Assembly (NCBI GenBank): GCA_963969365.1
Contig: OZ017755.1
Location: 1,302,001 to 1,366,000 of the forward strand
Direction: 5' to 3'
From: Asterochloris sp. CNOR1
Taxonomy: Eukaryota; Chlorophyta; Trebouxiophyceae; Trebouxiales; Trebouxiaceae
Length of the DNA stretch: 64,000 nt
In this document: piece by piece, positions 1 through 64,000 of the stretch
Layout: each line of letters starts with the position of its first letter
How positions within the stretch are numbered: the stretch's first letter is position 1
Made by a program: the position numbers and the translations under genes
Notes under the pieces: generated by a model
What the model saw: only the letters and a program-made list of their open reading frames with translations
What the model was told of the DNA's origin: nothing
The model's database searches: none

Positions 1-48
1 TGAGGATCAGTGCTTGGCTGGCTGGCTGGAGCCTGCAGCAGGCAGGAT

Positions 49-3000
49 TCAGTGGCTCACCACACGCGGGGGTTGCTGCTGGGCCAGCACAGGCTCTGGC
101 TGCGACTGCAGATCTGCCAGCACTGCCTCCATGGTGCGTGGGCTGGCCTGCGCCTCAGCAGCCCTGTAGATGGCGTCTGCGTGCTCAATCGCCCACACCA
201 TGATCTGCAGAACAGCGCACAGATGAGCAGGAGGGACAGCAGGTGAGCAGGAGAGCAGCAGAGCCACCCAGTTCCGCATTGGGCGCCAGGGCAGCAGTCA
301 CGCAGCCCGTGCTTTGGCACTGCAGCAACTGCTTGACTTTGCAGGGCCAACACCATGCGGCAGAGGGTTGTGGCAGGCCATCCCCATGTGGCTCAGACTG
401 CTGTACAAGGCAGCGGCAAGGGCAGCATGGGTTGCCGTGCTGCGCAGCACCCAAGTCTGAATGGCCTTGAATCGGCAGAAGCAGGCACTGCAGCTGACCG
501 GGTCCTGCTCTGAACTGCGGGGGTGGTGCGCCAGCATGGCTTGGGCAGCTGCCTTGGCTCGCAGCCCGAACAGATCCAGCTGCGTGGGCGCCTGCAGAGG
601 GCCAGCCATCATAAGCAGCAGCAGGCATCAGCTCTGGCACACTTCAAGCAGCAAGCGACATGCACATGCAGCAGCTTGGAACTGGTCTGCAGCCCAGCAG
701 CATGGCACTCCACACAGTGCAAACCTAGAAAGGGTGTCAGTGCACTGGCTTGGCCTCCTCAAGCACAGCTTCACGTTCCACACCTCGCACCTGAAGGTGG
801 TCAGGCATGGCACGCTCCCGCGGCACAGCCCTGGGAGCCACCTTGTTGCCAAGCGCACCCCACGCCGCCTTGCTGGCCTTGCTGGCCCTGAGCCTGACGG
901 GCTGCACCGGGTGCATGATCTGCTGCATGGCCAGGCGCCGCTCTGTCCTGTTGGCTGGCAGCCTGCCGTGCCAGCAGGGTGTGCTGCCACACACAGCCAG
1001 GTCATCTGCCCCAGGAGGCTCCTGCTGTACACCAGCTGAGGAGGCTTGAGCACCTGCCCCAACCTGCGCTGCCGCCTGGCTGGCCCCTGCGGACGGGCGC
1101 GCCCTCCCGCGCCTGTGACCAGGGGGCAGCCAGTGACATGGATGCCGGTCAGGCAAGTCTCCCAAACTCTGCAAAGCGAGTCTGGAGTGAGGACATCCGA
1201 TGCTCATGCACACAAGGCACCTGCTTGGCCACAGCAACAGTTGCAATGGACAGACTGACTCGTCCTCTGACAATTCTGCACCTGGGAGAGGATGGCGTGT
1301 CTCCCAGCCACAGCGTACGCCGCTTTGCCATGGCTTCCTGGAGGGCAGCAGACTCATTGTGCAGCAGGCACTCTGCAGATGGGAACCCTCTCGGAGGCCC
1401 TTGCCTCGATGCTCACACTGGCAGGCATACGGTCGACACTGACCGCAGGGGACACCGTCGACAATACAGCCAGCAATCTGGCATGTGCCGTTAACTCCCC
1501 TGGCCGGCTCACAACCCTGCTGCCATGATCATGTCTAGACCTCTCACACAACAGCTTGGCACTGCCTGAAGCTGTGGTAACCTTTCTGTGAATTAGTGCC
1601 ACCTGGTGCCACCATGGCCCTGTTGCAGACAGACTGCCGCCTCTGAACAGCTTGCATGAGGCCCCAGGCAGGCCTCTATCCTCAGGCACCATGCATCTCT
1701 GTTAGTCATGGCATGTTCCATTGGCAGGGACACAGTTAAGGGCTCATTTGCACACAGCCAGTCACCTCAGGAAAGCTCCTGACGTGGCCCCAGGTAGGCT
1801 CTGCCCATACATAGTGCAAGCTTGCTCGTCAAATCGTTGTACTGTGGGCAGGCACACAGTTGAGGACCCACTGCATAGAGGCTGTCATCATTGTTGCCAG
1901 GGAATTACTGCATACAGCCCGTCATTGTCACTGCCCAAGACTCACTGCATACAGCCTGTCATCATTCTGCATGTAGGCCACCGCGTTGCTGGTCAGCACC
2001 ACGTCGCTGGTTGGCCCAGAGTTCTCCTTTTGGCGTTGCAGCCACTTGTCCCTCAGCGTTGGTGTCCTGGGCTGCGCAGAGGGCTGCTCCTCTGGTGCAG
2101 CGGCGGCTGAGCGGGGTTTCCTGGCAGCCTGCAGGCAGGACGTGCACATTGGGTCAGGGCAGACCTGCAGGGTGATCGGTGCTTGGGGCAGCCTGGCAAG
2201 CAGCATCCTTAGGCATGAGGCTGTGCCCTCTGCAGGCCCTGCATGGCTGCCGGCCAGAGTGATTGCCTGTGGCTGATGAGTGCAACATAGAGGAATGCCC
2301 CCTGCCCACTCAAGGGGGCAGCGGTATGTGGATGGAAAGCAACTTAGATGCCCACACTGCTGGCACCCACAGGCGCCTGCAATGTTGGCATGGAGCAATT
2401 TTGAGGGCTGCTGCCTGGAGAGCTGCTGCCAGCTGCAGGCCTCTGCATATGCCCAGGAAGCTTAGGAGCCAGCATCAACACCAGTCTGGCAACTAGCTGC
2501 TGCTAGTTGCATGTGCACTGCAGGCCTGCCTGTGCCTGCTGACACCACAGGCGCCACAACAAAAGTCTGGAAGAAACGTGTGCAGCTGGGCCTCAGCTCA
2601 GGACTGGCATCATACCTGGTTCCGTTCTGTGGCACGCCCACCTCCCTGCTGTCCAGTGCGACCGTGACTTGAGCGGGTGCCTGGCCTGCCTGTGCCTGCC
2701 GCCTCTGGCGCCGTCTGGCACCTGCCCTGCTGGGGTGCCTCCCCTTTCGGCTGCCAGGCAGCACAAGTCATGCCTGGCTGGCCGGTGTCAGGCCGGCCGC
2801 GCCCAGGACTGGTTGCAGGGCTAGGTGCGCTGGTGGCGCCAGCCTGGGGTGGGGGGCCAGAAGGAGGCCTGCCTGACACTGCAGGTACTGGCGCAGTAGG
2901 GGGCCTGCCCCTCTGCTGCTGCAAGTCCCGCTGACTGCCACTCCAGGACAGGCCACGATTGCTGGTGCTGTGGCTCGTCAGGGCAGGCCAGCCCGCCTGT

Positions 3001-4517
3001 GACGGGGAGTCCACCTGCAGAAGTCATACTCAGGCTATGTGTAGGACAGAGTGACCAGTGCTGCTGAGACCTGCAGCAGCCCACAGTTCCGCAATTCAAA
3101 CCAAGAGAAAGCGACGCCATGCAGTCAGCCCAGCCCTTCAGATGTCTGCAGCTCTGCTCAGACAGAGTGGAGTATGCAGGCGTCTGCAGCTGAGCGGTAC
3201 ACCTGCTAGGAATGGCAACTGCCAACTAGTGGATGCTGCGTCTGGAGCCCCCGCTTAGACAGAGTGGCAGCAGGCAGGCATCTAGGGCTGACGTCTACAC
3301 CTGCTGGGGATAGACAGTACCTTTGCTGATTACCTGTGCCGCCACAAGAGCCCACACCACCGTACTGTTTTCCAGCTTGGATGCGTCACCGCTGCCAAAG
3401 CCCATCACCTTCCCGACCGCACCTTCAGTTTCAGTCTGTCGCCGCCACGAGAGCCCATGACCTCCCGGCTGGTCCCCAGGTTTGACCACACCAGGCTTCC
3501 ATGAATGCTGCCGCGACTGGGCGGCGTCTTGGGCAGCACAGCTGTGTCTGTGCGCGGCGCCGCTGCTGGCAGACTGCAATGCCAGCCAGACACATGAGCT
3601 GACACCAGTGTCACCATGCAGTGTCCCGTTGAGCAGCATGTGCTGCAGGCAGAGCAGCTGATGGCAGGTTGCAAAATGCCAGCCAGGGTTACAGCCATAG
3701 ATTGAAGCTGTCTAAATGATTTGACCTGCTGCAAGTGGTCTGCAGACAGCAGGTAGCAGGCCACCCAGACAGCCACACCTGACCAGCATGCAGGGCAGCC
3801 AGGCAGACTGTGTCATACATGTGCTGCAGCGGGTAGCTCAGATGCAGGCGGCTAATTCATGCAGCTGCTGCACATCTGCGATGCAGGTCCACAGCAGGCA
3901 ACCACAGCCAAGTGATGGGCGCCCAGAACACTGTGGCCTGAGGCTGCAGATGCATGACAGTCGGGAGCCCAGCAGTCTGTAGATAAACTTGACGAGGCTG
4001 CAGCCCACCTGGCGTCAGACTTTGGTGATGGGCTACGGCGCTTCTCTGCATGGGAGGCTGCTGATGCTGCAGCGTGGGCCCGCGCCCTGGGAGGCAACAG
4101 CTCCTGAGCCAACTCCCTGCATTGGAGGAGCACCAGTAAGCAGTGACATCCTGGTCCCATAGCACCTGACCCAGCGTGTGGCTTTCTTGCATTGCACCAG
4201 CTGGAGCCCTGCATGCAGGCTCTCCAGCCAAAGGATACCCAGTCATCGGAGCATGTCTAGGCAAGCGGTCGCTGTCAGACTGTCTGAGCAACGCTTGCAC
4301 TGCACAATACTAACCTGACTGTGTTGAGAACCTCAGCATCAAGGTATAGGACCTCTGCTCCCATGTGCGCATGGCCAGCTCGCTGAGAGCTGGTTGCTGC
4401 CAGGAGCACGGCATCTGCAGTCTGTGGCCGCCTCCTGCTATGCATGCCATAGCTCGTCTGGCAAGCCCTCTGCTTCTGCAGCTTGGACCACCAGAGCTTT
4501 CCTTCTGGTGAGGCCAT
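49..4517 (-). CDS. Unrecognised 620-aa protein with disordered Pro/Gln/Gly-rich centre (9 exons)
   Basis: I do not recognise this protein. The model joins exons 4517-4315, 4116-4009, 3565-3334, 3014-2616, 2164-1946, 1372-1282, 1035-791, 591-354 and 176-49. All phases agree and the total is 1863 nt, giving 620 aa plus a TGA stop. The start is the ATG at 4517 (MASPEGKLWWSKLQ). The first exon donor is CAG|GTTAGT and the others are GTGGGC, GTAATC, GTATGA and GTGAGT types. The exon at 3014-2616 encodes a low-complexity segment rich in P, G, Q and S that is probably disordered. The exon at 2164-1946 has a charged stretch (RDKWLQRQKENSG). The last exons look helical (DAIYRAAEAQASPRTMEAV). The weakest joins are 1372-1282 and the donor at 353. 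It faces the coiled-coil gene across a 385-bp upstream region. No enzyme motif, signal peptide or membrane segment was seen. Confidence 0.55.
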
Positions 4518-4902
4518 GCTGCTGAGATGCTGAGGCTGAGTACCCAGATGGTGGTTAGGGCGGAGGTTATGATCTGGTCTGCCAATGCAACAGGGTGACA
4601 GCCTTTGCAGTGGACGTGTTGGGCAACGTGCTTGTGGCCAGGGCTAAGCATTCAGCTGCTGCAGCAAAGGTTCAAGAAACTCAGACTTTCGCTGCTATGC
4701 TGCCTGTCATCATGTGTGGCGCTTTGTTCTGCTGCTGCAGCTTGACTGCAGAAAACGGCTGCATGATTGAGCAATAAATCACCTGCATTTAGAATTCCGC
4801 AGGATAAGAATAAAAGCCTTTGTTGATCACCTGCTCAGGCTGCCGCTTTCCCAGAGACATAGATCTGTTAGAGCTGAATAGGATACCCCTTCAGCTTGGG
4901 GA
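4518..4902. promoter_or_regulatory. Intergenic region between two divergent genes
   Basis: This 385-bp gap lies between the start of the minus-strand 620-aa gene and the proposed start of the plus-strand coiled-coil gene, so it should hold both promoters. I see AT-richer patches around 4780-4815 but no convincing TATA box or paired motif. The short open frame at 4595-4777 looks like chance. Confidence 0.35.
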
Positions 4903-7900
4903 ATGCTTCAGCATCATGCCCTTGACGTAGCATGTGTTCCAGTTGCCTGCAACAGGTGGACAGCACTGTCTCCTCTGCAAAGGAGGGCCCGGACCCATCG
5001 CAGGTGGCCATCAGCTGAGCGCCATGTCAGATGCGCAGCTGGCAAACCAGACTCCTTTCAGCAGCTGACGCAGCTGCAAGATCTGCTACAGGTCAGCATT
5101 TGCCTGCCATTGCAATGTGCTTGTGCATTCTTACTGCGCCATGCACACATAACACCAAGCACGCCTCTTCACCAAATCCACTGATCAGACATCCTCATGT
5201 GCTGCCTACATCTCAGGTGCCCCTCTGCCAGGTCACACTGATGCAGAGGCATTGTCACCATGTGGGAATGCTGACAGGGCATGCCACGCCTCTGGTCACT
5301 TCTCCTGCTTGACTGCTGTGAGACCCATGCCGCACATATGGCTGCCTTGTCCTCTGCAGCAGCCAGCTCTGCCAGCAGCTGCATTGCACAGCGTCTGCGG
5401 GCAACAGCAAGTGGCCTGGGCACTGTACCAATCGACCAGGCAACAGATGACAATGCCTCTGCTGCAGGATCTGGACAACCAGACCCAGAAAAATGGAAGC
5501 GCTGTCGAGAGTGCTGAGGCAGCAGAGGAGCTCTCCTGGTTGCAGGCTGTGCGGGAGCAGGTGATGTCATGCATTGCTGCATGCAAGCTGCTGCCTGCAA
5601 GCGCCACATGCCAAGTGAAGTGTGCCAGTCACTGCATGCGAGTGGTGGCAGATTACTGTCCCCTCCTTGGCTCTGCATGTCGAGGCCCTTGGCAGCCATG
5701 CCGTCCCCTGACATGGCCAGATTGGTGAGCATTACACGAGGCTGTGGTGTACCAATGAATATTTGTGTATCTCAGGCTGGTCTCATTGCAGATGGCCTCT
5801 GGCTTGTGCAGGGTGAGGCTCTGGTAGAGGAGCTGACCCTCGCCCAGAGACAGGCGGCTGACCATGCAGCTCAATTGGCCACCGTGCAGCAGCAGCGTGC
5901 AGCCGAGCAGCTACAACTGGCTGAAGCCCATGAGGCCCTGGACGCTGCCCTCATGCAGCTCGAAGAGCTCAGCCATGATGCACAGGTGCGTTCTATGTTT
6001 TTCAGTGTGCGTTGTGCCCTCAGTCAGTGCTGGTATAGAAGAGTTAGGAACCTGCATGAGTGCTTTGCCTTTACCAGCATAGCTGGCCCCCGTCTGGCAC
6101 AGATATCGGGGAGCGAGCACCTCCTGGGCTGATCTTCTTCCCCACATGGTGCATCGAGTGGCTCGTTGAGCTGGCGTCCATTGCATGCACATGCGCCTGC
6201 TACACAGTCAGCCTGCTTGCAGTGCGGGCCAACCAGGTGAGACATTTGCCAGCACACCATGGGAATGCTGACCTGCAGACTAGCATGGAGCTCGACCACC
6301 TGCTGCTGCTGAGCCTTCGCTGCTGAGCCCCCACTGCCCAGCTGTAAGCAGAGGTCCCATGACTGCCACCGTCTTTGCTGCCTCCACACACGATTGAAGG
6401 GCAACCTACAGGGCTTGGCTCCTTATCAGTCGATTGCTGCAGGCCGGGCCAGCAGCAGTCGCGCTTGAGCATGGCACCTGGCTGTGTGTGGCAGTCTGAA
6501 GCTATATGATGGCACATGTCACGGTCTGCATGGCAGGCAAGCATGGAACTTGAACAGGTGGCTACACCACCACCAGGCAACGCAACTCATATCTCATGCT
6601 GCATGATGCCCTGTGCTGCACTGCAGGCCAGCACAGACTTTGAGCGTCAGCTGCTGCGCCAGACCGAGGCTCTTGACCAGGCTCAGGGGTTCCTCCGCGA
6701 GCTGGAACAGCAGAAAGTGGCAGACCTGGAAAACAGCATGCAGAGGTGCGCATCTGCACATGCAGGCATGTGTCTGCTGACATGCTGACAGGCGTTGTGG
6801 CAGTGCTTTTGTTGCGTGTTCTCAGCAAGGGTGACTGACGGCCAGACCAGCTCAGGTATTCTCACCTTATGCGACCAATGGGAGTTGCACATGGTTGGCA
6901 GACATGGGCGACGAATGCAAATGCAGATGCTTGTCCTGTTCAACTGGCGGGCATGACTTTACTGGTCTTCTAAGCCTGTCTTCTAAGGCATCTCAGCACC
7001 AGTCTGAAGGCCATTTAGAGGAGGGGGGGGGGGGGGAGTGGGGGCAATCTGAAGGCCACTGCACAGCTTCTGTGCCAGATGGGGAGCTCTGGACAGGCTA
7101 AAGAAGGTCGCTTTTCTGCAGCCTCTGACAACTCGGGGTGTGCCACAGCTTCTCTGGAGCTGGAGGCAGTCCTTTTGTGCCTAAGCAGATGGCATGCGCT
7201 ACAGATTTCAGGAGCTGGAGGCAACGCTTAGCATCGCAGAGGAGCAGCTGTCTGCAGAGGAGGAGCGGGGAGGGGCTCAATTAGAGGCGCTGCAGGTGGG
7301 CAGCCTGCTACTTTGCTCCTTGATGCTGATGGGTTGCACACCCAGAACCACAGCACATGGTCTTGAGTTCATGCGCAGGGCTGGTTAGGGCTGTCAGGGA
7401 GGCGATGCAGCTGCGCAGCCTGCATCCTCTCCATATGCATCTCATGAAAGCTCCGCCCGAGCACAATCATGTGCTACTGAGGCCCTGCACAGTGCTTGGA
7501 GCGGCCAAGCTGGCGCCAAGACAGATGCAGAGTCATTCTTGCGGTGGTCTTGATGGAAGTCACACCTGTGCACAGCACACTGTGCTGAGGCCATGCACAG
7601 GGCTTATCAGGCCTGCAGTGGAGGCAATGCGGGTGCATAGCCTGTCATGCATCGTGCATCAAGAGGGCAACGGGCAGCTTTCAGCACGTGTGAGTTCATT
7701 CTGTGGAGGGTGCTGTGAAATGGCTGCAGGTGCCTGAGCATTACACTTGTTTGCCCAGTCCCAAGGCTTTCAGCTGCAGCTTACAGTTGATAGAATGCCA
7801 GGAAAATAATGCCCCGAGCAGAAGTGATTGTTGCAGGATGCAGCCCATTCTAACAAGCCAATGTGTTGACTTGGGTGCTGGCCTTGAGCTGGTTTTCGAA

Positions 7901-10900
7901 ATGCAGGACAATGCGCAGCGCCTCCAGGAGGAGCTTGAGGAGGCTGCCCACCTGGCAGAGCACCTGCAGCTGGAGCTTGACAAGGCTGAAAATGAAAGGC
8001 AGCAGGTGCAGGACCAGCTGAAGACGATGCAGGCCATGCTGCAGCAGGCCGAGGTGAGCAGCCTGGATGCATTCAACTCCTTTCTACACCCAGGGGCTGA
8101 TCTACAGCAGGCACAGCATCAAGCGGCGAGGCTTCAGGCCCTGCTGCAGCAGGCAGGGTCTCGCTACCGTAACCACAGGTGCATCCCTTTGCTGTGTGCA
8201 TCCCAGGGCTGAGGCGGCGGGCAGGCCCTGCAGCAAGCAGACATGAGCCGCCAGGATCATGGATGGTCTGTGCGCATTGCTGTGTGCGGCACAGTACGCA
8301 TTGCCAAACATGCTGTCAATGTCAAGGCAATAGAGGCTGGCAGTGCTGAGGGAGGAATCCAGCTCGCTGCTACATCTGATGAGCTGTCTTGCCAGCCCCA
8401 GCCAATTTTCTGACTTCATTATTGGCCTGCAGCAGGGCTCCTCAGGCAAGACAGCAGGCCAATTCCAAACTGAGTCCCAAATTGCCATCCTTCAGTTTGC
8501 AGGGGATACCGGAGATGAGCCTGCAGAAGCAAGCCCGTGCCCCTGCCTCAGATGCTGCCTATATTTTTGTGCAAGTCATGGTCCTTGCCTGCAGAAAGAT
8601 GCCCAGGCCAAGGCTTCAGAGGCTGCCAATGCTGAGGCAGACCTCCAGGAGCTGCGACAGCGAGTAGATGAGCTGTCCCGCCAGCCAGAGCCACAGGCGC
8701 TGCATGAGCAGCTGCGCATTGCCCAGCAGCGGGTGGACTCGCGAGATGCCTCTCTGCAGCAGGCCCAGGCTGCCTGCAGGACGCTTGAGAGGGAGGCTGA
8801 GCGCTACAGGCGCCGCGTCGACCAGCTGCAGCACAGGTGGGCTGATCAGCTTACTGGCAGCATTGCCACGGATGCGGGACCAAAGACAAGGTGGCTCAGC
8901 AGGATCACAGATGGGTGGGAAACATCGCCCGGCAGGGTCCAGATGCCGGTTGCATCTAGCTTCCTGGAGAACTTTGACACCCACCTCAAGGCAGCTGGTC
9001 AACGCTGCAGCACATAAGAACGGCTCAGAGGCAGATGTCCCATTCAGGTGGAAGTCTCCCTGCAGCAAATCCTGGACACAAGGCCCTTGGCTAGGACGCA
9101 TTCTGTCTTGGACCTAGGAGGTTTCCAAACTCATGTTGTTCTTTGGAACAGCTGGCAGTGCACACAAAATCAAGGACCAGCAGGAGGCAGTCATCTGCCA
9201 AACTAGAGCACCCTGCAGCGCTGGTAGCCTAGCTGTCATGTGAAGAGACCTGCCGTTCATCAGTCATGCAGGCCTCCCAGAAGGTGGCCAGTGATGCTGT
9301 GCAGCGGCTGTCACCTGCAGTAGGCCTATTGTGCTCTTCTACAAGCCCTGGCTCTGCAGCAGCCCTGACAGCTCTGCGCTGCTGTGTGAGTGTTTCACGC
9401 TGGAGCTGAACACAGGTACCATCAGGGATGGACAGGAGCACTGCTGCCTGCTGCATAGATGATGCCGAGCAGCCCCCGCAATCCAGTCCCACCTGCTGTG
9501 TGGGTGACGCCAGCTGGATCTGGTGCCTCTTTGCAAGCCTTATGTGTATGGCTGCGTCGGTGCTGCAGGATGCACATGCAAGCAGGGAAGGCCTAGGCTC
9601 TGCCGCAGCTGAGCATCCCACTGATTGCTGGCAGACAATGCAGCTGTCCACAACCCCCTACGCTGTGGTGCAGATGCAGCCAGCTGGAGCAGGGCACTAA
9701 TGAGGATGGGGAGGGCCAGTCAGCCTCCACTGCTGAGCATTCTACCGTCCAAGAGCTCGAAGGCCTACACCAGGAGCTGGGTCAGGTGCAGGAGCGCCTG
9801 CATCAGGCATTACAGGAGCTGGAGGACCTGCGTCACCTGCATGCAAGTGCTCAAAGCGAGGTGAGCCTGCATACCCAGTCTTGGTCTGAGGTGGGGCTGC
9901 ACAGCCTGCCTGCAGGGGCTTCAGCAAGGGGTGAGCCTGTATAGCTTTAGGAGGGGTTATGCAGCCGCTGCACTGCCAATGACCGCCATCATTGCTGAAG
10001 TTGGTTGCTTGCAAGTTTGCAGGCGTAGCTCGGCATCATTGCCTGGTCTTGCTGCCTTGTTTCACGGTGTAGTTGAATTGATTCTTTGAAGGAGATTGTT
10101 CAGCTGCTGCAGTGCTTCCTAGCAGCCATCTCTCTGCTGAGTGTGACTATGAATGGCTGCAGCTGGACAGAGTGGCGTCCCGGCGGGTGCAGCTCCTGAC
10201 CAGGCAGCAGAATGTGCTGCTTGCCACATGCTGCCTCTCCTGACAGCATGTGTGCTGCAAAGAGAGCCTCCAAATTTGGCTGCAGGCCGACCAAGCCTCT
10301 CAGGAGGCGCAGCACCTGCAAAGTCAGCTAAGCAGCCAGCAGGAGCAGATGCAGGCAGCTGCGGGGCTACAAGAAGAGCTACACACCACACGGCAGTCGC
10401 TGAATGCAGTGCTCCAGGCAGAGGCTGAGAAGGCAGAAGAGCTTGGCACATTGCGTGAGTCGAGCATCATTTCCCCTGCCCCAGTTACCACAAATGAGGC
10501 AGAAGCTGCGGAGGCAGTGGAGCTTGAGTTGCGTGAGCAGCGCCACTGTTGGGTGACAATCTAGAGCTGGGGCTGGGCAGGTAGCAGAGCTCTGTATGCG
10601 GTGCAAGCCAGATCTGATGGGCCAGCAGCTGGACAAGAGGGGGCCTCCTCTGTGTGATCCTGTGATATGCAGCACTTAAGGCAGACAAAGACCTGCATGA
10701 CAGCCTGCGATAGGCGGAACAGGAGAGTGCACTCTTGTTTGCCAAGGTCTTGGGCAACCCACATGCTGCCGCTGCTGAGTTCTCACCCTTCTGGCTGCCT
10801 CTTCCTGTTGCTGTGGCTGCTTGCTTTCAGAACTGAGTGGTGATGGCTGTGCCTCAGAGGTATCTCTGGGTCACCTCCAGAGACCGGCCCAAACTCATGG

Positions 10901-13900
10901 CTTTGCCACCAAGCCCTAAAACCTGTTACTTTGACAAAGCCAATTTGTTCTATGCAGGACACAAGCTAGTGCGGCTGTCTGGTGAGGTCGAGGAGCAGAG
11001 CAAGGCGCTGCAGGCGTCCCACGAGCAGGCGGCCCAGCTTGAGTCCGAGATTAACAGGCGTAACCAGGAGCTGCAGGCTGCTAAGCAGCAGGTGAAAGCT
11101 GAGTGCACATGGTGTCTTTCAGGGGTGGTTGTCTACATAGTCTCTGCATGTCTTGTGATGCACCGCACTCGGAAGCTGCAGGATCAAACAGCACGTGGAA
11201 GCTGAGTGCTCTTGACGGGAGAGGGGCATGAGGCAAGTGTCAGTACAATTGATGAGTGCATGGCAGCAAGGAGCTGCCGTATCAGGTAGATGCAGAGTGC
11301 ACTCAATGTCTTGCACAGGGGGCCCCAGTCATCGCCAGCATGCCAATGTGCTGCAACCAGGAGCAGGCTGCCCGGCAGCAGATCTGTGCTGAGTGTAGAC
11401 TGAGTGCTCAGAGCGATGCCAGCTCATGTGTTTGTCTGGAAATTGCCCACTTCAGCTACCTAGCTGCGGCTTGCCTCTCCGATACACGAGCAATTGTTGG
11501 CTGGACACAGCCATTGATATTTTGCCCTTCAATGCATTGCAGGTACAGCAGCTATCAGAGGAGGCTACGCAGCAAGCAAGCGAGCTGCAGGCTGCAGAGG
11601 GAAGGGTGCAGCAGCTCACACAGCAGGATGAGGCAAAGAGCAGGGAGCTGCAGGCTGCCAAAAATCAGCTGCAGGCTGTCAAGGCAGAGGAGCAGCAACT
11701 GCAGGGGAAGGTTGCTAGATTGGGGGAGGACCTTAGTCAGCTCAGGTAGGTGGGAGAGCCGAGTCTGACTGTGCTTATAGGCAGAGCATAGATTTGGGAC
11801 AGCCCCTCAGATCAACAGGTGTTGGGCAACATTATTTTCTTGGTCTTGGACGCTTGTGCTGTGTCATCTGGTGCCTGGCAAAGCTGCTGGCCAATCTGGA
11901 ACCCAGCCCTGGTTCTAACGGCAATCACATCAGGGTGTGTCTGCCTTCTGGCATTTGGGCCAAATGCCGGCTGCCTGAAAGTGGCTGAGCAGCAGCTGCA
12001 TCACATTAAATAGCCCCATACAAATTGTGCGGCTTAGCAATGCCAAATCTTGACCTTGTATTGCTGGTCTGGAACTGTGTTGCTGGTCTATTTCCATCAG
12101 TCTCCTGAATGGGCTGAGCAGCAGCAGCACCATACGTATCAGGTGGTAAAGGCTTGCTGAATGCTGGCGTGGCACGGTCTCACCCATGAGGAAACCTGCA
12201 GGTCAGCCTTAGAGGAGAAGTCCAGCAGCTTGACAGGGGCTGAGCAGCAGCTTCACCAGACCCGCCAGCAGCTAGAAGAGGATCAGCATGCCCTTGGGGT
12301 CAAACAGGAAGAGGCTCAGGGCCTGGCTGGCCAGGTGGAGCAGCTTCAGATCGAGTACCAGCAACAGGCAGACAAGCTGCAGGCGCTGCAGAGAGACCTA
12401 GATGCTAGCCAAGAAAATGAAGCTGAGGTAAATTGAAACAGCTGCAGGGCACTTTGCAGCCGGTTTGCTGAAGCAGTAGTCAAACCTGCAGCATGGGGAG
12501 AAACAAGCCTGCAGTCTGCAGGAGCTGCACAACGGCATGCACAGGGCCTGCTTGGCTGCAACCCAAGCTGGCTTGCATGCGAAGTGTGCACGGGCTGCCA
12601 TCAGGTCTCTTGGGACCTGTCAGGTCGTGCAGAATGCAGGTGTAGGGGCGTGCTGAGGTGTGGGGGCTTGTTGAAACGACTGCGTGCTCTCCACTTGAGG
12701 GGTCATTGGCAGTGCAGGAGCTGCTTACCTGTCTGCAGGTCAGCAAGTCTGTGCTGTGAGTGCAGCCTTGAGATACTGCTGCCTCGAAACATTGACAGCA
12801 GTCAGCAGCGCCCTTGTGAGGCTGTGTGTACACCACTGACAGCACATTCTGTGTGTGCAGCTCTCCAAGAAATTAGCAGCAGCCCAGCAGGGCCTGCGCG
12901 AGGCTGGCACAGCTGCAAAGCAGAGGCAGGTGCAGATGGAACAGTTGCAGCAGCAGGATAGCGAGCTACAAAAGGAGAAGCAGCAGCTGCAGCAGGTGGG
13001 TTTAACATGCTGGCACAGAGGACACTCCACCAATGTCACACATAGAGGCTGTGGCATAAGCAGGGTTGTTTACCTTCAGGGCTGTCAGCACACCCACTGC
13101 ATACCTAGGGGGCATTGTTGGCTGCCGGTGTTCTCATGTGCAGGCCAAGGTGTGTGTAGACGGCAACGTCATGTGGGTGAACGGGTATGGTGCTTTCAAA
13201 GCAAACCACTGACTAATCTGCAGCAGCACTCGTGACACAGCCTGAACACCTGCACACTGTGAGCTTGCAGACAAGATGGCCATCCTCATCAGCGGTCTGT
13301 GTATTCGCAGACATTGAGCTTTGCCAAGTTGCGCCTGCAGACTGTGACCTCCCAGAGCACAGCGCTGACAAACCTTCAGCAGGAGGTGGATGACATTCTG
13401 AAGGCTGATGCTGAGAAAGCAGCAGGACTGGAGGAGGTCATTGAGGAGCTGGAGAGGCTGCAGACGCAGGAGGCAGAGCGCTCAAAGGATCTGCAAAAAG
13501 CCCAGCAAGAGGGGCAGGTGAGAGGCTAAGCATCATGCATCTGAGCCTTTCAGGAGCTTGCTAGCTGGGCCTGCCAGCTTGAAAGCTGCTATTGATACAA
13601 GGAGCAGATTGCAACACGGGGGCTATATGTGATGGGGCTGATGGACAGTTGACACTGCGGGCTCAGGCAAAGGACCTGAAACAGGAGGCACAGCGCGGCC
13701 ATATGTGGGACTGCATAATCATCGCAAGCCTCTCACTTAACAAGAGCTGAGCTCTCAGCTGATTGCAGCAGGCATACGAGAAAGTCCACTGCAGGCATGA
13801 TGGCAGCGTCTCAAGCTGTTATGTGCTGTGCAGGCACTGCAGGCTCAAATTCAGGATCTGCAGCAGCAGGCGCAGGAGAGCGAGACTGATGGCGGGCACC

Positions 13901-16900
13901 TACGCCAGCAGCTGAACGACAGCCGGCAGCGTGGTGAACACCTGCAATCGCAGCAGCAGGCTACAGCCCAAGAGGTGAGCATCTGTGGGGCTCATTCCAG
14001 CAGGCACCTGTGGGGTACTTTGAGCGGGGTTGACTGGTAAGGTGCAACAGCTGCAGATGAGCCGGCATCAGGCTGAACAAAAGCGATTGAAGTGTGAGCA
14101 TCAGTGAGAAGCTTCGAGCTCGCATGGCAGTCAAAAGTGGACCAGCTAGCTGAGGAGCCAGCAACCAGCAGCGGGCGCAGCAGCAAGCAACAAGCTGAAG
14201 AAGCGAGCGTCTGTGAGGTAATTCAAGCGGGTACCTGTGGGGTGGATCAAGTGTTGATACTGAGACAGTTGCAGACGAGCTACGCTATCAGTGATCAGCT
14301 GCGGTGGTAGCGGCAGGTTGGTGGCAAGAGGTGGGGCTAGCCCATGCCGGCAGGTGTGGACGTGAGGAGGCACCTGAGAGCAGGACAGACAGTGCAGCGC
14401 TGCAGATGTGATGTCAGGTCAGCTGGACGTCGGCAGCACTCCATCTGAGCTCTTTTGCGAAGTTGACAGACCTCTGGCTGCTGTCTTACAAGTGATCATT
14501 GGCTCTGAGCTACACACGGTTCAGGACATGCAGTGCTCTCGCGTTGCATGGCACAACTCAGGACACAGGGACAGCCTCAGCCAGCCAGCAGAGACCGACT
14601 TGTCTGCCCGCTGCAGACTGCTTACCTCCAGGAGGCTCACATCTGTAGGAGCAAGCAATGCAAGGGCTTCCGAGGCCACCAGCATGTGCCTCATGCAGGT
14701 CACCCACGTCCAGGAGGCTTGCAGTCAAAGAGTTCCACCTCTGCCCTGCAGGTCGCTCGCCTTCAGGAGGCCCTCAGTGAGAAGGAGCAGGCCCTGCGGC
14801 ACAGCGAGCAGGCAGGCAACCAGGAGCAGCAGCGCCTGCAAGGGCAGTGCCAGCAGCTGCAGGAGCAGGTGCGCACACGTGCATACTGCTGCCCAGCTGT
14901 GAGCTGCTGCTGTGGGGTGTTGCTGTGGGGCCACTGCCAGGACCTGCATGTGCAGGTGGGGCAGGACAGCGGCTGGATGCTAGGCACCTGCAAGTATGTT
15001 GCTATGGTGCAGCCCGGGATGCAGCGCCTGCAGGGGCAGCGCCAGCAGCTGCAGCTGGTGGGGTCTCTCAGCTGCCTCCTGCTTCCTGCCTGCCTGTGAG
15101 ATGCTGCTGCAAAAGCGTGTCCCCAGGCGCTGTTCAGACTGCCAGGGATTGGCCAGCACTGAGGCCAGCAGCAGCCTTGGGCACCTCTGCTGAGCCTTGC
15201 GCGCTTTGCTGCACATGGACTGCGGCATTCACAGTGGCAGATTTGGTGTCCTGCAGGTGAAGCAGATGCAGGCCCAACTGCAACAGCTGGAAAGTCAGCT
15301 TCAGGGGGCACAGACAACCAGGCAAAGCCTAAAGGAGCAGCTGGAACAGTCCCAGCAGAAGGTAAGCCTGCTTTGTGTGATGCAATCCAGAACAGGCCAT
15401 GTTCATGTGCCAAACTGCAGACTTTGCACCATACTGCAAGTCCCCCTCTGCAGGTCCTGTTGACAAGGGCTAAGGACCTTGTTGCTGCAGGACTGCTGAC
15501 GTCAGGCTCCACCTTGTAGTTAAAGAGTTGGCATCCTGTGTGCATGCCCTGCAGCGCCTGTGCAACCTTGCTTTGCAACAGTCGTGCTGCAGGCTCAGCA
15601 GGCAGCATCTGCCCTGAAAGAACGGCAGCTAGAGGAACCTGCATCAAGGGCTGCAGCAGTGTCATGCAAAAGCCCTATCCTGTCTGCGCTTGCGTTGCTG
15701 ATGTGTCACAAGCCTCTGGCCTTTGCTGCAGGCATGGCAGGCAGCTGAGGACTCCGCTCTGAAAGAACAAAAGCTGGCAGAGTTGCAGCAGCAAGTCCAA
15801 GACCTGCAGCAGGCACAGCAGGAGGCACAGCTGCGTACGGAGGGGCTTGCGGAGCAGCTGGAGGCCCAGCAGGCGGAGCAGGAAGAAGAGAAGAGGCTGC
15901 AGGAGGAGGCCACTGAAGGTAAGAGCAGAGTGTGGCATGCCCTTGCTGTGCTGGGAGAGGGCAGGCTGTACACCCAGGCTGAGTGCCTCACATGCACAGG
16001 CACGTGCTCAGCAGAACATGGACACATGGCTGTGGCATGAGGAGGCCACTGTATGTCAGAGCATGCCTTGCACCACCTGGTCTTCAGGCATGCCCATAGG
16101 CTGTTGCCTTTGAGTCCCTCTGTTGGTGCCAAGTAATCTCTCATAATGTAAGCCTGACGACAAAGGGGAGTGTCGCACACCAATACACCACATGCCAGCA
16201 GCTCATCAGTTGAGTGGCAGCCTGAAGCTGTAAGCGCTGCAGCCAGGTGCAGCTGCTGAGTAAGCAAAGGGTGCTGCTTTCTCACCAAACCTGCCTAAAC
16301 TCTCTTCACGACTTCGTGACAATGAGGTCTGCAGCAGCCCTTCACCGCATCCAATCAATCTTCATCAGGCTGAGTGTGCTGCAGCCCTGCTGGCCGAGGT
16401 GGAGCTGCTGACCCAGCAGCTTGATGAGGAGGCTGGCAGCAGGCTGGCAGCTGAAGAGCAGGCAGAGGCAGCCAACATGCAGATTGAGAGTCTGGAGCAG
16501 CAGCTTGAGGAAGCCGAGGTGAGACAGCATGCTGTCCAATTCAGCGTATGTCATGTGCTCTAGAGCTGCTGCAGCCAATCTGTTCCTGCTGCTTCAGTCA
16601 TGTTGTTGGGACCTGTTCAACCAGGGAAGGCCCAGGCCAGAATCTGCATGCCAGGGGCCAGCTGGAAAACGAATCGGTTGCGTCTGGGCCTGCGTCTGCC
16701 TGGCCATGCATGCTGGCTGCATGCAACTCATGAGTGCCGTCCAGGAAGGCCAGCATGCAGGGCAGGTGTCGCTGACCCCGCAGTACAGAGCTGCTGTGCT
16801 GCAACCTAACGCAACTACCATGCGTGCAGGTCTGCAGGAGGGTGAGGCCCAGAGCCATGCAGAAGACGCTGCCCTGCAGCAGGAGGTGGCTGCCAACAGA

Positions 16901-17546
16901 CCACCTTTGGCTTCTAGGAATTCACAGTCTAACATAAGTTCCATCTGCAAGCTGACCCTGCTCGTGTGCATGCTGCTCAGGAGGGCAGTGCACAGGACCA
17001 GGCAGACGCTGCTGCCCTGCGACAGGAGGTGGCTGTGCTGCGGCAGAGCAACCAGGATTTGGAGCGGGACCTCAGAGCCCTCCAGGCACAGCAGGGCGCA
17101 GACGCCGTCAGTGATGGCGCTGGCGTGCTGCGGCCCCACTTTGAAAGCAGCAATGGCACACAGCAGGTGAAGTGTGCATGGCCTTGCATCTGACACTCCA
17201 ATTCATCTTCATCAGTGTGATGCTTGACATCGTCAGCATTGGGGATAGCACCAGCTCAACCACTGCACGTATTGCACTGCAGGCATCTGCAAATCAGCAG
17301 GTGGCAACCCTGGAAGCCAGAAATGCACAGCTCCAACAGGCAGCCGAGCGGCGTAGGCAGGTGCTAAATGACAGTCGGGCCTTTATCAATAAGCATCTTT
17401 CACCGTCGCCTGGAGGTCAAAAGATGAAGAAGGATGTGCCAGGCACCAAAGCAGAGGAGTCAGATGTGTCAGAGACAGAGTTTGCAGGGCAATCAGTAGC
17501 TGACACCTCTACAACAGTCCCCGCTGAGACCAGCCAGGAAGCATAA
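4903..17546 (+). CDS. Long coiled-coil protein, about 1147 aa, 21 exons
   Basis: Nearly every exon encodes Gln/Glu/Ala/Leu heptad-like sequence, for example LQEELEEAAHLAEHLQLELD and ELRQRVDELSRQPEPQALHE. Exons: 4903-5091, 5468-5560, 5812-5985, 6627-6745, 7205-7295, 7907-8053, 8595-8836, 9680-9860, 10286-10454, 10958-11091, 11543-11745, 12202-12427, 12861-12995, 13311-13517, 13834-13974, 14752-14868, 15257-15361, 15732-15918, 16385-16518, 16981-17166, 17283-17546. Phases agree throughout (3444 nt, TAA stop). The C-terminal tail of about 70 aa is not coiled coil: it is Ser/Thr/Glu-rich and ends in TSQEA. The start is uncertain, because the first exon is weak and the ATG at 5447 is an alternative. 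The protein is probably a structural or tethering factor of golgin or centrosomal style, but coiled coils give no reliable family. Introns contain degenerate exon copies. Confidence 0.75.
7023..7036 (+). repeat. G14 homopolymer tract
   Basis: A run of 14 G followed by AGTGGGGG lies in an intron of the coiled-coil gene. It could fold into a G-quadruplex or could be a sequencing-length artefact. Confidence 0.8.
13976..14300 (+). repeat. Two degenerate copies of an intron/exon segment
   Basis: The stretch from about 14008 (GGCACCTGTGGGGTACTTTG, then a CAGCTGCAGATGAG-like element) is echoed from about 14227 (GGGTACCTGTGGGGTGGATC, then CAGTTGCAGACGAG). The copies resemble heptad-coding sequence but do not fit the phase-0 join of the flanking exons, so I treat them as pseudo-exons. 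Confidence 0.5.
15592..15785 (+). repeat. Duplicated exon start (pseudo-exon before exon 15732-15918)
   Basis: The true acceptor and exon start (GCAGGCAGCTGAGGACTCC, then CTGAAAGAACAAAAGCT) has an upstream copy at about 15592-15640 (GCAGGCAGCATCTGCC, then CTGAAAGAACGGCAGCT). The copy has its own TGCAG acceptor and an open frame (AQQAASALKERQLEE), so it could act as an alternative exon. Confidence 0.65.
16836..17035 (+). repeat. Duplicated exon start (pseudo-exon before exon 16981-17166)
   Basis: The true exon start (GAGGGCAGTGCACAGGACCA, then GACGCTGCTGCCCTGCGACA, then GGAGGTGGCTG) is mirrored at about 16842-16893 by GAGGGTGAGGCCCAGAGCCA, then GACGCTGCCCTGCAGCAGGA and GGTGGCTG. The copy is preceded by a CAG acceptor and stays open in the same sense. 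Confidence 0.65.
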
Positions 17547-17860
17547 AGCAGAGTGTGTTGTGGGGCAGTTTAGACTCAGCAGCATCCAGAACTTTCAAAA
17601 GCACCACCAGGTGGTGGTGCTGCCTCTGCATGTGTTGTGCCCCAAATTTAAGGTGCAAAGCTCACAAACACGTTGGTCAGAAGGTCATGAACACTTCCAC
17701 ATCTATATGCCTGCCTTGGCCCAAGCCTTCGTGTGCATGTGTGCACTTGGTACTCAGGTCTGTCGAAGCAGTTGACACAATATTGCTGATGCTGATGAGC
17801 CATCTGTCAATATTGCTTGGCTTGTATTGCAGTCGCACCATGACTTGCAGTGAGACTGTG
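17547..17860. other. 3' intergenic region of two convergent genes
   Basis: This 314-bp region lies between the stop of the coiled-coil gene and the stop of the TIP41 gene. It should contain both 3' UTRs. No TGTAA element, repeat or open frame that I trust was seen. Confidence 0.5.
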
Positions 17861-20221
17861 TCATGAAAGGTCCATAGCGTGCGGATCTGCAGCTGCGGCT
17901 TTGAGCATCAACTGCTCTGTCCGAAACAGCTTGATGCCAACAGGTTCGACAGCTTGGAGGGCAACAGCTGTGGCATCAGCATCTGCGTATGCTGTCTGCA
18001 CAGAATGGCACTCTATGTGAGGAGCTGCTGATGTGCAACTCACAAACTCAGACTGTCACATTGTAGCCAGCTGAAGCCGCATTGGCAAGGGAGACAGTTG
18101 ATGGATGAATCCAAAGCGGCACTGGACAGCAGCAAAGTGGCAGCCACAGCACTTGCTGCGCAGCAAATGCGCTAGCGATGCTGTCGTGTTAATTGTTTTG
18201 CCGGTGCGACTTGCCTGGTTGGCAGGAGCACTCTCTCTACGAAGCTCAGCAAAGGTGCCCTCTGACCACTTGAGCTCCCTGTGGACCTGGGGCTGCCTGC
18301 TCCCAAAGGTGCACATCATGCGGGTGTCCCGCATCCTCACAAGCACATTGTCCACACGCAGCCAGAAGCGCAAAAGCACGTACCAGCACCGTGGCATCAC
18401 TCGCACCTGCAGCAAGCACTTGGTTGGTGAAAACGTGCTTACGTGCATAGCCACTGCCATCAAGTTGCGCAAACCAGGACCTGGAGCAACAGGCCCCAGG
18501 GTCTTTGCGCGTGCAGGGCGGCTGCACAGCAGGACGTGCCAGCTCTGCAGCACCGCTGCACCTGCAGCTTGTCAAGGGTGCACATGCAAGTGGGTGATGA
18601 TTGGCTGCACAGCAGGGGATACCAGCTTGCACAAACAGCAGCCAGCGCCCATGGTTGTTGCACAGCTGACTGCATACAGAGCAGCTGAACAGCCAGACAA
18701 GCCAGCTTCACCAAAGAGTGCAGCTGGCTGCCCCACTGCCACCCTCACGCTGTGCCTCCTGCAGCACTTGCCTTCACTCGCAGCTGGCTGACTCCATTGT
18801 CATCCAGCTCTGACTCGTACAGTGGGAGATCATCAAAGTACAGAATGGGTTCGCGCTCCATAAGCAGGCTTTTGTCCATCTGTTGGCCCAGCTCCATCCA
18901 CTCAGCCTCTGCTGGTGCGGCGGCATGTGCTGCTGACGGAGAGGCAGCCTGCTGGGTGGAGTGCAGAATGCGCACGCTGCCGCAGTAAGGAGTTGTGTAG
19001 GTCCTGTAGGCAACGGGGTTTAGGTCAGTCTCGGGAGGATCCTGAGGAGCTGTACAACCACAAGAGGACTGCTTCATCTCTGTGACCGCCAGCATGGCTC
19101 CTGAGGTGACCACAACTGTGACAAGAAAGGCCGTCAAGTCGACTGCTCACCAGTCACAGAGTTCAGCCTGGGGTGGGCGTGCAAGTCCAGTTTTCGGACT
19201 TGTTCTCAACTGCAGGCTTGCACCAACAGCGCGTTACGTGTGCTGTGGCATCCTGCATCCCAATGCCCTTGACGAAGCCGCAGATTGCGGCAGCTGCAAC
19301 AATGCCGTGGCCCTCTGCATCCTGACGAGTGCTCACCTGTCATCATCGATGCCCTTCAAGGTCCTGCTGCTGGGTTTTCTAACCCTCAGCTGTTGCAGGG
19401 CCGCAAGAAGGGTACTACAAACCTCAGCTGCAATGGACTCCCCTGTGTTCCGGCTGCTTGTACATAGCAGCCCATACCCGTTTCCCAGCAAAGTCCCGCA
19501 CAAATGCAGCAGCCAGTTGCTCACCAGTCATATTTCAGCGTGGGAGTGCCCTGCAGGTCCTGTTCTCGGGCTCTCTGCCAGGCCTCTGCGGCCTTGACCT
19601 GCACCGGCGACTGCACCGCCTGACCCCACTCCCGCAGCGCTGCCTGGGCATCAAATTGCAGGCTGACACCGCTGGCGACGTGTGTTAGCCTGAGAAAGCT
19701 GTCCCGAAACAGCTGCTCTGGCAGGTTGTGCACATCGCCAAGCTGCTGTTTGAAGTCGTCCACCAGAGCATCCCCTGCAACCAGGACCCTGTTAGCTAGC
19801 CTCTTGGAGCAGCTGGGCTACCTCTTCAACTGCACTGGGTAACACCAGCATGGCAGTCTGCACGACTTGCTGCAGCTGATGCAGTGGGTACCCAGGACAT
19901 GACCAGCAATGGGCAACAGCCCCACATTAGTCCAGTGTGGAGAGTGCGAAGGTGGAGCAGCGTAACAATCACTGCAAACCTCACGCATGATGGGGCCTTT
20001 CCGACTTTGCACAGTCCAGCCATCAATGCTGATGCCATCTCCCTCTGGTAACGGCGAACCCCCAGCTGCTTGCAGAGCTGCAGGACCACATCAGCACAAT
20101 GTCAAGACTGGACATCATATGCCATAGGCTCAGACAATAACATGTTCTGAAGTTGAAGCACACCTTCAACATCCAATGTCCCAGTCTGAAAAGCTATAGG
20201 CCGAGATGAAGGAGCTCGCAT
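17861..20221 (-). CDS. TIP41: TIP41-like protein (TOR/PP2A signalling regulator), 319 aa, 6 exons
   Basis: TIP41/TIPRL proteins bind type 2A phosphatase catalytic subunits (or their TAP42 partner) and act downstream of TOR in the cytosol. Exons: 20221-20164, 20077-19985, 19774-19525, 19003-18772, 18406-18215, 17995-17861. Phases agree and total 960 nt. Family blocks appear in the right order: DGISIDGWTVQSRKGPIM near residues 35-50, LPEQLFRDSFLRLTHVASG near 65-85, TYTTPYCGS near 135, EPILYFDDLPLYESELDDNG near 185-205, RVMPRCWYVLLRFWLRVDN near 212-231, and a plant-like C-terminal block (YADADATAVALQAVEPVGIK). The start is the ATG at 20221, which opens a 58-nt exon; the next exon has no ATG in frame. 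Introns 4 and 5 use GC donors. The linker after TTPYCGS is Ala/Ser-rich. The gene is divergent from SerRS. Confidence 0.93.
17996..18214 (-). other. GC-AG intron (TIP41 intron 5)
   Basis: The donor is ACCAG|GCAAGT and the acceptor is TGTGCAG|ACAGCA. The phase-0 join links SAPANQ to TAYADADA and restores the conserved C-terminus. No GT donor in this stretch gives the same product. Confidence 0.85.
18407..18771 (-). other. GC-AG intron (TIP41 intron 4)
   Basis: The donor is GTGAAG|GCAAGT and the acceptor is GCTGCAG|GTGCGA. The join produces the invariant ...VKVRVMP... core of the family, so the GC donor is well supported. Confidence 0.88.
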
Positions 20222-20386
20222 GTTCAAGTCAGATCAAGATCGCTGGCTGCTTCTTCTTCTTCGAAGCATTCAGCCACCAGGAGCGATCTTGTGACCTTCC
20301 AGTAGTACAGGTGCCAAGCCTTTACCCAGATCTGCACCTTCTGCCTGTCAGGTCTGCCGCCTGTTTTCTTAATCTCACAGCCCAAG
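20222..20386. promoter_or_regulatory. Short bidirectional promoter region TIP41 / SerRS
   Basis: Only 165 bp separate the two ATG codons, which point away from each other. The region has a TTC-rich run (about 20250-20265) but no clear TATA box. Both genes serve growth and translation, so co-regulation is possible (inference). Confidence 0.6.
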
Positions 20387-23300
20387 ATGCTGGACATCAA
20401 TCTGTTTAGGGCAGGTGAGAGAAGGGGATGTTCGCCACCCCTGAACTGCAGTGATCTGTTCTGATAACACGCCAATGTGCCTCTGCATCCATCTTGCAGA
20501 CAGAGGTGGCAGCCCTGAAGAGATTCAGGAGTCCCAGAAGCGGCGCTATGCAGATGTGGGGGCAGTGGACAGGGTCATCGAGCTGGACAACAAGTGGAAG
20601 AGCGGTGAGAGCTATTGAGACTTTTGCTAGACCTACGTTTTCTGCGTGATGTAAGCATCACACCAGGCAGGAGGCAAGTCAGATGATCAGCGTTGACCCA
20701 ATGCCGGCGTCTGTTGTGTCTGCCACAGTGAGAGTCTGCATACTCTGCAGAGAGAAGAGCCTAACCCAACATGTGGTGCTGCCTGCAGCCATCGGTCAGA
20801 TGGAAACGCTCAAGATGAACAGAAATGCACTGAACAAGCAGATTGGGGACAAGCGCAAGGTGGGCTGGAAATTGCACGCTGAACAAAACACAACACCTGC
20901 CTCAGCAAAGTTTAGCAGGCTGACCTAGGGCCGTGATGTCTCCTGCAGCCCACCTTGTGCGCTGGTAGGCTCACAGTGCTGCAATGTCTGCTGTCCCCTG
21001 CAGAGTGTGTGCTGACGAGGCAACTGGTCTGTAAGGCCTGCTGCAGCCCAGCTTGTGTGCTGCAGCTCTAAGAGCTGGTGCCTGACGACATCTGTGCATG
21101 CGCCTGTTGCCAGCTGCAGCGGGCAAGGGTGGTGCCCAGGAGTGGCCTGCCTGCCCGGTACAGGTGCTGCTTAGCGGAACCTGACAGAGGCCTCCCTGCG
21201 AGACCGTCCTCTGACATGGCCCTTGTCCCTGTGCAGCTGCTGTCCTGCATGTCAGGCACAGCCCTGCACAGCACGCTGTATGTTTCACTCCTTCCTGCAG
21301 AAGAAGGAGGATGCCACAGAGCTACAGCAGCAAAGCTCTGCACTCAAGGCGGACACAGACAAGGCCGAGGCTGCAGCCAAGGCAGCAGAGAAGGAGAGGG
21401 ACGCGCTGCTGGTCACCATCGGCAACTTGGTGCACGACTCTGTGCCTGTTAGCGATGATGAGGTGGGCTGCAGCTGCTGTTCAGTACGGAGGACTTTCGA
21501 GGTGCACTGGTACATTTTGGCAGTGAAGTGTGCACATAATCTCAGTGCCTGGCAGCACTTACCAACTGGGATGCCAGCTGTCTCGTACAATATCAGTGCA
21601 TGTCTTGCTGCCGCCGGCCACTTTGTGTACAGCAAACAGAATGACTCTGCGTCTGTCAAACATGATGAGGTGGACTGCCACTGCTGTTGTGCATGACCAC
21701 TCACTCATCTGTGGTGCTGTGGCATATGCTGTGCACAACTTGTTGCCTGTCAGCGATGACGGAACGGGGTGTCAGTGCACTCTTCAGCTCATCAGACATG
21801 GTTTACTGCACACCATAGCCAGCTGTACCAAGTGTGCTGGCCGCCCTCGGTCTAAATGTGGCGCACTTTGCCTGCCGCTGCTGCCTAGCATCACCAGCCC
21901 AAGATGCTCTGCCTGCCCAGCATGATGGCTGATGCAGCTAGGCCAATGCTCTGCCCTGTCCAAGGGAAGGAGGTCTGCTCTCTCATGTGTGCTCTGACTG
22001 CAGGCCAACAATGCGGTTGTTAAGAAATCCCAGCAGGAAGGGCGTCAGGAGGACAAGCTCTTCAACCATGTGGACCTGGTGCACATGCTTGACCTTGTTG
22101 ACCTGGAGAATGGCACTGCCGTGGCAGGTGGGTTTCCAGGAGACAATCACAAGTGAACCCTGGCTGCACAGAAAGGCAGCATCATTCTTGATTGCTGGTA
22201 TTCTGCTTCTTTTCAGGGCATATTTGTCTACCTGAACAGCGGCTTGTTTGTGGCAGGTGGGGTCTAGCATCATTCAGGTTCCTTTGCTTGCGAGCCGGCT
22301 CTGTCTATGGGGCTCAGGCAGCCTGTGCAGGGTAAAGGTCTTGAGCCTCCCATAAATGCTTAGTGCACAAGGTGCACATCCTGGACATTGTTGACCTCAA
22401 GAGCGTCATGGAGCCTGAGTGGTCTAGGATACGCCGAGGGCAATGGTGCAATTTGTAGGGGCCAGCTGGATGTAGGCAGACTTGTCCAATGGCCGTCTCA
22501 GCCCACAAACAGAGTCATCTTCTTGCTCTCAGCCATTGTCCAGTTTGACACTTGTGATCACCCACAGAGGCTGTGCAACCTGGCAGTGTTCTGCAGCAAG
22601 CCACGGTGACTGCCAGCCACAAATGCCTGACCGCCTTAACAGTGGATGGAGAGGGTGCCGCCAAGTCAGAGGAGTGATCCAGCTCAGCCTGCACCCACGA
22701 ATGCTTCCAGGCCTGAACCTTCCCGCTGCCTGCAGGCGGCCGCGGCTACTTTCTCAAGAACGAGGGTGTGCTGCTGAACCAGGCGCTGATCCAGCTGGCC
22801 CTGCACAGCGCCTACGCTGCTGGCGCTACCCCTGTGACGACGCCCTTCTTCATGCGGCGCGAGATCATGGCCGAGTGCGCACAGCTGGCGCAGTTCGACG
22901 AGGAACTGTATCAGGTGTCTGAAGGTGAGCCTGTCAGTCCATCTGGGGGTGAGGCGCCAGGTGGTGACCTCCACTGCAAGCTCAAGGGAGTCCTGGGCAG
23001 CCAGGTGTTGGCGTTGCCAGAGGTCAGAGGGCGAGAAACAAGGTGCGATGCAGGCTCCCTGAGACCAGGCCAGGGAAGCTTGTTGAGGCTGCATGACATG
23101 GCTGTGAACCAAGCATGAGTGGCTGAGTCGGCCGGCACCCGCTAGTCTTGCAATGCCTGAGGCAACTCGTTTTGGGCTGGCTGAGGTGGTCTTGTGAGTT
23201 GCACATCACTCTTGACCCCCTGCAGGTAAGGAGTTGCAGTCTGAGGGGCAGGACAGCAGAGATCTGTGCCGTTGCCTGCAGCTGTACCAATTGCGTGGCG

Positions 23301-25342
23301 CCCCTGCAGGCCACATGCAATGACAAGCACCATGAGGACATGATATGTGCCTTTAGGCCCTTCATTGCAAGGTGTCTGGGGTACACCTCATGGTGCATGC
23401 AAGCCCAGACAGCAACTTTGCCCTTCATTGTGTGCTGCATCCATGGCCTGGCTGCTGACCCTGCACAGGCCCAGACGGTACGAAATTGTACCTGAGAGTT
23501 GGCCTATGTGCCTGAAAATTGGAGACATGTGCTTTTGACCCAAGCCAGGGAAGCTCTCAGGGGGGACGCACAGGTCCTGCTGCCTGCAGGCCCAGACAGT
23601 GAGGACAAGTACCTCATCGCCACCAGCGAGCAGCCTCTGTGCGCCATGCACCGACGCCAGTGGTTTGAGGAGCGTGAGCTGCCTCTCAAGTATGTGGGCT
23701 ACTCCACCTGCTTCAGGAAGGAGGCTGGGAAGCATGGGCGGGACACCCTGGGCATCTTTAGGTGAGGCTGCGGGAGGTTTTCATTGGACGTGGGGTGGGG
23801 TGGCTCCCCGCCTGCTTTCATCAGAGGGGTGCAGGATCTCCTTGTAAGTGCTGGCTCAGGGTGGAATTGATCTGTGTACAGCACGCTCCAGGTGGCAACC
23901 TAGAGTGCTTCTTGACATGTCTGGGCAGTTGAGCGCGGCATGCCTTGGTTGTTCCTTGCATAACAGCATGCTGAGCATCTTGGCAATGCTTTGCACACAA
24001 CAACACACAGTGTCACATAGCTGTTCTTTTGCCCTGCAGAATACACCAATTTGAGAAAGTCGAGCAGTTCTTCGTGACCAGCCCCCACAACAACGCTTCC
24101 TGGGCAGCACTTGAAGAGATGCTGGGCAACGCAGAGGACTTTTACACCAAGCTGGGGCTGCACTACCAGGTGCCTTGATACAATCCTACATGTCCTGCCT
24201 GACAGCACCGTGAATGCACCCTTGCAGCTATTGTGCGGCATGTTGTTCGGGTATTTTGCTTTGTGCAGCAGCCCTCACATCCTGTCATGCTTTCCCACTG
24301 ATGGCATCTGCTGTCTGGGTTTTGCTTGTTGCCTGGCTTCTCGAGTGATTGGCGCCTGCCCTTCTCACTCTTCTGCCACCTGGTTTCACTGCCACCTGGT
24401 TTCAAGCACAGCCAGCCATTTGGCATGCCTGCAGGTGGTGAACATAGTTTCAGGAGAGCTCAATAATGCAGCTGCAAAGAAGTACGACCTTGAAGCCTGG
24501 TTTCCAGCTGGCAAGGCGTACAGGGAGTTAGTGTCCTGCTCCAACTGCACAGACTACCAGGTGAGAGGCGTGCTGCAGCGCCGGGCCACCCTGCACCACA
24601 GCATGCCTGGCGCCAGCGACATGCCAGCACGCTCAAGCGCCGATTTCTTGTCATTCCACTGCATGCTCAGCTTTTCTGAGGACGCCACCTGCTGCCCATA
24701 CATCCAAAGGTCACCAGCAATAAACTGCTGGCAGTGGCAGGGCAGTGCACATGGTACTGATGCTGAAGCAGCAATCTCAGGTACCAGGCTCATGCCAATC
24801 AGTTTGAGGTCATAGAAGTACCGCGACAAGCCCTGCAGCCTTCATGCTGGCCCTGCTTGTACTAGGCAGCCAACAGGACAGATCTGCTGCCGTGATGTTC
24901 TGATCCACCTGCCATGTTCTCTTCCTTAAGCAATCTGCTTTCAGCTGCTTGACCCTTATACAACCTGACGTCCCTGCTGCAGTCCCGGCGACTGGAAGTG
25001 CGGTTGCGCAGCCCAAAACAGCCTGGCGTGGATCCTAAGAAGGAACATGTGCACATGCTAAATTGCACCCTGACTGCGACTGAGCGCACATTGTGCTGCG
25101 TGCTTGAAACCCACCAGACACAGGAGGGTGTAAGGTGAGTTGTGTTGCTGGTGGCCAATGCTTTCCTTTGCTCCACAATCTCTATGAGCGTGTTGTCATT
25201 GATCATGAGATATGGCTCTTGCAGGGTGCCGGAGGCGCTGCAGCCATTCATGCCTGGGCACATGAGCTTCATCCCATTTAGGAAGAGGTTTGATTCCAAA
25301 ACCAAAAAGTATGTCAGGATTGCCGACAAAGCAGAGCAGTGA
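20387..25342 (+). CDS. SARS1: Seryl-tRNA synthetase, cytosolic type, 458 aa, 11 exons
   Basis: This class II synthetase charges tRNA-Ser (and tRNA-Sec where present) with serine. Exons: 20387-20414, 20500-20604, 20789-20859, 21301-21462, 22004-22127, 22736-22924, 23590-23761, 24040-24169, 24435-24560, 24983-25134, 25225-25342. The sum is 1377 nt, in frame, with a TGA stop. The start MLDINLFR is the eukaryotic signature. Residues about 30-120 form the tRNA-binding coiled-coil arm ([20 protein letters not shown]). The catalytic core shows the serine-binding TSE loop (YLIATSEQP), motif 2 ([11 protein letters not shown], then [14 protein letters not shown]) and motif 3 ([14 protein letters not shown], then SRRL). 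The C-terminus is short and lacks the long Lys-rich tail of animal enzymes. No organelle targeting peptide is visible. Several introns carry junction copies (21640-21775, 22245-22400, 23402-23490). Confidence 0.96.
21440..21775 (+). repeat. Three copies of an exon end plus donor site in SerRS
   Basis: The real exon end and donor (TGCCTGTTAGCGATGATGAG|GTGGGC, ending at 21462) is followed in the intron by copies at about 21640-21690 (TCTGTCAAACATGATGAGGT, then GGACTGCCACTGCTG) and about 21735-21775 (TTGCCTGTCAGCGATGACGG). All retain a GGTG-like donor or a trace of it. Confidence 0.65.
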
Positions 25343-25488
25343 GCCAGGCTGATCCTGCAGTGTTTACCTTTGAGGGATAGTGTCAGCACTTGCCATAGGT
25401 GCATATGCTCCTGAGATGCCAGCAATGGCTTCTACCACCCACAGTGAATTTTATTCACCACTGCCCATCCTGCTTTCTTGGCAGCCTT
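25343..25488. other. Convergent 3' gap SerRS / MCTS1
   Basis: Only 146 bp separate the two stop codons, so the 3' UTRs of the two transcripts must be very short or overlap. No poly(A) motif was recognised. Confidence 0.6.
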
Positions 25489-26984
25489 TCAACTGAACTC
25501 TTTGCACTTCCAAAGGCCATCGTTAAGGTAGTGGGCGATGTCCACCCCAATGCCTGAGTTGACGTCCCGCATCTCTCTTGTGGACAGCTTGGTCACACCC
25601 ACTGCCAAGGCGTGCTCCTTGCCCTCAGCATAGATTGCGACAGGCATGCCAGCCTCAACCTGCAGGTGTTATGATGCCATCTCGTCAGGCTAGAGTTTGC
25701 AGTAAGCATGTTGCTGGCAGGCTTGTGCACAGTGCATGAGTAGGCACCTTGATGACTCGCGGAGCTCTGCTTGCAGTCGACAGGGTGCAAAAGTACCTGC
25801 TGCTGTAGCGCATGCTGGTTTTGCAATGCTGCTGTGATCACCTCTTCATGTATTGTGGCACCAGGCGAGGTGAGTCCCCGGCACATGATGTTTGCGCCCG
25901 ACATCACAAACTTGATGGCACCTGCAGGCAGGTGCATGAGAGGTGATGCAGGAGCCTAAGCTGCAGGAGGGCACCTACAGTACCCTGATTGAAAAGAGAG
26001 AGCTGCAAAGTCTTTGCCGCCAGTACGCCCTTGCCCACAGGCTGCACGGACAGAGTCCAGACAAACAGCCCTGTGCTATGCTTGTATCTCCTAGGCGGCA
26101 GACCAGAGCAGATGCACTGCCATAACATACAGCTCACCAGCATCCACGCGTAGTTTGACCATCATGTCTGGGTACTGGTGCAGCAGGCGCAGGGTGGGGA
26201 ACCAGGGGCCGTCCCGCTCGGCAAAGAAAACTGGGATGTTGTTGAGTACCAGCACCTGCACATGGTCTGGCCTGCAGCCCGGAGCGGTGCTGCATCAGGG
26301 AGTGCCCCTCATGCAGGTGCAGGGCGGCACTCAGCCTCACGCACGGCTGCCAGTCACCACCAGGGATGCGCCAAAAAGCAAGCAAGGACCAATTGCTGTT
26401 GAAAGGCCATAGCATCACAAGGCTGTGCTTGTGACATGCATCACAGCATTCAAGAGCTCTCGAGGTCTCCTGGCATGCCACACCAGCACATGCACCCATT
26501 GCACATGCCCAATGCACATGTGGGGCAGGCCTCTCACTATACACAGGGCAATGTCCAGCCCTTGCAGCTGCCTGTGTTAGGCTGTACGCCGTACACGTGT
26601 GCCACACGACTTCCAAATATGCGTGCCACACAGCGCCCGACAACGACTCACAGCTTGGCAAGTGCTGCCTGCTCCTTCTTTGGCAAAACTGCATCAATGA
26701 TCTGCTTCTCCTCCACTATGGGGTACAGCTCACATATCTTAGCTGCACAGGAGAGAGGGAAGCCGCTTAGCAGCACTGTGCAGGTAGCACAGCATGCAGT
26801 CCTGCAGAGCTGCGGAGTTTGTGCCAGCAGCATTGTGCAGATTGCAGCCTGGCTGCATCAGAGCCTCATGGCAAAAAACCAAGGTGAGCCAGACATAGCT
26901 TCACCCACATCTGATGCCGCGCTGAATCGAAGACTTGATTTGGTTTTGGGTGGACACGTCCTCGGTTGTGAACTTCTTGAACAT
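25489..26984 (-). CDS. MCTS1: MCTS1/MCT-1-like translation factor with PUA domain, 198 aa, 5 exons
   Basis: MCTS1 pairs with DENR and works on the 40S subunit in recycling and re-initiation. Exons: 26984-26909, 26742-26652, 26271-26138, 25921-25797, 25659-25489; 597 nt, phases consistent. It starts with MFKKFTTEDVSTQNQIKSS, matching the family start MFKKF. The N-terminal domain continues with QIIDAVLPKKEQAALAKL and VLVLNNIPVFFAERDGPWF. The hallmark IKFVMSGANIMCRGLTSPG block opens the PUA domain, which continues AIYAEGKEHALAVGVTKLS and ends with HYLNDGLWKCKEFS. The protein is about 17 aa longer than the human one because of an insert after the TSPG block (HEEVITAALQNQHALQQQ). It lies tail-to-tail with SerRS (146 bp) and head-to-head with the ABCG gene. 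A companion DENR gene is not in the window. Confidence 0.94.
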
Positions 26985-27754
26985 ATGCCCCACAGGGGCA
27001 GCCTAACTCAGAGGCTCTTGCAGCTTGCAACTGCTGGCTGCTGAAAAGCTGCAGGCCTGGTGGGAAGCAGTGATGTCCTCAGATGTCGGCTTTGGCTGCC
27101 TTTCAGAGGACAAAGGCAGCAGACAGCGACCTGTCCTGCTGAGTGGCCCAAACTAACTGAAGCCTCTCTCCCAGGCCCTGACAGGCCTATGTCTCTGCTT
27201 CCGTTTCTCCCTCACTAGGTCATGCTGGAGGCGCCCAGCCTATCTGGGACACATTCGACGAGCGTTGGGAATGATCTTGGTCTTCTGTGTACAGTGAAGG
27301 GCGGTCTGATGCCAGCAATGGCTGTGTTTAACCCCCATGGCAGGCCTTGGTTGCACAATGTATTAAGAGACCTCCCTGGTTTCAGACATGCCTACAGCCT
27401 GCAATTTCGTGTGCTGAGAGACTATGCAGCCCGTCTGGACACCCAGCTGGTACTTTCAACAATCTGCACCATATCTTGCAACTCTGCTACTCAGTCTGTT
27501 TGCTTAGCAGACAGCTGCACTTTGTTGGTATCACATGCTCGGCAGAAGATAGTCAACGTTTTATCACTTCCTTTCTCCCCAACGTAAAACCGATGGATCA
27601 GTAGTGAGCGACGGTGACTGTACAATCGGAACTCAGGAGCCGAGAGGGGGAGCTGGGTGCCTCTCTGCCATACTGATCATAGTCGCCACGGCTGACTCGA
27701 CACAATTCATGCTCCGGGGCAGTCTTCTGTGACTGGCCCAGTCAGCAGGACAGC
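26985..27754. promoter_or_regulatory. Intergenic region between MCTS1 and ABCG starts
   Basis: These 770 bp separate two divergent genes and should hold both promoters and 5' UTRs. The open frame at 27222-27587 does not look coding. I see no repeat or motif that I would name. Confidence 0.4.
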
Positions 27755-30700
27755 ATGGACCCCGCAGGTGAGTGTGCACGATTCTGAGGAGGATGTGCTT
27801 TGTCACATCAAAGTGCTGCAAGTCCGGTCCCGTGTACTCGCTGTCTGACCAGGTAGATGTATCACAAGCAGAACGACATGGCATGCAGAAGTCTAATGCA
27901 TGCCTCTCTTCAGCTCCATGTGGAGCCTCAAAAGTGCTTGCCATGGTGTGCTTCTGTGATAGGCTGGAGGTGCACGCACATGCTGCAGAGGGGAGCTCTC
28001 AGCGCATGGCATTGTTGGCAAATTCTGCTCCGTGGCGGCACGCACCTCACGTCGCCAGGCATGCCACAAAGGATTGCCCTTGCATGTCAGCTGCTTTATC
28101 CTGCAGGTGCAGGCTGAGAGCCCGCAGCGCATTAGTTGACATGGCCCTGCAGTGATCTGCTATTTTGAACACTGCCAAGGTACACCAGCCTGCTGGGGTG
28201 ATTTCAATCATGTGCCTGCAGTGACGGGTCGCGAGGCTCCTGAGGCAAACAATGCTGCCAATGAGCCCAGGGGCAAGGCCGTCGATGCCTTTGACGAGCT
28301 CAATCAGTCTGGAATGGCTCAAGTCGACACTCACAAGGCAAGCTTTGCACCACAGACTGTGTCTGCTGCACTTCTGCGGCAGCAGGAGCCTTTTGATGCC
28401 TGCCAGCTGCAGCAGGCGCCTCTGGAGGCAGACCCTCCACCACTGTAGCATGGACAGACTCCAGTGCAGCGGGGTGGAAGCGGCCACTGCCTGCCAGTTG
28501 CAGCAAGCGCTTCTGCTGGGGCGATGCTGGGTGCTGCAGGACAGGCGGCAGGCTGTGCAGGTCATGCCCGGCAATGCATCAGACCTCAGCCAACATGGCA
28601 TGGTGCCCGGTTTGAACTATTCCAGTACAGCTGCAGGAATGCTGTCGTGCCAAGGCCTGGCTTTGAGCAGCTCAACACGGCAGCTGTCTGGGTACAGGAC
28701 TGCAGGAATGCAGTCACAACTGTCAGATGTTTCCGTTCCCAACAGGCCTTTGGGCAAGGCAGCCTGCAAGTGCCTTCTGGCAAGGGAGCCTGCAAGTACC
28801 TTCTGGCAAGGCAGCCTGCAAATACCTTCTGGCAAGGCAGCCCTGCAGAACCTGCTGCATATGAGTCTATTATGCTGCTGCTGAATTCCACAAGAGGGCT
28901 CAAGCTGAGCCCGCCCACGAGAGGGCTTCAGCTCAGCCCGCCTGCCTGCCCCTGCAGGTGCTGCTGCACAAGGAGGATGCCAAGGACGGGGAGGAGAAGA
29001 CCAGGGTGGTCGACCTCAACAAGCTCACCCGCAAGGATAAGGAGTTCATTGTGGAACGGGCACTGGAGGTGAGTTGCATGTTACCGACATTCCCCTTGTA
29101 GGTGTCGACACTGGCGATCTTTGGCAAAGCAGCTGCCTGCATAGCCCCCACGAATGGGTTGCGCCATGGTGTGTCAGGGATCCCACCTGGCTGCATAGCC
29201 CGCCAGAGGTGGCAGTGCTGCCGAGTTGCAGGGTCAAGGAGTTCCATTTGTAGCGAGTACTGGGGGTGGCAGCACCTCAGAAGGCCCCTCAGTCCGATGA
29301 TGCTGGCTGTGCACATGCTGGTCGCCGACGGCATCTGGCATGCTGCTCACAAGACAATGATATATTTCAAACTGCTTGGCACAGCATGTGCTGCAGGCCC
29401 TCTAGCGAAGTGATGCCCTGGCACCTGCTGCAGGTCCATGACTTGTGCACATGCAAAGGGTGCTGGGGCGACTTGCAAGAACTCCTCTCACCTGCTGCAG
29501 GCCAGGATCAGGAGCAGATCGCCAGAACTCGCAAGCTTCATGGCCTGTAGGGCTCTGTGTCGAGGGCGTTCTCATCTTGAGCCAGTGCAGCGGCTGCTTC
29601 CCTCAGCAATGCTTGAAAGTTCATTTGCCCTGTTGCAGGCCCATGACCAGGATGCAGAGAGGCTGTACCGCAAGCTCAAAGCACGCCAGGAGCGGGTGGG
29701 CATTGAGCAGCCCTCCATGGAGGTTCGCTTTGAGGACCTCAAAGTAGAGGCCAAGGTGTATGTGGGCAACCGGGCTGTGCCCACAGTCATCAACTCCTAT
29801 CGGAACTTTGTCGAGGTCAGTTCCAGGGACGCTGCTTTCATAGCTGCTGCCGGTGATTTCTTGGGGGCCAGGGAGGTGCCATGAGGCCCAGAGTAGAGCT
29901 TGGGTCCGCTGTTGAGCCTGTGCCCACAGTCTTGCAAGGCTCCTCTAACATGTTATTGAGAAGGTGGTTGCTGGCAGATATCTGCATGAGAGCCATCTTG
30001 GTGACAGCCAGAGTACTAAGCAAGTTGCCAGTGTACTCAAAAGTCCTGCTGTACCTCTGCAAGAATAGGTGTTCAGATTTGCTGCATGCATGGGAATGGA
30101 GCTGGGCTGTGTATGCAGAAGCCACTGTGCAAGAGTGCTCGGAACCTTGCACAACAAAAAACCTTGTTCAGCATGGCAGCAGAGGTTTTGGAGCCCACAG
30201 CTTTCTGGGCCTGGTGTGCATTCTCATAGGCCACTGCCAAGGGCTAAGCAGTGCCTGCCATGCATCTGGTAGGGCAGGATCACTTTGACTTAACTGCTGC
30301 TAGTGCCACTGCTCTGTGAGCGCTCCCTGGCTTGGCTCTGCGAAGCATGCTGGGGCACTGCAATGAGACTTAGCATGGATCTGCTGCTGCTGCTCTGCAC
30401 AATAACACTGTCCTGCCACGGATCAGACCCATGTCAACAAGACAGTTCACTGCTGCCACAGCCCTAGCGTGGGCGCGCTGCCTCCATTGGGTGCAGAGCT
30501 TCACACAGCACCCATACTGAGCAGCTTGCTTTCGCATGTATGAGGACACTGTGGAAAAGATTTTTGTATCGAATACCAGAAGCCACTGCATGAATGCAAT
30601 GCTTGTGTTCTGCTTGGAGGCTCCCTTGTCTGTGCAGGACACAATGGTACCATGTAGCGCTGCTGGCGTCACCTGTCTGCTTATCTCCCTGGGCTGCCCA

Positions 30701-33700
30701 AGTCATCCTGCACTTGCGTGAGCTGTCAAGCACGTCTCAACATGTATGGTGCTGCCCTGCAGGATATCCTGGACAAGGTGCACCTGCGCAACACCAACAA
30801 GCGCAGATTCACAATCCTGAACAGCGTCAGCGGAGTCATCAAGCCAGGCGTGTTCACGCTGCTCCTAGGGCCTCCCGGATCGGGAAAGACCACTCTGCTG
30901 ACCGCCCTGGCTGGCAAGCTTCAGGGCGTAGGTGGCGTGAAGGTGCGAGGGGCTGACCTCCCGAACCATTGCTGTGCCCTCTGCAATGCCGGACGAGGCC
31001 CTTGCCCCACCCTGCTCGCAGACCTGGCGGTCAGGCTGCAAGCAGTTGCACTGAATGACAGGGAACGCTCAATGGCAGGACTCTGCATCCCTGAAGGTCA
31101 GCAATGAGGTCAGGCGCATCTTGTCAAACACCTGTGCAGCGTGTGCTGGCAGTTGCACATTGAGGTGCATGAAATAATAAGCTGCAAGCTGATGAGGAGG
31201 ACCCGCCTGCTTGCAATGCGGCTAAATGCAGTGCGTTTCCCCCTCTGCCTGCAGACCACTGGCAGGGTCACCTACAATGGCAAAGCCTTCAAGGACTTTC
31301 TGCCCCAGAGGACAGCCGCCTACATTGACCAGGTGGACAACCACTACCCCGAGCTTACTGTGCGGGAGACCTTTGACTTTGCAGCCAGGACGCAAGGTGA
31401 GATGCCCACCCACGTGCTGGGCCTTGGGCCGCCAGCACTTGTCTTTGCTGCAAGGACCCACATCTATCTGCCCTGCTCAGTGAGCGGCCATCTTGTGGCA
31501 GCCAAGGGACATGAATGTGCAGCCTGGGCACAAGACGCCTGCATGCTCTCATCTCGCTGACACTGTGTAGCTGGTGGGCAATTTGTGTGTCAGACATGGC
31601 GCGGGGGCAGCGGCACGGCAACTGCCGGGCAGCATGTGCGGGACATCCTGACTGAAGTTGCGGCCTGAGGAATGATCTTGGCCATGCTGCAGGGGCTGGC
31701 CTGCTGCCAGACCTGCTGCAGGAGATCAGACGGCGAGAGAAGGAGCAGGGGATCGAGCCTGACTGGGAGATTGATGCCTTCATGAAGGTGCGTAGTGATT
31801 GTGGTGAACTTTGTACGCCTTGTGGTGCTTGTGTGGCATGCACACCATGGTGTGCATTCAGGAGTGTCATTCATTTATCAGCTTGAGGTCTGGCCTGGCT
31901 CATGAGCTCAGCCCCTTACAAAATCTGCACTGCAGCGCAGGCGGGATCGCCACAGTACTCCGCCAGCAGACCTGAACATGGACTGCTCAGGTGGCTCTCT
32001 ACTGCTGTTGGTGGTGGCGCTGACTTAGGCCCTAGTAGGACCTGCATACGCAATGCTCAGCAGCTGTGCTGCTGCTGCTGCAGGCCTCAGTGCGCGAGGG
32101 CAAGCGCGAGTCCATCACAACAGACTTGATCCTGAAGCTGCTGGCACTGGACGTGTGCAGCGAGACCCCCATCGGCAACCAGATGATCCGGGGTGTTAGT
32201 GGGGGCCAGCGCAAGCGTGTCACCACAGGAGAGATGATGGTTGGGCCCAAGTCGGTGCTTCTCATGGACGAGGTAGGTGATGTACATTTCCAACTGAATC
32301 CTTCAAGCTGCTGGTCTTTTGACAGCAAGTTGGCCTCCCAGAGTACAGGTCAAAGGGAGCTTTGGGGGTCAGCTGAAGCTCTCACGTACAGGCCTCATCT
32401 ATTGTTTGACGACACGCTGTGAAGTGCTGGCAGTGAAGTGTGGTGCAAGTGCTGGACACAGGCCCCAGGAGGTCTGGTCTGTCAGGACGCCTGTGCTCCT
32501 GCATTCCATGCACAAGGCAGCTGGGTGCCTAGCTGATTCAAGTGTTGCATCACCTGTTGAAAGGCACACCAGTGAATCTTGCACTGCAGAGAGCAATCTG
32601 AACCTGCTGCTGCACCGCGCTGCATATGAGCACAGCTTTGATAGCATCACTTCATCAGGCTTTCTGGCAGAGGTAATTGGTGTTGCACTCCTCGCAGCTA
32701 GTCCTGGATCTGTGCTTACAGGGCACTGCCCTGCCCTGCAGATCAGCACCGGCCTGGACAGCAGCAACACCTTCCAGATCGTACGCTGCATTCGTGACTT
32801 TGTGCACCTGCGCCAGGCCACAGTGCTGATGGCGCTGCTGCAGCCTGCACCCGAGACATACGAGCTCTTCGATGATGTGCTGCTGCTCTCTGAAGGTGAG
32901 GTGGTAGTGCAGTGCTGTGTTGTTGTGCTGCTGCTTGTTGAGGGTGGGCATGTCTTAGGATGTGTGTTCTTGTGTGGCGGCTGGATGGGCACAGCAAAGC
33001 CCCTGTCAGGGCTGGGCTTGTGTGCTCCAGCCTCTGATGTGGGCACAGGTGAGCACGACGGGCCTGTGCACTGCCTGTGTTGGAATGGGCCCAAATCAGA
33101 ATAGATAGGGGCAGTCAGAAACAGTGCAGCCGTCAGTTGCCTGCTGCACAGGCTGCCTCAACAATGACGTCAGCGTCAGCGCAGCTGTGCTGTATGTTTC
33201 CAAATTCATTGACAGCCTGCAGGTCACCCCATCAACCAGGGCCCACTCTAGGCTTCCGTGTGCTGTGAGCGCCAGGTTCTCTCCATGCCTGTGCCATACT
33301 GAGGACTGTGACTGTTTGCCCTCTGTAGGTCACGTCATCTACCATGGCCCAGTCAACAATGTGATGGACTTTTTTGAGGGCCAGGGCTTCCGCATCCCCG
33401 AGCGCAAGGGCATCCCAGACTTCCTGCAGGAGGTGACCAGCTACAAGGACCAGGCGGTGAGTCTCGTCTGGGTTGGTTTGGGTTCTTGTTGCCTCTGACT
33501 TCCTGTCTGCCCTAGGATGCTGCGTGCGATTCAGCTGTTGTGCAGTGCGTTCTGGACCAGGGGGGGGACTGCCTGCAAATGTGCATGTTGCTAAGTCGTG
33601 GGGGACTTTCAACTGGCCACTGCTGGTAATTGATAAAATTAACCATTCCAACTTGCAGAGAAAGTACAACAGCAGGGATGCCTCAGTGTCAATGCAACTT

Positions 33701-36700
33701 GCGTCAGCAGCCAGCAGGACATCAGGCACCTCATACAGGCTGGGGGCAACCTGACTCTCTGCCTATCAGAACACGACTGCAATCATCAGCTTCCTCGTTC
33801 AGCCTGCAGCAGTGGTGCCATGACTTGGGGAAGCACACATTATTCAGCAGCAAGCCCCAGCCCTGGTCCCTCATCCAGGCTTTACCCTGTACCTGTACCT
33901 GCAGCGCTGCTTGCCTGCTGAGGATCAGCTCAACTATCAGTACCCTGTGCGTGTCCTGCCCCTGCCCCAGCAATGCAGACTTCCAGCAACAAGTGTTTCT
34001 GGCTCTGCTGCAGCAATACTGGCATGGACGCGAAAAGCACCAGTATGTGGGTGTGGCCCACTTTGCTGAAGCTTTCCGGCGTACCATGGGCAAGGAGAGC
34101 GTAGAGTACTTGCAAACGCCCTACCAGCCCCCCAATGACCAGTGCATGAAGGCGCTGCAGACCAGGACTTACGCCCTGCCAGGTAGGCTGCACATGTGAA
34201 TGAAGGCTTTGCAGTCTCGGTGCAGATCTCTTGACAGCTGCGCATCACTGCATGGCTGTAGCAATCTTAGAAGGTCCAATTTGACCAACGCCTAGAGGCG
34301 CTGCAGACCAGGACCTGTGCCTGCCAGGTGGATAAGCCCTGCACTGACTGCCTTTGGCATCACAGTTGCCAGCGTGGCCCATGTACTTGCATGTGCACTC
34401 TGCATCTGATGATGCATGTGTGTGTGGTGAATGCCTCAGCAGGCTGAGTCCTACACTGTGGCCGGGTCACACCTGCTCCACCAGCATGCAGCGTGTTGCG
34501 CAGGGCACCTGCTCTGGCTTATGCATGCTGACCCCTCCCTCTGGCAGCAAGCTGGAATAAAGCCAGTGCATTCCACCACCCTCGTGCTTGTTACGAGTGT
34601 GCCTGATGTGCAGGGAGCTTGCGCGTGACTCCAGCTGGACAGCTGGTGTGTCTGATCTGCAGGACGCTTCAGGTTTCCAGGCTTGACAGGCTGTGTGCGT
34701 GGTCTGCAGGGCTCAAGCGTTTCAAGGCGCTTATGAGACGCGAAGTCATTCTGGTGCAGCGTACTCTGTTCATCTATTACTTCAAGACGTCACAGGTCGT
34801 CATTATGGTGAGTCTGCCCTGCCGCAGCGCGCTGGAGCAGCTTATGCTCTTTCCCTTAACTCACGTGGTCTCTGCTCAGCTGTACCGCAGCTGGCGACCT
34901 GCCAAGAATGCAGTGTGTCTATGGGGATGTCATGTCATTTTGCTGGCTCCTGCATGTGGTTGCTTGCACCCAAGCTGTGTTCGCAAAAGTGCGATCGTTG
35001 CTGGAGTGTAGTTGCAACCTGCAGGCCCTGATTTCTGCTACTTTGTACCTGCGCACCCACATCCATCCAGTCAGCCCTCAAGATGGCAATGAGATCTTGG
35101 GCTACCTTTTCTTCACCAGTGAGCGCTGTTCACAGTGCTATCCTGCGCCATGCACAGTACTTTATCATGGCAACGCACCCTGCCTGCAGGTTGCTGCTGC
35201 ATCACAAACCTCCGCCTGCGCTCTTTGTTGGCCAACTAGGAGCACACTCAAATGCTGATTATGCTGTGCAGTGTGCTGCCTCACCCAGCAGCCAACCCAT
35301 GTGTCCCTTGCTGTCCTGCAGTGCTCATCATGCTCTTCAATGGTATTGCCGAGATGAGCATGACAGTGGAGCGACTGTCGGTCTTCCACAAGCAGCGCAA
35401 TAATCACTTTTACGACGCCTTCTCCTTTGTCATGCCTGGCACCATCATGAGGCTGCCCTACTCCCTGCTGGAGGCAGTGGTGTGGACTGTGCTCAGCTAC
35501 TTCCCTGTGGGCCTGGCTGGGCAGCCTGACAGGTAAGCATTTGGCCGACAAGGGCACCTCTCTCACATGCATCCTTGTCGCTGTGGCTGCTTTTGGGACG
35601 AGGCACCTGCCTGCTTTCATCTGAGGAGTGAGACCGCTGCCAATCAGCATGCATAGTTGTGCAACTGCACAGCCGCTCAGCACTGTGAATAGCTGCTGTG
35701 GCTCCCATGAGCCACCAGGACCCGCCTCACCAAATTGCTGCCCCCGCTCCCCGCCTTTTACACCCCAGATGGTCACCTAAAAACATTTGTCTTCGCTAAA
35801 TTCCCTGATGCAGTCAAAAAGCCTGCCTGTATCCTTAGCCAGGCCCTTGCATCTTGCAGGTTCTTCATGTTCCTGGTCGTGTGCTTCCTCATGCACTCCT
35901 GGTCTGTCAGCCTCTTCCGCATGATTGGAGCGCTGGCCAGGAACATCGTTGTGGCCAATGCCATTGGTTCCCTGGCCATGCTGGGCATCTTCCTGATGGG
36001 TGGCTTTGTCATTGCTAAGCCCAACATCCACCCCTGGGTCGTCTGGATCTACTGGTGAACCTGGCGAGGCCCTGCGGTTTTTTTCACTTTGTGCTTCAGC
36101 ACAAAGGCCTCACCTTTTGTAGTTGCAGCCCGTGGCTTGGCTTAGTGTGTGCTGGGATGAACCACCATCACAGCTTCAGCTGGCCCTGCACATGCAGAGC
36201 CCTGCGGCCATGCTGCTGCACATGTTCTCAAGCATGTGCTGAGCTGTCAGCAGCTGCTGAACTGAATTGCCTGAGTGCACTGCCCCTTTGCTGGGCCAAG
36301 CCCTCGATGCCTGCAGGGCCAACCCTCTGGCGTATGCGCAGCGAGCTGTTGTCATCAATGAGTTCACGGCAGGTGACCTGAAGCACCCTGTTTGCTGACT
36401 GCCTGGGTGTAATGATTTTTTAGCAACATTGGGCTACTCTGCAGAGCCTGATGCCTGCTGTGCACCTTAGCTGCACCAACATCTGACGCCTGCTGATCCT
36501 CAGGAGCGACTACTGTCTGAAGAGCACTGGCAGAACAGCTCATTGCTGATGCCTGCTGCTGCTTGCAGGCCATTGGCAGGACAAGCGCTACCCCTATGAC
36601 ACTAGCATGAGTCTGGGAGATGGCGTCCTGAAGAGTCGTGGCTTTTCAAACCACTACTGGTGGTGCTGGGTGGGCATCGGCGTGCTCATCATGGGCAATG

Positions 36701-39700
36701 TCATCTTCAACATCGGCCTGATTGCTGCACACGCCTACCTGCCACGTGAGTCATGCTGCTGCCTTGTGCTTGAGTCAGGCTGCTTTCTTACGTTTCTAGG
36801 CATGCCTGCACGGGGCTTCTGCCCTCAAGAAATGTCACGGAAGTGTTGTGTGCCCAAGTAGCATGCACATCTCTCAGCTGCAATCCTCAGATACTGCTGA
36901 CAGCACAGCATGCTGCTTGTGCTCTGCTGGGTCCTGTTCAGCAGCACACAGCTCCACCTCTGAAGAGCCCCAACATGCAACATGATCATGCCTGCCTGCT
37001 TCTCTGTAGCTTGGGGCTGCAGCTTCCTTCCTGCAGGCAAATGGCTAGTCGGCAGAAGAGGATTCCTTGTCAATGATGCAGAGATGCCCGTCTCCCTTCC
37101 TGCAGAAGGCAGGAGTCTGTCAGCAGCAGGACTCCCTTTGACACTGCTGAGCACCCCTTTTTGCATGCTTGTTGGGAATGCCTGTCAGCAACAGCTGCCT
37201 TACTTTGGGGTTTTGCAGATATCTTCCTGGCAGTCCTGCAGGAAAGCATCGGCCAGCAGCTGGGATCCTTTCATTGAGTTCACGGCACACAAGATGCATA
37301 CCTGCTGCCACACAAAGGCCACCTGCTGACTGGGGCTCTCAGCATTAATTGACAGACACCAGGCCACCTCGTATCCATGCCTACAGCCCAAAGCCATATC
37401 AGCTAACCTCAGCTGGTGCTGCCTGCTTGTATGCCCAGACTCACAGGCCCTGCCTGCCTGCCTGTAGCCTGGAACTCCAACAAGGCTGTTGTCTCGGACG
37501 AGTCTCTGAAGGACCGGGCAGTGGCTCTGCACGGCGACGGTGCGGGCGACGGGCTGGCCCAACAGGCTCCCATGCGCAAGGGGGACAGCAAGGGCAGCCT
37601 GGAGCTGTCCTCCAGCAAGCACCTGCAAGTGAGCTGTTGCTACACATGATGCAGTGCAGGCTGTCTGTGGTCTAGCCAGTGCAAGGGGGTAGAGCAGGGA
37701 GGGCAAGGGCAGCCTGGAGTTGTTGGTGCAAGCAGCCTGCTTGTGTCAGGCGTTGTTGTGCCTGGCTGCACTTTTCTGCAGCCTAGTCGTGCCTGTGTTG
37801 CCTCTTGCTGGAGCTGTTCCGATCACGATCAGGCAACCAGGCTGAGTTCTCTTTCAGCCAGTCGCAGCCAGCAGGGAGCAGGCAGAAACCTTTGCTTGGC
37901 GTCATGTTTTGCTGCACCTGCGGTTTGTTGTGCTTCAGGGTTCTATGCTGGCATAGAGGTTTACAGTGCGCCGTTGTTCTTTGGAATTGGGCTGAGCCTG
38001 TGCCCTGCATGATGCTGGCCTAGGCTGCCTTTTGCTGTGCTCAGGGTGGTTGTGCAATTGCCCCCAAAGGTGCTGTTCTGCTGCACATGCTGCCTATGAC
38101 TGAAAAATAGACTGCTGTGCAGGGGGGTCATGAAAATGGCCACACCAACGGACGCCACAATGTTTTAAATGAAATTGGGAACCCTGAGGTTGACCTCGAG
38201 AGTGGCGAGGCTGCCTCCTCACTAAACTCCTCAGGTGACGGGCTGTCATGGATGCCTCCACTGTCCTAAGCGGTGCACAATCCTTCAAACCTTGCCATGC
38301 TTGCCGAGCTGGTTGCATCGTTGGAAGCCACCTGCATGGCCTCTGCTATCACAGCAGCTGTCAGGCCCCGCAGCTCACATCCTACTCAGCACCATGATCA
38401 GGCACCTGAGGCTGGCTACCATGTTGTAGCAACGCACATTATGTAGCCAACTCTGCAGGGTTGCCCTCAATTTGATCAAATCCTGTGCGTCATGTTTTGC
38501 TGGCCTTCCCAGCAAACTGTTCAGGCAAGGCAGTGTTCAACTCAGCCTTTTCCAAGCATCTCAAATCCACGCTGCTAACATGCCCTTGCAGACGGCACAA
38601 ACAGGCTGGAGTCCTACCCAGTGGCCTCTCTTCCAGCGTCTCGCATGCCCAGCAACACTGGGGACCAAGCCCCTGGTACTGGGCTGGCCTCAGTTGAAGA
38701 GCAGCAGCAGCCAGATGGCACTGCCTCACGCCGCCAGTCAGCTTCCGGCGGTCCCCCTTCATCCCGCAGGGGCCGAGAGAGCTTTGTGCAGAGAATGAGC
38801 GGCAGCCAAAAGAGGTTCAGCGGCGAGCACCAACGGGCATCTCAGGACGGCCGCCAGCCTGGGGACGCGCGGCGCGGTATGGGCTCCTGGCGGGGCAGCG
38901 GCAAAGCAAGTGAGCAGCAGCCTGCCTGGTGCACCCCTGTTGCGCCTGCTTGATGTATGGAGGGAGGTCGGGCAGGCCTTGGCGCAGCACAATGTCCTGG
39001 CCATGCATCAGCAAAGCACTCTTTCGGCAGCCATCAGTGCTGTTGAGCCAAGTCATTGTCTGACACAACCATGTTGCAGCTGCAATGCTGTACCACTGGG
39101 TGGGTGCATGTCCATATTACAGCATGAGCTCCTTCAGGGGCAGCAACTCAGCTCGTGGGTGTGCTGCTCTCGGGCGCAGTATGTTGGCACAGTCACATTT
39201 CTGTGGGCCAGGATCCATCTGTGGGAAGACAATGTTAGGAGAGGGCTGGAAGCGTGCAGGTGACTTGTTGGTATGCTGACCTGGTGGCCTCTGGACCTGC
39301 AGGCCGGCGCGAGGTCACAGGCAGGGGCATGGTTCTGCCCTTTGAGCCCATGACTATGACCTTCAAGGACGTGCACTACTATGTGGAGATCCCCAAGGTG
39401 GGCACAAGTCTGGCACTTCTGAATCACAAGTGGTGCAATGTCTTTCGTCTGGCAGATTAGCCACAAGTCCTGTGAAGCAGCAGGAGGCAGCGGATGGGCT
39501 ACGTGGTGCGCCTGCGCGGTGGGAACAGTCGCATCAATCTATTTAGAACAGCCCACACAATTTGGTTCCCTGCCTGCTGCAGGAGGCAGCCAAGGATCGG
39601 GAGCATGTGCACCTGGAAGGGAAGAAGCACATGCTAGAGTTGCTGCAGGGCATAGACGGGGCATTCAGGCCTGGGGTGCTCACCTCTCTCATGGTGCGCC

Positions 39701-42700
39701 CTGCTTCTCATGCATTCCTGCAGCTGCTTGCGAGGGCGCACTCAGGCCTGCCTTCCTTGTGCCTCTCAAGGTGGGCACTGCTGCACATGCACCCCTGCGT
39801 CTGCTGCATTTGCTGTCGCATGTCTTGCCAATGCCTCTGACTGTGTGGGCTTTGCTGTGTCAAGGACCGCCTGCTCTCATCTCACATTGTACTGCTTTCT
39901 GATTACACTGTCCTACCTGTCTGCAGGGCGTATCTGGTGCAGGCAAAACAACCTTGTGAGTCTCCTGCTAGCAAAACACTGCACCCTACACCTTTGCAAT
40001 TTCGGCTTTTGCAGCTGCAGATGCAATTAGACGCCAGGATATCCTTATTCACAGCTGCTGTTGCTGCCTGCAGGATGGATGTGCTGTCAGGTGACCTGCT
40101 GCTGTGGATCTTGGCTACCCTCTGGCCTTCTTAACCACTTTGCGGCTTGCCTGTGCTTGTGCGGCCGCAGAAGTCAAATCAGCTGGCCCTGCTCTCCTTC
40201 ACCTGATACCTGCTGCTGCTGCCGCTTGCTCATGTTGTCCAGGTCAAGCATGAGGCACTTAAGCTGTCTGGCCTGGTGTCACACAGGCAGGAAGACTGGA
40301 GGCAAGATCACTGGCGACGTGCGCATCAACGGGCACCCAAAGGAGCAGGACTCCTTTGCTCGTATCTCAGGCTATGTAGAGCAGGTGCACTCACCCACAC
40401 ATATTCTGCTAGTGTGCATGCCTTTTTGGGTGATGCCTGCATGGCTGTGCTGCTGCTGCATGAAACTGAAGCGACTTGGAGCAGGTGTGAATCCACCTAT
40501 TGATGTTGGCCTTGCCTGCAGTCAAGTGTGGATGTGCTGCTGCAACAGCCATCATGCAGGCATGCAGCTGCCTTGCCAATCCTGCAGCCCATCTGCCCTG
40601 CATCCAGCCCCCATGTGCCAGCTGCAGTTGCACCCATGTGGTCTCTCAAGCCCTCAGCTGCACCCTCTGTGCTGCTCCCTGCCTGCAGTTTGACATTCAC
40701 TCCAGCCAGACCACGGTGCGTGAGGCCCTGCAGTTTAGCGCCCACCTGCGCACTAAGCACAGCAAGGACACCACTAGAGAGCTAGTGGAGACATTTATTG
40801 ATGAGGTCAGTGCCTCCATGATGTTCCTCTGATTGACTTTTGTCAGGTGCACAGTAGCAATGGATCATCAGTGATCAGGTCAGTGTCCACATTGCTTCTT
40901 GAACCCAGGCTCGAGTGTTGAGCAGGCTGGGTCACCAGATCAGGGAGAGAGTTTCATCAATGAGGTCAGTGGTGTTGATGGTTTGCCCACAAGGTCATGC
41001 CAGAATAGTTCGTGGCGCCCAATAAGCAGCTTGCATTAGTTGCGCTCTTCAGTGCCTCACAGCCTTGTACTATGGCCCGACTGCAGTCAGCAGCCCGCCT
41101 CTGGCAGCGAGGCTGGCCCTGCTGCATGTCAGGCTTTGTCCTGGATAGTCCTCATGCCAGCAAGTTGGAAGTGAAAGCTTGTCATGCCCCTGCTCTGGTG
41201 CATCGTATTGCGTCTTCTCTCTGGTGCAGCTTTGCAGGCATTTTCATGCCTGCACGTGTCAGCTGTGATGGGGCCTCACCTATGCCGCGTACGTGCTTGG
41301 CTCCGAGCTGCCATCCCTCAAGTGTGCTGCCCTGCAGGTAATGGCCCTGGTGGAGTTGGACCCTCTGCGCGATGTGCTGGTGGGGCGCCCAGGCCAGAGC
41401 GGCCTGTCAGTGGAGCAGCGCAAACGCCTGACCATCGCTGTGGAGCTGGTGAGCTGCGGTGGCCATGCCTGGGAGGCTGGAGGCCTTCACGGCCCCATGC
41501 AAGTCCACGAGGTGTACTGCAGCCTCAGCAGCACTCTGCACCAATCAGCATTCAATGGAGCCGGCTCAGTGTTGTGAATTTTGTGACTTTGTCTAGCCGC
41601 CTGCAGTGCAGCACCTTCCCTGTTTGGGAGCATTTCTGTGAAGCAAAGGGAGAAGCTGACCACTGCTGAGGATTGGCGCAGTGCTTCTGCACTGGTTCTG
41701 CTTCAGCTGCTGGTTCACCTGCTGCAAGCCAAATCTGTCTAGACTCAGAAGCCGTGACTGTGATAGCAGTCAACAGCTGCTGCTGCTGGGGGCACACATT
41801 GTTGCTTGACATGCTTCTGCTGCCTTGCAGGTGGCCAACCCCTCAATTGTGTTCATGGATGAGCCCACATCAGGTGGGTGCTGCAGCGGCAAACCATATG
41901 GTGAATCGTATGCCCCTGGCGTGCCTCTCCCTGCACACAGCGATTCAGCACCTGAGGCACCAGAGCAGAGCATGCCACTATTCTGGCCCTGTGGCCACTC
42001 TGCTGCTCGCTTAACCTGATTGAGCACTACAGCAGAGCATGGATGGACTTTACGGACATGTTCTGACCGGAGGACCGCAATTTGACCTTGTGTTATCCCT
42101 CTGCAGGCCTGGACGCCCGTGCTGCTGCCATCGTCATGCGCACAGTCAGGAATATTGTCAACACTGGACGGACGATTGTCTGCACCATCCATCAGCCGTC
42201 CATTGACATATTTGAGGTGAAGCCGCTTTCTGGAGTGTTGTACTGTGCCACATTGGCCTGTCTGTGCTCTGACATGCTTGGCATTAACCTTATTCATCAT
42301 TGCAAAACATCGAAAATCATTTGGCACCTGCAGTCTCTTCCCAGCAGGCAGGAGGATATTGAGCTACCCTCAGGTTGCCTGCAGCTCTGTTCCTCCCATG
42401 CAACTGCATTTATCTGCAGGCTTTCGATGAGCTGCTGCTGCTCAAGCGCGGTGGTGAGACAATCTACAATGGCAAGTTGGGGGAGCACTCTGCTGAGCTT
42501 ATCAAGTACTTCAGCGTAAGTTTGGCACTGACATTTGCTACAACGATGCTTCCAGCAAGAAACCATGGCTTGTGCCATGGTAGTGTCATGTGGCATCAAA
42601 CCACCACCAGAGCCATGGTTGCGCCTGTCCCACTTATTCTGCAAGCTCAGGCTTGCCAGCACCCTGCTTGTCTGTGGATAAGTTTGCAGCTTACCAAGAA

Positions 42701-45700
42701 GTCTGAGCATTGTTGCTTTAATAATTTCCTGAAGCTGCCTGCAGGCTGTGAATGGGGTGCCACGAATCAAGGAGGGGCTCAACCCAGCCACTTGGTGAGC
42801 TGCTGGTAACAGTGCCTGCTGTTGTGCCTGTCCCTGGCAGTGGACCACCGAGGATGGATGCAAAGTGTTACCGATCTATTGGCAGGAGCAGTAACTGTGG
42901 TGGCCTCTGCAATGATGCCAAGTTATGCTCTGTTGCTCCCTGAGGTGATAGCCACCTGTCCCAAAAGGCCGCATGCTTGAGTGCAAGTCAGGCCTGAGCT
43001 GTTGTGGCCCTTGCCTGGTCAATTGCACTGGGGGCCAGGCAGCAGCTGGACGGCGGATGCCGGAGGCCCTTCACAGAGCATGCTGCTGACTGGCCTCCCC
43101 TGCTTTATTGCAGGATGCTGGAGGTGACCACTCTGGGCATGGAGAAGCGGTTGGGCCTGGACTTTGCCCAGGTCTACAAGCAGTCCAACCTGGCCAAGTG
43201 AGCAGACGCTACCCACCATTGATCTGCTGCATCAGGCATCATGCCGTTTGAATGCGGAGCTATCAAGCCTTGTGAGGGCTGCAGGCAGTCTGGCCTAGCT
43301 GACTGAATCACAGCCTCTGCTTGCACCAGTGTACTGACCACTGCGCTTCTCCACAGCATTTGCTGACAGCCTACAGGCAGATACTGTCTGTGCACCTGCT
43401 GCCTCGCTTGCAAGTGACGTGGCTGTGCTCTCAACCTTCTGCTTGATGTTTGGAGGGTGCACAAGCAGGACCTTTTTCGAGTCGAATTGAGCAGATCTGG
43501 CTGGTCTTGGCTGCAGCAGGCCGCAGCCTGGCTTGTTCAGCCTGTGCAAAACAGCACTGCCTGTACAGCAGCTGACGCAGACGTTTCGTTCGCCGAGCTG
43601 CAGGTGCCTTGCCAGCAATGAGCTTCCTGCACAATGTGTCAGGCTGTGTCAGGAGCATTTGGGGCTTCAGCAGGCTAAGACGCCTGTATGAATGTGCTGC
43701 AGGCGGCAGTATAAGCTGTTGGTTATGCTGCACACAGTGTCCAGGGAGCATGTCACTGCAGCAAGCTCTTGTTGTGCTGCAGGCGCTATGAGAGCATCAT
43801 CCAGGAGAACAGCCAGCCAAAGGAGGGTAGCCAGCCCCTCAACTTTGAAACCAAATTTGCCAAAAACACTCTCCAGCAGTTTGTCATCATTTGGCGCAAA
43901 TTCATGGCCATCTACTGGAGGTGAGAGGCTCACACGTGATATCTTTGCCAGTGTGGTTGGTAGTCCAAGCTGCAGAGGAAGTGGACACAGCTCTCGTCAG
44001 GCACTGCGTGTGCTGGTGCAATGGTGGCAGATGGTGTTGGTGAGGGCCAGCTGTGAGGTGTGTGGGTATCTTGGGGTGGTGATCAGACAGTCCTGGGTAT
44101 TGGATGCTTGTTCTGGTCATTTGTTGTGTGGTGCTGTGGGGGCAGGCATGGCTTGTTTGGGGCTAACGGTGACCTGCCCAAGACACTGTTGTGGTAGAAG
44201 AATGACTGAGATGCGCTACAGTACTGTCATGAAGCAACCTGGCACGTATGGCAGCCATGCGGAGTGCGCAGCACAGGTGCAGCAGGAAGTGTTGCACACT
44301 TGCTGGTCTGATAGATGAGGCTGGGTGTGCTGCTGACAATGAGCAGGGGCCCTGGTTTAGCCTGGCTTGTCTACAGGCCTGAAGCCATTCCTGTTGCTGG
44401 CCGTGAGCTTGAAAACAGACCTCTCAATGCGGGTGCAAATTGGCATCAGCATCAGGCAGCCCTTGCAGCTGGCAGTGCGCACGATGTGGACCAGTTTGTG
44501 CAGCACAAATCTTGAGCTGCTGTTGCCAGTGGCCAGGGGCCCAAGCTGCAAGGCATGTGTGCTGCAGGACGCCAGAGTACAATGGAGTGCGGTTTTTCTT
44601 CGCTGTGTGCATTGGCCTGCTGTTTGGCGCCATCTTCTGGAAGCTGGGTGACGACAACTCCACACAGCTTGGGCTCTTCAATGTGCTTGGTGGGTGCCTG
44701 GTTGCCTGGCACAGCAGCATGTTTGTTGGCACAACTCAGATCTGATTCTCACGTGCTGGCTCAGTGGCCGTCACCAGGCTCAGGGCCTCAGCTTCTCAGT
44801 AGCCTCACTCATGACCTTGACCTCAACTTGCCCCGCATCAGCTGCGGCTTCTTTGCCTCACATGCCTGAAACAGCACTTTGCAAAGGAGTATTCTTGCAT
44901 AGCGCTTGAATCCCAAGCTTTGCTGCAGTCACCTTTAGTGGGTGGCTTGGAACTATGAATTCGAGGAAATGTCATTGTTGCCCTTTCTGGCCTGCCTCGC
45001 ATTGCGTCCCTGTTGCTGCAGGTGCCCTGTATGCAACCACCCTGTTCTTCGGCATCATCAACTCCATTGTTGTACAGCCAGTTGTGGCAGAGGAGCGGGC
45101 TGTCAGCTACAGGTGGGCGTCATGCTTGGCTGGGCCTGCTTGCAGTGCAGCCAGCACCGTAGCACCTGATGGGATGCAACCCAACCATTTTGGGTCTGTG
45201 CCGCCACCTGCCCAGGTCTGAAACTTATTGCCTTGACCCCAGCCAGTGGCCATGCCCATCACTGCGCGCTGGGGCCTGAGTGGCCGATCATCTCTCCGGC
45301 CAGCGCCTGCCGCTTGTGGTGTGCTGCTTGCTCCTGCACTGTTGAACCTGGCCACTTGGTCATGCTGCTCATCGTGCCATGCAATTTCATCTTCATCTCA
45401 GTCTATGACCTGCAGGGAGAAGGCTGCCGGCATGTACTCCATCCTGCCCTGGGTCGGAGCTCTGGTCAGTGCCTGGCATGCTGCTGCTGTGGATGCTTTG
45501 ACAAAGTGTTGTTCTGCCTGACTGCTTTTGATGGGACTGACCCTGTTGCCTGCCCTTCGAGTCCTGCATGGGCACTGACAGGCAGAAAGGTTGCCTAGGG
45601 TGTGTTTGTGCTGCGTTTATGCCACTCCCCGGCTGCAGGTCTCTAGCAGCATGCCATTGCTGCTACAAGATGGCATGCAGTAGCACCCACCCCTGACCAT

Positions 45701-47293
45701 CGCCATTTCCAATTGGTTATGCTGGTCTTTGGTGCCCTGCTTGCCAAGCGGCACTGCCCTGACTTGACTTGCAGCGTGCCTCTGTTACAGGGCTGCGTGG
45801 AGATCATCTATGTCCTGGTCCAGTCCATCCTGTACACTTGTGTGGTGTACTTTATGTGCGGCTTCCTGACAAATGCAGGTGGGTCCCTTGTTTGCTGTGT
45901 GGCGCTGTGCACTGCCCGAAGGCAAATGCAGCCCAGGTCCTGCTTGGATGAACTGCAAAGCAGGCCCTTGAAAGCTATAGCCAGGCTGCAATTGGCCAGC
46001 ATTGCCCTGTGCTTGGAAAACTCTTCTCTCACTGCTTCCCGCTGTGTCTGCAGCGAAGTTCTTCTGGTGAGGGCCCGCGCCTAGAGGCAGACAGAAAAAT
46101 CACTTCCCACCTGCTGCTACCTGCTTGTGCACACGCAGCGCTATCTGTCTGACACAACAGCCTGCCCCCAATGCAGGTTCCTTCTCTTCATGGTGCTGAC
46201 TCTGTGTTACTTCACCTTCTGTGAGTTGACATCCTGGCGCATGCCGTGCTCTTGACCTTGTCACTGCTGGGCTGCTCACTTGCATTCTGTCACATGCTGT
46301 GCGATTGCCTACTTCACTGTAGAGGTGCCCACTGCAATGCAGACGGCATCATGGCGGTGGCAATCACACCCAACATCAAGGTCGCAGCCGTCATGTCATC
46401 CAACTTCTACGTAAGTGGGGATCAGCAGTGCACATTTCTGATGACTAAGGCTGTTTGGCAAGCAATTCGCTTAGGCTTGGCAGGTGCTGTCTGCAGGCGC
46501 TTTGGAACTTGTTTGCTGGCTTTGCCATCCAGCTTCCGGTAAGCCTTTTGCTGTCTGTCACGAATTTCCCTGCCTGCTCAGATCCCACATTGGTACAGCA
46601 GTCTTTGCACGGCCAGCCGCACTGTGTCATTTACTCCCGGGGGCCATGCTGACACAAGCAAGCATGGCTGCAGAACATGCCTGGCTGGTGGATCTGGTAC
46701 CCGTACATCAATCCTGTATTCTGGTCAGTGTGGGGGCTCATTGCCTCACAAGTGGGAGACGAGCAAAACAGTTACGTTTTGCTGCCTGGCGGTGACCGCC
46801 CGAGCGTGGCATCCTATGTCCGTGACAGCTTTGGCTACAGGTGAGGCTACCCTAAACCCCTCCTGCCCCCTGACTGCTGGCGGGCAAATGCTCTCATGCT
46901 GAGCATCGGCTCTTAGTCAGTGCAGCTTTGGTTGAAGCACAGATCCACTGATGTTGTGCACTCGTGGCTCCCTTCGGCGCCTGTACTATTGTGCCTGGCC
47001 GCCCCAAAGCCCCTTTCAGTGGAGCTGCATAAGGCACTGTGGCCCGCCAGCTGCGGACTGCTTGTCATGCGCCTGCAGGCATGAGTGGCTCGGCTATGTT
47101 GTGATCATCCTGATAGGCTGGGTTGGCGTTTTCTGGTGAGGCCAGCATGGTACCTGCTGCAGTACTGCTGGACTCGACCACAGCCAGGCGAGTGCCAGCC
47201 CCACCTGCCTGCTCTGTTTTGAAATGTTGCTGTTGTGGCTGCAGGTTCCTTTGTTACTATGCTCTTAGGAATCTCAACTTCCTCAAGAGGTGA
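27755..47293 (+). CDS. Full-size PDR-type ABCG transporter, 1589 aa, 44 exons
   Basis: A membrane exporter in (NBD-TMD)x2 order. Exons: 27755-27767, 28222-28337, 28958-29068, 29639-29815, 30763-30927, 31255-31396, 31693-31787, 32084-32272, 32742-32895, 33329-33456, 34014-34182, 34710-34807, 35025-35118, 35322-35532, 35860-36054, 36317-36372, 36569-36745, 37468-37628, 38123-38234, 38592-38909, 39303-39397, 39583-39693, 39927-39955, 40074-40090, 40287-40384, 40689-40805, 41338-41448, 41831-41873, 42107-42216, 42420-42515, 42745-42794, 43114-43197, 43783-43920, 44568-44689, 45022-45112, 45416-45464, 45791-45878, 46054-46066, 46177-46220, 46343-46410, 46497-46538, 46674-46840, 47079-47135, 47245-47293. 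Total 4770 nt, in frame. NBD1: Walker [10 protein letters not shown] at 175-183, signature VSGGQRKRV near 311, Walker B SVLLMDE at 330-336, Gln in place of the switch His (LLQPAPE). NBD2: [10 protein letters not shown] at 1030-1039, signature LSVEQ at 1139-1143, [14 protein letters not shown], His kept (IHQPS). A Ser/Gly-rich linker of about 200 aa separates the halves. The substrate cannot be told. Confidence 0.95.
28753..28848 (+). repeat. 26-bp tandem repeat, about 3.7 copies
   Basis: The unit GGCAAGGCAGCCTGCAAGTG plus CCTTCT begins at 28753, 28779, 28805 and 28831. Copies differ at one or two positions and the last is partial. It lies in ABCG intron 2. Confidence 0.88.
28893..28946 (+). 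repeat. 27-bp tandem duplication
   Basis: AGAGGGCTCAAGCTGAGCCC plus GCCCACG is followed directly by AGAGGGCTTCAGCTCAGCCC plus GCCTGCC. It lies just upstream of the acceptor of ABCG intron 2. Confidence 0.8.
34148..34330 (+). repeat. Copy of exon end plus donor in ABCG intron
   Basis: GGCGCTGCAGACCAGGAC at the end of exon 34014-34182 recurs exactly at 34297-34314. It is followed by a similar TGCCAG|GTGG donor in place of TGCCAG|GTAGGC. The copy is 146 bp downstream of the original. Confidence 0.85.
37575..37735 (+). repeat. Copy of exon end in ABCG intron
   Basis: The end of exon 37468-37628 (CAAGGGGGACAGCAAGGGCA, then GCCTGGAGCTGT) is repeated at about 37681-37735 as CAAGGGGGTAGAGCAGGGAG, then GGCAAGGGCAGCCTGGAGTT. 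The copy has diverged and gained a small insertion. Confidence 0.7.
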
Positions 47294-47858
47294 CGGGACA
47301 GCCCCTGGCTCCCGCACTGATTGCACTAGAACACCCAAGAACAGCTCTGATCCCAGTAAACTGTTCCTGACTGCAAATTTCTGCATGATTGAACAGAGCA
47401 TATGAAGTATCGCTGTCTTGTCACTCCAGCACTGCCATTGCCTCCCTGCTGATGGCTGTCAGGATGAAGTGTGATGTGCTGCTCATATTGCATGGTGTGC
47501 CTGAAAACCGATAGGTCTCATAAGGCCATCAGTCGACTGTGTGCACTGCTAAACTGTTGCAGGGTCCTCCTGCAGCATTCCACAATCTGCGCAAGGCAAT
47601 GGCAGACCTTCGTCCATGTTGTCTAGCTAGCTATAGGTGACAGTTCACAGCAGGTTGCATTATTCCTCTGTGCCGTTTGCCTGGGCTTCAGCACTGAGGG
47701 GCCTCTTAAAAGCCTACTCAATGTGCTGTCTTTAAGAGCCAGGCATATAGCTAAGGAGCACCATCACACTTGCCGTGACGTGTGCCGAACGGCCATGCTG
47801 GGCATTGTTACAGCTCCTGCCGCCCTCCATACATGAATTGCTATCAGGCTGCCCTGCC

Positions 47859-47863
47859 TGTAA
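47859..47863 (+). terminator. Possible poly(A) signal TGTAA for the ABCG gene
   Basis: TGTAA is the usual polyadenylation signal of chlorophyte algae. This copy lies 566 nt after the ABCG stop, which is far but plausible. Confidence 0.35.
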
Positions 47864-47874
47864 ATATCCAAGGC

Positions 47875-47879
47875 TTACA
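47875..47879 (-). terminator. Possible poly(A) signal TGTAA for the Z-alpha-like gene
   Basis: On the minus strand TGTAA begins 36 nt after the stop codon at 47915. A second minus-strand copy is at 47808-47812. Confidence 0.45.
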
Positions 47880-47914
47880 TTGCATACTTGCCCTATGTGA
47901 TTGAGAGCAGGTCA

Positions 47915-49051
47915 TCAGAGGGCCCGGAAGAATGGGGGGGTGCCATCAGTTTTTTGGACTCGTCCTTCCTCACGCAGCTTTTGGAGCAGCTGATTGACCT
48001 GCAGCCACAGAGCTCATTGAGAGTGTTCAAGAAACCAGCTGCATGACGAACAGCGCTAACAGCCCCTCACCTTGCACTTGACAAGGGCCTTCGAGTTTGC
48101 TGGTGTGAAAGGCCACAAAGCATTTGTCAGCGCCAGGGCATTCAGCTGCTGAGGCTCCACGCCTATGAGATGCATGAGAATGCATTCCTGCACAACAGCA
48201 AGCAACAAGCTCTTGAAGGAGCTGAGTATCTGGCAGGTCAAAATAAAGCTTGGGCATGCAGGGCACTAGACCAGCATAGACAGGGCCGGACAGGCCTGCA
48301 GAGGCAGGGCATGTGCTCAAAGTCGATTTTGGTCAACTTCCAGGCAAGCTCTGTAATCCTGTTCAGGGCACCGCTATGCCCAGGCACTCTGAGTCTGGTA
48401 CAAGCGCTGCTCTGTGGGTTCCTCGGGGGCAAGAGGCAGACCTCATGGGCGCACCTTGTTGACAGGGTCACTGCCATGCTCCATCACAGGTAGAGGGCGC
48501 AATGGGGCATGCCTTACGCTGGTGGCTGAGGCTCGCATGCAGTTGCACATTGCAGCAGGGGCGTGACCTTCTGCTGCAGTGTGGCGTAACAAGGCTCTGC
48601 TGCCTGCTGAGGAGGCAGAATGTCCTTGAAATGGCATCTGACAAGAGGTTCCAGGCATGCTTGCCCTGGGCATGGTGCTTGAGCTGCCCGATTGGGGCAA
48701 CAAGCGCTCAGGGTCTGACAAGGTTGAGCAACTCAGGGAAGCAAGCTCTGGGTCTGCTGGAAAGTCTGGCTGCATACTGACCTGCAGAGCAGGGCAGAAA
48801 GCACCTTAGAACATGCTGCAGGTAGAGCCATGGTGAGGCATGGGCCTGGCTTGGCCAAGAAAAGGAAACTATGAGCATCAGACAGATCTTCAGGCTGCAA
48901 CCTGCATGGTGGCCTTCTCGCGTTGAGCAAAGTCCAGCTTCTGACTGAGATCGACCTCCAACTTATCCAGGGCCTCGAGCTTAGTGTGCTGTCTTTGCAT
49001 GTCTGCAGAACGCATGGGACTGCCAGAGAATGATGACCCTTCCCCAGCCAT
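47915..49051 (-). CDS. Small protein with C-terminal Z-alpha-like winged helix, about 204-244 aa
   Basis: Supported exons are 49051-48902, 48781-48518, 48187-48071 and 47998-47915, all in phase 0 (204 aa). An optional exon at 48411-48292 (LNRITELAWKLTKIDFEHMP) would give 244 aa but has a weak donor. The N-terminal part is Ser/Pro-rich with one helical stretch (KLEALDKLEVDLSQKLDFAQ). The last two exons encode ILMHLIGVEPQQLNALALTN, then KALVKCK joined to VNQLLQKLREEGRVQKTDG and TPPFFRAL before the TGA stop. This matches the Z-alpha pattern (recognition helix with Asn, then a beta-wing ending G-T-P-P plus an aromatic) known from ADAR1 and ZBP1, whose Asn and Pro residues contact Z-form nucleic acid. 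The Tyr of the recognition helix is replaced (Gln in my alignment), and the wing Trp is Phe. The start is the first ATG of the open frame; an upstream exon is possible. Other winged-helix families remain an alternative. Confidence 0.6.
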
Positions 49052-49210
49052 CCAGCTGGAAACAGTGGAGTCATCCAAGAGAAGGGTGAGTCCACAAGAT
49101 CTTCGTCACACTAAGCGCTTACTTCTAGCTCTGCTGTTGACAAGCATTTAGCAGTATAAGTCAAGCTTGTTTGACATTTGGCATGCAGTGCAACTGCCGA
49201 CGTCAGCACC

Positions 49211-52148
49211 CTACTCAACATTGATTTTGTTCCTCTTCTCGACTTCCTTCAACTCCTTCTTGGGGATGTCAATCTTGAGTACGCCACCGTCAAACTTGGC
49301 CTGCAGGTGACTGAGCGCTGGTCTCACACCTGATTGTTGCAACTAGGCTCTGCCGCAGAGGCTTGCACACCTGATGAGGCAGCAATTGTGCAGCAGCCCT
49401 GCTGCAGGCAGAGCTGCACACATTGAGGCGTGCCTACTGAGGTGTATGCAGAGTCTTGACAATAAGGCACACAGAAAGCTGACCTTGACATTGTCCAGGT
49501 CAGCTGTCTCAGCCGGCAGGCGCACCCAGCGCTGCTGGAACTCAGTCGCCCGCTCAGACCTGTGGATCTGCAGGGAGACCGTGTCATGAGAAACTGCTCA
49601 GCACCTGACTCAAGCTGCTGAAATGAACCGGCAGGCAGTTGCAGCAGGAGCCACGCGGCGCGTTCAGGTGGCAGCTGTCAGTGACAAGCCATCGGCCACT
49701 ATGCCTCCTGGCAAACTGCTGCACAGTGCAGGGACTTGAGCAGCAGCAGAACAGTCTACAGACATCATCAGAGCAGAGCTGATGGCAGTTGACGGCTGGA
49801 TGCTTTGCCGCAAGCTGCCACACTGAACCAGGACCGCACTTTGACGCCCTTGACATCCTCATCCTCCTGCAGCAGCAGATGGCAATCATTTAGGGGACAC
49901 CTGCAGCAGAACTGCCCCGCAACACCCTGCGGCTGCACCTCAGCAGCGCAGGGCCCAGCAGGCATCACACTTGGACTGAGTGCTGCCAGCAGGACAAGGA
50001 ACCTGCAGCCACTCCTCGGCAGTGTGCCAGCGTGGCTGTCTGGAATTGCTGTGCCTAGCCACACTCTATGAGCAGGCCTCAAATACCCGCCGGCCAGCTC
50101 AACTCTGAACTGGGACATTGCTTGCTAAACACCAAGCCGTGCCTGACCTGCACCCCACATCACCAGGACTGCATACACTGCACCCACCTCACCCCCCGCA
50201 TCCTCTGGCAAAGCAGACAACCGTACTCAGCACCTCGCCAACAGCCCCACATCCTGACGGGAGAAATGCAATCTGCAGGGCCCACTAGTGCTCCGACTCC
50301 CAGGCAGGGCATGCACTCAACCCTGCGATTCTGTCCCTGGCAACCAGGGAAGCATGCGCAAAGCCAAGGCAGAATGCACACTAGGGCCCAAACCCACCAG
50401 ACCCTCAAAGCCCAGGCCAGAATGCACTCATGCCCGCCACCCACTACGAAGGGGCATGCAGCTGCTGATGGCGGGCGGGGCATGCCTGCTGCAGCTGGGC
50501 AGCGCATGCACACAACTTCACCCCTGTCACTCCAAGCCCGGCATGGGCCCTCAGACTCACGCCCGCAAGCTTCCCACCCCCAGACAGAGCATGCACCCAG
50601 CCACAAAACCCAACAAAAGCCCAAGAATCCGTTACAGGCATGGGCCCTTAGGCTCACACCCTCAAGCCCCAGACAGAGCATGCGCCCAGCCACAAATTCA
50701 AAAGGGGCCCAGCACCAACTACAGTGCAGGCCCACCTCCCCTTTCTCCTCCTTTGTCACAGAGATCTTCAGCATGTCGCCATCCACACTGACCTGCACGG
50801 CGCAGCGCAAAGGTCAGAGGGTGACGAATGATAGCTTGAGCTGCATGAGAATCACATATGCTGCACTATCTGTGTGCTGAACTACAATGGAGCGAGCAGC
50901 AGCGCCTCTTTTAACTCGCAAACTGACAACCTCAAGGCCAGATGAGGGCAGCGCGCTGCACAAGCTGGATTGCAAAGCAGCTGCTGCTGAGGCTTGTCTG
51001 CTTCCAAGTCAAACCAAGTTGAGCAGGCATGAGAAGCCTCTGCTGTGTGGTTGGCAACGCGTGCAGAGCAGCTAGAATGATGAGCTCACATCGACGCGAT
51101 CCTTGTCAACTCCAGGGATGTCTGCAGTAACGTGGAACGCCTTGTCATCCTGCAGGGCACGTTGAAGATACTGATCTGGTGTTGTGGTGTGACTGTATGA
51201 TGTCAAGGTGCTGCCTGCTTAGAGGTCCATAAGCCAAGCACAGGTTGCGTGCTTGCGCTGAGCTAGCCCTGCTATGCTCTGCCAGTGCTGCGCCTCGGGG
51301 CTGTGCATACATGCTTGGATGTAGCCTACCACGCAAACTCATGCATCGATCAGTGCATGGCAGGTACAGCAGGCCCTCAGGGTCAGGGTGCTCAAGCCCT
51401 GGAGGGTTGCTGACTGGCTGGCCAGTAGTGACGTCCAGGTTGAGTGGCGTGCTGACTGACCTCAAGTCAAGCACCGGGACCAATTTGCTGGCTGAGTTTG
51501 GAGTCAAGCAGCTGAGTCTGCGCGCGGCTCACCTCAGTGATGTCCAGGGGGATGGGGCGCAGGTCCCTGAGCTCCTTGTCAAAGGCCGGCAAGGCCAGGT
51601 CCCTCATGCCGAAGAAGGGCCGCAGCAGGTCTGCAGGACAGGCCGCACAGCTAAGGTGGCCCTGCAGTATTCCGCATTGCTGGCCACATGCACGCCATGC
51701 TTGCGCAGCTGTACAAGGGCCTGCTCAGGGGCGCAGGAGGGACTCAAATCAGGAACCCTGTACTGCGGACACCTGAAACTTGCCGCCATGCAGCCAAGCA
51801 AGGACTGCATCAGGTCTGCCTGCCTGCTCATGCTGTCTGCGCTGCACTGCTTATCAAAGCTGCTGCCCAGCTGTCTGACATGCCATGCCAGCAACAAGGG
51901 CCACAGATGCATTGCAGGAGGCAAACAAGCAAGGCGGCCTGCTTTGCCCCTCGAGGCGGCCTTGTGTACCAGGCTGATGCCTGCCGCATGCATGCGTGAG
52001 CTGTGCTGGCGCACAGTCAGCATGCAGCAGGAGGGCATCTTGGCAGGCCCACCCATTGGCTGCTGCAGTCACAGAGCAACATTCTCAAGGCCGCCCATGC
52101 TTTAGTTCAGCGCTCACCAGTGGCCATGTTTGAAGACACCAGCGCCAT
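49211..52148 (-). CDS. Small heat-shock protein (HSP20/alpha-crystallin family), 147 aa, 7 exons
   Basis: These ATP-independent chaperones bind unfolding proteins. Exons: 52148-52118, 51630-51533, 51149-51090, 50792-50736, 49866-49835, 49559-49484, 49300-49211; 444 nt, phases consistent, TAG stop. It starts MALVSSNMATDLLRPFFGM. The alpha-crystallin domain begins near residue 44 (DDKAFHVTADIPGVDKDRVD), continues VSVDGDMLKISVTKEEKGE and RSERATEFQQRWVRLPAE, and ends with the consensus AKFDGGVLKIDIPK. The C-terminus RNKINVE contains an I-x-V motif that normally docks into a neighbouring subunit for oligomer assembly. No targeting peptide is seen, so it is probably cytosolic. Seven exons are many for this family, which often has none or one intron in plants. 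It follows TlyA on the same strand with 248 bp between them, and the Z-alpha-like gene lies 159 bp beyond its stop. Confidence 0.93.
50290..50720 (-). repeat. Degenerate repeat of about 97 bp inside an HSP20 intron
   Basis: GGCATGGGCCCT occurs at 50540 and again at 50637. In both cases it is followed by CCCAGACAGAGCATGC(A/G)CCCAGCCACAAA-like sequence. More degraded copies with GCATGC and CACTC blocks extend upstream. The composition keeps frames open on both strands. Confidence 0.7.
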
Positions 52149-52396
52149 GGTTGCCGCGTGTGCTGGCTGCTGCCTGTACAGGGGAGCTGCTTTGCAGGGG
52201 TTGTAGTGGACCTCTCAAAAGCACATAAGTGTCTGGTCTCCGTTGAAGGTCAACGCAGACCTTGTGGACACATATCCACAAGAAATCGCATGCTCAGCAG
52301 GAACTGCATCCGATTGCATGTATTTGGATGCATGGCGTGGCATCAGCCCATGCCTCACCATGAGCATGCCTGTGCAGGCAATGACCTGCCATTCGA
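52149..52396 (-). promoter_or_regulatory. HSP20 upstream region with an inverted repeat
   Basis: This 248-bp gap lies between the TlyA stop and the HSP20 start. It contains a perfect inverted repeat with 8-bp arms, CTTGTGGA / TCCACAAG, at 52261-52282 with a 6-nt loop, and several GCATG words. I found no GAAnnTTC heat-shock element. Confidence 0.45.
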
Positions 52397-54332
52397 TCAC
52401 ATCTCAGGCTGCATTCTGGCAAACAGGGCCAGAAACTCTGTGTTGCCACTGGCAGCGCCCTTGATAGGCGATTGGATGCATCCGCAGGCCTTGAAGCCAT
52501 GGCTCATGGCCTTCTGGGTCACTGTGGAAATGATCTGCTGGTGCACTTCAGGGTCTCTTACAATGCCACCCTGCTCCACCTGTAACATGCACTGTGAGTG
52601 TTGGCAAGGCTTGGTCGGCAGGGAAATAGTCTAGGCAGCGTCTGAAGCTGCCAAGAGATGCCTGGGGGTGCATGATTGGACCCAAGGCTGGGCTGTGCTG
52701 CCACATGAGGCTTGCTGAAGGCAGCAACTCCAGCTTTCAAAGGGGCTGTCCTGATCACACTCATGAACTTATTCCAAGAATCCAGTCACAAGTGAGCAAC
52801 ACTCAATCCCTTTCTCTGACCTGAGCAGAGGCTGCCTCAAACTGGGGCTTGATCAGGGTCAGCAGCTGCCCATTGGGCTTCAAAAGATCCACCACAGCCG
52901 GCAGCACCTGCAAAGCAGCCATTCAGTCTTGTCAGGCAAAGCTCAATCAGCCCCAGCTATCCGAGGGAGCTCATGAGACAACAATGTCACCTTCGCAATG
53001 CTGATAAAGGAGAGGTCCAGCGTGACCAAGTCCACCGGGCAGGACCCCTCTGGCAGGTCCATTGGCTTGAGCAGGCGCAGATTAGTGCGCTCCCTGAGAA
53101 TCAGTCGCTCATTCAGGCGCACTGGGTCCGCAACCTGCATTTTGAGTGAGGGCCTTGTGACTCAGCATACAGGCTGCGCTTCCTGAGCAGCAGGCGCACC
53201 AGTTTGCAACCTGCAATGCATGGTGTTGCTGATGGCAGTGCTGCTCAGCACACAGGCTTCCTGAAACGCACTGGTTCACTCACCTCCAGTACAGAACCTC
53301 GGCGGGGGGTCACCATATGGGAGACACACATGGAGTAGGGGAGCAGGCTGATGCTTGACATGCCGTGTTCTGCATGGCAGGCAGGGCCCCAGGCTGCCAC
53401 TGCCACGGGGGCATGCTAGCAGGAGAGGCATCGAGTGCAGGGGCCCGCTGCGGCTGAGGCAGCTTTGCAACACCGTGAGTCCGGGACAAGCTGTGCATCC
53501 CCTGGCCTGCAGCCAGGCAGGTTTCCCTGCCATTGTAAGCTGATGCTGCTGTAGCAGGACCCCCATTGGCATGCCAGGCAGCTGCAAGAGCAAGTCTATG
53601 CCTGTGACCTGCAGCCACAATTGCAGACCAGGCCGGGGCCCGACATTCGCCCACATGACCCAGACTGTAACTGCGCTGCTACAGGTAGCTTCTGAACCCC
53701 CTTGAAACTGCCATGCTAGCAGGCCCACACCTGGCCATACCCCACGTCCACACCAATGACCAAGGCTGCCCCCCGCTGCAGCAGGCAGTCGCTGAAGCCC
53801 CCCGTGGAGATGCCAGCGTCCAGGCACTTGAGACCACTGACATCCACCTGAAAGTGGTTCAGTGCTGCCTCCAACTTCAGGCCAGCCCTGTATGGGAAAG
53901 ACAGGGCTGTGTCACACCCAGCTGGTAGGCCAAAAGGTTGCTTGTTGCTCATCTAGCTGCTGCATGCCCATTCGCAAAGAGAGTGAGCAGGCTCAGCTGG
54001 CAGCTTGGGTGGGGAGACTGCAGACTTGAACACTGGACGCTGTACTTGGCCTCATGCAGACTACAAGCGCAGAAGCGCAGGCCTTGCCTGCACACAAACT
54101 TCTGTGGGACTGCGGTGATGACGATGTTGCTGCTAGCCGGCACAGGAGTGCCAGCCTTGTTCATGGCTGCCCCATTGATCTGAACCTTCCCCTGCGCGAT
54201 CCAGGAACGCAGAGCCGCAGGGCTGTGCTCAGGGTACTGAGCGGCACAGAGCTCATCCAGGCGCACCTTGCGCTTGCTCTGGGGCTGCCTGGCAGAAGCC
54301 TGTAGCACCAGAAGGCAGTCATCTGAGATCAT
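52397..54332 (-). CDS. tlyA: TlyA-family rRNA 2'-O-methyltransferase (S4 + FtsJ-like domains), 271 aa, 5 exons
   Basis: TlyA proteins methylate ribose 2'-OH of rRNA cytidines using S-adenosylmethionine; an algal copy probably acts on plastid or mitochondrial ribosomes (inference). Exons: 54332-54088, 53887-53731, 53134-52991, 52907-52821, 52579-52397; 816 nt in frame, TGA stop. The N-terminal S4 RNA-binding domain (RLDELCAAQYPEHSPAALRS, then GKVQINGAAMNKAGTPV) is followed by the junction VCRAGLKLEAALNHF. The SAM site is CLDAGISTGGFSDCLLQRGA, then VIGVDVGYGQ. Further blocks are LVTLDLSFISIAK, LLTLIKPQFEA and GNTEFLALF. The expected catalytic K-D-K-E residues can be assigned to GLK, DLSF, IKPQ and NTEF. 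The first intron has a GC donor. The start at 54332 leaves no room for a transit peptide, so an upstream exon is possible. Confidence 0.92.
53888..54087 (-). other. GC-AG intron (TlyA intron 1)
   Basis: The donor is TGCAG|GCAAGG and the acceptor is TACAG|GGCTGG. The join gives FVCRAGLKLEAA, the conserved junction between the S4 and methyltransferase domains. Confidence 0.88.
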
Positions 54333-54844
54333 CTGGGCGGCAGCTGGATGTTCCGCTCAGCAAGGCATGGGTGTCCTCTCGCTCACTGCACCTGGATCCT
54401 TGAACTGCTAAGCTTGACCTGGCATTGTCTGATTCCAATGCTGATTCTGGCCATGTCACTGCACTCAATTTGCTGCAGTGTGAAAGTGTGTCTGCCAGAG
54501 CTTGCCAGCGTGACCAGGTAATGACTCTGTGCTCAATGCCCAGCAAAATGTGCAAACAATGGGGGTAGAGTTCAAGCTGCTGTGTGGCTTTGATGCCAGC
54601 CTTGTGGTTACGGAACCACACTTTACGGCCGTAGCTCAGTCTGAAAAGCACTATTACAACGTCTCCACAGCTGCTGTTTGGCTTAAATTGCGCGTGACCT
54701 ATCTTCGACTCCCATCCTTTGGACATGCTGGGCCTTGCCGCTATACTGCGCCTGACCAGCTGATTGGCCAGGTCAGGCCGGCGCCTTAGGTGGCATCTCT
54801 CAGCCTAATCTCATCCCTTAGGCCTTGCAGTGCAGAGCCCACGC
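54333..54844. promoter_or_regulatory. Intergenic region between TlyA and phosphodiesterase starts
   Basis: These 512 bp separate two divergent genes. There is a tRNA-like A-box word near 54628 and a TTCGACTCC word near 54702, but no foldable tRNA (see rejected items). A missing first exon of TlyA could lie here. Confidence 0.4.
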
Positions 54845-57800
54845 ATGGCTTTCCTCTTCAGCTGCTGCCGTTCTGGAGACAGGTTCGTCCCCTTGGGGCT
54901 TCCCCTTGCCCCCATGCACATTTATGGGATTGCTGAAATGGTGGTCTGGCGCTTGAGCACTTTGCCCTGGGCTGCAGGGATGATGACGCTCGCAGCTCAG
55001 TGGATGGCGTGGTGTTTGACACAGGCACCGGTGCATCCTCAGCCACCAAGCGCACACAGTCTGCCCGAGAGGTAATTGTCCACCGCCCACACCAGCTGCC
55101 ATGAGAAACACAGAGCTTGATGTCAACATGTGGTGTTGATGCCGGCCTTTGTGCACTTTTCAGCCGTCCCCTAGGCCCTGACACTTTGCAGCATGCGTCC
55201 CTGTGCTTGGCACATGTGGTGAGAAGGCGGCTCTGAGCTGATGGCTGCGCAGCTCATGCCCTCAGCTCAGCAGCGCCAGACCAACCGGTTGCAGGCGCCA
55301 GGACGATGCCTGGCAGTCCTAGCACCAGAGCAGCTTTGCAGAGCGCTGTGTGGGGCAGCAGTTTCATGTCGCAACCTGTCCTTTCATCAGAGCAAGGCTG
55401 TCTGCCTCAGGGGCGTTTGTCATGAAGGTCCACATGCTGTCGCCACTTTGGAGGCCGCACTGTGCTGCAGTCTGCCCCATCTCAGTGCAAGCTTGGCTGC
55501 CCGCAGGAGCATACCTGGGTTTCCAGGCGGTCTGGCTGAGGGTATTTTGCTGCAGTCCATCGTCCCTACTTTTGAGTGCTGTTTGAGGTGGCGCCAGCAT
55601 TTCATCACGATGCCTAGCGAGTCCCAGAGGCTTGGCAGCTTGATTGGCTGCTTGCTCTGCAGCTCACGCTGTTCAAGCGCATGTGCAGGGGTCTGTCACG
55701 ACGCCTGGGGGATCCAGGCGCTTTGGCAGCTTCGCAGGGCGCTTCGTGCTGCAACCCAGCAACCCCAATGGTGGCAAGCAGATGATGGACAATTACGACA
55801 TCCTGACGCCAGATCAGCTGCGCATGGGAGCTGTCAAGATGCGCTATGAGTTGGACAATCTGTACAAGGTCAGATACTCACATTTACAGTCATTGTCGGC
55901 TTGGAGGCTGCCATGCGCCATGAGCTGACGCCTTCGTGAAATTCTCGCAGTGCTGGCGAGTCTCAACAGGTGTGCATAGGCTGCCAGGCTTGATCAGATT
56001 GATTACTCACATGCATCTCTCATGCTGTTGCTCATCGGCTGCCCTCAAAGCATATGGCAGGGGCTGCCTGAGAGGTGTGTGCGTGCACCACATGTCACAG
56101 TCAGTGCCTCAAGCGTGGAGAGACACATGAACCAGGTGCTGCAGCAACAGCACACTTGTGTCAACAGGTGCTGGATGCACCCAGCTCTGATGGCTGCAAA
56201 GTCGCTGCAGAGGCGGCTTGCAATGCTGCTGGCCATTACAATGACGCTCTATTGAAATACATGAGGCACGCAGCATTTTGAAGACTTGCTTTGGTCTTTG
56301 CTTGGCTCCTTGAGCCCTTCAAAGTGCCATCACCACTTGGCTATGCACCTGCCAGCTGAAGGCTCCTGCTACATCAGCCACTGAATCTTGCAGGCTGCCA
56401 CATCATGGCTCAGGCGGCATGATGCTATCCGCACATACGTTCCGGTCACCCCAGCTCTTGCCTTTGCCTTTCAGGCCATTGCGATCAAGCTGCCATGCTC
56501 TTGCGCCAGCTAACACAGCACCTGCCTTGGCCCTGCAGGCTGTGGCAATCATGAATCAGCTCGCTCTTGAGTTGGACATAAACATGGCAGTGGACAATGT
56601 CAGGGCCATCCTGCTGGAGCTGCTCAACTGTGAACGGGTGACCCTGTTCCTGGTGGACCTGCAGCAAAAGGAGCTGCGGTGAGCAGTCAAGCCAGCCCGC
56701 AGTGAGAAGATGGATCACATTCCATGGCCTGCTGAGGGGCCTCGACATGTCGTGTAGCCTGTCCAAAGTGAGGATTCAGCAGATCAAGCCGTCGGCCAGA
56801 CTCTGCTACATTACATATCCGCAGCCTGTTGGGGGCCATTTTATGGATTTCCAGCCGATCATGCTCAGGGGCACCTAGAAACAGCAAAATCAGGGGCACA
56901 GCAGCACAGCAACCTGGCTGCAGCCCGCTGTCAGCCCGCCGATTGCAGCATGGTGCCCAGATCTTGATGGCCACAGCCCGCTAAACATATGCACTGCAGC
57001 ATGATGCTGCAAGCGCTACAGCAGCTGACAGTCCATTGAAAGTATTGGGATGATAACCTCATCGTTGAGGCGTAGCAGGAGGCGCCAGGCCCTTAAATCT
57101 AGTGCAAAGGTCTGTCTGGGCAATACCAAGAGGCCTGTTCTTTCACAGCCCTACAGTTGCCTGCTGCACGAGGCTCAGCTCTGCCTGCAGCACGTCGCTG
57201 AGCATTGCTCTATTGACAGCGTGTGGCAGTAACCCTGCCCTGCTGTGCAACACCCACATGGCCTGCAGGGAGGAGCGCCGCATATGATGTTGAGGGCATG
57301 CTGCATGCCAGTTTTCCCGGCCCACATGTGCAGGGCCCGCGTGGCCAACAGCGAGGAGCACTGGAAGATGATCCGTGTCCCCTTTGGACGCGGAGTGGCT
57401 GGCAGGGTTGCTGAGACAGGGACCAGTATGAACATCCCCGATGCCTACAGCTGTGACCTGTTCAACCCTGGGATTGACAGGAAGACGGGATTCAGAACCC
57501 GCAACATCCTGTGTGTGCCCATCTCAGACATGTCAGGCAACCACGTGGCCGTCATTCAGGTAGGCACCTCCTCCCAACACTGCAGCACATGAGGCCTATG
57601 GACAAGTGGTGACCCGCATTGAGCTGGGTGGACCTGTTGCGCCTTGCCTGCCATTCAGGCTGGCTCATCCTGTGTGTTCTGCCTGACCTTGGGCAACCTG
57701 GTGGTGGCAGTCAATTCCCAAGGCCGTCTGCAGACAACGGTTGTTGGCCTATGCGCCCACAGGGGTTGCATCAGCTTGGGGGCAGCTTCTGGCCTCGTCT

Positions 57801-60800
57801 AGGCGGAGTCAGCCTCCTGAGAAGTATTGCACATTGTGGCTTGTGCAGCGGCCGTACCATGCTGTTTAGGGGCCCGCAACAGGCTCCGGCATTCGTGTGA
57901 CCAGGCACAAGCGCGTGTGGCCCCAGTGCCCTTCAGTACTTGCAACATCAGCATTGCACCTTAGCCGACCTTGTTCTTAACCAGTCTGAGTACCTGTAGG
58001 CGCTGAACAAAAAGGCCAGTCCTGGCCAGAGGACCAACTTGCAGTTCACCAGCCTGGATGAGGCCAATCTGGAGCTCTTTGGGGTGCACCTGGGGAACAC
58101 GCTCTCCAAATCACGCTTCCACACAGCTGCTTTGTGAGTGGGCCGCAATCTCCTGCATCTGCTGTGCCTGCTCTTGAAATGTCCAGCCTCATCCTGGGGG
58201 CCTTCCATGCAGCTGCTCTGTGAGCGGCTACAGCCCCCAGCAGCGCCTGCATCTGCTTTTAGGGCAGCGGTCTAATCGCTGAATTGGTGCAAATGTATGG
58301 CTTCCACCTGCACCGACGCGCCGCTGTAACAGCGTCACTCAGACCTGTTGTGCTGAGGGTGCCAAATTGTCAAAACACATCCAGCACCAACATAAGTGTA
58401 CGATGCAATGCATGTGCATCATCACGCCAGCAGGGCTGCAGAGCAAGCTGCCCAAAGCTTTTACAGCTTACTCAAAAAACCATGCTGAGCCTGTTGACTT
58501 CTGTGCAGGGCTGAGAAGCAGCGGCTGGCCAAGCTGTATGAGGCCTTCAGGAAAATAAATGCTGGAGGTACCACCCTGGACCAGCTGGTCAGTGTGTTGC
58601 TGAAGGCCGTGAAGAACCTGGTGTTCGCCAACCAGGCGCTGATGTTGTTTGTGGACCATGCGCGAGACCAGCTGTGGAGCAAGTGGTCCGTGGGGACCAT
58701 TATGGATGGCAAGGTGAGCACATAGACGTACACCTGGATTGCCAAAGAGCTGCACAGCAGGGTGTTGGGCAGACATGGAATGACTGTTGGGCACCCGTCA
58801 GGAGTCAAGGGGTGGAGTGGTTGTTGATGCAGGACTTAATAACCGTGCCTGCTGCATCCTGCAGCTGGATAGCTTGTGCAGCTTGGTCAGCATATTGCTG
58901 AGTCATCATCTGGCTCCCCTGTGCACTTGGCTGCCTGGACTGGATAGCTTGTGCAGCTTGGTCAGCATATTGCTGAGTCATCATCTGGCTCCCCTGTGCA
59001 CTTGGCTGCCTGGACAGGAGGTGTGATGACTGCTTGGCTTGAGAATTACTGGCAGCGTTATCAAGCAAGAGCTTCGCCGACATCACGCTGTCCTGCAGGA
59101 CTCCTGCCTCCTGGTCAAGCTGAACCAGGGAATGATTGGGCAGGCAGGAGCCACAGGCGAGGCCTTCTGCCAGCAACAGGTGCCGGCAGCAACCCTGGCC
59201 CCCCAGTTCGTGAGTGGGCTGGGGCTGGAGATGGTAAAGTCAGTCCTGGTGCAGCCCATTAGGTGCGAGGTGCAGAGAATAGCAGACAGCCTTCTGTCAT
59301 GCTGGTGTCTCCGGAGGAAGCACCTATTTCTGGCTTCTTAAAAGTTGCCTCTGCATGAGATGGCCCCAAATCACTGGCGCGTAGCTCGCAGGTATGGCCT
59401 GCACATGGGGGTGTCAGCCCTGTCTGCTTGCTGGTACGCAATCTACAGCGGTTGCCCAAGCCTGTCACACTTGGACTGTGGATCAGCAGCTCTAGTGCGT
59501 GAAGGGTTGGTGCAGGCTGTGTGCTCTCACTGCCTGAGGTGCGGCAAGTCAATCTGGCCTCCATCAGGCACAAAATTGGCACGGTACTGAGTGTGCTGAT
59601 AGCACAGGCACACAGCAACATTGTCTGCTCCCAGGCAGTGCCACCTGTGGTATGTGGACCTGCTAATGCTCTTGGACACCAAAATGCACACCAGCAAGAT
59701 GCCGGCTGTGGTGGGGCTCCACCAAGTAGCTCACCTGTGCCTGGGAGCTCTGTCAGGTGCTTGTCCGACACTCCAGGTTTGTCCTTGTCCAGGGATGTGC
59801 GTACAGGCAAAGTGCTGGCCGTGGTGGTGGCCATCGATCGCTCGGACGAGGTCTTGGACAATGGTTTTTTTGTGGAGCCCAACTTCACAGGCAGCGATCA
59901 GTGAGTCCTTGTAGTAGCCAGCTGCAGCCCTAGAGATGCTTGCAGCCTGTTGGCCTCTTACCAGGCCTAGTACGGCTCGCCTTCAACTCAATCTGACTGC
60001 AGTCCTTGTTATGGCCCTGCACATCCAGTTTGATGGTACTGTGCCAAGCTGTGCATGGATGACAGGGCTGTGCTGGCCAAGAAGGTGGCCACAGTCCTCA
60101 TTGGAGAAGCAGCAAGACTGACCATTCTGTCTCTGCTGCGCAGGGATGCCATGGCTGTGCTGGCTATGGAGGCGGCCACGGTCCTCAGCGAGAGGTCCCT
60201 GGAAGTCTCCTTTGCCAGCGCGCTGTCCACTGTGTCGTCCTCAGGCACAGCAGTCAGCACAGGTGGGCCTGCCGCAGCCAAACAGCGGCACGCATCAGGC
60301 ACGTATCGAAATGTCAGCACTGTCAGCGCTGAAATGCACATCCTGCTCCAACAACTGCCATCAGGCTCGATCAGCACTTATAGGCCTCCCGGAGCCAGGC
60401 AGCAGCATGCTTCAGCCTACATATACCTGTGGGGCTGGAATGTGCTCTCATTGAGTGCTTGTACAGGCATGCTGCATGATCTGCTTGCCAAGGACACTTG
60501 GGGCCTCATGTGCCTTCACCTGCACGGTCTTGTCTTCGCCTCAGTGTTGCGCTGTTGCTCAGGTCTGGCCCCTGCAGATTCCCCATCGCAGGCCTTGTTC
60601 AAGCAAAGGAAGGCGGCTGGTTCCATACTTCACTTGGACACGCTTAGCTGATGCTGTGTACTCCTGTGCACTGGATGCTGTAGGGCTGGTAGATGACGCT
60701 CTCCAGGCCCAGCTGGTGTTCTGTGCAGATTGTTGCTGTCAGAGACAACAAGCATGAGATTAGGGTCCGGACCCTGCCTGTGGCAACCCTGGAGGATGCC

Positions 60801-63766
60801 ATTCAGGCGCAGCCCGTGTCCATGCTGTCAGGCTGGGTGCAACAGAACTCCTGTCGACCTTGCTGCTGCAGGGATGGTGCAGGACTCATACATCATGGCC
60901 TGCTTGCTGCTGTGCTGCTGCTCTGATGCTGGCAGCTTCATTGCGCATCACTGTAGGGCATACCTTCCCTTGAGTGCGTCAGGCACCTTGCTGTGGCTGC
61001 AGGTGTGCTGGAGGACGCCCTCCAGGCTCAGCTCATGTCCTACGCTGGTATCTCGGAAATTGAGAGCATCGCCAGCAGCTGCCGCAGCATGAGCATGAAT
61101 GACCGTGGCAGTGAGGCCAGCATCTCAGAGTCGCCCAGCATGTCGCCGACGCGGCAGGCGAGCCTGGGCCCGGAGGGGGGACGCATGGCCGCGCCCATAC
61201 TGCCCAGCACCGAGGGCAGCCTTGCGATGCGGCATGGCAGCAGTGAGTCAATGGTGTGAGCAACGAAGCTGCATGCTGGTGGCTGTATGTCAGCCAACGC
61301 TGGTGTTCAAGATGTACCTCATTAGGCCAGCACAACCCAGCAGCAAGGGCAGCCTTGTGCTGTGGCATGGCAGCGCTGAGTTGCTGCTGGCTGCAGAAGA
61401 TGCTGCCTTCCCAGGCGCGGCTCAGCTGCTGCGGGGTTCAGGCAGGATATGCAAAGGTTTCAGGCCATCACATGCTCATCTGCTTGGATGCACAGCACAT
61501 TGCTGCAGAGCTGGCAGTAAGATCTCTGGCAGTACACATGCGCCTGTCCCCTGCTGTATCTGGCTACCAATACTGGCGGTCTGCCCCATCAGGGGTGCGG
61601 GCCTGTCAGCTGCTAGGCACAACATTATTTGCAGCCAGAGGCTCTGCTCCTCCTCCATGGGTGGTCTTCTGCTGCAGAGCTGGTGGCACGCTCTCAGGCC
61701 GGGCGCATGAGCCTCTCCGACAGCATGCGCGAGGAGATCCTGGCGGCAGAGTCGGCCCACGGCGTGCTGCATGGGCGCACCAAGCAGCAGCGGGAGGCCC
61801 TGCTGAGCTGGGACCTGGACATCACGCTGGCCACAAAGGAGTCACTGGTGGGGTCTCCCTGAAGCTGAAGTGGTATCAAAAGGGTCCTGCTTGATGTGAG
61901 GATCACCAGCGGATTCAAGCAGCGCTGTGATGGGAAGGGCGGGCTGACCCGGGGGCCCGGACGACACGCCGGCCACTGGGAGTCACTGGTGGGTGACGGG
62001 CGGAGCCTATTGGCCAGCAGGAGGCGCAGGCTTGGCCGCAGTTGGGATCCAAGTGGGAGACAGCTGCAGCAGGCAGACTAGGCACCAGGCTGGGCAAACA
62101 GATGAGTGCATTAGTGGGTGTGGGGCCACAGTGTGGCTGCCAGCAGCAGGGCCCTTCCGCACGATGCTTGCCTCATGGTGCCTCGCAGTGCTCGGTGGCT
62201 AGGAATCAGAGCTGCATGGCTAGCAGACAGGCTGCTCATGACAATCTTGTCCTCAGAGAGAGCCAGGTTGTGCAGCAGGTGGCTTGGCGAATCTGCTGGC
62301 CACTCAGAGGTCCCTGGTGGGTTATGACCTGGCAGCTGCTATGAAGTTGAATCCTGCGAGGGCTGCCCGGGAAGGCTTAGTGCCGGAGCCATTTCTTTAC
62401 TGCACTAAACTGCCTGCATTCCTCATTTGCAGGTGGAAGTGCTGTGTGCTGTATCTCCAATGACAGCAGTGTCCTGAAGCAATTCAGGTCCAGTCACGAG
62501 CATTGACTGCTCTCTGCAGGTCAAGATGCGGCATCCAAGATATGAAGCACTAGGCAGAAGCAAGGCCCAGGAATCAGCTTGAAGCATTTACATAAATTAT
62601 GCTACAGGTGAAGATGGTGTATGACATCTTCAATGACTCTGGCGTCCTCGAGCACTTCAAGATTGAGGACAGGAAACTGATGGCCTTCATCGCAGCGGTG
62701 TGCAGCCACTACCACGAAAACCCCTACCACAACTTCTGCCACGTCGTCTACGTCCTGCACTGCGCCTACATGATAATGTCCTGCTCTGAGGCTGCCAGCT
62801 GCCTCACCAGGACTGACCAGCTGGTGCTGCTCATCGCTGCGCTGTGCCACGACATCGACCATGATGGTGAGGGCCATTCTAGCAGGCTTGACACTAGAAG
62901 ACAAGCCTGAGGGCTATGCGCAATGACAGCTGATGATGCTCTGTGTCGACTGCCCTGTGCCACAACATTTGGCCATGACAGTGGACCTTTTGAAGGCTAC
63001 ACCCAGCTCAGCTTGCGTCAGTGGTTCTTCAGCTCTGCTGTTTGCCTGACGAGGCAGTGGCAATGCAAGGGCTGCATGATGGAGACACAGGCTGCCTGCT
63101 TCTTGAGGGGGCATAGGTCTTACTTGACCTGGGCCTGAGGCATGCATCATGCTGCTCCATGTTGCTGCAGATGGAGCAGGCCAACAGCTTACTTCAGCAC
63201 CTAAGTCTGTGGCCTGCAGGGCCACCAGAAGCTCTGCATTTGGATGCAGAAGCACCTCCCCCTTGGTGCCTGCTTGGCCACAGTGCTTGCGCATGCTACC
63301 TGCCAGGCCACACTAGTGACATGCAGCAGCTGACTGGCCATGCGTAGTTTCATTCACCTCCCAAATTGTGCCCTGCCAAGCACAGCAAAGGGAGCCACAT
63401 CCAGACTCAGATGTCTCAAGGTGGTTTTCTGGCTTCGGAAATTGCTCCGTCAGGCCCAACCTAGCATGCCCCAGCATGTGCTGCTGCCTGCAGGCACCAT
63501 CAACGGCTGCCATGTCCAGACTCAGACCCTTGTGGTGCTTGTTTGGCTCCAGCGCTTGCTTGCATAAGCTCACAGTTGGCATGCCGAGAGCACATGGTCT
63601 CTCTGCAGGGCACACCAACAACTTCCACATCCAGACCCAGACCCCCCTGGCGCAGCGGTACAATGACATTAGTGTGATGGAGAACCACCACTGCGCCATC
63701 ACCTTTGCCATCCTGGCCAAGAGGGATTGCGCCATCTTGGAGCACCTGGAGAGGCCACGACGGCAG
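54845..63766 (+). CDS. Cyclic-nucleotide phosphodiesterase with two GAF domains (partial, 3' end outside the window)
   Basis: It hydrolyses cAMP and/or cGMP; GAF domains sense cyclic nucleotides or mediate dimers. Exons: 54845-54882, 54978-55071, 55689-55868, 56168-56200, 56539-56678, 57334-57559, 58000-58133, 58509-58713, 59099-59262, 59793-59900, 60144-60262, 61003-61242, 61678-61847, 62608-62866, 63609-63766, giving 756 codons in phase; the gene continues past 64000. The 33-nt exon is the least certain. The N-terminus MAFLFSCCRSGDR has a Cys pair that could be acylated. GAF-A (about 116-280) has RNILCVPISD and the NK...FTSLDE form of the NKFDE motif. GAF-B (about 290-480) has AIDRSDE and FTGSDQ, so that motif is lost. 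The catalytic domain starts near 620 with NPYHNFCHVVYV (general acid and metal His), LIAALCHDIDHDG joined to HTNNF (signature HDxxHx4N) and RYNDISVMENHHCA. A Ser-rich linker lies at about 490-560. Confidence 0.92.
58122..58230 (+). repeat. Copy of exon end plus donor in the phosphodiesterase
   Basis: CTTCCACACAGCTGCTTT|GTGAGTGG at the end of exon 58000-58133 is echoed near 58202-58225 as CTTCCATGCAGCTGCTCT, then GTGAGCGG. Both are followed by similar CTGCATCTGCT words. Confidence 0.7.
58866..59015 (+). repeat. Perfect 75-bp tandem duplication
   Basis: The 75-bp unit starting TGGATAGCTTGTGCAGCTTG and ending TTGGCTGCCTGGAC occurs at 58866-58940 and again, with no difference that I can see, at 58941-59015. 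It lies in a phosphodiesterase intron and must be recent. Confidence 0.95.
60045..60200 (+). repeat. Duplicated exon (GAF-B helix) in the phosphodiesterase
   Basis: The true exon start (GGATGCCATGGCTGTGCTGG, then GCGGCCACGGTCCTCAGCGA) has an upstream copy at about 60054-60110 (GGATGACAGGGCTGTGCTGG, then GTGGCCACAGTCCTCATTGG). The copy still reads DDRAVLAKKVATVLIGE beside the real DAMAVLAMEAATVLSER, but its acceptor is lost (TGTGCAT). Confidence 0.75.
60676..61045 (+). repeat. Two upstream copies of the acceptor end of exon 61003-61242
   Basis: GTGCTGGAGGACGCCCTCCA, then GGCTCAGCT at the true exon start is echoed near 60686-60720 (CTGGTAGATGACGCTCTCCA, then GGCCCAGCTGGTGT) and near 60786-60835 (ACCCTGGAGGATGCCATTCA, then GGCGCAGCCCGTGTCC). 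Confidence 0.7.
61206..61385 (+). repeat. Copy of exon end plus donor in the phosphodiesterase
   Basis: CAGCACCGAGGGCAGCCTTG, then CGATGCGGCATGGCAGCA|GTGAGT (exon end 61242) is repeated at 61341-61380 as CAGCAAGGGCAGCCTTGTGC, then TGTGGCATGGCAGCGCTGAG. Confidence 0.8.
61826..62330 (+). repeat. Three copies of an exon end plus donor in the phosphodiesterase
   Basis: The real exon end ACGCTGGCCACAAAGGAGTC, then ACTG|GTGGGG (61847) is echoed at about 61962-62000 (CCGGCCACTGGGAGTCACTG, then GTGGGTGACG) and at about 62290-62325 (TGCTGGCCACTCAGAGGTCC, then CTGGTGGGTTATG). Both copies keep a usable GTGGGT donor. Confidence 0.75.
63213..63655 (+). repeat. Serial copies of the acceptor end of the catalytic-site exon
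   Basis: The start of exon 63609-63766 (CTGCAGGGCACACCAACAAC, then TTCCACATCCAGACCCAGAC) has copies at 63490-63540 (CTGCAGGCACCATCAACGGC, then TGCCATGTCCAGACTCAGAC), near 63390-63410 (GCCACATCCAGACTCAGA) and, more weakly, near 63216-63262 (CTGCAGGGCCACCAGAAGCT). Confidence 0.75.
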
Positions 63767-64000
63767 GTGATGTCACTCGAGCACTTTGACAGACCAGAGG
63801 AGCCACCTCTTCAAGTCTGGGGCAGGGTGTAAAGGCATGCTCTGCTCTGGAAAGGTGGCCTCTGGGCAGGGACTACACGGCCGTTGCCATGGAATGCACC
63901 TGGGGTGTGCTTCTCATTAGCTGCACTGTGCACCAGCCTAGGTCAGTGGGTGTTTTGCCCATAAGATGAGAGAGGCCTGTGCCTCTTCCAAGATTGTGAC

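Follow-up and report, generated by a model that had tools for sequence, protein, structure and literature searches.

Z-alpha domains, such as those of ADAR1, ZBP1 and PKZ, carry a tyrosine that contacts, or stacks on, syn-guanine. Besides its recognition helix (helix 3) and wing, a Z-alpha domain also requires helix 1, strand 1 and helix 2. In the excerpt of PMC11298590 used here, an NxxxY motif is called essential for Z-alpha, bacterial Z-alpha-like domains without both the Asn and the Tyr show neither binding nor conversion, and some coral domains with a Tyr-to-Phe change are still counted as candidates. The corresponding ADAR1 mutants are described in an excerpt of PMC6278649: Y177A binds poorly, Y177I and Y177F bind better than Y177A but less well than the wild type, and W195F lowers B-Z activity about two-fold, while murine DLM-1 naturally carries Gln at the Arg174 position. 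The Y177A mutation also significantly reduces stress-granule localisation (PMC3834823, in part), and a Tyr-to-Ile variant abrogates Z-form binding by Z-beta, a domain that binds G-quadruplexes (PMC13136903, in part). Z-alpha domains linked to PC4/p15 have already been reported from green algae (PMC11293857, in part); an earlier note on the present DNA had expected a plant-lineage example to point to an undescribed Z-nucleic-acid sensor or RNA regulator. The excerpt of PMC11298590 likewise names a p15-annotated protein in phytoplankton and another in Symbiodiniaceae.

The locus compared here with these systems lies in a 64,000-nucleotide stretch of the green alga Asterochloris sp. CNOR1 (contig OZ017755.1, positions 1,302,001 to 1,366,000), hereafter the window. 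Four open stretches on the minus strand, with GT-AG borders and all in phase 0, make up a 225-residue model. Its features are as follows:

48902..49051, minus strand: putative exon 1, with the start codon and a coiled-coil-like stretch KLEALDKLEVDLSQKLDFAQREKATMQ; open frame
48455..48781, minus strand: putative exon 2, doubtful; a Ser/Pro/Ala-rich linker, open frame in phase, with a codon composition like that of non-coding sequence
48071..48187, minus strand: putative exon 3, which would hold winged-helix helices 1 and 2; open frame, GTGAGG donor
47999..48070, minus strand: intron between exons 3 and 4; 72 nt, GTGAGG...CTGCAG, with in-frame TAG and TGA
47915..47998, minus strand: putative exon 4, with the recognition helix VNQLLQKLREEG, the wing RVQKTDGTPPFF and the stop codon
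47993..47995, minus strand: Asn codon at the ADAR1 Asn173 position (kept), placed by the PDB match and window-scan alignments
47981..47983, minus strand: Gln codon at the ADAR1 Tyr177 position (not kept), placed by the PDB match and window-scan alignments
47934..47940, minus strand: C7 run within the wing Thr-Pro-Pro codons, where a one-base sequence error would shift the frame

The open frames and splice signals are read directly from the DNA, and expression of the gene is presumed. The two exons drawn in the earlier note (48187-48071 / 47998-47915, minus strand) are confirmed as open frames that would join in phase 0 across a 72-nt GT-AG intron. Joined in this way, exons 3 and 4 give a 66-residue C-terminus, ECILMHLIGVEPQQLNALALTNALWPFTPANSKALVKCK / VNQLLQKLREEGRVQKTDGTPPFFRAL, followed by a stop. 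The intron contains in-frame TAG and TGA codons and must therefore be spliced out for the two exons to be translated as one. The donor of exon 1, GTTGCA, is weak; its coiled coil was judged by eye, with weak, chance-level matches to coiled-coil M-type proteins. A possible missed exon, ALNRITELAWKLTKIDFEHMP, lies in the intron between exons 2 and 3 (window 48307-48369, minus strand); this stretch scores 7.9 bits as coding-like, a common level in the window, and a slightly longer read of it has no Pfam match.

The locus is single-copy in the 56.4-Mb assembly (21 contigs). A search of the same genome for paralogs of the domain, at E up to 10, found none, both matches being its own two exons. With 21 hits to the chlorophyll a/b-binding family (E no higher than 1e-5), several of which belong to a single gene, the genome is that of a photosynthetic eukaryote. 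The gene occupies a 1.9-kb gap between two neighbours, whose ends were read by eye. One of these is an HSP20-family gene (exons at window 49211-50813, minus strand; E 3.8e-8 for two exons joined), whose stop precedes the start codon of the putative winged-helix gene by about 160 bases. The other, a long, many-exon ABC transporter gene (window about 29600-47293, plus strand), PDR-like by eye, converges on the locus, and its final piece falls short of the cut-off in its match to ABC2_membrane. Elsewhere the window contains FtsJ-like methyltransferase exons (52988-53883, minus strand; one piece matching at E 2.7e-14, the second below cut-off) that resemble TlyA-type rRNA methyltransferases by eye, Pre-PUA exons (25171-26267, minus strand; MCTS1-like by eye), a class II tRNA synthetase exon (23595-23759, plus strand; SerRS-like by eye) and a PDEase_I exon (62596-62874, plus strand).

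The last two exons had been likened to a Z-alpha domain in the earlier note, which was free to pick any family. Pfam places z-alpha (PF02295, curated cut-off 21 bits) first both for the 66 residues, a chosen segment, at 18.8 bits (E 0.0017), and for the 225-residue model, at 16.4 bits (E 0.0096). Both scores fall below the cut-off, and the significant profile hit sought in support of the Z-alpha call did not materialise. BLACT_WH (PF17778, curated cut-off 22.8 bits) is nearly tied, at 18.5 bits for the 66 residues and 15.3 bits for the model, and for exon 4 alone it leads with 20.0 bits over 19.4 bits for z-alpha, both again below cut-off. A better match to another winged-helix family, which had been named as counting against Z-alpha, is thus found for exon 4 by itself, with z-alpha ahead for the two longer sequences. 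TrmB and DUF7343 also match helix 3 and the wing, below their own cut-offs. Exon 3 alone has no Pfam match, the 66 residues have none in NCBIfam, and Pfam finds no deaminase or kinase in the 225-residue model, in agreement with the earlier note. Among PDB chains, the 66 residues best match ADAR1 Z-alpha (E 0.023); with the 225-residue model ADAR1 appears at E 0.22, outranked by seven rows of unrelated chains. Exon 4 is the sole genome-wide match to the z-alpha profile at E up to 10 (16.2 bits, E 0.58), a loose limit at which 2 of 14 prokaryote control genomes also match, below cut-off.

Human ADAR1 Z-alpha aligns with exon 4 over 25 ungapped residues, 10 of them identical, with a BLOSUM62 score of 59. 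Of the 63,812 stop-free 25-residue segments on the two strands of the window, no other reaches this score; without GTPP it drops to 34, which is still reached by no other segment. Gapped alignment within the window gives 58-60 for exon 4, compared with 33 for the next best place. Helix 3 and wing therefore resemble Z-alpha more closely than the window background would predict, and all of the Z-alpha likeness is, as aligned here, confined to the 27 residues of this exon.

In these alignments, read by eye, the ADAR1 positions Lys169, Asn173, Arg174 and Tyr177 correspond to K, N, Q and Q, and the wing positions Thr191, Pro192, Pro193, Leu194 and Trp195 to T, P, P, F and F. The ADAR1 residue numbers used here agree with those of the mutants in PMC6278649. 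The residue assignments made earlier hold, with the Asn, the Thr and the two prolines conserved, Phe in place of Trp, and Gln in place of Tyr. The wing retains the Pro-Pro of Pro-Pro-x-Trp with Phe in place of Trp, and helix 3 reads NQLLQ, with the Asn but not the Tyr of the NxxxY motif (PMC11298590, in part). An Asn combined with a non-aromatic residue in place of Tyr lies outside the cases tested in the excerpt of that paper.

Exon 3 behaves differently from exon 4. In 37.5% of 5000 trials with exon 4 held fixed, a shuffled exon 3 fits ADAR1 Z-alpha at least as closely as the real one. In free-end global alignment of exon 3 alone, shuffles are as good in 87% of cases against ADAR1 and in 79% against ZBP1. 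Exon 3 ranks 18th among 89 in-phase upstream candidates for likeness to the N-terminal half of Z-alpha; the higher-ranked candidates, which are parts of the HSP20 gene, exon 1 and exon 2, were rejected as not credible. Alignment to ADAR1 further requires an insertion of about seven residues ahead of helix 3. Judged by these alignments, exon 3 adds nothing to the Z-alpha fit. The Z-alpha-like winged helix of the earlier note stands for its recognition helix and wing and as the top Pfam and PDB match of the 66 residues, and is unsupported for exon 3.

The domain could be a true Z-alpha descendant whose tyrosine was lost in parallel to the Tyr-to-Ile change of ADAR1 Z-beta, an explanation that we regard as unlikely. 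Such a domain would select the Z-form poorly; the same face, or one next to it, might engage G-quadruplexes or a protein, and Z-beta does bind G-quadruplexes without the Tyr (PMC13136903, in part). Its first rank in Pfam for both sequences and in PDB for the 66 residues argues for this descent, as do the uniqueness of exon 4 among own-genome z-alpha profile matches at E up to 10, the kept Lys169, Asn173, Thr191, Pro192 and Pro193 positions, and the Gln that murine DLM-1 also has at the Arg174 position (PMC6278649, in part). These points are offset by scores below the cut-off, a genome-wide E of 0.58, the misfit of exon 3 together with the roughly seven extra residues, and the higher score of exon 4 alone with BLACT_WH.

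A C-terminal winged helix of the LACTB2 or metallo-beta-lactamase type, kept without its enzyme domain, is far less probable, even though Pfam ranks BLACT_WH first for exon 4 by itself (20.0 bits) and exon 4 is the best BLACT_WH place genome-wide (18.3 bits, E 0.17). The human LACTB2 winged helix can be aligned over its full length with a single gap, and only 0.9% of 5000 exon-3 shuffles do as well, a figure not to be leaned on because it comes from one of two references tried. All scores remain below the 22.8-bit cut-off. A dedicated profile of 15 sequences, consisting of 14 plasmid homologs (of 68 matched records) and LACTB2, gives 4.7 bits, a value reached by 2 of 1000 whole shuffles and by 390 of 1000 exon-3 shuffles; exon 3 therefore adds nothing to this profile fit either. 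None of the 14 genome-wide Lactamase_B matches (E up to 1) lies in the window, and the 225-residue model contains none.

Coding potential was assessed with a codon model built from 41 conserved exons of the same genome (47 loci, 6 dropped for internal stops), each of which scores above 0 when left out (41/41; minimum 0.015 bits per codon). Under the full model, exons 1-4 score -0.026, -0.458, -0.073 and -0.009 bits per codon, all below the lowest of the 41 reference exons, in a comparison tilted towards the latter, since they encode conserved kinase and ABC domains. Among 4000 draws of random stop-free windows, 11%, 86%, 15% and 12%, respectively, score at least as high, and three HSP20-gene exon pieces, used as a positive control, reach 0.218 to 0.696 (random windows 3.1% or less). 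The drawn frame is the best of six for exons 1 and 3, exon 4 is outscored by two other frames, and the drawn frame of exon 2 is not the best. Restricted to synonymous codons, the model does not separate any of the four exons from random windows (39%, 81%, 43% and 52% as good), and the drawn frame of exon 1 is not the best of six. A segment scan gives 10.3 bits in exon 1 (48905-48982). Over exons 3 and 4 it gives 7.7 and 7.3 bits on the antisense strand, but no segment above 6 in the drawn frames. The window holds 303 segments above 6 bits, so values such as 7.7 and 7.3 are common. Taken together, the codon statistics weakly support the putative gene and lend no support to exon 2: exons 1, 3 and 4 are possible, and exon 2 is doubtful.

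These statistics bear on the proposition that there is no such protein, the stretch being untranslated or otherwise spliced and the exon-4 peptide resembling Z-alpha helix 3 and wing by chance. Weak codon scores, an exon 2 that looks like non-coding sequence, and antisense segments that outscore the drawn frames over exons 3 and 4 are all consistent with it. So are the derivation of the wing prolines from the C7 run, an expectation of about 0.6 z-alpha matches this strong by chance in the genome, and the finding of no relatives in viral, prokaryote, plasmid and phage collections. Two observations nevertheless make this proposition unlikely: the match stands far above the window background (58-60 against 33 for the next best, gapped), and four phase-sharing open stretches with GT-AG borders fall within a 1.9-kb intergenic gap.

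Run with no relatives in the input, AlphaFold2 reached a pLDDT of 44.6 on the intron-retained read; on exon 4 extended upstream by five residues it reached 68 and built a helix but no wing strands. Neither prediction yielded a confident winged helix. No relatives of the domain or the model were found in viral_contigs, and none of the domain in genome_contigs, plasmids or phages. Since the collections searched cover viruses, prokaryotes and plasmids, with little algal DNA, relatives may still exist in other algae.

The preferred reading, which we hold with about even confidence, is a small single-copy nuclear gene whose product ends in a winged helix of an ordinary kind, probably preceded by a coiled coil and a disordered linker. 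An ordinary winged-helix protein is likeliest because the key tyrosine is absent and the family score is below cut-off. The joint matching of helix 3 and wing by z-alpha, BLACT_WH, TrmB and DUF7343, none above cut-off, is consistent with such a fold; counting against it are that no family cut-off is passed, the missing Pfam match of exon 3, the low pLDDT and the weak codon scores. In this protein, the recognition helix KVNQLLQKLREEG would make the contact with DNA or RNA or with a partner protein, braced by the short wing GRVQKTDGTPPFF, and the N-terminal coiled coil would join it to a second copy or to another protein. We infer that it most likely functions by binding nucleic acid or protein in the ordinary way. 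Selective binding of Z-DNA or Z-RNA is unlikely because the tyrosine stacking on syn-guanine is absent, and a role as a Z-nucleic-acid sensor, or any Z-selective binding by the putative protein, appears improbable from its sequence. The Z-nucleic-acid binder or sensor first envisaged is accordingly unsupported: Gln occupies the Tyr position, scores lie under the curated cut-off, and exon 3 contributes nothing.

Candidate partners of a Z-alpha domain were considered elsewhere in the genome and rejected. A PC4 search of the genome returned three exon matches on contig C2, where plus-strand frames of at least 60 residues, read by eye, contained no Z-alpha and the genome-wide z-alpha search gave no match. 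A DEK_C-like N-terminus suspected at the PC4 place was not supported by Pfam. As a possible ADAR partner, A_deamin matches occur at two places, on C11 and C14 (5 matches), and judging by a motif they may be tRNA-type deaminases. Each place (C11:1945000-1953000 and C14:2350500-2358500) combines an A_deamin match with a CFIm25-like gene, in very similar sequence, and this two-gene block looks duplicated. The NUDIX_2 assignment comes from the C14 copy and one A_deamin assignment from the C11 copy.

A bolder proposal, which we consider a long shot, is that the locus encodes a plant-lineage Z-type domain outside PC4 fusions, in which Tyr was traded for Gln and which would recognise another unusual nucleic-acid form, either left-handed through polar contacts or a G-quadruplex as in Z-beta, with the coiled coil pairing two domains. 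If Z-form or G-quadruplex binding were true, such recognition would reside in a small, free-standing plant-lineage protein, which would help in asking whether Z-type domains predate antiviral immunity. The locus also carries a caution, as a GTPP wing and a helix-3 Asn are insufficient to call a Z-alpha domain.

Compared with the BLACT_WH domain of LACTB2, the algal domain has a similar helix-3 stretch (QKLREEGRV) and similar spacing ahead of it in the LACTB2 alignment; it differs in its below-cut-off score and poor fit to the 15-sequence profile, and the window has no metallo-beta-lactamase domain. Like the green-algal Z-alpha/PC4 proteins (PMC11293857, in part), it would be a Z-alpha-related winged helix of the green lineage, but the model has no PC4 domain, in a comparison made by description only. 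ADAR1 Z-beta offers a parallel as a Z-type winged helix without the tyrosine (PMC13136903 and PMC6278649, both in part), although Z-beta has Ile at this position where the algal domain has Gln, and the two are likened by description only. Unlike the Z-alpha domains of ADAR1, ZBP1 and PKZ, the algal domain has Gln at Tyr177, an unmatched helix 1-helix 2 half and about seven extra residues before helix 3, and it lies at the C-terminus of a model without deaminase or kinase. What it has in common with them is the register of recognition helix and wing and an aromatic residue at position 195.
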